Shown: piece after piece, positions 1 to 32,147 of the stretch
Position numbering within the stretch: position 1 is the stretch's first letter
How the letters are laid out: each line of letters starts with the position of its first letter
Assembly (NCBI RefSeq): GCF_000337175.1
Contig: NZ_AOIJ01000049.1
Span: 143,216 to 175,362, forward strand
Source of the DNA: Natrinema gari JCM 14663
GTDB taxonomy: Archaea; Halobacteriota; Halobacteria; Halobacteriales; Natrialbaceae
Length of the DNA: 32,147 nt
Direction of reading: 5' to 3'
The notes under the pieces: model-generated
Database searches by the model: none
What the model saw: the letters and a program-made list of their open reading frames with translations, nothing else
Told to the model about the DNA's origin: nothing
Made by a program: the position numbers and the translations under genes

Positions 1-36
1 CCTCCCTGCGCCATCAGAGATGTGTATAAGAGACAG
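1..36 (+). other. Sequencing adapter (Nextera mosaic end plus 454-type primer A) left on the contig end
   Basis: Positions 18-36 read AGATGTGTATAAGAGACAG, the 19-base Tn5 mosaic end used in Nextera libraries. Positions 1-17 read CCTCCCTGCGCCATCAG, which is the 454 primer A sequence used in early Nextera adaptors with one C missing. This is library DNA, not genome. Genomic sequence begins at about position 37, in the middle of a reading frame. Confidence 0.96.
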
Positions 37-516
37 GCCGTCCGGCGTCTGGAGTGCGAGCATCTCCTTCGAGGGATCGCGGCCCTCGACGACTTTCGGT
101 TCGAGTTCGCCGATCTCCTCGCGGCCGATCGGCCGGAGTTTCGGGTAGAGATCGCCGAAGCCCTCGTCCTCGTAGCGTTCCTCGAGTTCCGCGACTTCCT
201 CCGCACCGACCCCCAGCACCATCTTGCTGCGCTTGGCGTGCATCTCCCGGTCGGGGTCGTGGTTCTCCAGATATCCAGCGAGGAGTTCCGCACCCTCCTT
301 GACCTCCTCGGCCTTCTCGAGCGTGTAGTTCGTCTCGATGTCCCCGAAGTGGAGAGTCTGAGAGTTGTTCGTGTGGTGGGAGTTGATCGCTGCGATCTCG
401 GATTCCTTCTCGATCAGGGCGATCGAATCGATATCAGTGAACTTCGCGGTCGTGTACAGAAGCGACGCACCACTAATACCGCCGCCGACGATTACTAAGT
501 CGTATTTACCAGACAT
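37..516 (-). CDS. mqo: FAD-dependent oxidoreductase, malate:quinone oxidoreductase-like (partial, C-terminus missing)
   Basis: I translated the minus strand from ATG at 516. It gives 160 residues that run off the contig at the adapter. The protein opens with a dinucleotide-binding motif, VIVGGGISGASLL (about residues 8-20), followed by an acid/basic segment (ALIEKESEIA) as in FAD-binding Rossmann folds. The stretches KMVLGVG and EPKVVEGRDP resemble the N-terminal part of malate:quinone oxidoreductases, membrane-associated enzymes that oxidise malate to oxaloacetate and pass electrons to quinone. An AT-rich box (about 535-544) lies about 26 nt upstream of the ATG, as for a leaderless haloarchaeal transcript. 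Only about a third of the usual length is present, so the substrate assignment is moderate. Other FAD oxidoreductases remain possible. Confidence 0.75.
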
Positions 517-967
517 TATTGGATCGTGTGGGCCGGTATATCAACCGCTCGACTCCAGACCTATAACTCATATTTTTTCGATCGATCCATCGACGCTCGA
601 CGAAACCCCTATCGACGACTGCAGGCTCACGGGTAGGAAATCCTTTCCAAGGAACGATTCGCCGTCGATATCACAACCCTCCGTACTTGTACCGACTCCT
701 TGGAAGTCGCCACTACCCTCGTGTTCCCGCTCTCGGATTCGTCTCACGTCCCGATTACTACGTCGTTGCCGGGCCGATCGGTTTCGACATTCGACGTACC
801 GAGGGACGCGTTCGGCTCGAGCTGGAGAGGGAAAACCACTTTGCAAACTGTGATTTCTCGGTGGCATCCCACTGAAACAGAAAGAAACACTATCCGAGTT
901 GTACGGTGGACCGGGTCGCTGCGGGTGGAGTCGACTAGCCTTTAGGTGCGCACCGTGAATACCGCAC
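517..967. other. Intergenic region between divergent genes, no supported gene
   Basis: It separates the leftward oxidoreductase from the rightward methyltransferase. It holds AT-rich promoter-like boxes at both ends: about 535-544 for the leftward gene and CCTTTAGG at 939-946, about 26 nt before the GTG at 968. Open frames here are arginine/serine-rich translations without family resemblance, and I do not accept them. Confidence 0.6.
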
Positions 968-1591
968 GTGAATTCTAACGAGGTCCGTCGCCAATGGGCA
1001 GAGCGGACCGGCGCGTACTCACCGGAATATTACGCCCACTACGGCCCCGACAAGCGCAGCGAGGCGGTCCGCAGTCGACTCGAGCGGTTCGTCGACCGAG
1101 ACGCGGCCGTCCTCGAACTCGGCTGTAGTTCGGGCCGCCACCTCGCACACCTCCACGATCACGGCTTCGAGGACCTGCACGGGATCGATGTCAACGACGA
1201 CGCGTTCGACGTGATGGCGGAGACCTATCCCGACCTCGCTGCCGACGGGACGTTCCATCACGACACGATCGAAGCCGTCATCGGCGATTTCGCGGACGAG
1301 CGGTTCGACGCCGTCTACTCCGTGGAAACGCTTCAGCATCTCCACCCCGACGCCGAGTGGGTCCTCGGAGAACTGACGCGGATCACCGGGGACCTTCTCG
1401 TTACCGTCGAGAACGAAGGCGAGAGCGACCAATCGCAGTCGGGCGAGCCGGACGTAAGCTACGTCAACGACGACTTCCCGCTGTACCACCGCAACTGGAA
1501 CCGCGTGTTTACCGAGTTAGGGCTCCGCGAGGTCGACGCCGAGTCGGGGACGCGAGATACCGTCCGGGCGTTCCGCACGTCACGGGAATAG
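968..1591 (+). CDS. Class I SAM-dependent methyltransferase
   Basis: This 207-residue protein has a typical seven-strand methyltransferase core. Motif I, VLELGCSSGRHL (about residues 48-59), binds S-adenosylmethionine. An acidic strand follows (LHGIDVND). Further on is a motif-IV-like segment, FDAVYSVETLQHLHPD. The start is GTG at 968. I chose it because the CCTTTAGG box sits about 26 nt upstream and the N-terminus (NEVRRQWAERTGAYSPEYY) is usual for small haloarchaeal methyltransferases. The methyl acceptor cannot be told from sequence. The gene stands alone, divergent from the oxidoreductase and convergent with the repeat-containing membrane protein. Confidence 0.88.
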   Translation: MNSNEVRRQWAERTGAYSPEYYAHYGPDKRSEAVRSRLERFVDRDAAVLELGCSSGRHLAHLHDHGFEDLHGIDVNDDAFDVMAETYPDLAADGTFHHDTIEAVIGDFADERFDAVYSVETLQHLHPDAEWVLGELTRITGDLLVTVENEGESDQSQSGEPDVSYVNDDFPLYHRNWNRVFTELGLREVDAESGTRDTVRAFRTSRE

Positions 1592-1644
1592 GTCGTCCGC
1601 TGTGCGTCTCGTGGCCGCCGTTCGCCTGAGACCGACCCGGACCA

Positions 1645-2313
1645 TTACTGTGCTTCCGAACTCGAGGGACGCGATTCGTCCCGTCCGTCGCGGTCCGAAT
1701 CAGCGTCCGTCTCGACTGCTTCGCCGTCGGTCGAGACGTCGACTGCCTCGCTGACGGTCTTTTCGACTTCCTCACTGACGGTATCGCTGACAGTTTCTTC
1801 GACTTCCTTGCTGACCGTGTCGGTAACGGTTTCTTCGACGGTCTTGGTCACGTCCTCGCTGACCGTCTCCCCGACCCGTTCGGCTACGTCGTCGACCTCT
1901 TTGCTGACCGTGTCGCTGACCGTTTCTTCGACTTCTTTACTCACTGTATCGCTGACGGTTTCCTCGACTTCCTTGCTCACCGTATCGCTGACCGTCTCTC
2001 CAACCTCCTTGCTGACCGTATCACTAACGGTTTCTTCGACTTCTTTACTCACTGTATCGCTAACAGTTTCTTCGACTTCCTTGCTCACCGTGTCGCTGAC
2101 CGTCTCCTCGACACGTTCGGCGACCTCGGTCGTCATCCAATCGGGGTCGAACCTGGCCATCTTCCACGCGACGTGGATAACGTAGGAGGCCAACACGCCG
2201 ATCCCGAACGCGATGCCGATCCCAGTCTCCACCGCAACGATGAGCGCGACCGCAGCGAAGATCATAATCCCATAGGCGAGGTCGACCACAAAGTCGACGC
2301 GAGTCGGGTTCAT
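1645..2313 (-). CDS. Membrane-anchored protein with 12-residue tandem helical repeats
   Basis: I place the start at ATG 2313 (MNPTRVDFVVDLAYG), giving 222 residues. The frame is open further upstream to 2583, but that extension looks non-coding. Residues about 8-50 form two hydrophobic segments. From about residue 60 to 195 the chain is built of near-identical 12-residue units of the type EETVSDTVSKEV. One degenerate unit in the middle contains DDVAERVGETVSEDV. Valine recurs every fourth residue, with acidic, Ser/Thr and Lys residues between, so a long amphipathic helix is expected. The tail is acidic (DGEAVETDADSDRDG). The topology suggests a membrane-tethered extended helix or coiled coil. 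I know no function. Stop lies 53 bp from the convergent methyltransferase. Confidence 0.75.
   Translation of the reverse strand: MNPTRVDFVVDLAYGIMIFAAVALIVAVETGIGIAFGIGVLASYVIHVAWKMARFDPDWMTTEVAERVEETVSDTVSKEVEETVSDTVSKEVEETVSDTVSKEVGETVSDTVSKEVEETVSDTVSKEVEETVSDTVSKEVDDVAERVGETVSEDVTKTVEETVTDTVSKEVEETVSDTVSEEVEKTVSEAVDVSTDGEAVETDADSDRDGRDESRPSSSEAQ
1728..2130. repeat. 36-bp tandem repeat array inside the membrane-protein gene
   Basis: The DNA counterpart of the 12-residue protein repeat. Units of about 36 bp recur around ten times with synonymous drift, for example alternation of tcgctgacc, tcgctgacg and tcactaacg. The drift keeps the protein units nearly constant, which points to purifying selection or repeated gene conversion. 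The opposite strand also reads open across the array, which is a by-product. Confidence 0.85.
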
Positions 2314-2603
2314 CGGGCGGGCCTCTCGAGCAAAGTAGTCTCCTCCGTTTTCGAGTGCATGACCGGATAGAAGGAGCCCACCGGAAAATACCCGTCTACT
2401 CGAGTCCGAACTCGCCGACAGCAACTCGGACGCACGATCATCGGCACCGATGACGCCGAGATACCATCGGATTGGTCTTGTTTGACGACAAGAGCTCGAG
2501 TCGGAACCCCTCGAGACCGGCGATTCAAGAACGAGAGTTGCCGATCTCCCCTGTGAAACACACATCCCGACTCGTGAATGCAATACCCCATTTAGAGGGA
2601 TCA
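2314..2603. other. Gene-free stretch left of the island
   Basis: An open minus frame continues from the membrane protein up to 2583, but its translation has no membrane, domain or family character. I see no clear promoter or structure apart from general GC-rich sequence. The island repeat begins at 2604. Confidence 0.4.
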
Positions 2604-2741
2604 GGGCCTATGTGATAGCAAAGTGGACTCTATTCGACCTCAGATGACGACTGTCTGCTCTCGGAGGAGAGCAGACGCGATTCTCTGATGTTCGTCGATT
2701 TCCTTGTGGAGGTATGGCTAGAAAGCTGGCCTCGGCACTCA
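2604..2741 (+). repeat. Left copy of the island-flanking direct repeat
   Basis: By hand alignment it matches 22040-22181 with small gaps. Shared exact blocks include GGGCCTATGTGA, ACTCTATTCG, ACGACTGTC, AGCAGACGCGATTCTCTGA (19 bp at 2670-2688 and 22108-22126) and GGCCTCGGCACTCA. Intervening bases differ, giving roughly 70-75 percent overall identity. The end of each copy could encode M(A/D)RK(L/S)ASAL. Confidence 0.75.
2653..2676 (+). other. Perfect 10-bp hairpin in the left repeat
   Basis: GTCTGCTCTC (2653-2662), loop GGAG and GAGAGCAGAC (2667-2676) form a perfect stem. The matching place in the right repeat (22090-22113) has several mismatches, so pairing is retained only in the left copy. 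It could be a recombinase arm site or an RNA hairpin. Confidence 0.6.
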
Positions 2742-2822
2742 CGACTCACAATCTATCCATAGTGAATGTGTTTAGCGCGGCTGTAGACGCTGCTCAATCC
2801 GTAATCCGTTCACACTCTCTTG

Positions 2823-2921
2823 CTACTCTTCGAGCGGTGGGTCCTGAGAGGGAATGTAAACCTACTTCAATGGCACTGTCGCCTAATACTCGGATTCAAC
2901 GTTGTCTGATTGGAAAATCAG
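2823..2921 (-). pseudogene. Remnant of an mrr-type gene (C-terminal end, two in-frame stops)
   Basis: On the minus strand this reads LIFQSDNVESEY, a stop, ATVPLK, a stop, then VYIPSQDPPLEE and a final stop. The intact mrr gene at 5049-6059 ends LIQHYDDLESEYQATVPLKQ followed by VYIPSQDPPLEE. Both internal stops are CAG-to-TAG changes of conserved glutamines. DNA identity over the last 75 bases is about 80 percent. The remnant lies just inside the left island boundary and overlaps the last 4 bases of the 2918-3778 gene. It therefore marks a former second mrr copy that was cut off at that point. Confidence 0.8.
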
Positions 2922-3778
2922 TGTTCAACAGTTACGTCTGTACGTCGCAGATACTTGTCGTAGTTCCATGCAGATGCGATATTTAGAATTTTGCCAAGCT
3001 GGTATTCATAGGGTGTCAAGCTATGTGTCTCAATGTCCGGCATGGGGATGTCAGCGCGTGAGTCATCGACTGCGACGACGTACCCTTTGAGAACGGGCGA
3101 TGACCCATAGAAGATTGTGACTGTGAACTTCTGTCCGATGTGCGAGCCAAATTGAGCCCAATCCTCGTGGAAATCCTCGCGGTTCTCAAAGTCATCTCGT
3201 TCAATTCTCAAATCAACATCTGGCTCGTATGTGTAGCGTCCTTCAGTATCGTCATAGGTCCAGTCAGAGATGTCGGATTCTAAGATTGTTCTCTTAACGC
3301 TGTCCAATGATTCACTCTCCTCTACAAACTGGGGATAGTGTTTCTCTAGGAGCTCACGGTCATCCGAAAGTGCTAGGCTCAAATCGTCCCAGAACAGGAT
3401 GCGGAGGTCAAACACCCCGTCTTCACTCAACTCCTCTGAAAGCTCTCTTACTTCTTGTTGCAGCGGAGCATCAGATGGCGCAGCGCACGCAAATATGAAC
3501 TCGGAGAGTGGAGGCTCGAAATCCTTGGCCTTGTCAACCTCATCTTCCACAATATCAAGGTCGACTTCCGTCATGTTCTTACACTGAACACCTGCCAAAT
3601 CCCCATCTAAATGTGCGGGGGTTCCATAGATGTCGACTCCGTGTTGGGCCTGCCCTTGGCGTCCGTTCCTAGTCGTGTAGGGGTCGTCCCATTTCCGCTC
3701 TATCACATCTGCGACGATTGCCTCGAACTCTTCCCAGGATTCTGGGACTGGAAGTTCAGCCGTAGGAAATGTGGGCAT
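2918..3778 (-). CDS. Mrr/PD-(D/E)XK-type restriction endonuclease-like protein
   Basis: 286 residues. The N-terminal domain has the layout of a PD-(D/E)XK nuclease of the Mrr kind. There is an acidic helix around E17-E19, then HGVDIYG with Asp about 49, then GVQCKN with Gln 65 and Lys 67 (the QxK variant). Next comes an FWDDLSLAL...YPQF segment (about 125-150), which I associate with defence proteins that begin with such nuclease domains. The C-terminal 100 residues (VTIFYGSSPVLKGYVVAVDD) form a domain I do not recognise. It is the last gene of the minus-strand cluster. Its stop coincides with the decayed mrr remnant, so its own C-terminus may have been altered by that rearrangement. Likely DNA cleavage of foreign DNA, inferred. 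Confidence 0.75.
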   Translation of the reverse strand: MPTFPTAELPVPESWEEFEAIVADVIERKWDDPYTTRNGRQGQAQHGVDIYGTPAHLDGDLAGVQCKNMTEVDLDIVEDEVDKAKDFEPPLSEFIFACAAPSDAPLQQEVRELSEELSEDGVFDLRILFWDDLSLALSDDRELLEKHYPQFVEESESLDSVKRTILESDISDWTYDDTEGRYTYEPDVDLRIERDDFENREDFHEDWAQFGSHIGQKFTVTIFYGSSPVLKGYVVAVDDSRADIPMPDIETHSLTPYEYQLGKILNIASAWNYDKYLRRTDVTVEH

Positions 3779-3906
3779 TGTTAGTCCATCGGGTCAAATA
3801 CACCTGTTAACCTTTGGATAGCGAACGGTTCATAAATTGCGTGTGTCACCCTCGCCGTAGATTCGTTTGGTGAACACCTGGCAATCATTTAGGTCAGAGG
3901 AGTGCG

Positions 3907-4677
3907 CTACTCCGATAGCTCTAGGTCGTCGGGAACTTCGATAACGAACCCAGAGTACTCGGTCAGGTCAGGTTCAGATAGGACTGTCCGATATACGAAA
4001 TCAAATTCTTCTGAATCCTGTCCGAACGTGCAGAGGACGGGTTTGCCCCGGCTGAATTCTTCGTACTCCTGTATCACATCAACCTCCGGGGGAGGAGAGG
4101 ATTGACCGCCCTCTTTCCGGATGATGCGAGTATAATCAGTATCAACGACGACGATATCGCGGATATCGAGGTCAGTGGAAACCCATAGAATCTGCACCTT
4201 CGAAGTCCCGACCTCCAGCGTTCTGAAGCCGTCCATCCATGATTCTTGATTTCTTGCCCACTGTGAGACCGTTCTATGGAACTCCTTGTAGATGGGAATG
4301 AGAATATAATCGGGGTCTGGAACCTGACGATAGGCTTCGAGGATTAAGTCAAAAGTCAGGTTTTCTTCGAGTTCAGCAGATTCGACTTCTCCATCGACTT
4401 CATCAATGAATGAACGAGCGATGAATCCCTTCTCTCCGGTGACTATCGACTTAGCGAATTGGCTCGCAATCTGGAACGTGGAGTAGTTGTCACCCTGAGC
4501 AAAGAACCGTTTAGGGAGGTTCGTTCGCCGCCCTATCTGGATGAATGACTCGCCCGAATCTCTATCTTCGTCGTATGGAATCACCTCATGGTGTTTGGTG
4601 AGTATCGAGTCCTGCTCGTAGTCCGAATTTAAGTCGTTCACAAACCGCCGTAACTGCAGTTCATCAACGGGCATCAT
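3907..4677 (-). CDS. Unrecognised protein of the island defence-like cluster
   Basis: 256 residues from ATG 4677. This ATG overlaps the stop of the upstream two-TM gene (ATGA), so the pair is translationally coupled. A second ATG immediately follows at 4674. The protein is soluble and acidic, with alternating strand-like and helix-like segments such as DYILIPIYKEF and SKVQILWVSTDLDI. I can name no family and see no catalytic motif. Tight coupling with a small membrane protein suggests that the two gene products act together, perhaps sensor and membrane partner, but that is inference. Confidence 0.7.
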   Translation of the reverse strand: MMPVDELQLRRFVNDLNSDYEQDSILTKHHEVIPYDEDRDSGESFIQIGRRTNLPKRFFAQGDNYSTFQIASQFAKSIVTGEKGFIARSFIDEVDGEVESAELEENLTFDLILEAYRQVPDPDYILIPIYKEFHRTVSQWARNQESWMDGFRTLEVGTSKVQILWVSTDLDIRDIVVVDTDYTRIIRKEGGQSSPPPEVDVIQEYEEFSRGKPVLCTFGQDSEEFDFVYRTVLSEPDLTEYSGFVIEVPDDLELSE

Positions 4678-4982
4678 GTGGTTTCCTCTCGCTCAAGGGG
4701 TTCTCCTTCCCCCGTAATTTGGGGCGACTCCCCTAAATCTGCTATCTCCTCTTCTCTGCTTGGTGTATCGAGTTCTGCCTCAATCTCCCCGTATCGAACT
4801 CGACTAATGAATGGCAAAAACGGAACCAGTAGGAGGAGAACGATTAGAGCAACAATTGGCCAATCAATTTGCACACGGTCGGGATAGACGAGTGCCAAGA
4901 TGACCAATGCCGTTATGCCAAGAAACTCGAATAGGGGCGCGAGTAGTCTGAAATACCGGTTGGCTGTTCCGATTCGCCCCAT
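4674..4982 (-). CDS. Small two-TM membrane protein
   Basis: 102 residues. Two hydrophobic segments (about 11-32, LLAPLFEFLGITALVILALV, and about 40-60, IVALIVLLLLVPFLPFI) are separated by a short loop (YPDRVQID). A charged acidic cytoplasmic-type tail of about 40 residues follows, ending EGEPLEREETT. The last codons overlap the start of the next gene by 4 bp. A TATA-like element (gttgattatacg, about 5018-5029) lies upstream, so the pair may have its own promoter. Two-TM proteins are common effectors in prokaryotic defence operons, but nothing here proves that role. Confidence 0.75.
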   Translation of the reverse strand: MGRIGTANRYFRLLAPLFEFLGITALVILALVYPDRVQIDWPIVALIVLLLLVPFLPFISRVRYGEIEAELDTPSREEEIADLGESPQITGEGEPLEREETT

Positions 4983-5048
4983 TATTACTATTTGTTCGAC
5001 GCCGGGGTGACTTGAAGGTTGATTATACGCGACCTGTCTCGCTGCCTC

Positions 5049-6059
5049 TCATTCTTCGAGCGGAGGGTCTTGGGATGGAATATAGACCTGCTTTAGGGGA
5101 ACCGTCGCCTGATACTCGGATTCGAGGTCGTCGTAGTGCTGAATCAGGAGGTCAATAAACTCATCCCGGTCGATGAGTGTGACCCGCTGTTCGGCGTTCC
5201 GCGCGGCATCTTGTGCCTCACTTGTGTAGCCACCAGTCGAAACGAACAGGCCCCGTTCGCCGTTCCCGAGGGTTCCGGTGAATGCTCTCATATCCGGGGA
5301 GCCGACTTTCTTCTGTTGGCGCTTGACCTGTGCCTTGATATACGGCGATTCGAATCCCAACGAGTCGGGATGAGCGACTACGTCAATACCTCGGTCTTGG
5401 CTGTCCCGCGTCTTCTTCGCGTGGTATCCCATCGCTCGCAGGACTGCGGCGACCAACTCCTCGAAGATGAACGGGTCCATGTTCGCCAGAATGTCGGAGA
5501 TGAGTTCGTCTGCCTGGTTCTCCACTTCGTCGACGAATGGTACAGTGTCCTCGTCGTCCTCGCTCTCATCGGGTGTCTCCCCGCTTAGAACGCCCGTGAT
5601 TTCATCAATACAGTCGTCGAGCGAGAACACCGTGAGCGTGCTTCCGAGCGTGTTCTTCGTCGAGGTCGTGAACTCATCGCGGGAAACCGTATCCTCCCAT
5701 TCGACACGCCTGACGTGCGGATATCCTAGTGGGTGGTCGCTTGGTTTCCACTCGTACCCACTCGTGACCTCTCCAATGAGATACTCGCGCTCCGTCTTGT
5801 CGTAACTCAGAACTAGATGTCCCTCCTCCATTTCAAGCGCAAATCGATTCACCTGCCCCGCGTTCTGGGCGATACGCCGGCTATTGTGCTCGGAGTACTC
5901 GTCGGTCGAATTGAATCGGGCCTTCATCTCCTCGTATGACCGGACATCAGACACATCCCCCAGTTCCTCCCATCCAACCGCGACCAGAGAACGAGATTCG
6001 AATTCCTCGACTAACTCGTTGTCATTCCCGGCGCGAACCATGAACGCTCGCTCAGCCAT
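5049..6059 (-). CDS. mrr: Mrr family restriction endonuclease
   Basis: 336 residues. The C-terminal half is an Mrr catalytic domain of the PD-(D/E)XK fold: FIFEELVAAVLRAMGY with Glu 200/201, RGIDVVAH with Asp 226, and IKAQVKRQ with Gln 244 and Lys 246. It is followed by LFVSTGGYTSEAQDAA, a typical Mrr segment. The N-terminal 150 residues (AFMVRAGNDNELVEEF, then GEVTSGYEW) form a separate, probably base- or DNA-reading domain. An acidic linker (ESEDDEDTVPF) joins them. Mrr enzymes cut DNA, often modified DNA. It lies 75 bp downstream of the zinc-ribbon gene on the same strand. A decayed fragment of a close relative lies at 2823-2921. Confidence 0.9.
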   Translation of the reverse strand: MAERAFMVRAGNDNELVEEFESRSLVAVGWEELGDVSDVRSYEEMKARFNSTDEYSEHNSRRIAQNAGQVNRFALEMEEGHLVLSYDKTEREYLIGEVTSGYEWKPSDHPLGYPHVRRVEWEDTVSRDEFTTSTKNTLGSTLTVFSLDDCIDEITGVLSGETPDESEDDEDTVPFVDEVENQADELISDILANMDPFIFEELVAAVLRAMGYHAKKTRDSQDRGIDVVAHPDSLGFESPYIKAQVKRQQKKVGSPDMRAFTGTLGNGERGLFVSTGGYTSEAQDAARNAEQRVTLIDRDEFIDLLIQHYDDLESEYQATVPLKQVYIPSQDPPLEE

Positions 6060-6134
6060 ATTATCCGAACTGTTCCGAACCTCGAGGTATCAAGGTTCGC
6101 ACGTTCCCCGTCTTTCGGCGTGGTCCAAATTTGG

Positions 6135-6251
6135 CTATACGTGAAAGTTCTCGCCGCAGTTTCGACACGTTGCCCATCCACCTTGCTTCACTTTCTGGTT
6201 CTCGCCACACTCGGGGCATTCGCGCCAGACGGAACGATTGTGATGACTCAT
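6135..6251 (-). CDS. 38-residue zinc-ribbon protein
   Basis: The minus strand from ATG 6251 encodes 38 residues ending at TAG 6135. It contains CPEC followed after 16 residues by CRNC, a four-cysteine zinc ribbon, with Trp residues at WRECPEC and GGWATC. The ATG lies 2 bp after the stop of the GHKL ATPase gene, so it is almost certainly co-transcribed and translationally coupled with it. Mini zinc ribbons often act as nucleic-acid or protein adaptors. The spacing suggests it is a partner of the ATPase. It is short and easily missed by gene finders. Confidence 0.8.
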   Translation of the reverse strand: MSHHNRSVWRECPECGENQKVKQGGWATCRNCGENFHV

Positions 6252-6253
6252 TG

Positions 6254-7651
6254 TTATTCTATAGCCGATTCCGCAACTTCGCCAAGGAGTTGGGTAAGTG
6301 CGTCCTCAAACCGCCTCGTTAGGTCGGAAGCACCGCCGCTTTTGGGATGAGCTACTTCGTGAAGGAGTGTACTCGCAAATGTACGCGGACTCTGAAGCCT
6401 ATCCCGACGGATAACAATTCTCCGTTCTCCCCCTTCCCAGACGCCCCTCGCCATGTCACCCTGTTCTGTCATTCGAACAGTTTCTGAAACCCGTATTTCA
6501 TCGACTGGCGGTCGTTCATCAAGCAACCCGAGTATCTCATCACGGAGGTTCCAGACTCGAAGCTCTTCGTTCGTCATTTCGTTCTCTGGAACCCACTCGT
6601 ATTCGTGAGCTTCATTGTACTCTTGGCGATAGACTCCTACGTCACGAATTTGATTTCCTTCAGCGTCTCGTTCGTTCCGTAGTTCGTCTCGAATATTGTC
6701 GGGAACCGTGACAACGCGATGACCCTCTCGCTGTGCATGGTCCAATAGGTCGACTTTGCGGTTTTGTTCTTCAACTGTCGCAAATACCACGTTATCTTGC
6801 GCGTTCAGAAGTTTCACGGCGTGCAGACGAATCGGCTTCCAATTCACCTCGTCATGTGTCGTCCCATCAGTGAAGTTCTCGAAGTCGTCTACGAGGCGCT
6901 GAGCGACATCTGTGGTTTCACACTCCCGAAGGATATCTTTCACCCGCGAACTGTATGCCGTACGTCCCACGTTTGAACGCTCCCGATTCAAGGCGTCTCG
7001 CACTTGCTTGGTCGTCTTCGTGATATTGTAGCTGAAAAGGAAGTTCTCCTCGGTAGCGACCTTGAGCCCTGTCACGTAGATACGAGAATCCTCGCCTGCG
7101 GGGGAAGCGTAGACTTCTCCGAACTTGGTTTCCTCCAGTAGTTCGTCGTCGGTGAAACGTAGGAAGTTGCTTTTGGCCTGGTCGATTTGGCTCTCGGTGA
7201 TGCCCTCGAGAACCACGTCCGTCCCCTCAATATCTTGCTCTGGGGGATAGATGAGTCCGTGCAGCGTTTCGATGTCTTCGAAATCTGCCTTGGGTGCTTT
7301 CTCGACGGTAATTGTCTCGTGCTTCGAGTGAATGGTCACGTCGACTCCGTTCCGGTAGAACGTCGCAAGCGCGTCCTTCAATCCGACGCCGAATTTCCCG
7401 ATTACCTTGTCCGGGTTGTTCAGCTTCTCCTCGTCCTCGTTCTGCGTGAGATGCTCGTGGCGTAGCCCTCGACCGTAGTCCCGAATGTGCCATCTCCCCT
7501 CGTCGTCTTCGTAGATTTCTACTTCACTTGTCTCTGTGAGGGCCTGTTCGTCGAGGGCGTTGGCGATTACCTCTCGGGTTGCATCCGCGACGCCCCACGC
7601 CTCAAGCACCTCCTCCATATTGAGGTCGAATTTTCGCGCCTGTTCGGACAT
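6254..7651 (-). CDS. GHKL (Bergerat-fold) ATPase fused to a C-terminal HExxH metallopeptidase-like domain
   Basis: 465 residues. The N-terminal 200 residues carry all Bergerat ATP-binding motifs: N-box EVIANALDEQ (Glu 27, Asn 31), G1 box RDYGRGL (Asp 58, Gly 60, Gly 62) and G2 box GKFGVGLKDAL (85-95). This is the MORC/Hsp90-like type of GHKL ATPase. The middle (about 200-400) is not recognised. The last 40 residues contain LLHEVAH (His 431, Glu 432, His 435), a zinc-peptidase signature, with a possible third ligand at Glu 449. It is the first gene of the minus-strand cluster. A TATA-like element (gtctaaactt on the minus strand, 7680-7689) lies just upstream. The fusion suggests ATP-controlled proteolysis; the target is unknown. 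Confidence 0.85.
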   Translation of the reverse strand: MSEQARKFDLNMEEVLEAWGVADATREVIANALDEQALTETSEVEIYEDDEGRWHIRDYGRGLRHEHLTQNEDEEKLNNPDKVIGKFGVGLKDALATFYRNGVDVTIHSKHETITVEKAPKADFEDIETLHGLIYPPEQDIEGTDVVLEGITESQIDQAKSNFLRFTDDELLEETKFGEVYASPAGEDSRIYVTGLKVATEENFLFSYNITKTTKQVRDALNRERSNVGRTAYSSRVKDILRECETTDVAQRLVDDFENFTDGTTHDEVNWKPIRLHAVKLLNAQDNVVFATVEEQNRKVDLLDHAQREGHRVVTVPDNIRDELRNERDAEGNQIRDVGVYRQEYNEAHEYEWVPENEMTNEELRVWNLRDEILGLLDERPPVDEIRVSETVRMTEQGDMARGVWEGGERRIVIRRDRLQSPRTFASTLLHEVAHPKSGGASDLTRRFEDALTQLLGEVAESAIE

Positions 7652-7796
7652 GCGATGCTTGTTAGCTTGGAACGTTCTTGAAGTTTAGACAACCAACGTG
7701 AAAGTGAAACCGCGATTCCCCCGCAAACCCAAGAATTAGTGTAGTGCTCTCAGGAACTCGGGGGTTCTGCACGTTCAGGATGTTCCCGTAGCTGCT

Positions 7797-8456
7797 CTAA
7801 CTCTCGTCGGTCTGCTGAAGACGCAAGCTCGCGGAACTGTTTACCTCGTAACGCCATCCACGCCGTTTCGAGGGCTTGTCGTTCCGTTTCTGGGCGGGAA
7901 TCCAGGTGCAGTCGCCAACGTACTGTCGACTCCCGTTTGAGGCGAAAGCGAATGCTGTCGTTTGCTCTGGTATCTCGGTGAGCGCATCCGCCACTGACAG
8001 AAGATATGGCTCACTCAGGACGACGAATAGCAAGTCATACTCCCGGCTCAGTACATCACTGAACGCCTGAGGTATTCCCTTCTCGCGGCCGACTGCCTGA
8101 ATCGTCTCGTCGTTCGTCAGGTCGTCAATATCGTATCCCGTTCGCTTGGCCCTCGTTCGAACGGATTCTATGTCGCTGAACCCGCACTCATAGGACGGAA
8201 TTTCGGTCCTGTCACGTAGTAATCCAAATCCCGCGGAAATGATGTACCAGTCGACATCTGCAACCTCACGGAGATGAGTGACTGCCTCTTCGACGTGCTT
8301 GTGCTCACGACCAGTGTACATGTTGGACGCAGTCGTCGTGTACTCGCCGTGTTCATTCGCTAATTCCTCGCGCGGACACTCGTCTACGTCCTCACAGTCG
8401 AGAACGGGGTCGTATCGTTTGTCTTTGGAACACGGCGAGAGTACGAGGATGTCCAT
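7797..8456 (-). CDS. DUF6884/YaaA-like protein
   Basis: 219 residues. It opens LVLSPCSKDKRYD. Later it has NMYTGREHKHVEEA and DWYIISAGFGLL followed by IPSYECGF. This order (Cys-Ser-Lys near the N-terminus, a YTG segment, an ISAxxGL strand and a PxY) matches the DUF6884 and peroxide-stress YaaA-like superfamily. That superfamily is structurally linked to nucleobase-handling and DNA-binding proteins. The C-terminus (KRNDKPSKRRGWRYE) is basic. The gene is divergent from the GIY-YIG-like gene with 73 bp between the starts. It may act on nucleic acid or modified bases; that is inference. Confidence 0.65.
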   Translation of the reverse strand: MDILVLSPCSKDKRYDPVLDCEDVDECPREELANEHGEYTTTASNMYTGREHKHVEEAVTHLREVADVDWYIISAGFGLLRDRTEIPSYECGFSDIESVRTRAKRTGYDIDDLTNDETIQAVGREKGIPQAFSDVLSREYDLLFVVLSEPYLLSVADALTEIPEQTTAFAFASNGSRQYVGDCTWIPAQKRNDKPSKRRGWRYEVNSSASLRLQQTDES

Positions 8457-8529
8457 CCGTCGTTCTACTCGAAGCCGTCGTACCGAGTGGTGAAACTCTT
8501 TGTGCGTGAATGAGAGGAATCCTGTAAGA

Positions 8530-9258
8530 ATGGCTCGTCAGGACGACCTCGACCGCTTCTATGGGTTACTCGACGACCTTGAACAACGAGTCGGCGGTAC
8601 ACGGAAACTCAAGAACTGCACCGGGTACATGGACTGGCCCGACCGCGGCGTCTACTTCTTCCTCGAACCGGGCGAAACACGCGCCTCGACTGACCAGCTG
8701 CGCGTCACCCGCGTCGGGACACATGCGGTGTCTGCGGGGAGTAGCACGTCGCTCTGGGATAGATTGAAACAACACTACGGAACGGGCAGCGGGAGTTCCA
8801 ACCATCCTCACGGGGGCGCTCACCGTGGTTCCGTGTATCGCAAGCGCGTCGGCGAATCTATCATTGAGAAACACGACCTGCACGACGACTATCCCGACTG
8901 GGACAAACGCTGGTCAAGCGTCGAGCGTGAGCGGGCAGAGGTTCGTGACGAGGAATATATCCTCGAGCGCCGGGTGAGCACCTACATCCGGGAGCAGCCA
9001 TTCCTCTGGGTAAATCTCGATGACGAACCGAGTGCCGACAGCGACCGAGCGTACCTCGAACAGAATGTTATCGCTCTCCTCAGCAACTTCGACGAGCAAC
9101 CGATTGACCCACGAGGAAGCGGATGGCTCGGTCGGCACAGCCAGAGTCAGGCGATACGGGAATCAGGTCTTTGGAACGTGAATCACGTAGACGAGCGGTA
9201 CGATAGTGGATTTCTGGACCTTCTTGAGAACGCCATCAACGGTACGACTCCGCCATAG
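8530..9258 (+). CDS. GIY-YIG nuclease-like protein
   Basis: From ATG 8530 it has 242 residues. An in-frame TTG at 8500 would add 10, but I prefer the ATG because MARQDDLDRFYGLLDDLE starts a helix. GVYFF (about residues 40-44) and VTRVGTHAV (60-68) correspond to the paired GIY and YIG strands. They are followed by SLWDRLKQHYGT and HRGSVYRKRVG, in which basic residues recur. The later LERRVSTYIREQPFLWVNLDD fits the rest of the fold. GIY-YIG domains cut DNA in homing, repair and restriction enzymes. It is convergent with the PD-(D/E)XK-like gene (8 bp between stops) and divergent from the DUF6884-like gene. Confidence 0.65.
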   Translation: MARQDDLDRFYGLLDDLEQRVGGTRKLKNCTGYMDWPDRGVYFFLEPGETRASTDQLRVTRVGTHAVSAGSSTSLWDRLKQHYGTGSGSSNHPHGGAHRGSVYRKRVGESIIEKHDLHDDYPDWDKRWSSVERERAEVRDEEYILERRVSTYIREQPFLWVNLDDEPSADSDRAYLEQNVIALLSNFDEQPIDPRGSGWLGRHSQSQAIRESGLWNVNHVDERYDSGFLDLLENAINGTTPP

Positions 9259-9266
9259 CGTGGTAG

Positions 9267-10268
9267 TTAGTCGGAATCCTCTAATTCGGTTGTGTACTCG
9301 GGGCTATTCCGAAGCTTCGAGAATGAGACGTAACGGTGTCCCTGGACAAAGGCAACCGTGCGGTCAGAATCACTCGCTGTCTTGTCGTTCTTCACCGGGT
9401 GGTTAAGTTCGATACCATCACGCAGGAAGATGACTTTCTCCGTTTCACCGTACCGTTCGGACCCCTCTTTGCGAAACTGCGTCACTGCATCAAGCAGTTG
9501 TTCGCGCTGCGACTGCGAGAGGTCAGGGTGATTTCGCACTGTCTCCTCGGTGAGTTCGATGCTCTCGATGGCATCCGTTACTGACGGGACTGCTGTTTTG
9601 ATTTCAGCGTCGGTGTAGAACGCGAGGTGGTCGACAGGCTTGAACGACCGATTCGCCTGGCAGAAGTATAGCCCGTGCTCTTGATATTCGGGCCATGCCT
9701 TGCGAGCCGCGACGACCAGCACGCGGTCCTCTTTTCCGCTGACGAGGTCTTCGTCGTAGAGAAAGCGACTGAGTTCGCGCAGAAGGAACGCTTCACGTTC
9801 GGTTGGGACGGACATACTCGCCTCGGCGTTCCCTACGTCTCGTTCCAGCACCGTCTCGATGGTGTCAATGAGCGAGTCGAAGTTGGCCCATACGATGCGC
9901 TCGTCATTGATTGCGGCCACCTCGTCAGGGAGTCGAGCATCCGGAGTCAGGACAATGAGACGCTGCAATTCCGTTTTGTCCTCGTCGAGTGCATGAAGAT
10001 GGTTTTCGAGTTGTTCCTTGTCCACAGCGTCCCGACTCGTCTTCGTCTCGAACCAGAGCGCAGTTGAACTCTTGATTGCAGCATCGGGGACCGAGTCGAC
10101 GCCTGTCACTTGATTATCGAACGAGACGAGCGACAGGTCCGATTCGTCGGTCAACGCTTCCAGAATATCTTCCGCTAATTGGTTGTTGACGTGCTCAAGG
10201 ACGGCAATGACTGTTGATGTAACTCGGTTTTCGCCTTGTGTGTACGTCGAGAAGAGGGGATTTGGCAT
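9267..10268 (-). CDS. PD-(D/E)XK nuclease-like island protein
   Basis: I take ATG 10268 (MPNPLFSTYTQGENRVTSTV) as the start. A TCTTTTGA box sits about 28 nt upstream, and nine codons further upstream look unlike protein. The 333 residues begin with a helix ending ILEALTD, then VDSVPDAAIKSSTALWFETKT. A PDA...ExK arrangement of this type is the active-site pattern of PD-(D/E)XK nucleases. VLTPDARLPDEV and WANFDSLIDTI follow, as in restriction-type folds. The C-terminal half contains EHGLYFCQANRSFKPVDHLAFY and is not recognised. Likely DNA-directed defence, moderate confidence. Confidence 0.6.
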   Translation of the reverse strand: MPNPLFSTYTQGENRVTSTVIAVLEHVNNQLAEDILEALTDESDLSLVSFDNQVTGVDSVPDAAIKSSTALWFETKTSRDAVDKEQLENHLHALDEDKTELQRLIVLTPDARLPDEVAAINDERIVWANFDSLIDTIETVLERDVGNAEASMSVPTEREAFLLRELSRFLYDEDLVSGKEDRVLVVAARKAWPEYQEHGLYFCQANRSFKPVDHLAFYTDAEIKTAVPSVTDAIESIELTEETVRNHPDLSQSQREQLLDAVTQFRKEGSERYGETEKVIFLRDGIELNHPVKNDKTASDSDRTVAFVQGHRYVSFSKLRNSPEYTTELEDSD

Positions 10269-10314
10269 GCAACGACATACAGAGACGCACCTCAAAAGAT
10301 TCCGGATGGACGTA

Positions 10315-10911
10315 TTATCGATTTGCAGATAAAACGGCCCGTGCGACTTTGGTGTCCTTTTCAGCTAGGTGATAGAATATAAGCAAACTCTTGTCCGAGT
10401 TTCGTGTGTAAATCACCTCATACGGTGGCTCATCGATGGCTTCCAAATTTTGAATGTCGAACTCGTGGGTGTTTGTTCCCATTTGCAAACCGTACCAAAA
10501 TCGGTCCCCTTGGTCCTGTCCTACAGTAATGAACCCAATCGGCTCACCATCCGAGGAGATTGCAGTACGCGCAGTATTCTCACCTATGTTTTCAGCAGTG
10601 GCAGCCAATTCAGGTACATGAGAGGAGTGATTATCGGCATCTTCGATAAAATGGAAACGAGTTTCGTCAGTGACCTTTAGGTCGATGAATTTCCAGGTAT
10701 CGTCCTGTCTCGTGATGGACTCACTCTGAATTTCGGCCTCAATGATGTTCCCTGGTTCCAAGGCGTCAATTTTAGTCTGGAGGGATTCGCCGTATTCCTC
10801 TCGTTCTTTATTGACGTGGACTGGCAAACCTGTGTCTACAATATCGTTTAGCAGTGCATCTTCTTCGTCAAATTCTAAGACCCGAAATCGGCTCTCAATT
10901 ATCTGTGCCAT
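10315..10911 (-). CDS. Conserved-looking haloarchaeal protein of unknown function
   Basis: 198 residues from ATG 10911. The protein is acidic, mixed alpha/beta and without membrane segments. Its N-terminus (SRFRVLEFDEEDALLNDIV) and the segment ALEPGNIIEAEIQSES, followed by WKFIDLKVTDETRFHFIED, suggest an OB-like or beta-barrel N-terminal part. I associate it weakly with DUF6663. It shares a promoter region with the divergent gene at 10970. The gene is noticeably AT-richer than the island flanks. Confidence 0.6.
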   Translation of the reverse strand: MAQIIESRFRVLEFDEEDALLNDIVDTGLPVHVNKEREEYGESLQTKIDALEPGNIIEAEIQSESITRQDDTWKFIDLKVTDETRFHFIEDADNHSSHVPELAATAENIGENTARTAISSDGEPIGFITVGQDQGDRFWYGLQMGTNTHEFDIQNLEAIDEPPYEVIYTRNSDKSLLIFYHLAEKDTKVARAVLSANR

Positions 10912-10969
10912 TCTTTTTCTGACGTTCTGCTACAAACGATTTATTTTTGCTGGTACTCAATCGGGTTCT
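10912..10969. promoter_or_regulatory. Shared bidirectional promoter
   Basis: The 58-bp gap between divergent starts contains one AT-rich block, tttattttt (10940-10948). Its centre lies about 26 nt before the ATG at 10970, the standard spacing for a leaderless haloarchaeal gene. It also lies about 31-33 nt before the ATG at 10911 in the other direction. Confidence 0.6.
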
Positions 10970-11674
10970 ATGACTTCTGAGGATGAGAGGGAACCCATCT
11001 TTGAACGGATTCGGGGGCATGAAGCTCGTGACGTAATCGACGAGAGGCAGAAATTCAGATGGCGGCACACCACATTACTGAATGACTTCCACGATTTGCA
11101 AGATATCCATGAACTGGACACCCCACACGCCACCGAACGAACTCAACAACTCGAAACACAGGGCTATGTTTTCGAGGTTGAGCGGAGGCTCCACCACTAC
11201 CTTTCAGGTCTCTATACCCTTCTCCAACAGCAAAGAACGCTTCAAAACGGAGTAGGTCAGTCATTTGGAGAGGATTTGCAGGAGGTAAAAAACGAATACA
11301 TGAGAAAAGAGTCGTCGAGAGCAGTCCTGGGTCTACGGCACTATGCACAGCATGAGAACGTATTGCCGTTACAGGCACGGACATCAAAATTAGAACGTTC
11401 CAAGTCGCTCGTTGTCATGGTCGACGACCTTCACCGAGAAGATGACGACCGTGATTTCGAACAGCATTTCGGTCATATCACGAAACCATACTTTGACCCG
11501 TCTGAGTGGGTGATTGATAATTGGCCAGACGTAGAGCAGTTCTTTGAGGATACTATCGAGGTGATGGAACAACAGGCAGAGGAAGAAATCGATGAGCTAG
11601 CGCAACTCAGTGAGGAGGTTGATGAACTATATGAACAGCTTGCGGAGGATTACAGAGAGCTACAAGAGGAATAG
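10970..11674 (+). CDS. Helical, coiled-coil-rich protein of unknown function
   Basis: I place the start at ATG 10970 (MTSEDEREPIFERIRG), because the TATA-like box lies 26 nt upstream. The frame is open further upstream but overlaps the divergent gene. The 234 residues are almost all charged helix. The C-terminus (about 195-234, QAEEEIDELAQLSEEVDELY) is a strong coiled-coil candidate. No catalytic motif is visible. The divergent arrangement with 10315-10911 suggests co-regulation. Function unknown. Confidence 0.65.
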   Translation: MTSEDEREPIFERIRGHEARDVIDERQKFRWRHTTLLNDFHDLQDIHELDTPHATERTQQLETQGYVFEVERRLHHYLSGLYTLLQQQRTLQNGVGQSFGEDLQEVKNEYMRKESSRAVLGLRHYAQHENVLPLQARTSKLERSKSLVVMVDDLHREDDDRDFEQHFGHITKPYFDPSEWVIDNWPDVEQFFEDTIEVMEQQAEEEIDELAQLSEEVDELYEQLAEDYRELQEE

Positions 11675-11756
11675 CAGTAGCTACGGTCATCACATCCGTC
11701 GTTGCTATCCATAGGCCTAGGAGCGTCCAATCGTAATTATCTGTTGTGAGACACGA

Positions 11757-12290
11757 ATGAGTGACGAAGAGCCACAGCAAACCGAGTGGGAGAACGAGGT
11801 CGGCTTGTCCGAGGAGACGACCTACGTTGCGCTCTACCCGAGCCGCAAGCACGCCGAGGAGTGGATGGAGGAGAGCGAGGAGCAAGGCTACGGGAGCCGG
11901 TCAAAGTACCTCTATGAACTGATACAAGAGGCCCGCGCTGCCCGTCAAGAAGGGTTCCTCGCATACAGTCAGAACGAGTCGAAGGTGGAAGAACTACAAC
12001 TGCAAGTCGAGCAGTTGCAGGACGACCTTGAAGACGCTCGTAACTCCGAACCCGGTGAAATCGATATCGAACACGAGGAGTTCGTCACTGCGTTCCTCAC
12101 CGACCGCTACCAGGAGTTCGAAACCATTCTCAAAGAGGTGACGGGGAGCGGCGTCCTCACGGGAATCGTCAAGGATGCTGTTGAGGAGCAGCTGTTCGAC
12201 CTCGCAGAAGAGAACAAAGTCGAGTATAAGCAAGGGTATGGGTGGCGACTTACTCACGACGACGCTGACGCGGAGGTGGTCGAAGCATGA
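11757..12290 (+). CDS. DUF5805-like integrase-associated protein
   Basis: 177 residues. The N-terminal part (TTYVALYPSRKHAEEWMEE, then GYGSRSKYLYELIQEARAAR) looks like a ribbon-helix-helix-type segment. A coiled coil follows at about 75-100 (KVEELQLQVEQLQDDLEDA). The C-terminal winged-helix-like part ends KQGYGWRLTHDD. I associate this with DUF5805 proteins of haloarchaea. The stop overlaps the integrase start by 4 bp (ATGA at 12287-12290), so the two are co-translated. It may be an integrase accessory or directionality factor; that role is inferred from position. Confidence 0.7.
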   Translation: MSDEEPQQTEWENEVGLSEETTYVALYPSRKHAEEWMEESEEQGYGSRSKYLYELIQEARAARQEGFLAYSQNESKVEELQLQVEQLQDDLEDARNSEPGEIDIEHEEFVTAFLTDRYQEFETILKEVTGSGVLTGIVKDAVEEQLFDLAEENKVEYKQGYGWRLTHDDADAEVVEA

Positions 12291-13219
12291 CGGGGAAGAC
12301 CCGCGAGAAGATTTACGAGAACGAGCACGACGCGGTCAACGACTTCATCCAACGGAAGGAGGCGATGGGGCGCAGTCGTCGAACGCTCAACGCCTACTCC
12401 CGAACGCTGAAATCATTCTTCCACGAGGAATTCCCTGACCTCGCGCCCGAAGACGTCAAGGTGGAACATATCGAGGACTACGTCGGTACGCTTGCCGACC
12501 GCAACCTTTCGCGGAACACGAAGCGGCGATACCTCGAATCGCTGTCGTCGTTCTACGGGTGGACGATGAAGCGGCCACGGTTTGAAGATATCACTGGGAA
12601 TCCCGCAGCGGTCGTCCTCGAAGAAATCCCACAGAAGTACCGCGACCGTCCCGACTGCGCGACGTGGGAGAGCGCAAAGAAAATCGTCCATAACATCGCT
12701 GACCCACGGAACAAGGCGATTGCCGTCATTCTCGCAAAGACGGGTTGCCGGATTCGCGAGGCACTCGAAATCGAACAGGACGACCTCATGCTTGATGACG
12801 GATTCATCCGCCTTCGTGAGCGCAAGGGCGGGAGTCAAACAGTCGTCCCTGTTGACGAGGAGGTGAAGCACGCCATCAAACGGTATCGTCTCGTTCGCCC
12901 AGATAGCGACTCCGAGTACTTGTTCCTGAGCATTCGCGGGAATCGGGTGAATACGACGCAGGTGCAGCGAGCCGTTCGTGACGCTGCGGTCGAGGCAGGC
13001 GTGATGGACGAGGGCGAGACGCGCTTTCACCGCAAGTTTACCCCTCACACGTTCCGGACAGTATTCACGACACTGATGCGTAACAACGAGATGCCGGACC
13101 ACTATCTCCAGTACATCAGGGGAGATTCAAATTCTCGTACCATGGACATATATACAAGGGTTGACAGATACGATGCGAAGCAGTCGTATCTTGAGTGCAT
13201 CGAGTTACTCGACCTCTAG
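12287..13219 (+). CDS. Tyrosine recombinase / phage-type integrase
   Basis: 310 residues. The N-terminal SAM-like core-binding domain (about 15-95) contains RTLNAYSRTLKSFFHEEF. The catalytic domain has TGCRIREAL (Arg 155), a strand with Lys in RERKGGSQTVV, and HTFR (His 254, Arg 257). The nucleophile is Tyr 289 in MDIYTRV. The position usually held by a second histidine reads IRGDSNS, so Asp replaces His, as I recall from other archaeal integrases. It cuts and rejoins DNA at attachment sites and likely moved part of this island. No matching attachment core is obvious next to it. Confidence 0.92.
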   Translation: MTGKTREKIYENEHDAVNDFIQRKEAMGRSRRTLNAYSRTLKSFFHEEFPDLAPEDVKVEHIEDYVGTLADRNLSRNTKRRYLESLSSFYGWTMKRPRFEDITGNPAAVVLEEIPQKYRDRPDCATWESAKKIVHNIADPRNKAIAVILAKTGCRIREALEIEQDDLMLDDGFIRLRERKGGSQTVVPVDEEVKHAIKRYRLVRPDSDSEYLFLSIRGNRVNTTQVQRAVRDAAVEAGVMDEGETRFHRKFTPHTFRTVFTTLMRNNEMPDHYLQYIRGDSNSRTMDIYTRVDRYDAKQSYLECIELLDL

Positions 13220-13381
13220 CCTCCCCCTCGTGGAGCAATACGGGGAGACACGAAGAAACGCGGTCGTGAAGCAAGTCGATGGGGCGGGTCCCTGTGTTCT
13301 ATCAGACAGCCACCGAACCGCGGTTCCGACCGAGTGTCTTCGGTCTAAGACGAATGAGTATCATCGTGTCTTCTGATTGTT

Positions 13382-13711
13382 TCAGAGCGCACCGCTCCAC
13401 GTCAGGTACGCTATAGCTGCGACGGGGATTGACGAGTACGCCCAGGCCAGCGTGTAGTACCATCCTGGAAGGGATTCGTCGAACCCGTATGTATAGAGGG
13501 CGAGGCCAGCAACGAGAAGCCCGATATTCGCGTACCAGGAGAGCCAGTTGCTCACGAATGAGTAGTCGTATAGGTGGATGTTGATGGCTGCGACGTTCGC
13601 CCAGATGGCGGGTCGGCTGATGTACTGTTTCTCGACGAGCAATCCGAGTAGTATCAATGCAATCACGTCCAAATTCTCGATGACGACCGCAGGAAGCACC
13701 TCAATCCACAT
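13382..13711 (-). CDS. Small integral membrane protein
   Basis: 109 residues from ATG 13711. An AT-rich box (gataatgg, about 13734-13741) lies 26 nt upstream. There are three to four hydrophobic segments: about 5-24 (LPAVVIENLDVIALILLGLL), 35-52, 58-77 (WYANIGLLVAGLALYTYG) and 86-106. Tryptophan and tyrosine are abundant at the membrane edges. No family is recognised. It is convergent with the integrase gene. Confidence 0.65.
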   Translation of the reverse strand: MWIEVLPAVVIENLDVIALILLGLLVEKQYISRPAIWANVAAINIHLYDYSFVSNWLSWYANIGLLVAGLALYTYGFDESLPGWYYTLAWAYSSIPVAAIAYLTWSGAL

Positions 13712-13938
13712 GCATCGTACTTGTTGGGTGGCAAGATAATGGTTGTCCGAGCGGAGTGAAACTAATCGCAGTTTGAGCCCGTAAATCGCTTAACTAGAGT
13801 CCATCGGTGTCCCTGCTTTCGCGTCTCCGCAAAGACGCGCAACGCTGTCCCTGTTCGTGACCCCGGCCCCTACGATGTAACAGATGAAACCTGCCCTGCA
13901 AGAGCGAGGAGTTTGCTTCGTCTCACAGGAGTCGTTTC
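13712..13938. other. Intergenic region with a 7-bp hairpin
   Basis: No gene is seen. CGCGTCT (13820-13826), loop CCGCAA and AGACGCG (13833-13839) form a perfect 7-bp stem between two leftward genes. It could be a terminator-like or regulatory structure. The following bases are not T-rich on either strand. Confidence 0.4.
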
Positions 13939-14322
13939 TCAATCCGATTTGAGGAATCCGAGGACGTTATCAGTGACATGCAAGAGTCCCCACAGCGGTA
14001 GTCCGACGACGAGCACCCCGAACCAGTAGATGAAGAGGGCTATGTCGAGAGGATGCAGGAGCGCAGTGATGGGCAGACCCACTGCGTTGAGTCCGATGGC
14101 GAGCAGGAACGAGACGAACCCGAGGAGGTTCAGGGAACCAACGGCGCGACGAGGTGACTGGAACGGGCCACGAGGATAATCCTGCGAGTCGCCATCCGTC
14201 GAGGTCACGTCGGCGGTCGTCTCGGGTTCGTAGTCATCTCCAACTGCGGTACCACACTCGGGACAGTACGAGGTCTCATTATCAAGCTCTGCACCACATT
14301 GTTGGCAGTATCGGTCTGGCAC
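13939..14322 (-). CDS. Zinc-ribbon membrane protein
   Basis: 127 residues. The N-terminus is a zinc ribbon, YCQQCGAELDN with YCPECG (two CxxC pairs, residues about 5-25). A Ser/Asp-rich linker follows. Two to three hydrophobic segments occupy about 63-83 (LNLLGFVSFLLAIGLNAVGL) and 88-118. This N-terminal ribbon with C-terminal membrane layout is common in haloarchaea (zinc-ribbon-domain proteins) and is usually uncharacterised. It may anchor protein complexes at the membrane. Confidence 0.78.
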   Translation of the reverse strand: MPDRYCQQCGAELDNETSYCPECGTAVGDDYEPETTADVTSTDGDSQDYPRGPFQSPRRAVGSLNLLGFVSFLLAIGLNAVGLPITALLHPLDIALFIYWFGVLVVGLPLWGLLHVTDNVLGFLKSD

Positions 14323-14904
14323 GACGCTACGCTCGGAGAAGATGCTGGTAGGTGTGGTGGAGGATTTTCTATTCCGAATCAGACTGAATCCCCTGAGATA
14401 GAGATTCTCCTGTTCTTTGTGGGACTGGCTGAGCCACTAGTCCGAGTCGTTGCCTCCACGTTCACTTCACGGACACGGGAGCAGCTTGCGTCGTCTGACG
14501 ATGGACGGAATAATCTGTGTGTTCCATCCTCTCGTCTCTACTATCGCTTAGACTGCAAGTGTCTTTGTTTAGAACAGATGTCATATATTTAACAACGAGT
14601 GGGAAGACGGGTGTTTGAGAAGATACCGTTGTTATACTCTTTCAACGGAGTCAATCACTACTCATCTATTGGTACAGTAAACAGCCAAAAAAGCTAGCTA
14701 CTTGCGTAGCTAGTAAAAAACTCGATTTGACCCGGTGTTGATGGAGGTGAGATTGAGCTTGCTAATGACTACCGTGTCAACCCTTCGTCCTAAATACGGG
14801 GTCATTATTGGCTCGTACGTGTAATCCGAGGTGGTCACTCACTTCCGAGCGTGGAGCCTCGATGGTCAGTTGGGCTACGAGCGGTTCGTTGGAAGGCTTC
14901 ACAC
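14323..14904. other. AT-rich non-coding region upstream of the AAA ATPase
   Basis: About 580 bp without a convincing gene. It contains two inverted repeats. TAACAACG (14590-14597) pairs with CGTTGTTA (14627-14634). CTAGCTAC (14694-14701) pairs with GTAGCTAG (14706-14713) across loop TTGC and is followed by taaaaaa. The setting, upstream of an element-type ATPase, fits operators or replication-origin elements, but no iteron array is visible. Confidence 0.5.
14694..14713 (+). other. Perfect 8-bp inverted repeat (hairpin or operator)
   Basis: CTAGCTAC, TTGC, GTAGCTAG: an 8-bp perfect stem with a 4-nt loop. It is flanked by A-rich tracts on both sides (ccaaaaaa before, taaaaaa after). It lies about 190 bp upstream of the AAA ATPase start. 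Confidence 0.6.
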
Positions 14905-16473
14905 ATGGTGTCGAAAATGGCTAAAACCCAATCCTACGACGGACGAGATGCACAGGAAGAGAAAGCAAAGACGGTTGGGCCGATTTACGAAAGCCCACGA
15001 GGATGGCCCCGTGACCTCCCCGCGAATGTGCTTTCATTGGAGTTCTCGAATTATTCTGATGACGAACTCGGAGAGCGGTACGAATCGTCACGCAGGGAGT
15101 ACTCGACAGCTGAAATCAATCGGGCCCGAGGTCGAGGACCCGAGAGTCGTGAACAAAAGCTCGCTCGCAGGTACGAGCGTGCCAAGAAGAGTTCCAAAGG
15201 GGCGACTTCGGCAGCAACGAGCGCCGCGAACAGGTCGTCTGAAATCAATGGCTCAGACGGCGAAAGCGCTCGGAATTCAAGCGACTCTCCCGAACTGACG
15301 ACGAAGCCTTCTCTTGCGGACTACGACGTGCGAGAGGTCATCCGTGACGAGTTCGACGAAGAGGGCTGGACGGTGATGAAGCCGTTATTGGCAACCCACG
15401 CGACGTTGCTGCTTGATGACATCGAATCATCCCGAGCGATGATGGTCGAGGGCCAGTCGGGCGTGGGCAAGACGATGCTACTCAAAACGTTCGGGGGGCT
15501 CACCGAGCAGTTTTGTCGTCGTTCAGATATCACTCCTGCCTCGTTCGTGAGCGCAGGGCCTTCAAAATCGACAGGCAACTCGACTAATACAGACTTACTC
15601 CCACAACTCGAAGGCCGGACTCTCGCCGTGCGCGACGCCCAGACATTATTTGGAGGGAGCGAGCAGACGATTCAGAGCCGGTGGGGGACGATGGCACGGA
15701 TAATGGACGGTGACGGCTTCTACCGCCATACTGCGACCCACGGTAAGGCCGGGTACGATGATATCCGGTTCAATTTCATCGGTGCGACAACACCTCTTAG
15801 CCCGCGAGCGTGGAGGATGATGGGCAACGTAGGGCAGCGCCTTCTCTTCGTCGAGTGGCCCGAGGAGGAGTACGATGATGGGTGGCTGGCATCTGTGGTT
15901 GACGGAGGTGAACGGCGACCCATTGAACGTGGCCAAGATGTCGTCCAAAAATTTCTACATGACCTCTGGGAGTTCCACGGCGGCTCATCAAGCGTTACAT
16001 GGGACGACGAGCGTCCGAACGAAGTCATGGAGCTGATTGAATATCTCGCCAAAGTCGTCATCTACGCCCGCGCTTCAATCATAAATAGAGAGTCACAACG
16101 CGAGGCTCCGAAGCGAATCGGGCAGCTCCTCCACGACCTCGCCCGTGGTCACGCGCTCATCCACGGTCGCACCCATCTCGAACTCGAAGACGTCGAAGTA
16201 TGTGGACGGGTTGCCCTGAGTACCATGCCGTCGAAACGTCGGGGAATCGTCCGGGCGCTCCTCGACCCGGACCGGGACGCCCCACTCACCGCAAGCGATG
16301 TGGAGACGATTCTGGACGTGAGCCGGCCGACCGCCCGCGACCGTATTGACGACGTGGTGGCTCTCGGCTTCGGGGAAGTCGTTGAGACAACCGGACGCGG
16401 GGGGACCACGAAGGCGGTCGAGGTGAACTCGGAGTTCCGCTGGCCTGACGGAGTCCCGTTCCCCGAGTTCTAG
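14905..16473 (+). CDS. AAA-type ATPase with C-terminal winged helix
   Basis: I choose ATG 14905, which has GGAAGG 8 nt upstream. ATG 14917 and an earlier in-frame GTG at 14851 are alternatives. About 522 residues. A variable, Ser-rich N-terminal 130 residues precede the ATPase core. Walker A is EGQSGVGKTMLL. A later IGATTPLSPRAW segment resembles sensor 1, and QRLLFVEWP follows. The C-terminal 90 residues (LTASDVETILDVSRPTARDR) form a winged helix for DNA binding, ending in VPFPEF. The layout suits a replication-, partition- or maintenance-type ATPase of an integrated plasmid or virus. Exact role unknown. Confidence 0.75.
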   Translation: MVSKMAKTQSYDGRDAQEEKAKTVGPIYESPRGWPRDLPANVLSLEFSNYSDDELGERYESSRREYSTAEINRARGRGPESREQKLARRYERAKKSSKGATSAATSAANRSSEINGSDGESARNSSDSPELTTKPSLADYDVREVIRDEFDEEGWTVMKPLLATHATLLLDDIESSRAMMVEGQSGVGKTMLLKTFGGLTEQFCRRSDITPASFVSAGPSKSTGNSTNTDLLPQLEGRTLAVRDAQTLFGGSEQTIQSRWGTMARIMDGDGFYRHTATHGKAGYDDIRFNFIGATTPLSPRAWRMMGNVGQRLLFVEWPEEEYDDGWLASVVDGGERRPIERGQDVVQKFLHDLWEFHGGSSSVTWDDERPNEVMELIEYLAKVVIYARASIINRESQREAPKRIGQLLHDLARGHALIHGRTHLELEDVEVCGRVALSTMPSKRRGIVRALLDPDRDAPLTASDVETILDVSRPTARDRIDDVVALGFGEVVETTGRGGTTKAVEVNSEFRWPDGVPFPEF

Positions 16474-16801
16474 CGGCTCACGGCTCTGCATTTTCTCGCC
16501 ACCAGTCTCGTGAAGCTGAAAATATTTTCAGAGTACCCGCGCTTGACGCGCCGGAATCGTCAATCGACCAGTCTGCAACACCGAATGTAGGGGGTCAGTC
16601 GTCACAGGTACGTGTTGGTCTAGGATTCTTTCAGCTTCGCATCTACAGTGGTTGCAGTTTGGAATCGCACAACATAGACGGAAATCATTCGTGGACTGTC
16701 TCAACCGAGGGGCTTACAATCGACTACGGGAAAATCCGCTATCAAGACTATCAGATATTTGAGTGAACTACTTCTGTGCTGGTCACTTACCCAGACACAG
16801 A
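16474..16801. other. Intergenic region with a 16-bp palindrome
   Basis: No gene is supported. CTGAAAATATTTTCAG at 16516-16531 is a perfect 16-bp palindrome about 40 bp after the AAA ATPase stop. It is a plausible operator or terminator stem. No promoter can be assigned with confidence to the next gene. Confidence 0.5.
16516..16531. promoter_or_regulatory. Perfect 16-bp palindrome, candidate operator
   Basis: CTGAAAATATTTTCAG reads the same on both strands. Its A+T-rich centre in otherwise mixed sequence is typical of a dimeric winged-helix repressor site. The island encodes such a repressor at 17307-17573. The link is inference. Confidence 0.4.
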
Positions 16802-17173
16802 ATGAGTTTGGGATTGTATGAGCGGTTTGCGCGGCAGTCGTCAGTCGATTCGTGCAAGGAAGAGGGGGATGCGGTGGGAGCGTATCGCCCGATGGTTGTT
16901 GACCGTCTGCTGAGGCATCTAGAACGAATTGCCGATACTGGGGATATCGACGGGTGGCTGGATTACGTTGACCCGGAGCTCACCTACGATGAAAACAAGG
17001 CCAAGCTGAAACGGGAGGCCAGAGCCGAAGGACACGGCACACCATTCAAATGCGACAGAGAAGCGTACGTCTCGAAGATGCTGGCCAAGCAGGAGGAGTA
17101 TGAGCAGAGGATGAAAGAGGAACGAGATAGACAACGAGCCCGAGAGGAGATGTACCGTAATTCGATGCGCTAA
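16802..17173 (+). CDS. Hypothetical charged protein
   Basis: From ATG 16802 (MSLGLYERFARQSSVDS) it has 123 residues. Thirteen upstream in-frame codons from 16763 are less protein-like. The middle reads ITDTGDI-like helices and VDPELTYDENKAKLKREARA. The C-terminal 40 residues (KQEEYEQRMKEERDRQRARE) are a highly charged helix, probably coiled coil or nucleic-acid binding. It resembles small plasmid- or virus-borne haloarchaeal proteins in composition only. Function unknown. Confidence 0.55.
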   Translation: MSLGLYERFARQSSVDSCKEEGDAVGAYRPMVVDRLLRHLERIADTGDIDGWLDYVDPELTYDENKAKLKREARAEGHGTPFKCDREAYVSKMLAKQEEYEQRMKEERDRQRAREEMYRNSMR

Positions 17174-17306
17174 GTCGCCTATTGCAGCAACCGAAGACAC
17201 TAGCGTCTCTGCGGTTCCTCAATCGTTCCGATATATCCCTCGGGGCGCTCTGTTCCTCTCGCTTCTCGTGCGAGTCTCTTCGGTCTACGGTGAGAGACAG
17301 CGTTTG

Positions 17307-17573
17307 TTAGTCCGGTTTGTCGAGTGTGAAGTCATCAGCATCAGCTTCGCCCGCAAGAAATCGCTCTCCAAGGTCAGTGAGACGATAGTTTGAGGCGTCA
17401 GCCCGTTGTAGCAGTCCCGCATCTGTTAGCTTCCGACACCGCCGAGATATGTACTCCTGCGTGTAATCGATATTCGCGGCAATAACGCTGGGAGATGCGA
17501 TTATGTCCTTCTCATGTAGAAACTCCAGTACTCGTTCGTCTGCCTGCGTCATCCAGTCAACCCGTGGTCGCAT
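17307..17573 (-). CDS. PhiH1 repressor-like winged-helix protein
   Basis: 88 residues from ATG 17573. An AT-rich box (gggtttaact, 17591-17600) lies about 25 nt upstream. It is a single winged-helix domain: DERVLEFLHEKDIIASPSVI, then YTQEYISRRCRKLTDAGLL, then the wing YRLTDLGERFLAGE. I associate it with the PhiH1-repressor-like family of haloarchaeal viruses and integrated elements. It probably represses its own and the divergent promoter, whose intergenic space holds nested inverted repeats. Confidence 0.82.
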   Translation of the reverse strand: MRPRVDWMTQADERVLEFLHEKDIIASPSVIAANIDYTQEYISRRCRKLTDAGLLQRADASNYRLTDLGERFLAGEADADDFTLDKPD

Positions 17574-17620
17574 TTAGTGACTAAAATACAGGGTTTAACT
17601 GCTTCAGAGGGCGTCAAGAC

Positions 17621-17676
17621 GTGGCTATCAGCATTAGAATTTAGTTCTATAGCCACAATTTCTTGTGGTTAATGCT
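17621..17676. promoter_or_regulatory. Nested inverted repeats in the repressor/HhH intergenic region
   Basis: Three interleaved perfect inverted repeats lie in 56 bp. GTGGCTAT (17621-17628) pairs with ATAGCCAC (17649-17656). AGCATTA (17630-17636) pairs with TAATGCT (17670-17676). CCACAA (17653-17658) pairs with TTGTGG (17663-17668) over a TTTC loop. They sit between the divergent starts at 17573 and 17705, where an autoregulatory operator is expected. Confidence 0.6.
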
Positions 17677-17704
17677 AAGTTGGTGGGGATGTTCCCTCGA
17701 GATA

Positions 17705-18241
17705 ATGGACTTGGGTCGGCACGTACTCGAACAGCAGGAGTCTCGGTATGCCGAAGAGGAAGACCTGTATGAGGAAGAGGTCGCCCGGCTCGAATCGTTA
17801 CCAACCGCTTTCGAGGAGGGTGAATGGTCGCGGGAGGATTTGGAGTGGATAATCGAGTGGAAGGTCGGCGTCTTCACGAAACCGACGCTGAAGCACCTCC
17901 GCAAGAATGGCGATGAAGAGATTCAAGCGCGAATCGAGGAAGCAGTCCACGAGTCGAGTATCCGGCCGAAGGTCGAGGCTCTCACCTCGTTGAATGGTAT
18001 CGGTGTTCCGGTCGCCTCAGCGATTCTCCTATTCATCAACCCGAATCGGTTCACAGTGATTGATGAGCGTGCATGGAACGTGCTACAAGAGACGGGATAC
18101 CTCTCACAGGACCTTTCAGATGACCCGACGGTTGAGGAGTACCTACTGTACCTCGGTGCTTGCTGGGCGCTTGCAAATGAGTTCGACGTGAGTCTCCGAA
18201 CGCTCGATATGGCCCTGTGGGCGCTCGACATTAACAATTGA
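17705..18241 (+). CDS. Helix-hairpin-helix (DNA-glycosylase-fold-like) protein
   Basis: From ATG 17705 (MDLGRHVLEQQESRYAEE) it has 178 residues. An earlier in-frame ATG at 17663 falls inside the inverted repeats, so I reject it. The segment ALTSLNGIGVPVASAILLF (about 100-118) is a helix-hairpin-helix motif of the type LxxLxGIGxxxAxAIL. It is followed by NPNRFTVIDERAWNVLQ, in the place where glycosylases of the EndoIII fold carry a catalytic Asp. No iron-sulphur cysteines are present. It may recognise or process DNA bases. Haloarchaeal homologues are usually unannotated. Confidence 0.68.
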   Translation: MDLGRHVLEQQESRYAEEEDLYEEEVARLESLPTAFEEGEWSREDLEWIIEWKVGVFTKPTLKHLRKNGDEEIQARIEEAVHESSIRPKVEALTSLNGIGVPVASAILLFINPNRFTVIDERAWNVLQETGYLSQDLSDDPTVEEYLLYLGACWALANEFDVSLRTLDMALWALDINN

Positions 18242-18284
18242 CTGTCACCACCGACTAAATACCGAAAACAGCAATTTACAACGC

Positions 18285-18731
18285 ATGGACGACCCCGAAC
18301 GGCCCGGCCCCGACGCTGATGCCGCTGAGATAGCGGAGTGGATGGAGAAGGATTTCGGGCGGGCCGTTGCCGAGGGGATAGCAAACGCTGGTGACGAAGA
18401 CGACCCCGACGATGAGCACGAGGTCGTAGAGGTCGAGATACTCAATTACGAGCGGGGCGAGGTGGTCGGGACGATAGACACGGACGGAAACCTCGATACG
18501 GAGAGCGAGGCATTACGCGAGGTCTCGCAGGAGTATATTGACGAGGGCATCCCCGTACTTGTCCCCACGACCTACGAGAACGAGGACGGTGAAACGGTTC
18601 ACGCCGACGCTGAGGTGATGGTCGAACCGGGAACCACAGGATTCGTGCGGGCATTCGTTGACGAGCTCCCGAGTCCGTTCGACTGTGACACAGATGTTCT
18701 CCGTGAACTGCCCGTGTTTGAACCCGAGTGA
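18285..18731 (+). CDS. Acidic hypothetical protein
   Basis: 148 residues from ATG 18285. The promoter box gactaaataccg (about 18253-18264) is centred about 27 nt upstream, consistent with leaderless expression. The protein is strongly acidic (GDEDDPDDEHEVVEVEIL) with a beta-rich C-terminal half (GIPVLVPTTYENEDGETVHA). It has no known motif. It is in the same orientation as the HhH gene (43 bp before) and the PLD-like gene (41 bp after), so it could belong to the same cluster. Confidence 0.65.
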   Translation: MDDPERPGPDADAAEIAEWMEKDFGRAVAEGIANAGDEDDPDDEHEVVEVEILNYERGEVVGTIDTDGNLDTESEALREVSQEYIDEGIPVLVPTTYENEDGETVHADAEVMVEPGTTGFVRAFVDELPSPFDCDTDVLRELPVFEPE

Positions 18732-18772
18732 CCCCTATATCGTTTTGCCAGCTTGCGGTCAATTCTCCGGGT

Positions 18773-19894
18773 ATGACCGAACTCGTATACCATAACCCTG
18801 CGGACCGAACCGGAATATCACCGTTCGATAGGGCCATCCGTGAGATTACGGACGACGAGGAGGTGCTAATCGCCTGTCCGTACATCTCTCCTGACTACCT
18901 CCAAGAAATTACCGAACAAACGAACGAATGGTTCCTCCTGACCGACGTAGGAGAGTGGTTGAGCATCCACGGACAGACGAACCGCGAGGCGATTCAGGAG
19001 TTCCTCATCGAACACCAAGACCACGTCAGGCACGTTACGAACCTACACGCGAAGGTCGTCGTTGGTGGCGACCGGGTGTTGATAGGGTCAGCGAACTTCA
19101 CGAAGAAAGGACTCACCGGACGAACGGAGATGTCCGTACTCCTCGATGAACAGGATACCATCGATGAACTCACCGAGTGGTTCGAGACGTTATGGTCGAT
19201 ATACGACCCACCGGAGGTTGACCGGGTCGAAGAGTACATAGAATCCGCATCCACAACACCGAGTCCTGCGCAGAATCAATCGAGTATTTCTTTTTCATCA
19301 GGTGAATCGCCGGGCACAGCGTCCCTATCTGAATCGAAAAGGGACACCGAAGTCGTGGACGTAGAACACGAGGAGAGTCATGCAGAACTCGTCCAGAGGG
19401 TCAGTAAAGCACCCAGTCCCGAATGGATATATTCGTATTTCAAATTGGTCGATGGGGTGCTATCCGAGACGGGACTCACGAACGATGACCCTCGGTTACT
19501 CATGTCCATCCCGCAGGCTGGGACGCTCCCTGTGACAGTGAATAACCGGTACGTGCTCGTTGCGTTTCGAGGTGAGCCGTCCAGAACCGAGTTCATCCTA
19601 CCATCGACGGAGAAATCTGAACCGTACATCGAACAGGCGGATTACACCGGACGGTTCGACTCAATATACGACGAAGATGAATCCGATAGGCCGTGGTTCG
19701 TGGGATTCGATGGGATTCCTAATCGGATAGTTGACGAGGAGTTCCGGGAGGTGTGGATGAGCGCCGTGAATAAGGAGATGGAACGAGCAGAGAAGGCCCC
19801 ACAGAGACGGTATCACGACCCTGTGGTATACCGTGTAGCACGAGACCGCAAGTACCATGAGAAGGTAATCCGTGAAGCGTTCGAACAGGATTGA
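18773..19894 (+). CDS. Phospholipase-D-superfamily nuclease-like protein
   Basis: I choose ATG 18773 (MTELVYHNPADRTG), giving 373 residues. The upstream in-frame ATG at 18728 overlaps the previous stop and would remove the CCTATATCG promoter at 18734-18742. One HKD motif is present: NLHAKVVVGGDRVLIGSANF, with His 92, Lys 94, Asp 100, Ser 106 and Asn 108. Such single-motif proteins usually form the active site as dimers, as in PLD-type nucleases. The C-terminal half (about 190-373) contains PEWIYSYFKLVDGVL and is unrecognised. It may be an effector nuclease working with the HhH protein upstream; that pairing is inference. Confidence 0.75.
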   Translation: MTELVYHNPADRTGISPFDRAIREITDDEEVLIACPYISPDYLQEITEQTNEWFLLTDVGEWLSIHGQTNREAIQEFLIEHQDHVRHVTNLHAKVVVGGDRVLIGSANFTKKGLTGRTEMSVLLDEQDTIDELTEWFETLWSIYDPPEVDRVEEYIESASTTPSPAQNQSSISFSSGESPGTASLSESKRDTEVVDVEHEESHAELVQRVSKAPSPEWIYSYFKLVDGVLSETGLTNDDPRLLMSIPQAGTLPVTVNNRYVLVAFRGEPSRTEFILPSTEKSEPYIEQADYTGRFDSIYDEDESDRPWFVGFDGIPNRIVDEEFREVWMSAVNKEMERAEKAPQRRYHDPVVYRVARDRKYHEKVIREAFEQD

Positions 19895-20092
19895 AGAACG
19901 GTCAGGCGGCTTCGAGGCACGCCCGACGCCGTCTCTCTTCAGTTATTCAGAAGCCGGATGAATAGTGCGTCCGAGACTTCAGTCACGCTGCGACGGACCA
20001 GCTATTCCGGAATGTGAGCACCTCATAATCGGAAGTTCCGCATTTTTAGAGCGATACTGTTTCTGTGACTAGTTCTGCCAGCTTCGAGGCGG

Positions 20093-20872
20093 TTACAAGC
20101 CAAGGTCATCTGCTATTTCCCACTCACCATCGGTGTAGGTTTCAGGCGAGTCATAGCCAGCAGCTTGCCAGAGACTACTCAGAGGCTTTGCCAACGCATT
20201 ACGTAATTCAACTGGGTCAATTGCGGACTCGACTTCTATCCCAAATGGTGCGACAGTATCCGTTTCAAATGCTGTTGTCCCGAACATGGGCATACCATCG
20301 CCCCGGTAGATGAATTGGACTCCTGAAACACCCCACAGAGTGAACGTAATTGAATATGGACCTTCGATATCAGCGTTATCGATTACGTTCATCATCCGTG
20401 CAGTCCGTTCTACCAGAATCCCCTCTAGGGTCGAAGCTCCGATATGGGGTCCATCAACTTGACCGTGCTCACCCGATGCAACGATATCGAGGGTTGCAGC
20501 TTCGACAATCCCCACATTGGCAATATGGGTATACCGTCGGACAACGTCGTCCTCGTTCGTTGTCGTGGCTACACCGGGTCCACTGGCGGTGTGTTTTACC
20601 GTATCTCCCCGCCCTCTACCGCCACTGTATGGATTCGATAGAACCGGGATAGAATTGTACGCCTCGTCAATCTCGTTCAGCCGGTACTCTGAACCAGATT
20701 CGAATGCATCTAAGTCGACGATGTGGACCGCGAGACCTGACTCCCCTTCAGCATTGTACGGGCCGCCATCTTCGCGTATTGCTCGGACCCGCTTTTCATG
20801 ATATTTTTCCGCAATAGTGTGTTTGTCCTGTTGAGTGTCTCGCGCGGTCAGGATATCCTCTCGAAGAGTCAT
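20093..20872 (-). CDS. Unrecognised protein, weakly like C-terminal part of AlbA_2-type proteins
   Basis: 259 residues from ATG 20872, with a box cggtagtaag (20891-20900) about 25 nt upstream. The N-terminus is a charged helix (TARDTQQDKHTIAEKYHEKR). The segment ITFTLWGVSGVQFIYRGDG and the end LSSLWQAAGYDSPETYTDGE recall the region after AlbA_2 DNA-binding domains, but the AlbA_2 domain itself is absent. It could be a truncated member or a stand-alone version. No catalytic residues can be named. Confidence 0.55.
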   Translation of the reverse strand: MTLREDILTARDTQQDKHTIAEKYHEKRVRAIREDGGPYNAEGESGLAVHIVDLDAFESGSEYRLNEIDEAYNSIPVLSNPYSGGRGRGDTVKHTASGPGVATTTNEDDVVRRYTHIANVGIVEAATLDIVASGEHGQVDGPHIGASTLEGILVERTARMMNVIDNADIEGPYSITFTLWGVSGVQFIYRGDGMPMFGTTAFETDTVAPFGIEVESAIDPVELRNALAKPLSSLWQAAGYDSPETYTDGEWEIADDLGL

Positions 20873-20968
20873 GCCGGAAGAAACGAATACCGGTAGTAAG
20901 AGTGTTTGGTGGGCGTTGGAACTGGTGTTTCTGAGTACTCTCTGAAGATTCGACTCCGGTAGATGAGA

Positions 20969-21508
20969 TTATTCGTCGGTACCAGATGGCATTTTGTAGT
21001 AAGCCTCTGCTTCTTTTCTGACTGCATATAAGCGGAGGACAAAGGCGATAACGAACCCGCCTACGAGAATGATGGGGAACGAGACATAGGTGTGGTAGAG
21101 TAGAACGATAGATAGGAACAGGTACAGTGCCCCGTATTCCAATGTCGTTTCCTGAATTAGCGACCAGATTCGCTTTGTCTGGATTAATGTCTTAGACATG
21201 AATGAGACGAGCAGGAATGAGAACGCTATGCCGAACACGTCCAGAACCGCTCCAATTCCTTCTGGTTGATTCGATGAAGACACAATCACCGCAACGCCAG
21301 CAAAGGTGATACTCGCAATCGCTAAGGCACGGCCACGTTGTTGAGTGGCGCGACTCGTCATCTTGTCTCGTTCGTCGCTATCCTGAATCGTACTCAGGTG
21401 ATGACTCGGATTCAAATAGACCAAGACAAGGATTTCTACAACAAAGAAGAGAAGCATTGCCCACCGTACCGCGAAATCTGCGATAGTGGATAAATCTGGA
21501 AACTGCAT
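20969..21508 (-). CDS. Four-TM membrane protein, last gene of zinc-ribbon operon
   Basis: 179 residues. Hydrophobic segments lie at about 13-31 (AVRWAMLLFFVVEILVLVYL), 60-78 (ALAIASITFAGVAVIVSSS), 85-106 and 120-160 (YLFLSIVLLYHTYVSF). A charged loop (HLSTIQDSDERDKMTSRATQ) separates the first two. Its ATG is 6 bp after the stop of the second zinc-ribbon gene, so the three genes 21925 to 20969 form one operon. The small ribbons may dock on this membrane partner. Family not recognised. Confidence 0.7.
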   Translation of the reverse strand: MQFPDLSTIADFAVRWAMLLFFVVEILVLVYLNPSHHLSTIQDSDERDKMTSRATQQRGRALAIASITFAGVAVIVSSSNQPEGIGAVLDVFGIAFSFLLVSFMSKTLIQTKRIWSLIQETTLEYGALYLFLSIVLLYHTYVSFPIILVGGFVIAFVLRLYAVRKEAEAYYKMPSGTDE

Positions 21509-21514
21509 TTTGAG

Positions 21515-21724
21515 TTAGAATTTGTGCCCACATTCCCGACAGTGCGGGGCGTTACGCTGATTGAGTTCACTACAACTCGGACATTCTATCGGTTCTGCGG
21601 CTACGAGTTGTACCCATCCTCTTTCTCCACACGCAGGACACTCTGTGGCATCCTCTGGGAGGGGGTCCTCGTATCGGTCACAATCTTCGTTGCCACAGTA
21701 TTCAGTGAACGATTCAGGAGGCAT
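21515..21724 (-). CDS. Double zinc-ribbon protein (second paralogue)
   Basis: 69 residues. Cysteines are arranged as CGNEDCDRY, CPACGERG, CPSCSEL and CRECGHKF, that is, two zinc ribbons. It is homologous to the neighbouring 21734-21925 protein, with the shared core AEPIECP(S/N)C followed by N(Q/E)RNA, so the pair arose by tandem duplication. The start ATG 21724 is 9 bp after the neighbour's stop. Role as adaptor or nucleic-acid-binding module is inferred. Confidence 0.78.
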   Translation of the reverse strand: MPPESFTEYCGNEDCDRYEDPLPEDATECPACGERGWVQLVAAEPIECPSCSELNQRNAPHCRECGHKF

Positions 21725-21733
21725 AGATGCTGA

Positions 21734-21925
21734 TTAAAACGTATGCTGGCAGTTCCAGCAGCCGGTTGCATTCCGCTCGTTAAATTCGTTGCAATTTGGA
21801 CATTCAATCGGCTCAGCCTGAGTAGTAAAAACGCGATTCCCTGGCCCACATTCGGGACAGTAAACTTCTCCCCGCGGAATCGGCTTCTCATGACGAGAAC
21901 AGTCAGGATTAGCGCAATATTGCAT
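21734..21925 (-). CDS. Double zinc-ribbon protein (first paralogue)
   Basis: I choose ATG 21925 (MQYCANPDCSRHEKPIPRG), giving 63 residues. The frame is open to 22021 but that part lacks ribbon sequence. The palindromic promoter element AGAATATTCT (21950-21959) is centred about 29 nt upstream of the chosen start. Cysteine pairs are CANPDC, CPECG, CPNCNEF and CWNCQ. It is the first gene of the zinc-ribbon/zinc-ribbon/membrane operon and lies just inside the right island boundary. Confidence 0.75.
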   Translation of the reverse strand: MQYCANPDCSRHEKPIPRGEVYCPECGPGNRVFTTQAEPIECPNCNEFNERNATGCWNCQHTF

Positions 21926-21949
21926 GCAGAACAGTACACTTCCACTGTC

Positions 21950-21959
21950 AGAATATTCT
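21950..21959 (-). promoter_or_regulatory. Palindromic AT-rich promoter element of the zinc-ribbon operon
   Basis: AGAATATTCT is a perfect 10-bp palindrome centred about 29 nt before the ATG at 21925. That is TATA-box distance for a near-leaderless haloarchaeal transcript. Palindromy may allow a dimeric regulator to overlap the box. Confidence 0.45.
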
Positions 21960-22039
21960 AACGATTGCTCGTCGTAGAGAATACCTCTAAGCCTGTGGAT
22001 TTGAGGAATGCACAGGAACATCGGTCGCCACGCCGAGTG

Positions 22040-22181
22040 GGGCCTATGTGACGCCTCAGAGTGTACTCTATTCGCCTTTTGATTACGACTGTCCTCTCTC
22101 AGAGGGTAGCAGACGCGATTCTCTGACGTTCGTACACTTTTCCTCGCAAATGTATGGATAGAAAGTCGGCCTCGGCACTCA
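22040..22181 (+). repeat. Right copy of the island-flanking direct repeat
   Basis: It is homologous to 2604-2741. The longest exact block is AGCAGACGCGATTCTCTGA at 22108-22126. It ends with a potential MDRKSASALIG start of a small frame (ATG 22154), matching MARKLASAL in the left copy. The hairpin of the left copy is degenerate here. GC-rich core sequence resumes immediately afterwards. Confidence 0.75.
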
Positions 22182-22309
22182 TAGGGCTCGTCAGCACCGG
22201 ATGCCGAGTCCGGTTCGGAGCGGGTGCATCGTCATCGGCCACGCGATTCTACTGTCGTCGTTCCAAAGACGGTTTGGGTTCGCTCGAGCGATCGCTGCCG
22301 ACTGCAGAC

Positions 22310-22525
22310 TTACGAACCGCGTTCAGTGTCCGCGGTCGCGACGGCCGCGTTCCACTCGTCGATCAGGTTCTCGAGTCGGTTCGTGTTGCCGTGTGAAAAC
22401 ATCCGCTGGGCGCGGTCGGTGGCCGTCCGCGGGTCGGCGACATCGCTCGAGGGGGTCGGTCGAGTGCGAGTGGTCGGTCGTGTCGATTCGGCGTCGGTCG
22501 GTGGCTGCAGGGGGTGTGTGCTCAT
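22310..22525 (-). CDS. Small hypothetical protein
   Basis: 71 residues from ATG 22525. The N-terminal half is Thr/Pro-rich (MSTHPLQPPTDAESTRP). The C-terminal half is a helix (DRAQRMFSHGNTNRLENLID). Codon third positions are GC-rich as in the core. A TATA-like tract (tcataaaagttcatg) is about 100 bp upstream. No family is known. The neighbouring frames on the other strand are longer but arginine-rich and look like shadows. Confidence 0.5.
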   Translation of the reverse strand: MSTHPLQPPTDAESTRPTTRTRPTPSSDVADPRTATDRAQRMFSHGNTNRLENLIDEWNAAVATADTERGS

Positions 22526-22924
22526 GTCGGTCGAGATGGGGGGATCGTCGAAAAGCGGTACTCGTCGGCAACGACGAACTCAGGCTGCTACGTGTACGAC
22601 CGACATCTGTACGTACCCCTTTCTACCCATACATCATAAAAGTTCATGTTGTATGCGATATCTGCGAGTTGCTGTCTGGAAGCGAACAGCACGGCGAAAC
22701 TCACGTGAATGGGAGGTGCGAATACTGGAGTCACGGCCGTCACACGTGGTTCGTGACTCGAGGGACCGCCGCTTCGCTGACGGCTCCGTATTGACGACCG
22801 CTCATCGTGATCGTGGGGCGATGACCGATCACGGCCGAGTCGCAGATCGATCTAGAAAAGCGACGGCAGTGCACTCGCTGCTCGAGTCGACGGAGGACGC
22901 AAGCGGCGAGGGCCCGGACCCGCG
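22526..22924. other. Intergenic region, no supported gene
   Basis: About 400 bp between two leftward genes. An AT-rich tract (catcataaaagttcatgttg, about 22632-22651) is the only promoter-like feature. Other open frames here show arginine/serine-rich shadow composition. Confidence 0.5.
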
Positions 22925-23086
22925 TTACGAGACGAACGTCAGCAGTTGGACCAGTACGCCCAGCAGGACGCCGAACGCGATGACCGTCTTGGGATCGATT
23001 CGAATGGCGTTCGAGTCCTCGGAGTCGAAGTACCGGACCAATCCGGCACTGGACATCAGCCCGCCGGTGTTCTGTCCTTTATCCAT
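22925..23086 (-). CDS. Preprotein translocase subunit Sec61-beta
   Basis: The minus strand from ATG 23086 gives 53 residues ending TAA at 22925. The sequence [20 protein letters not shown] followed by an IDPKTV segment and one TM helix ([17 protein letters not shown]) is the archaeal Sec61-beta signature. It is a tail-anchored protein of the SecYE translocon in the cytoplasmic membrane. The soluble part faces the cytoplasm. The whole length is normal for haloarchaea. It is an essential-type core gene lying about 740 bp from the island edge, which places that edge at the chromosome backbone. Confidence 0.93.
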
Positions 23087-23204
23087 ACTCGTTTCTATGC
23101 GGCCCTGAAACTAAACCTTTCGACCGTGCCGCGTCGCCGATCACGGCAACTCCTTGGGCGTGGGAAACCCTTATGCGCGGCGCGGGGTAACTAGCGTTGA
23201 CCGC

Positions 23205-23474
23205 ATGACTGTCACACTTAAGGACTTCTACGCGGACTGGTGTGGCCCCTGCAAGACCCAGGATCCGATCCTCGAGGAACTCGAGGACGACTGGGAGGGG
23301 CGATTCGAAGTCGAGAAAGTAAACGTCGACGAACAACAGGATATCGCCAACGAATACCAGGTTCGATCGCTGCCGACGCTGATTATCGAAAACGACGACG
23401 GTATCGTCGAACGCTTCGTCGGCGTCACCCAGCGCGACGACATCGAGGACGCCCTCGAATCGGCCGGCGCGTAG
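23205..23474 (+). CDS. Thioredoxin
   Basis: 89 residues from ATG 23205. The active site WCGPC sits after DFYADW, within the first 20 residues. The cis-proline segment SLPTLII follows, as in all thioredoxins. The start was chosen because the mature fold begins here. An earlier in-frame ATG at 23154 would add a non-conserved leader and overlap the promoter (CTTATG box at 23170-23175). It reduces protein disulfides in the cytoplasm. It is slightly shorter than the usual 105 residues because the first helix is missing, which is common for haloarchaeal small thioredoxins. Confidence 0.92.
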   Translation: MTVTLKDFYADWCGPCKTQDPILEELEDDWEGRFEVEKVNVDEQQDIANEYQVRSLPTLIIENDDGIVERFVGVTQRDDIEDALESAGA

Positions 23475-23663
23475 GGACGACCGCCAGCGCGTTCATTCGT
23501 TCGATCGTTCGAATCGGGGAGCCAAAGCGCCGTTCCGTGTCGATTCCCGCTTGCGTCGGGGAGCGACAAGTGGGCCGCATCGGGTCGGCGTCGTCTTTCG
23601 TGGCCACTGCCCTCACGACACACCTAGTCGCACGAAGGCTCTGCGAGCGGCGTGCAAACCGGG

Positions 23664-24344
23664 TCAGTCGCTCCCATCGATCCACTTCACGCCGACATCG
23701 TGCATCTCCTCGTTGTACTTCGCGATATTGATGACCAGCGGCGTGACGCTCTCGACTTCGGCGGCGTTAGCAAGCGGCCCGGCCTCGAGCGCGCGCAGTC
23801 CCTCGATCTCGTTGGCGACCGTCAGGACGGTGTCCGCGGCGGCGTCGTCGTCGGCGACGACGAGCGTATCGAGATCGAGATCGTTCTCGAGGGTGGACAG
23901 CGCGTCGGCCGCGAGGTTGTGGAAGGCACCGACGACCGGTACCCCGTCGGGGGCTCGCTGTGCGACGAGTTGGGTGACGCTGCCGGCCTCCGGCGGGTGA
24001 TAGTGGAGGCCGTCCTCGTCGCCCTGCATCCCCACGGCAGGGGTGACCAACACCGTGTCCGAATCGAGGTTGTCGGCGACCGTGTCGACCGTATCGCCGA
24101 CGTAGTACGGCGGAACGCTGAGGATCACGACATCCGCGCGATCGGCCGCCATCTCGTTGGCGAAGCCCTTGATGTCGACCTCGTCGGTTCGGTCCGCGAG
24201 CGCGCCTTCGTACTCCGCGACCGCGTCGCGGGCCTTTTCCGGGTCCCGTGAGCCGATGAGGATCTCGTGGCCCGTATCGCGTGCAAACCGCAGCGCGAGT
24301 CCTTCGCCGATATCGCCGGTGCCGCCGAGTAGTGCAATTCGCAT
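23664..24344 (-). CDS. npdG: F420H2:NADP+ oxidoreductase (NpdG)
   Basis: From ATG 24344 (MRIALLGGTGDIGEGLALRF), 226 residues, the normal length. The N-terminal LLGGTGDIGEG is the NADP-binding GxGxxG-type loop, and IGSRDPEKA binds the 2'-phosphate of NADP. Later, VILSVPPYYVGDTV and VVGAFHNLAADAL are usual NpdG segments. The enzyme moves hydride between cofactor F420 and NADP. A CCTTTTAT box on the minus strand (24370-24377) lies about 27-30 nt upstream, so the transcript is probably leaderless. Confidence 0.92.
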   Translation of the reverse strand: MRIALLGGTGDIGEGLALRFARDTGHEILIGSRDPEKARDAVAEYEGALADRTDEVDIKGFANEMAADRADVVILSVPPYYVGDTVDTVADNLDSDTVLVTPAVGMQGDEDGLHYHPPEAGSVTQLVAQRAPDGVPVVGAFHNLAADALSTLENDLDLDTLVVADDDAAADTVLTVANEIEGLRALEAGPLANAAEVESVTPLVINIAKYNEEMHDVGVKWIDGSD

Positions 24345-24510
24345 ACACACCTCTCGGGACGGCACTCGAATAAAAGGGCCGGGGCGCGGCCGATCTCGCC
24401 GGGTTCTGGGACGGTGCAAGCGGCACAGCGATCCCACTACGAAAAGTCGGTGTCACCTCACCAGCAGCCGGTCACCGGCGGGAGTGGCCGTCCCGCTGTC
24501 GGGACACCGC

Positions 24511-24768
24511 TCAGAGGGCGTCGTCCTCGTTCGGGTTTATCGCCGACCTCAGTCCGCCGTCGTAGGCGTCGCGCTCGGACACCTCTCGGAGCCGCTGCTC
24601 GAGTCGCGTCTCGAGAGCCTGCCGGCGGTCCGCGTCGATGTCGGGGTCGGACGCAAGCTTACGAATATCGTGCCGAGCGGTCCGCAAGACAGCGACGGCG
24701 TTGCCTGGCTCGAGGTCGGCCGCGCGCTCGAGTGCGCGTTCGATGTCCGCGAGCGTGGGATCGGCCAT
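24511..24768 (-). CDS. Small haloarchaeal hypothetical protein
   Basis: 85 residues from ATG 24768 (MADPTLADIERALERAADLE). It is helical and acidic, with SDPDIDADRRQALETRLEQR and an acidic end (INPNEDDAL). It is likely a two- or three-helix bundle. The further upstream open frame (to 25065) has no protein character. I know of similar unannotated small genes beside haloarchaeal cox loci, but make no functional claim. Confidence 0.7.
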   Translation of the reverse strand: MADPTLADIERALERAADLEPGNAVAVLRTARHDIRKLASDPDIDADRRQALETRLEQRLREVSERDAYDGGLRSAINPNEDDAL

Positions 24769-25085
24769 AGCGGGGGTTCGCGGAGCAGACGGATCAACGA
24801 CCGGCCGGGAAGCACCACGTCGGTGGGGCACAGTTGCGGCAGCCGTCGGTCCGTCGACGGAGTCTCGGTCGTCGGGACCGGCCAGAACCGTGGATGCGGG
24901 GAGCGTCGGCCACTCGGTGGACACAAGTAGCGCCTGCATTGTCACCGGACATCTTGATACGTCGAATCGTCCTGAGGATGGGGTGAGTATGGATCTCATC
25001 GCGTCTCCGCGTTGTCGTGCCGGTGGTACACGACGCTCCGGTGGTCGCAAGCCCTGCGGCGACACGAACGGGGAGGTGCGGTCCC
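24769..25085. other. Divergent intergenic region with Shine-Dalgarno for the cox gene
   Basis: No gene is supported. GGAGGTG (25072-25078) lies 7 nt before the ATG at 25086 and decides that start. This is unusual among the mostly leaderless neighbours. A 34-codon frame from 24990 overlaps the cox start but has random composition. Confidence 0.6.
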
Positions 25086-27554
25086 ATGAGTGATTTCCCG
25101 CCTCGGACGACGATCAAGCGCTGGCTGGTGACGACTAATCACAAGGATGTCGGAATCCTGTATCTGGGGACGGCGCTGTTCTTCCTCGTCGCCGGCGGCG
25201 TCCTCGCACTGCTGTTCCGCGCGCACCTGTGGGAGGCCGGCGGCACCGGTCTGCTGGGGAACACCGAATACAATCAGTCGGTCTCGATTCACGGCCTGTT
25301 GATGGGGTTCTGGTTCATTTCGCCGTTCGGGTTCGGCTTCGCGAACTACCTCGTCCCCCTCCAAATCGGCGCGAAGGATCTCGCCTTCCCGCGGTTGAAC
25401 GCCTTGAGCTACTGGTTCTTCCTGTTCTCCGGAATTCTCGTGTTGCTCTCGTTCTTTCAGGGGACGACGTGGGCGAACGGCTGGTATATGTACGCGCCGC
25501 TGAACGTCCCGATCTACAATCCCGGCTACACGCTGACGATGGGTGGGAACGCGACCATCCTCGCGTTGACCCTGTTCGTCATGTCGGTCACCCTCGGCTC
25601 GGTAAACTTCCTGACGACGATCCACCGCTGTCGCGCCGAGGGCATGGGGCTGTGGAACATGCCGCTATTCACGTGGGCGACGCTGCTGACCGTTTGGATG
25701 ATGCTGTTCGCGTTCGCGGCGCTGCTGGCCGCGCTGATCCTCATGCTCACCGACCGCCTCCTGCTCACGCAGTACTTCTCCTCGACGGGCCAGGGCTCGA
25801 GTCTGCTCTGGGGACATATCTTCTGGTTCTTCGGCCATCCGGAGGTGTACATCGTCTTCTTCCCAGCGCTGGGAATCATATTCGAGACGTTCCAGACCTT
25901 CTGTGGCCGGCGACTCGTCGGCCGGAAGTGGGTCATCATCGCGATGGTCCTGGTCGCGGTGCAGTCGTTCCTCGTCTGGATGCACCACATGTTCCTGACG
26001 ACGATCAACCTCCCGATCAAGACGCTCTTTATGGCGACGACGATCGGGATCTCGCTGCCGTTCGATCTGATGGTCTTTGCGTTGATCTACACGATGGTCA
26101 AAGGTCGCGTCCGGTTTACCACGCCGTTCCTGTTCAACCTCGGCGCGCTCCTCCTGTTCATTCTCGGTGGAATCACCGGCGTCTTCCTCGGTGCCGTCGT
26201 CCTCGACTACGAGTTCCGGGGGACCTACTGGGTCGTCGCCCACTTCCACTACGTGATGGTCGCAGGCGTCACCGCACTGATCGGCGGTCTCTACTACTGG
26301 TGGCCGAAGATCACCGGGAAAATGTACTCCGAGCGACTCGGAAAGCTCAGCTTCGCCGTCTACTTCGTCGGCTTCAACCTGCTGTACTTCCCGATGTTCC
26401 TCGCTTGGGAGACGCCACGCCGCGTCTTCCACTACGGTGAGAGCGCACAGCTCTATCACCAGCTGGCGACCGTCGGAGCCTTCGTCCTCGCAACGTCGTT
26501 CCTGCTCGTGTTCATCACGCTCGCGAAGAGCGCCATCTCGGGCCCGGACGCACCGGACGACCCGTGGCAGTTCTCGCGGACTGCCGAGTGGGCGACGACC
26601 TCGCCCCCGCCACTCGAGAACTGGCCGGACCGACCGAGCTACGCCAGCGGCAAACTCGAGTTCGTCGACGACGCGGCCGCGGCCGACGGCGGGACAGCCG
26701 CACAGGAGCGGGTCGGCGACATCGAATCGCTCGAGGGAGACCACGAGGATCACGCGAGTATCTGGCCGTTCGGTATCGGGATCGGCATGTTCGTCACGTT
26801 CCTTGGGCTGTCGGGAATAACGCCCTACGTCGCCGAGTTCGCCACCGCACGAGGAGCGGACGTTCAGGGCGGCGTCGGCTCGCCGAACATCTTCTATCCA
26901 GTGCTCTCGGTCGTCGGCGTTCTCATCGTGGGAGCCACGCTCTTCGAGTACGGCCGCGAGCGATTCAACGCGCCGGAGATGGCCATCGCCGAGCGCTGGC
27001 CCTTCGAGGGTGTCGGGACGACGAAGACCGGCGTCTGGTTCTTCCTCGCGTCGGACGTCGTCGTCTTCGGTGCCGTCATCGGGGCATACGTGTTCATGCG
27101 GCTCCACACCGGCTGGAGCGAGATCGAGCCTGTGCCGCCGTCGGAGGTCGTCGGCCTGGTCAACACGTACGTCCTGCTCACCTCGAGTTTCACGGTCGTC
27201 ATCGCGCTGATGATGGCCGAACGGGAGAACAAGCGCGGCCTCCTCGGAGCGATGGGTGCCACGGTGTTGCTCGGCGTCACGTTCCTCGCAGTCAAGGGCT
27301 ACGAGTGGGGACAGGAGTTCGCCCACGACATCTACTGGTTTACCGAGTTGCAGTATTCGATGTACTTCGTGACGACCGGCCTGCACGCGCTTCACGTCAT
27401 CCTCGGACTACTCATCGCCGGGTTCATGATCTACCGAATCGTCTCCGTCGACGCCTATCTCACGGACGACCGGCCGGTGGAATACTTCGGCCTCTACTGG
27501 CACTTCGTCGACATCGTCTGGGTGATCCTGTTCCCGCTGTTTTACCTGATGTAG
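25086..27554 (+). CDS. coxAC: Cytochrome c/quinol oxidase subunit I+III fusion
   Basis: 822 residues from ATG 25086, preceded by GGAGGTG. Subunit I part: SIHGLLMGFW carries a low-spin heme ligand. GHPEVYIVF (His about 250, Tyr about 254) is the CuB/Tyr pair. WMHHMF (His about 300, 301) gives further CuB ligands, and VAHFHYVMVAG (His about 385, 387) the heme ligands. An acidic linker (about 520-555, ESLEGDHEDHASIW) leads to the subunit III part (about 560-822), with GVWFFLASDVVVFGAVIGAY and GLHALHVILGLLIAG. It is the proton-pumping terminal oxidase of the respiratory chain in the cytoplasmic membrane. No separate subunit II is in the window, so it is encoded elsewhere. Confidence 0.95.
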   Translation: MSDFPPRTTIKRWLVTTNHKDVGILYLGTALFFLVAGGVLALLFRAHLWEAGGTGLLGNTEYNQSVSIHGLLMGFWFISPFGFGFANYLVPLQIGAKDLAFPRLNALSYWFFLFSGILVLLSFFQGTTWANGWYMYAPLNVPIYNPGYTLTMGGNATILALTLFVMSVTLGSVNFLTTIHRCRAEGMGLWNMPLFTWATLLTVWMMLFAFAALLAALILMLTDRLLLTQYFSSTGQGSSLLWGHIFWFFGHPEVYIVFFPALGIIFETFQTFCGRRLVGRKWVIIAMVLVAVQSFLVWMHHMFLTTINLPIKTLFMATTIGISLPFDLMVFALIYTMVKGRVRFTTPFLFNLGALLLFILGGITGVFLGAVVLDYEFRGTYWVVAHFHYVMVAGVTALIGGLYYWWPKITGKMYSERLGKLSFAVYFVGFNLLYFPMFLAWETPRRVFHYGESAQLYHQLATVGAFVLATSFLLVFITLAKSAISGPDAPDDPWQFSRTAEWATTSPPPLENWPDRPSYASGKLEFVDDAAAADGGTAAQERVGDIESLEGDHEDHASIWPFGIGIGMFVTFLGLSGITPYVAEFATARGADVQGGVGSPNIFYPVLSVVGVLIVGATLFEYGRERFNAPEMAIAERWPFEGVGTTKTGVWFFLASDVVVFGAVIGAYVFMRLHTGWSEIEPVPPSEVVGLVNTYVLLTSSFTVVIALMMAERENKRGLLGAMGATVLLGVTFLAVKGYEWGQEFAHDIYWFTELQYSMYFVTTGLHALHVILGLLIAGFMIYRIVSVDAYLTDDRPVEYFGLYWHFVDIVWVILFPLFYLM

Positions 27555-27659
27555 CGCGGTTGCCCGGGTTTTGGGCGGTCGGTTCGGTCACCGCCGATCG
27601 AATAACTGCTCGACTCCGGAACCAGCCGATACAAGGAGACCGCAGCCAAACAATCCGCT

Positions 27660-28427
27660 ATGGAACTCTCGAGCGTCGTCGACCGACTCGACGAGGAGCT
27701 TCGGACCGCCGACTACGCCGATCTCGACGCCAGCGCGAACGGGCTGCAGGTCGGCCCGGACGAGGGCGAGATCGAACGCGTCGCGTTCGCCGTCGACGGC
27801 GTCCGCGAGACGTTCGAGGGGGCGATCGCGGCCGACGCCGACCTGCTGGTCGTCCATCACGGGCTCTCGTGGGGTGGTTTCGACCGCGTGACCGGCCGGA
27901 CCTACGACCGCATCGCGCCGCTGATCGAAAACGACCTCGCGCTGTACGTCTCGCATCTCCCGCTTGACGGCCATCAGGCACTGGGCAACGCTGCTGGGGT
28001 CGCCGACCTGCTCGACCTCGAGGACCGCGCCCCCTTCGGCGAACTTGGCCCCGAGTACATCGGCCAGCGCGGGACGGTGGCCGACCCCTACGCACCCGCC
28101 GACCTTCGGGAACGCCTCGAGTCAACCCTCGAGACCGGCGGCCAGCCGGTTCAGCACCTCGATTTCGGCCCCAACGAGATCGCGGACGTGGCGATCGTCA
28201 CCGGCAGCGGCACGGACTGGCTCGATGAAGCCGTCGCGGCCGACGCCGACGCGCTGGTAACAGGTGAGGGGAAACAAAAGGCCTACCACGAGGCCCGGGA
28301 GGCCGGGATCCACGTCTTCCTCGCGGGCCACTACGCGACGGAGACGTTCGGCGTGCGCTCGATACGGGCGGTCATCGAGGAGTGGGGGCTCGAGACGACG
28401 TTCCTCGACGTGCCGACCGGGCTGTGA
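27660..28427 (+). CDS. Nif3-like dinuclear metal-centre protein
   Basis: 255 residues from ATG 27660. An AT-richer element (CGATACAAGG) lies about 27 nt upstream. Metal-binding motifs are in place: VVHHGLSWGG (His-His), SHLPLDGH and GHYATETFG. The N-terminus SANGLQVGPD matches the family. Nif3/YbgI proteins form hexameric rings with two metals per subunit. They are annotated as GTP cyclohydrolase I type 2 homologues, although the physiological reaction is not settled. It follows the cox gene at 105 bp but is probably separately transcribed. Confidence 0.9.
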   Translation: MELSSVVDRLDEELRTADYADLDASANGLQVGPDEGEIERVAFAVDGVRETFEGAIAADADLLVVHHGLSWGGFDRVTGRTYDRIAPLIENDLALYVSHLPLDGHQALGNAAGVADLLDLEDRAPFGELGPEYIGQRGTVADPYAPADLRERLESTLETGGQPVQHLDFGPNEIADVAIVTGSGTDWLDEAVAADADALVTGEGKQKAYHEAREAGIHVFLAGHYATETFGVRSIRAVIEEWGLETTFLDVPTGL

Positions 28428-28746
28428 CTCGCGAGCGGCGTCGGTTCGTAGTCCCATCGTACAGCGGGAAATCGTCGTCTCGATCCGGTATCTGCGGCGT
28501 ACAGTTGCGTTTTCTATCGACGGCAGGGGCCGTTTGGAGGGACGACGATCCGCCGTCGATCGCGGCGGTGCAGTCGTTCGCAGCGACGGCCGCTGTGGCC
28601 ACCGTCGCATCAGGAATCACGTACATCTCGTTTGCAGCGATAGAAGCCGCTGCTAAGACACTCGAGAGGATTTCAGATAGGTGATAACAATAGAGCGCAC
28701 CGTCGACGACGCGATTGCTCCCGGACTTCGTTCGGGTGCGATACCC
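28428..28746. other. Intergenic region, no supported gene
   Basis: About 320 bp. It has no clear TATA element. An in-frame GTG at 28681 would extend the next protein by 22 residues ahead of its Tat signal. I reject that extension because twin-arginine signals normally start within a few residues of the N-terminus. Confidence 0.5.
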
Positions 28747-29868
28747 ATGAGACGGAACCTGAACTCACGACGCGACTATCTGAAGCTGATCGGCGCTACC
28801 GGCGCAGTGGCTGGCAGCGGTGCGATCGCCCTGTCGAGCGCGGGTATGGACGACGATGACGACGAGACGGACACCGAAACGCCGCTGACCGCCACGGACG
28901 AGAGCGATGACGACACCGATCACGAGGAGACGGGCGAAGACGACGTGGACGAGCTGAACGGGATCGAGCTCGAGGCGATCGGGTACAGAACTACCGAGAG
29001 GAAGAACGGGGCTACGCTGGACGCCGCGTTCCGCGTCCACAATCACCGGAAACGGGACGTAACGGTCGAGTGGTCGGTGACAGACGACAAACGATCCGGG
29101 TCGGTGTCCGTCGCCGCGAAAGACGCCACCACGTTCTGGGTCAGGGCTCTCGAGGACGGGAAAACGGCGGTCACGCTCTCCCACGACGGGACGGTGATCG
29201 CGACCAAAAAGGTCGATTCGAGGACGGAACTCGATCGGAAAACGAAGCGAAACGGCGAACGGATCGAGTTCATCGACTGCCAGACGATCCGCGTCGTCGG
29301 CAACTTCGAGGACGTCGTGATCGAGGCATCGTTCGACGGCGACGACTTCGGAAACGTGCGGGGTCCGGTCGGCCCGGTCGACGGCGAGCGGACGATCCAC
29401 GTCTCGGAACTCGAGGACGCACCCGAGAACTCGAGACTCGACGCGGCGGAGGCGTTCCGCGATGCGTCGAACACCTTCCCCGGAGGCGGCGCAGTCAGGG
29501 TCGCGAATCCGACGCTGGTCGAATGCGGGAAGAAACTGTTCGACGAACCCGACGACGAGGAGTTCATCGAGTTCGTCGACTGTCAGACCGTTCGTATCGT
29601 CGGCGACTTCGCCGAGGTCCGGTTCGAGGTGGTGTTCGACGGCGACGGGTTTGGCAACGTGATGCCGTTCATCGGACCGGTCGAGGGCGAACGGACGGTG
29701 TCCGTCGACGAACTCGAGGACGCTCCCGCGGACTCGATCATCCTGGAGGTGGAAGCCTACCGGGAAGGAATGCCGACCATTCCCGGGTTCGGAGCGCTGC
29801 TGGAGACGAACCCCGAGTATCTCGCCTGTCAAGAGGAGATCTTCGGGGAGGTCATCACTGGAAAGTAA
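28747..29868 (+). CDS. Tat-exported acidic protein with duplicated domain
   Basis: 373 residues from ATG 28747. A twin-arginine signal (SRRDYLKLIG, residues 7-16) plus an Ala/Gly-rich hydrophobic core is followed by an extremely acidic, Thr-rich spacer (about 34-70). A beta-rich domain (about 75-165) comes next. The last 200 residues are two copies of one domain (about 173-270 and 273-370). Each begins EF(I/V)DCQT(I/V)R(V/I)VG, contains FDGDxFGNV and GPVxGERT, and ends with a second cysteine. The paired cysteines may form one disulfide per copy. It is a secreted, probably surface-associated protein of unknown role with no C-terminal anchor. Confidence 0.82.
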   Translation: MRRNLNSRRDYLKLIGATGAVAGSGAIALSSAGMDDDDDETDTETPLTATDESDDDTDHEETGEDDVDELNGIELEAIGYRTTERKNGATLDAAFRVHNHRKRDVTVEWSVTDDKRSGSVSVAAKDATTFWVRALEDGKTAVTLSHDGTVIATKKVDSRTELDRKTKRNGERIEFIDCQTIRVVGNFEDVVIEASFDGDDFGNVRGPVGPVDGERTIHVSELEDAPENSRLDAAEAFRDASNTFPGGGAVRVANPTLVECGKKLFDEPDDEEFIEFVDCQTVRIVGDFAEVRFEVVFDGDGFGNVMPFIGPVEGERTVSVDELEDAPADSIILEVEAYREGMPTIPGFGALLETNPEYLACQEEIFGEVITGK

Positions 29869-30150
29869 CGCTGTCGGGTCCACGCAACCGCTGTGAGCGA
29901 GTGTGGTTCGGAACGAGCGAACGCCTGGAGCCGGTCGCTGCCCGACGCTATTTTCGTACCGCGGCATCGGGCCGAATCGCGGCGTTGAAACCACTCTCCC
30001 GCCCATCCGAGGGCATGACTGACATCGCCTCCGACACCGACGAAGCCGGCACGACGCTGGACGAAGCCCACTCGTGGGGTACACTCGAAAAGGAGTGTAT
30101 CAATCGTATCATCCAAACTACTTTTCATGCGTCGGCAGGAATGGCTCATC
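29869..30150. other. Intergenic region with leaderless promoter
   Basis: CTTTTCAT (30121-30128) lies about 26 nt before the GTG at 30151 and fixes the start of the next gene. A frame beginning at 30015 (MTDIASDTDEAGTTLDEAHS) looks acidic for 25 codons but then runs into shadow sequence of the HAD gene, so I do not call it. Confidence 0.5.
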
Positions 30151-30747
30151 GTGACGGCGATCGTCTTCGATCTGGACGGAACGGTACTCCACACCGACCG
30201 GGAGTACCGGGACCTGTTGGCGACCGCGATCGCGGACGTTCGTGGCGACACCCCCGCAGAGTGGCTCGAGACGTACGACGAGGCGTTCTTCGATCTCTTT
30301 TCCGCGTGCGACCCCGATCCGATACAGCGGGCGTTCGCTCGAATCGATGGCTGTACCGATCCCGAGCCATACGTGCGGGCGCTCCACGAGCAGGAAATCG
30401 AGTCGCTGTCCCCGCCGGAGAACGCTCACGACGACCTCGAACGGCTCGCCGAGTCGTTCGAACTCGGTGTGCTCACGAACGGCCTCCGCGAGTGGCAGCT
30501 GGCGAAGCTCCGAGCACACGATCTCGAGGCGTATTTCGACGCGATCGTCGCCTCCTACGAGGTGGGGGCACACAAGCCGGACGCGGCTCCGTATCGACTG
30601 CTCGAGGCACGACTGCCGGCGGCTCGGTACGGTATGGTCGGAGATAGCGAGAGCGACGTCGACGGAGCGAAGAACGCCGGCTGGTCCACGTGCCGGTACG
30701 AGGGCGGTGGATTCGGTGCTCTTCCTGGGGATCTCTTTCGGGGTTGA
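30151..30747 (+). CDS. HAD-superfamily hydrolase
   Basis: I choose GTG 30151, giving MTAIVFDLDGTVLHTD, the normal family start. ATG 30127 is in frame but overlaps the CTTTTCAT promoter box. 198 residues. Motif I is FDLDGT (nucleophile Asp about 7, Asp about 9), motif II is VLTNG, and motif III is Lys in HKPDAAPY. Motif IV is GDSESDVDGAKNAG. These form the Mg2+-dependent phosphatase active site of phosphoglycolate-phosphatase-like HADs, with an alpha-helical cap between motifs I and II. Substrate unknown. It is convergent with the PNPOx-like gene. Confidence 0.9.
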   Translation: MTAIVFDLDGTVLHTDREYRDLLATAIADVRGDTPAEWLETYDEAFFDLFSACDPDPIQRAFARIDGCTDPEPYVRALHEQEIESLSPPENAHDDLERLAESFELGVLTNGLREWQLAKLRAHDLEAYFDAIVASYEVGAHKPDAAPYRLLEARLPAARYGMVGDSESDVDGAKNAGWSTCRYEGGGFGALPGDLFRG

Positions 30748-30777
30748 TCCCTGACAGGCCCCCGTTTCGGGACGGCG

Positions 30778-31164
30778 TCAGTACGTCTGATACGATGCCG
30801 AGCCGATATCAACCCGGACCAGCGTGTTGTCGGCGTGGGCATCGGGGTCCGCGCCGTACTTCTCGTTGATCCGGCGACGGGCCGCTGTGGTCTCGTCTGC
30901 ATCGTCAACGACCTCGGCCGTCCCAAGCAGCGTCACCATCCACTCGGCCTGGCCCGCCTCGTCTTGCTGTACCGAGAGGGCGACCCGCGGATTCCGCCTG
31001 CTGTTCGCCAGCTTCCGGCCCGTCGTCACGACCTCGACGGTTTCGTCAGCGTACCGGTACCAGACCGGTGCGACGTGGGGTCGTCCGTCGACGCTCGTAG
31101 CCAGATGGGCCATCACCGGGGCACTCTCGAGCAGCCGTTCCGCCATCGGGGGAACCGTCGTCAC
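30778..31164 (-). CDS. Pyridoxamine 5'-phosphate oxidase-like flavin protein
   Basis: I choose GTG 31164 (MTTVPPMAERLLESAPVMAH), because a CCTTTTCAT box on the minus strand (31187-31195) is centred 27 nt upstream. ATG 31146 is the alternative. 128 residues. LATSVDGRPHVAPVWYRY, then VVTTGRKLANSRRNPRVAL, form the split beta-barrel FMN-binding fold. The protein is smaller than true PdxH, so it is probably an F420- or FMN-binding oxidoreductase of the haloarchaeal PNPOx-like family. It is divergent from pdxT. Confidence 0.85.
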   Translation of the reverse strand: MTTVPPMAERLLESAPVMAHLATSVDGRPHVAPVWYRYADETVEVVTTGRKLANSRRNPRVALSVQQDEAGQAEWMVTLLGTAEVVDDADETTAARRRINEKYGADPDAHADNTLVRVDIGSASYQTY

Positions 31165-31238
31165 GGTCGTGTCGCCGACCGGGAGGATGAAAAGGGCCTG
31201 CCATGGCGGTGCCGGCGTGCGAGTCACGTGCCGCGACC

Positions 31239-31245
31239 TTTTTTA
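31239..31245 (+). promoter_or_regulatory. TATA box of pdxT
   Basis: TTTTTTA is centred 27 nt before the ATG at 31269. The transcript should therefore start at or next to the initiation codon, as for a leaderless gene. Confidence 0.6.
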
Positions 31246-31268
31246 CCACACCGTCCATACCCGCGGCC

Positions 31269-31886
31269 ATGTCACTGACTGCGGGCGTCGTCGCGGTGCA
31301 GGGCGACGTCGAGGAACACGCGGCCGCCATCGAACGCGCCGCGGCGGCCCACGGACACGAAATCTCAGTCCACGAGATCCGCGACTCCGGGATCGTCCCT
31401 GACTGCGACCTGCTCGCGATGCCCGGCGGCGAGTCGACGACCATCTCGCGACTGCTCCACAGCGAGGGGATCGCCCCCGAAATTCGGGCCCACGTCGCCG
31501 CCGGCAAGCCCCTCCTCGCGACCTGTGCCGGGCTGATCGTCGCCTCGAGCGACGCCGGCGACGACCGAGTCGAGGAACTCGGCGTACTCGACGTCAGCGT
31601 CGAACGCAACGCCTTCGGCCGCCAGAAAGACAGCTTCGAAGCGCCACTTGAGGTTGCGGGACTCGACAAGCCCTATCCGGCGGTGTTCATTCGGGCACCC
31701 GCGATTGAGACGGTCGGCGACGCCGACGTGCTCGCGTCGTGGGACGACCGTCCCGTCGCGGTTCGGGACGGGCCCGTCGTCGGGACCTCGTTTCACCCCG
31801 AACTGACCGCCGACAGTCGGATTCACGGCCTGGCCTTCTTCGAAAACGAGGCCGCAGCGGTGCCGTCGCTCGAGGAGCGGAACTGA
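31269..31886 (+). CDS. pdxT: Pyridoxal 5'-phosphate synthase glutaminase subunit PdxT
   Basis: 205 residues from ATG 31269. It has all marks of the PdxT class-I glutaminase: GVVAVQGDVEEH at the N-terminus, PGGEST (residues about 51-56), catalytic Cys 86 in ATCAGLIV, and His 176/Glu 178 in FHPEL. VERNAFGRQKDSFE is the conserved PdxT segment. It hydrolyses glutamine and feeds ammonia to PdxS for vitamin B6 synthesis. pdxS is not in the window. The flavin protein upstream is divergent. Confidence 0.95.
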   Translation: MSLTAGVVAVQGDVEEHAAAIERAAAAHGHEISVHEIRDSGIVPDCDLLAMPGGESTTISRLLHSEGIAPEIRAHVAAGKPLLATCAGLIVASSDAGDDRVEELGVLDVSVERNAFGRQKDSFEAPLEVAGLDKPYPAVFIRAPAIETVGDADVLASWDDRPVAVRDGPVVGTSFHPELTADSRIHGLAFFENEAAAVPSLEERN

Positions 31887-31907
31887 AGTTCGTGGCGGCT
31901 ACCCCCG

Positions 31908-32147
31908 TCAGATCTCGGTTTCAGCCGCCGGAGCGACGGACATCTCGGAGGCGTTGTCGGGCATGTATTCCTCGTACCACGTCGAGATCTCAGCGGTCGG
32001 GTCGTGGTATCGATCGTAGAACTCGGAGTGCTCGTACCGGGTCCCAGCGCCGTGGTGTCCTGCACCGAGCAGGCGGAACGGTTCGGGTGGCGCGATGCCC
32101 ATCCCGAGATAGCAGTCTCGGACCTGGCAAAGGAGGTGCCTCGCGAT
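31908..32147 (-). CDS. Unrecognised protein (partial, N-terminus beyond the window)
   Basis: The minus frame runs from the window edge to TGA at 31908, giving at least 79 residues. It has LLCQVRDCYLGMGIAPPEPF, then LLGAGHHGAGTRYEHSEFYD, and ends in an acidic tail (SEMSVAPAAETEI). Histidine and aromatic residues are frequent, as in an enzyme C-terminus, but I cannot name the family from this part. It is convergent with pdxT, with 21 bp between stops. Confidence 0.65.
   Translation of the reverse strand: MARHLLCQVRDCYLGMGIAPPEPFRLLGAGHHGAGTRYEHSEFYDRYHDPTAEISTWYEEYMPDNASEMSVAPAAETEI

Follow-up and report, generated by a model that had tools for sequence, protein, structure and literature searches.

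The Natrinema gari locus

The window, that is the whole stretch of 32,147 nucleotides analysed here, comes from Natrinema gari JCM 14663 and carries an open reading frame running on the minus strand from 7651 to 6254, with an ATG start and a TAA stop, which encodes a protein of 465 residues (P0001). The gene, its parts and its immediate neighbours are as follows:

6254..7651, minus strand: coding sequence of P0001, a predicted Hsp90-type GHKL ATPase with a C-terminal HExxH zincin (open reading frame, homologues, AlphaFold2 model)
7202..7651, minus strand: GHKL (Bergerat) ATP-binding domain, residues 1-150 (Pfam HATPase_c_3, conserved motifs, fold match to Hsp90, MORC2 and GyrB)
7550..7576, minus strand: N-box RExxANAxD, residues 26-34, with the presumed catalytic base Glu27 (R26, E27 and D34 invariant in the alignments)
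7376..7402, minus strand: G2 box IGKFGVGLK (ATP lid), residues 84-92 (I84, G85, G88 and G90 invariant)
6617..7201, minus strand: S5-like unit plus a second alpha/beta unit, Hsp90 middle-domain-like, residues 151-345 (TRAP1/Hsp90 fold match, HtpG alignment)
6977..6985, minus strand: R-E-R, residues 223-225, candidate Arg finger (R223 and R225 invariant in alignments A1 and A4)
6257..6547, minus strand: predicted minimal zincin domain, residues 369-465 (separate model, fold and profile matches)
6347..6361, minus strand: HEVAH, predicted zinc-binding and catalytic motif, residues 431-435 (retained by 31 of the 35 homologues that have a tail)
6323..6325, minus strand: Asp443, present in every homologue with an active-type tail (alignment)
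6305..6307, minus strand: Glu449, candidate third zinc ligand (alignment of type-a tails)
6135..6251, minus strand: unannotated 38-residue zinc-ribbon reading frame (CPECG...CRNCG) between the ATPase and Mrr genes, starting 2 bp past the ATPase stop
5049..6059, minus strand: Mrr-type restriction nuclease (PADLOC PDC-S02, E 6.6e-115), the next downstream gene of a size usually annotated
7797..8456, minus strand: DUF6884/DpdC-like protein, the upstream neighbour (DpdC-like match, 6.4e-14), also present in Halovivax (74% identical)

All the motifs that define the GHKL superfamily are found in P0001: besides the N-box and the G2 box, it has a G1 motif (D58-x-G60-x-G62) and a GT motif (G143-T144), and Pfam HATPase_c_3 matches residues 23-127 with an E-value of 1.8e-5, just over the cut-off. 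LLHEVAH lies at residues 429-435 of the same chain. The initial annotation, which had joined a GHKL ATPase and an HExxH motif in one protein of 465 residues and placed the two histidines at 431 and 435, was thus correct on both counts, although it gave no strand. In an alignment of 45 relatives, R225 is present in all of them and R223 in 44, and the G1 and GT motifs are partly missing from some of the phage proteins.

The DpdC-like, ATPase and Mrr genes occur in the same order in Halovivax, where a single additional gene is inserted upstream, and the Mrr proteins of both organisms are identical at 318 of 336 positions (95%). The 38-codon reading frame, MSHHNRSVWRECPECGENQKVKQGGWATCRNCGENFHV, is also found in Halovivax asiaticus, in which its ATG overlaps the ATPase stop. 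Since nine of the twelve base differences between both copies fall at third codon positions, this reading frame probably encodes a real zinc-ribbon microprotein. The same string of genes holds a second, weaker Mrr_cat-like protein (2918-3778, minus strand). Elsewhere in the window, a PLD-family protein with a DrmC-like match (18728-19894, plus strand) lies in a low-GC accessory region together with a tyrosine integrase (12287-13219). The window begins at a scaffold gap (1-40): it has a perfect Nextera mosaic-end at 18-36, and just upstream in the genome lie the reverse adaptor and then a run of Ns. This is likely an uncorrected assembly artefact, so the join at the window start is unsafe.

Predicted folds of the motor and the tail

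We built an AlphaFold2 model of P0001 from an alignment of 18 sequences, obtaining a mean pLDDT of 87 and a pTM of 0.71 for the whole protein. The fold search with this model matched the motor to the N-terminal plus middle domains of TRAP1 (4ivg; residues 9-344, Z 13.1, 286 residues aligned, rmsd 7.8) and 8u1m (Z 12.9, 278 aligned, rmsd 5.2), followed by MORC2 (Z 12.2) and GyrB (Z 11.9), and the matches to these last two mostly end near residue 265. The ranking of Hsp90, MORC2 and GyrB is indecisive when taken alone because the Z values lie within about one unit. Beyond residue 250, the middle domain of E. coli HtpG (394-492) aligns by sequence to residues 251-346 of P0001, and human Hsp90-beta gives a weak sequence match (E 0.36). 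Regarding MORC, a loose pattern for its S5 motif (GhXhhpXXRhl) was found in none of the 45 family members when the S5 region was searched. Given the span of the fold past residue 250, the HtpG alignment and the absence of the S5 signature, the motor looks Hsp90-like in the predicted model (N-terminal plus middle-domain fold) rather than MORC-like. The term MORC-like used by the initial annotation is not supported in its narrow sense, as the fold also runs past S5 into a second unit of the Hsp90 middle domain. We call the motor Hsp90-like by fold without assigning it to the Hsp90 family; the Hsp90 profile PF00183 gave no match in P0001 at E-values up to 1. A canonical Hsp90 was also considered as the source of the motor and discarded, PF00183 being absent from 197 genomes of the phylum. 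The C-terminal dimerisation domain of Hsp90 is missing from P0001, and at that place the model has a separately folded zincin, which in effect would take the place of the missing domain.

The tail was folded alone because the motor matches filled the fold search done with the whole model. It gave a pLDDT of 95.6, and its nearest folds were those of Wss1 (Z 9.9 over 105 aligned residues at 2.8 A, and 9.6) and S. pombe Wss1 (9.1 and 8.7), with lower values for an Aquifex protein (7.7), the minigluzincin abylysin (7.2) and SPRTN (7.0). Foldseek E-values for this small domain were weak (best 0.026, abylysin). In the tail profile search, a chain named P4 came first (E 0.00085), followed by Wss1 (0.0025) and S. 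pombe Wss1 (0.0065); searching the PDB sequences with P0001 as a single protein gave no match, so that profiles were required. The only Pfam match hinting at a function for the tail was a weak one to DUF6782, 'putative metallopeptidase' (E 0.021). No match to the SprT-like family (PF10263) was listed for the P0001 tail, and the tails of nine of 18 relatives matched it weakly (best 0.004, below the gathering score). The modelled HExxH lies in a helix (422-437), and a further helix begins at 446, close to E449; minimal zincins are arranged in this way. As a predicted model, the tail therefore has what characterises zincin metallopeptidases, an HExxH within a conserved zincin fold, and the metallopeptidase-like nature that had been proposed from the motif gains a structural basis.

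Some HExxH domains are oxygenases, and one could argue for some non-protease metal enzyme as the tail, given that the HExxH oxygenase domain of ChlB is among the fold matches (Z 5.8). We consider this very improbable indeed: better matches (Z 9.9 to 7.0) come from Wss1, abylysin and SPRTN, and the tail retains the catalytic Glu432.

Conservation, distribution and gene neighbourhoods

The presence of the HExxH motif is weak evidence by itself, because 4.5% of shuffled versions of P0001 carry one somewhere. The alignment of 45 relatives comprises 31 proteins with intact tails, four with degenerate tails and ten short phage proteins lacking the tail. Every one of the 31 intact tails has H431, E432, H435, G403 and D443, at identities down to about 20%. 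A chance HExxH is hence ruled out, as the motif is kept among tailed homologues from archaea, bacteria and phages. The initial annotation had made its reading of the tail depend on this conservation, which extends to 31 of the 35 tailed proteins. The intact tails are of two types. Type-a tails follow the pattern HExxH...D....FE, in a stretch of 18 residues in nearly all of them, 19 in P0001 and the Halovivax protein, and 17 in one relative (L048), while type-b tails, found in some phages, have HExxH...DG...H. According to these two types, the candidate third ligand is either Glu (Glu449) or His: where Wss1/WLM and SprT proteins have a third-ligand His, type-a tails have Glu449 by alignment and type-b phage tails have His. 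Between close pairs, the tail changes at the protein level about two to five times faster than the motor.

In four haloarchaeal proteins (L005, L006, L007 and L014), the tail is degenerate, HExxH having become DIxxF (LLDIVAF), and the ATPase is intact. These four form a single clade (support 100/100) inside the active group, and their tails are under purifying selection (dN/dS 0.09-0.21). They are closely similar proteins from different families, and the clade suggests a recent spread together with a non-proteolytic use. The tail-less phage forms also group together in the tree (91/81). One reading of these data is that the ATPase is the effector, acting as a DNA or protein clamp in the manner of paraMORC or rIIA, with a tail that serves chiefly for structure or binding. 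Such a role would fit both the clade in which a dead tail is still under selection next to an intact ATPase and the short phage members; however, every other tailed member retains HExxH, G403 and D443 despite very large divergence, and we regard such a role as distinctly improbable.

The gene is scattered among haloarchaea: of 100 related genomes, 8 gave a match, spread over 6 of 54 genera, and one of these matches is a fragment. Full-length relatives are found in Halovivax asiaticus (86% identity) and Halobellus (61%), and plasmids carry further full-length ones at 44-59% in Natrinema, the halophilic archaeon DL31, Salinibacter ruber, Halorussus, Euzebya, Priestia and Croceicoccus. More distant relatives, with around 20-30% identity, are present in large phages. 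The Salinibacter protein is nested among archaeal ones in the tree, and the E. coli genomes gave no DNA match to the relative at locus L029. The GHKL-zincin gene is patchy and mobile. Other forms were also seen: an Alkaliphilus plasmid protein (L018, 5896-9210) has three tandem GHKL/Hsp90-like units and one C-terminal zincin, and a Citrobacter plasmid (L019, 6001-6348) encodes the zincin tail alone (115 residues), with no ATPase reading frame just upstream; we treat this last gene as a remnant or a stand-alone peptidase. A stretch of 57 residues at L008 (1510-1680; G087:C1:37817-37987), 74% identical to the tail, is apparently a decayed copy.

No neighbour conserved across the whole family was found. 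On the Salinibacter plasmid pSR56, hsdS and hsdR flank the relative, and a SprT-family gene comes directly after hsdR; elsewhere the gene adjoins BrxL, PglZ and PglX (BREX), or is near Piwi (an Argonaute locus), SIR2 and PLD genes. SbcCD genes are near the Croceicoccus copy, and some copies lack any clear defence neighbour. The PADLOC 2.0 anti-phage profiles gave no family for P0001 at E-values up to 1. Compared qualitatively, these defence-type neighbourhoods are suggestive of a role in defence. In Halobellus-type loci, a protein with an N-terminal DIET motif is encoded directly behind the ATPase gene (L010, 6391-7128; L060, 10384-11121; L011, 9505-10203). It resembles a 3'-5' exonuclease by eye only, with no Pfam or PDB match, and we did not adopt it as a partner because its Haloferax copy is on a plasmid in which no GHKL-zincin relative was found.

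These neighbourhoods bear on two further explanations. The first is proteolytic control of restriction, in which a partner restriction enzyme would be degraded or remodelled in cells whose own DNA lacks modification, with the phage copies serving as anti-restriction. The position between hsdS and hsdR in Salinibacter, the Mrr nuclease downstream in two genera, the BREX neighbour and the carriage of relatives by phages all count in its favour, as does the fact that E. coli HsdR is under protease control (ClpXP). Many loci, such as those of Euzebya, Priestia and Croceicoccus, nevertheless have no adjacent restriction gene, and we hold this explanation to be unlikely, if one to be reckoned with. 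The second would make the protein a mobile functional analogue of Wss1/SPRTN, a protease for DNA-protein crosslinks or DNA repair that is not primarily immune. The fold nearest to its tail is that of Wss1, with SPRTN a weaker match, its profile matches are to Wss1, and the Croceicoccus copy has its SbcCD genes. Against this, the third-ligand candidate is Glu and not the His of Wss1/SPRTN, the distribution is patchy, and no DNA-binding region was found, the domains of P0001 being mostly near neutral or acidic (a charge that is uninformative on binding). We consider this repair role quite unlikely.

A proposed ATP-gated protease and its known counterparts

The architecture of the family is well supported. 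From established families, one would expect a GHKL plus middle-domain unit to close as an ATP-dependent clamp and an HExxH zincin to cleave peptides; with both in one chain, P0001 can be read as an ATP-gated metalloprotease. The motor, with its Hsp90-type N-terminal plus middle domains, would bind ATP, its N-terminal domains would dimerise, and the clamp would close on a target, bringing the minimal zincin at the C-terminus onto it. The zincin would then cleave a protein within the clamped complex. Given the resemblance of the zincin to Wss1/SPRTN and the frequent location of the gene among restriction-type systems, the likeliest substrate would be a DNA-bound or nucleoprotein-associated protein met in the conflict between phage and host: for host-borne copies, a protein of the phage or else a restriction enzyme, and for those borne by phages, a host protein. 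The data show the fusion, the conserved active sites, both folds as predicted models, the mobility and the neighbourhoods; we infer ATP hydrolysis, dimerisation, proteolysis, gating, substrate and biological role. That the protein is an ATP-gated metalloprotease with a nucleoprotein target, used in the conflict between phages and hosts, has in our view about an even chance of being right. Cleavage upon sensing infection or damage, as initially suggested, is plausible in view of the defence-type neighbourhoods and the similarity to crosslink proteases. Protease action would not be the sole use, nor the gene simply a host defence, because one clade has lost HExxH with the ATPase kept and phages carry the gene; a pure host-defence role is unlikely, many relatives being phage-borne.

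In broader terms, and more tentatively, the family may represent a class of conflict enzymes in which an Hsp90-type clamp has a Wss1/SPRTN-like protease in place of its C-terminal domain, ATP-driven closure on nucleoprotein gates proteolysis, and both host restriction-type immunity and phage counter-use are served, with tandem-motor and protease-dead derivatives. We see this as possible, though less likely than not. If the enzyme works in the way proposed, an Hsp90-like clamp would serve to gate proteolysis rather than in folding, and a protease of the DNA-protein-crosslink type would take part in the conflict of phages with their hosts.

The theme of a GHKL motor with a variable effector is already known; its combination with a zincin effector and an Hsp90-like middle domain was not found described in the literature searched. 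In the paraMORC and MORC proteins of restriction-modification loci, an N-terminal GHKL plus S5 is laterally mobile and sometimes has C-terminal nuclease or TIR effectors (Iyer, Abhiman, Aravind 2008, PMC2292703). The P0001 family shares with them the GHKL motor, the mobility and the restriction-type loci, and differs in its zincin effector, its second Hsp90-like middle unit and the lack of the MORC S5 motif. For paraMORC families 1-5, the general architecture of P0001 and some of its loci are compatible, and the ExxxH of paraMORC2 is absent from S5. The main text of PMC2292703 nowhere mentions a peptidase or protease. Likewise, we found no published description of a protease of the Wss1 (WLM), SPRTN (SprT) or abylysin type fused to a GHKL motor, and the literature and family libraries searched yielded no case of a protease joined directly to an Hsp90-type motor. 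The literature search, for which most subscription papers were out of reach, returned no paper with both GHKL and HExxH, and none with DUF6782.

Among phage proteins, P0001 matches phrog_6077 and phrog_8203 only. The first, a group with no function recorded, has the same motor (residues 15-330 of P0001, E 2.6e-26) and a profile that stops short of the zincin, and it gains a testable mechanism from the proposal. T4 rIIA, which matches phrog_612 and its kin, is also a phage-borne GHKL motor with a variable C-terminus, and the viral fold search returned RIIA proteins repeatedly; one tail-less relative is annotated as RIIA. It differs from P0001 in its size (725 residues), in lacking HExxH and in its PHROG, and both proteins align in the GHKL core only. 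The C-termini of rIIA-like phage proteins are variable (PMC7824862), and the present family has a bearing on why these domains vary so much.

Finally, sacsin combines tandem Hsp90-like modules with a C-terminal effector, HEPN (PMC3710099), in place of which P0001 has a zincin. P0001 gave a weak match to an NCBIfam sacsin-like domain (3.6e-4, below the cut-off), and the three tandem units plus tail of the Alkaliphilus relative recall the layout of sacsin.

What the first reader, a model, noticed from the sequence alone, without database searches (positions are those of the whole stretch)
7797..10268. DUF6884-like, GIY-YIG-like and PD-(D/E)XK-like genes packed together
Three proteins with nucleic-acid-type folds lie back to back, two of them convergent by 8 bp. 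DUF6884/YaaA-like proteins are tied to base or DNA handling. Paired with two different nuclease folds, this could be a modification-sensing restriction unit.
Basis: inference. Interest (0 to 1): 0.55.

Follow-up and report, generated by a model that had tools for sequence, protein, structure and literature searches.

The report
Base-sensing protein paired with DNA-cutting nuclease
In a salt-loving archaeon, a small protein of a family thought to feel for odd DNA bases sits next to a likely DNA-cutting enzyme, and because the two recur side by side or fused into one protein in distant microbes, they are probably one virus-defence tool, while the third gene looks like a separate defence gene that only happens to be nearby.

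Summary
All three genes are real and their folds are supported, but they are not one unit. Gene 1 (7797-8456, -) is a DUF6884/YaaA-type protein, scoring best against DpdC. Gene 2 (8530-9258, +) is a divergent GIY-YIG-fold protein that Pfam misses. These two form a recurring pair: DUF6884 lies within 3.5 kb of gene 2 in 43 of 100 haloarchaeal loci (27 within 200 bp; several orientations; two DUF6884 subfamilies), and a DUF6884/YaaA partner is beside or fused to gene 2 in 11 of 11 bacterial loci with a full or near-full copy, four of them fusions, in both domain orders. PADLOC already lists the pair as a defence candidate, PDC-M57. Gene 3 (9267-10268, -) is predicted to be a PD-(D/E)XK nuclease joined to a PUA-like (ASCH/EVE/YTH) reader. 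In 17 other loci it never has gene 2, has a broken DUF6884 beside it once, and sits with BREX genes five times. Best reading: a mobile defence island carrying separate modification-sensing restriction modules. Limits: the window's gene 1 is frameshifted near its C-terminus, 57 of 100 haloarchaeal gene-2 copies have no DUF6884 nearby, and nothing was tested at the bench.

The parts
7797..8456 (-). P1: DUF6884/YaaA-type, DpdC-like protein, proposed base sensor or base-acting enzyme; C-terminus frameshifted in this copy after about residue 188
   Evidence: DUF6884 26.9 bits, DpdC 50.1 bits, PDC-M57A 19.6 bits; C9, S10, K13, SAGFG invariant in 19 sequences; sequence like the relatives' C-terminus is readable in another frame
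8457..8529 (.). 73-bp divergent gap between P1 and the ATG of P2 (a TTG start at 8500 is also open)
   Evidence: start choice
8530..9258 (+). P2: GIY-YIG-fold protein, proposed nuclease, PADLOC PDC-M57B
   Evidence: E 4e-69; G40, Y42, R61, R78, E142, E146, R173, E177 invariant in 60 sequences; model pLDDT 91; the four entries listed are GIY-YIG nucleases
9267..10268 (-). P3: PD-(D/E)XK nuclease domain (about 3-156) plus PUA-like ASCH/EVE/YTH domain (about 176-324); separate module
   Evidence: P61 D62, E74 T75 K76, Q86 invariant in 16 sequences; (BREX contexts; no P2)
5049..6059 (-). P6: Mrr-type restriction endonuclease (PDC-S02), another module of the same island; its relative stands in P1's place beside P2 in L116
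11757..13219 (+). P10 and P11: integrase-linked protein and tyrosine integrase; P11 matches recur near P2
   Evidence: Phage_integrase E 1e-27; 11 of 100 P2 loci have a P11 match, one of them weak

Best explanation
P1 and P2 are the two halves of one DNA-restriction module, the pair that PADLOC lists as candidate PDC-M57. P1, with a DUF6884/YaaA fold, would scan DNA, flip out a modified or damaged base and hold it or act on it. P2, with a GIY-YIG fold, would then cut the DNA near that site, so foreign DNA carrying the wrong base is destroyed. Shown by calls: family membership, motifs, predicted folds, recurrence in several layouts, fusion in both orders, parallel divergence of the two partners. 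From print, as model or binding data: base flipping by DUF6884 and lesion binding of its member YfjM. Inferred: that P2 cuts, that P1 directs it, and that the target is viral. P3 is a separate nuclease-plus-reader protein in the same integrase-bearing island. In this strain the pair may be failing, because P1 is frameshifted.
For: PADLOC assigns P2 to PDC-M57B, and P1 to DpdC and, weakly, PDC-M57A. DUF6884 lies within 3.5 kb of P2 in 43 of 100 haloarchaeal loci, 27 within 200 bp, in divergent, convergent and same-strand layouts and from two DUF6884 subfamilies; 1 of 17 P3 neighbourhoods had one. Of 13 further loci, 11 are bacterial with a full or near-full P2, and all 11 have a DUF6884/YaaA partner adjacent or fused. 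Fusions in one open frame: L062, L070, L258 (DUF6884 then P2), L065 (P2 then YaaA). P1-like and P2 identities correlate, r 0.63 over 19 pairs, 0 of 5000 permutations as high (no species-tree control). P2 model: the four entries listed are GIY-YIG. In integrase cassettes 2 of 6 cargo proteins scanned are GmrSD-like. DUF6884 motifs, cleft, base-flip model and YfjM lesion binding: PMC11701544, passages.
Against: 57 of 100 haloarchaeal P2 loci have no DUF6884 in the stretch fetched (about 5 kb each side; six stretches shorter), and of the 27 loci with 65% or more identity to the window's P2 only one has it. Read by hand, 15 of the 27 genomes behind L113-L139 hold DUF6884 anywhere, like the 225 of 391 of the class, so P2 does not seem to need it in trans. 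Window P1 is frameshifted. GIY-YIG is not seen by Pfam (0 of 60), and Z 5 is modest. I know of no measured activity for either protein. No match to P2 in 50,697 phage records at E <= 0.01.
Confidence: 0.5

Rival explanations
1. P1-P2 is a DNA-repair pair: DUF6884 finds abasic sites or ribonucleotides in the cell's own DNA and the GIY-YIG protein incises there, as UvrC does.
For: YfjM, a DUF6884 protein, is reported among interactors of abasic and ribo lesions (PMC11701544, passage). The nearest structure of P2 is the UvrC endonuclease domain. In 89 of 100 P2 loci no P11-like integrase was found in the stretch fetched.
Against: Patchy: P2 in 99 of 391 genomes, 40 of 86 genera, and in no same-genus genome but the window's own. 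Integrase cassettes with GmrSD-like genes, and an Mrr gene in the window. PADLOC lists the pair as a defence candidate.
Confidence: 0.2
2. P1 is a true DpdC-like enzyme of 7-deazaguanine DNA modification, and P2 is the restriction arm of a small Dpd-like system.
For: P1 scores best against DpdC. In L054/L145 the order is DpdC-like, DpdA, P2. In L053 a DpdA relative (57% identical over residues 1-716) and a P1-like domain form one 970-aa open frame beside P2.
Against: No DpdA in the host genome at E <= 1e-10, and DpdA in only 56 of 391 genomes. Of the 100 P2 loci L112-L211 only L145 has a DpdA match.
Confidence: 0.12
3. P1, P2 and P3 form one three-gene restriction unit.
For: Tight packing with an 8-bp convergent gap. 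L116 also has P2 and P3 close together, L114 has a P3 remnant by P2, and L223 has a split DUF6884 beside P3.
Against: P2 absent from 17 of 17 other P3 neighbourhoods, P1 likewise by sequence; P3 with BREX in 5 of 17; L116 lacks P1.
Confidence: 0.05
4. P2 is a stand-alone nuclease, and DUF6884 is an optional regulator, antitoxin or immunity partner.
For: 57 of 100 haloarchaeal P2 loci lack DUF6884 nearby; the partner state changes at least 23 times on a 114-row FastTree tree, shuffled mean 43.5.
Against: 11 of 11 bacterial loci are paired or fused; an antitoxin fused to its toxin is unusual (general knowledge).
Confidence: 0.13

Closest known systems
PADLOC candidate PDC-M57 (M57A DUF6884 + M57B)
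   Same: P2 matches M57B over nearly its whole length; the canonical DUF6884 partners in L055 and L064 match M57A, as do the fused ones in L062 and L070.
   Different: The window's P1 belongs to a longer DUF6884 subfamily that scores far better against DpdC than M57A and is transcribed divergently. No paper naming PDC-M57 was found; I saw no test of it.
PUA-superfamily modification-dependent restriction enzymes (EVE-HNH VcaM4I; EVE fusions to PD(D/E)XK and GIY-YIG nucleases)
   Same: A base-flipping reader coupled to a nuclease (PMC7897488, abstract and outline; PMC7641849, passages). P3 has this architecture by prediction.
DpdC of the 7-deazaguanine DNA modification islands
   Same: P1 matches DpdC profiles; dpdC is given as an example of DUF6884 (PMC11888242, passages).
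   Different: No DpdA in the host genome at E <= 1e-10; the partner is a GIY-YIG protein.
Base-excision defence: Brig1 and PabI-family restriction glycosylases
   Same: Would share the logic of attacking DNA through a single base (PMC11078745: outline with abstract, passages, sections 10 and 13; PMC10273834: passages).
   Different: Brig1's best structural matches are uracil-DNA glycosylases; no glycosylase activity is known to me for DUF6884.
BREX-linked type IV enzyme BrxU
   Same: Like P3 in 5 of 17 loci, a candidate modification-dependent enzyme encoded with BREX (search listing with starts of abstracts only).
   Different: BrxU is of the GmrSD family; P3 is PD-(D/E)XK plus a PUA-like domain by prediction.

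Membership tests
PDC-M57 | M57B protein | tested here: met
   P2, E 3.8e-69 over residues 11-248 of the 252-aa reading
PDC-M57 | M57A (DUF6884) protein adjacent | tested here: inconclusive
   P1 is adjacent but scores only 19.6 bits to M57A against 50.1 to DpdC. Related copy L060: 22.3 bits
DUF6884 (PF21818) | Score over the Pfam cut-off of 30 bits | tested here: inconclusive
   Window P1 26.9; relatives L060 30.5 and L054 31.7
DUF6884 (PF21818) | CxxxK and LSAxxG motifs | tested here: met
   C9, K13, S74, A75, G78 invariant in 19 sequences, with I or V before the S; motif definition
GIY-YIG nucleases | Sequence profile match | tested here: inconclusive
   No Pfam GIY-YIG match in 60 members; a profile can miss divergent members
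GIY-YIG nucleases | Fold | tested here: met
   UvrC GIY-YIG domain Z 5.0, rmsd 2.6, 83 of 89 residues; R.Eco29kI Z 4.0; no other fold among the four entries listed. Modest Z; Foldseek E 5.6
GIY-YIG nucleases | GxY, a second xG motif, conserved Arg and Glu | tested here: met
   G40, Y42, R61, R78, E177 invariant and G63 nearly so in 60 sequences; the catalytic roles are from recall
PD-(D/E)XK nucleases (P3) | PD...ExK motif on an alpha/beta core | tested here: met
   P61 D62 and E74-T-K76 invariant in 16 sequences; topology; R.BspD6I small subunit Z 8.1, MspJI 6.9
PUA-superfamily modification-dependent restriction enzymes (P3) | PUA/ASCH/EVE/YTH-like reader fused to a nuclease | tested here: met
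   Residues about 176-324 align with ZmASCH Z 7.4, VcaM4I 6.9, YTH about 6.5; Z below 8, so by prediction only
PUA-superfamily modification-dependent restriction enzymes (P3) | Cleavage depends on a modified base | not testable with these tools
   Needs an assay
Dpd system (DpdC) | DpdA in the genome | tested here: not met
   G000 has no match at E <= 1e-10
Dpd system (DpdC) | Converts dPreQ0 to dADG in DNA | not testable with these tools
   Needs mass spectrometry

The most novel reading that the evidence does not exclude
P1-P2 restricts viral DNA that carries 7-deazaguanine bases. The DpdC-like P1, descended from an enzyme that worked on such bases in DNA, now finds them in invading genomes (possibly excising or converting them), and the GIY-YIG partner cuts there. 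The target would exist: Halovirus HVTV-1 carries dPreQ1 at about 30% of its guanines (PMC6884629, passages). P1-like domains stand beside or fused to DpdA next to P2 in L054/L145 and L053.
Probability: 0.12. Interest if true: 0.8.

Novelty: new variant of a known kind. Interest (0 to 1): 0.52.

Why it matters
DUF6884 is widespread (225 of 391 genomes of the class at E <= 0.01, 205 over the cut-off) and Pfam gives it no function. A partner with a nuclease fold that is fused to it in both orders gives a concrete, testable role: base sensor or base-acting enzyme for a nuclease. If true, it adds another kind of reader domain to modification-dependent restriction and would link the DpdC branch of 7-deazaguanine chemistry to defence against modified viruses. 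P3 adds a likely nuclease-plus-reader enzyme that in haloarchaea can lie within BREX loci.

Tried and rejected
One three-gene unit: not supported, because P2 is absent from 17 of 17 other P3 neighbourhoods and P1 likewise by sequence; L223 with a split DUF6884 beside P3 is the one partial exception.

Profile searches for GIY-YIG in P2 by Pfam and by PDB sequences gave nothing useful, and Foldseek alone was not significant. The fold claim rests and the conserved residues. PDB sequence searches with P3 and P1 profiles also gave nothing useful.

P2 in phage records: no match. Bacteria beyond the loci already held: in the class of G391 only G391 itself matched, 1 of 246; in the phylum of G392, 5 of 111, G392 included.

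Attachment sites: repeats in window 1-16000 showed no flanking pair that convinced me. Orphan P2 loci: a motif search for a hidden DUF6884 gave no candidate that looked credible by eye. PDC-M57 by name: no paper. DUF6884: two papers. In PMC12988326 the terms M57 and GIY-YIG do not occur in the main text. PHROGs gave only weak matches for P1-P3.

Left out of counts: L073 (a 25-residue match at a contig start), L230 and L231 (plasmid regions; L230 has DUF6884 3 kb downstream of P2, L231 none annotated nearby), and the short fragments.
Full report
What is there. The window's genome (G000:C49) groups with Halobacteria by its relatives. P1 (7797-8456, -), P2 (8530-9258, +) and P3 (9267-10268, -) are open frames. 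P1 and P2 diverge; P2 and P3 converge with 8 bp between them. From about 2 to 22 kb the G+C is 0.49-0.57, against 0.61-0.66 beyond. A tyrosine integrase gene follows at 12287-13219 (Phage_integrase E 1e-27).

P1. DUF6884 scores 26.9 bits against a cut-off of 30, and YaaA 14.3; PADLOC gives DpdC 50.1 and PDC-M57A 19.6 bits. The 19 aligned sequences, window included, keep C9-S10-x-x-K13 and S74-A-G-F-G78, the two motifs that Pfam's authors call a possible part of an active site (PMC11701544, passages). The same passages say that DUF6884 shares the YaaA core and a positively charged cleft, that the Bacillus member YfjM was found among interactors of abasic and ribo lesions, and that a model flips a nucleotide into the pocket. 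The window's copy departs from the 18 relatives after about residue 188, and sequence like their C-terminus is readable in another frame: either a break or a sequencing error.

P2. No Pfam family matches the window protein, and none of the 60 aligned members matches a GIY-YIG family. PADLOC's PDC-M57B matches nearly end to end. The 60 members share invariant G40, Y42, R61, R78, E142, E146, R173 and E177, all present in the window. The predicted model is confident (pLDDT 91, pTM 0.89). Foldseek found nothing significant (R.Eco29KI at E 5.6). The second-look aligner listed four entries, all GIY-YIG endonucleases: two of UvrC (Z 5.0 and 4.9, rmsd 2.6, 83 residues) and two of R.Eco29kI (Z 4.0 and 3.8). 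I take the fold as supported, not proven.

P1 and P2 are a pair. P2 occurs in 99 of 391 genomes of the class, fragments included, in 40 of 86 genera, and in no same-genus genome but the window's own. I fetched 100 of its neighbourhoods, leaving out most short fragments. With profiles built from P1-like and from canonical DUF6884 proteins, 43 of 100 have DUF6884 within 3.5 kb and 27 within 200 bp. Layouts: P1-like divergent 12 within 200 bp and 5 further off; canonical upstream on the same strand 9; canonical convergent 5; canonical downstream on the same strand 1 close and 11 at 1.4-3.1 kb. The set holds near-copies, for example the Haloarcula-type plasmid loci. As a rough control, 1 of 17 P3 neighbourhoods (214 kb) has DUF6884, against 43 loci in the 1.05 Mb of the P2 set.

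In bacteria the link held wherever I could see it. Of 13 loci, 11 are bacterial with a full or near-full P2, and all 11 have a DUF6884/YaaA partner: in one open frame in L062, L070, L258 (DUF6884 first) and L065 (YaaA last), adjacent or overlapping in L064, L066, L069, L229, L256, L257 and L259. The partner is weak by profile in L256 (E 0.004 and 3e-5), L066 (0.0015) and L069 (0.0003); in L065 it was seen by Pfam's YaaA (E 1.5e-12), not by my profiles. P2 of L259 is distant (E 2e-23). The other two are L260, a fragment, and L063, an archaeal contig that begins about 550 bp before P2. L073, a 25-residue match at a contig start, was left out.

Pairwise identities of P1-like proteins and of their P2 neighbours correlate: r 0.63 over 19 pairs, and 0.91 over 14 after dropping window, L112, L060, L145 and L053; 0 of 5000 permutations as high in both. 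Plain descent from a common pair would give this too.

What speaks against an obligate pair. 57 of 100 haloarchaeal P2 loci have no DUF6884 in the stretch fetched, six of the 100 stretches being cut short. Among the 27 loci with 65% or more identity to the window's P2 only one has it. On a 114-row FastTree tree the partner state needs at least 23 changes (shuffled mean 43.5); there L066 and L069 were scored as having none because the profiles had missed their partners. Reading by hand, 15 of the 27 genomes behind L113-L139 hold a DUF6884 anywhere, like the 225 of 391 of the class. So P2 can persist without DUF6884, and in the window's own clade the pairing may be a late event.

P3 is something else. 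The 16 aligned sequences keep P61-D62 and E74-T-K76. The model (pLDDT 79, pTM 0.59) has MspJI as best Foldseek hit (E 2e-3). In the second look, residues about 3-156 match PD-(D/E)XK enzymes (R.BspD6I small subunit Z 8.1, AF1548 8.0, MspJI 6.9, FokI 6.4) and about 176-324 match ASCH (Z 7.4), VcaM4I (6.9) and YTH domains (about 6.5). By the tool's own note such scores can also arise from a common arrangement; I rely on both halves being coherent. Only the C-terminal half is matched in plasmids of Rhodococcus and Arthrobacter. Nuclease plus PUA-superfamily reader is the plan of many modification-dependent restriction enzymes (PMC7897488, abstract; PMC7641849, passages). P3 matches occur in 37 of 391 genomes, fragments included. 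Of 17 neighbourhoods other than the window and L116, none has P1 or P2 by tblastn and none P2 by profile. One, L223, has a canonical DUF6884 split over two frames close to P3. Five have BrxB, BrxC and PglX of BREX, and a sixth, L215, has a protein in the PglX cluster.

The setting. 11 of 100 P2 loci have a match to P11, one of them weak (L207, 25% identity), and the cargo between P2 and the integrase differs. Of six cargo proteins scanned, those of L147 and L149 are GmrSD-like (PADLOC NsnA/PD-T4-2 and HEC-05), that of L145 is a pentapeptide-repeat protein, and those of L116, L140 and L152 had no match. In the window the cargo includes P3, with an Mrr protein (PDC-S02) on the other side of P1. 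In L116 that Mrr gene stands in P1's place beside P2. This looks like a mobile island with exchangeable restriction modules.

How it most likely works. Inferred: P1 flips out an abnormal base and P2 cuts nearby; the fusions argue that both act on one DNA molecule. The DpdC likeness of P1, the DpdC-like/DpdA/P2 order in L054/L145 and the DpdA-DUF6884 frame beside P2 in L053 suggest 7-deazaguanine as one possible target. Only one of the 100 P2 loci L112-L211 has DpdA, and the host genome has none at E <= 1e-10, so where DpdA is missing the base would be foreign. A halovirus with dPreQ1 at about 30% of its guanines is known (PMC6884629, passages). That is a lead, not a result. A repair role remains the main rival.

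Novelty. The pair is already a named candidate in PADLOC. Searches for PDC-M57 and DUF6884 in the open library found no paper on the pair.

Noticed in passing
window 6254-7651 (-): GHKL-type ATPase domain with a C-terminal HExxH stretch weakly like DUF6782 metallopeptidases; PHROG 6077 E 3e-26. An unusual ATPase-peptidase join beside the restriction genes.
   Followed up: no
window 2827-2921 and 5053-5147: A 95-nt direct repeat at 77% identity; one copy is the 3' end of the Mrr gene, the other lies just before ORF 2918-3778, itself weakly Mrr_cat. Perhaps the remnant of an Mrr paralogue.
   Followed up: partly
window 7797-8456: P1's C-terminus is frameshifted relative to the 18 relatives aligned.
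   Followed up: yes
window 18728-19894 (+): PLD-family protein matching RE_NgoFVII and DrmC/DpdK profiles: another possible nuclease in the island.
   Followed up: no
window 1712-2164: Repeats at 36-nt spacing within ORF 1645-2583, whose product is weakly like DUF445.
   Followed up: no
L217, L218, L219, L224, L226: Relatives of P3 lie in BREX loci together with BrxB, BrxC and PglX: a candidate BREX-linked nuclease-plus-reader.
   Followed up: partly
L223:5442-5875 (-): A canonical DUF6884 gene split over two frames lies close to a P3 relative, without P2.
   Followed up: partly
L053:2963-5872 (-) and L232:1474-3171 (+): DpdA-like sequence and a DUF6884-type domain share one open frame (970 and 566 aa): natural DpdA-DUF6884 fusions in haloarchaea, the first of them beside P2.
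   Followed up: partly
L069, L066: In Actinoplanes a DUF7662 domain is fused to the YaaA-like partner of P2; in Kribbella a DUF7662 protein precedes it.
   Followed up: no
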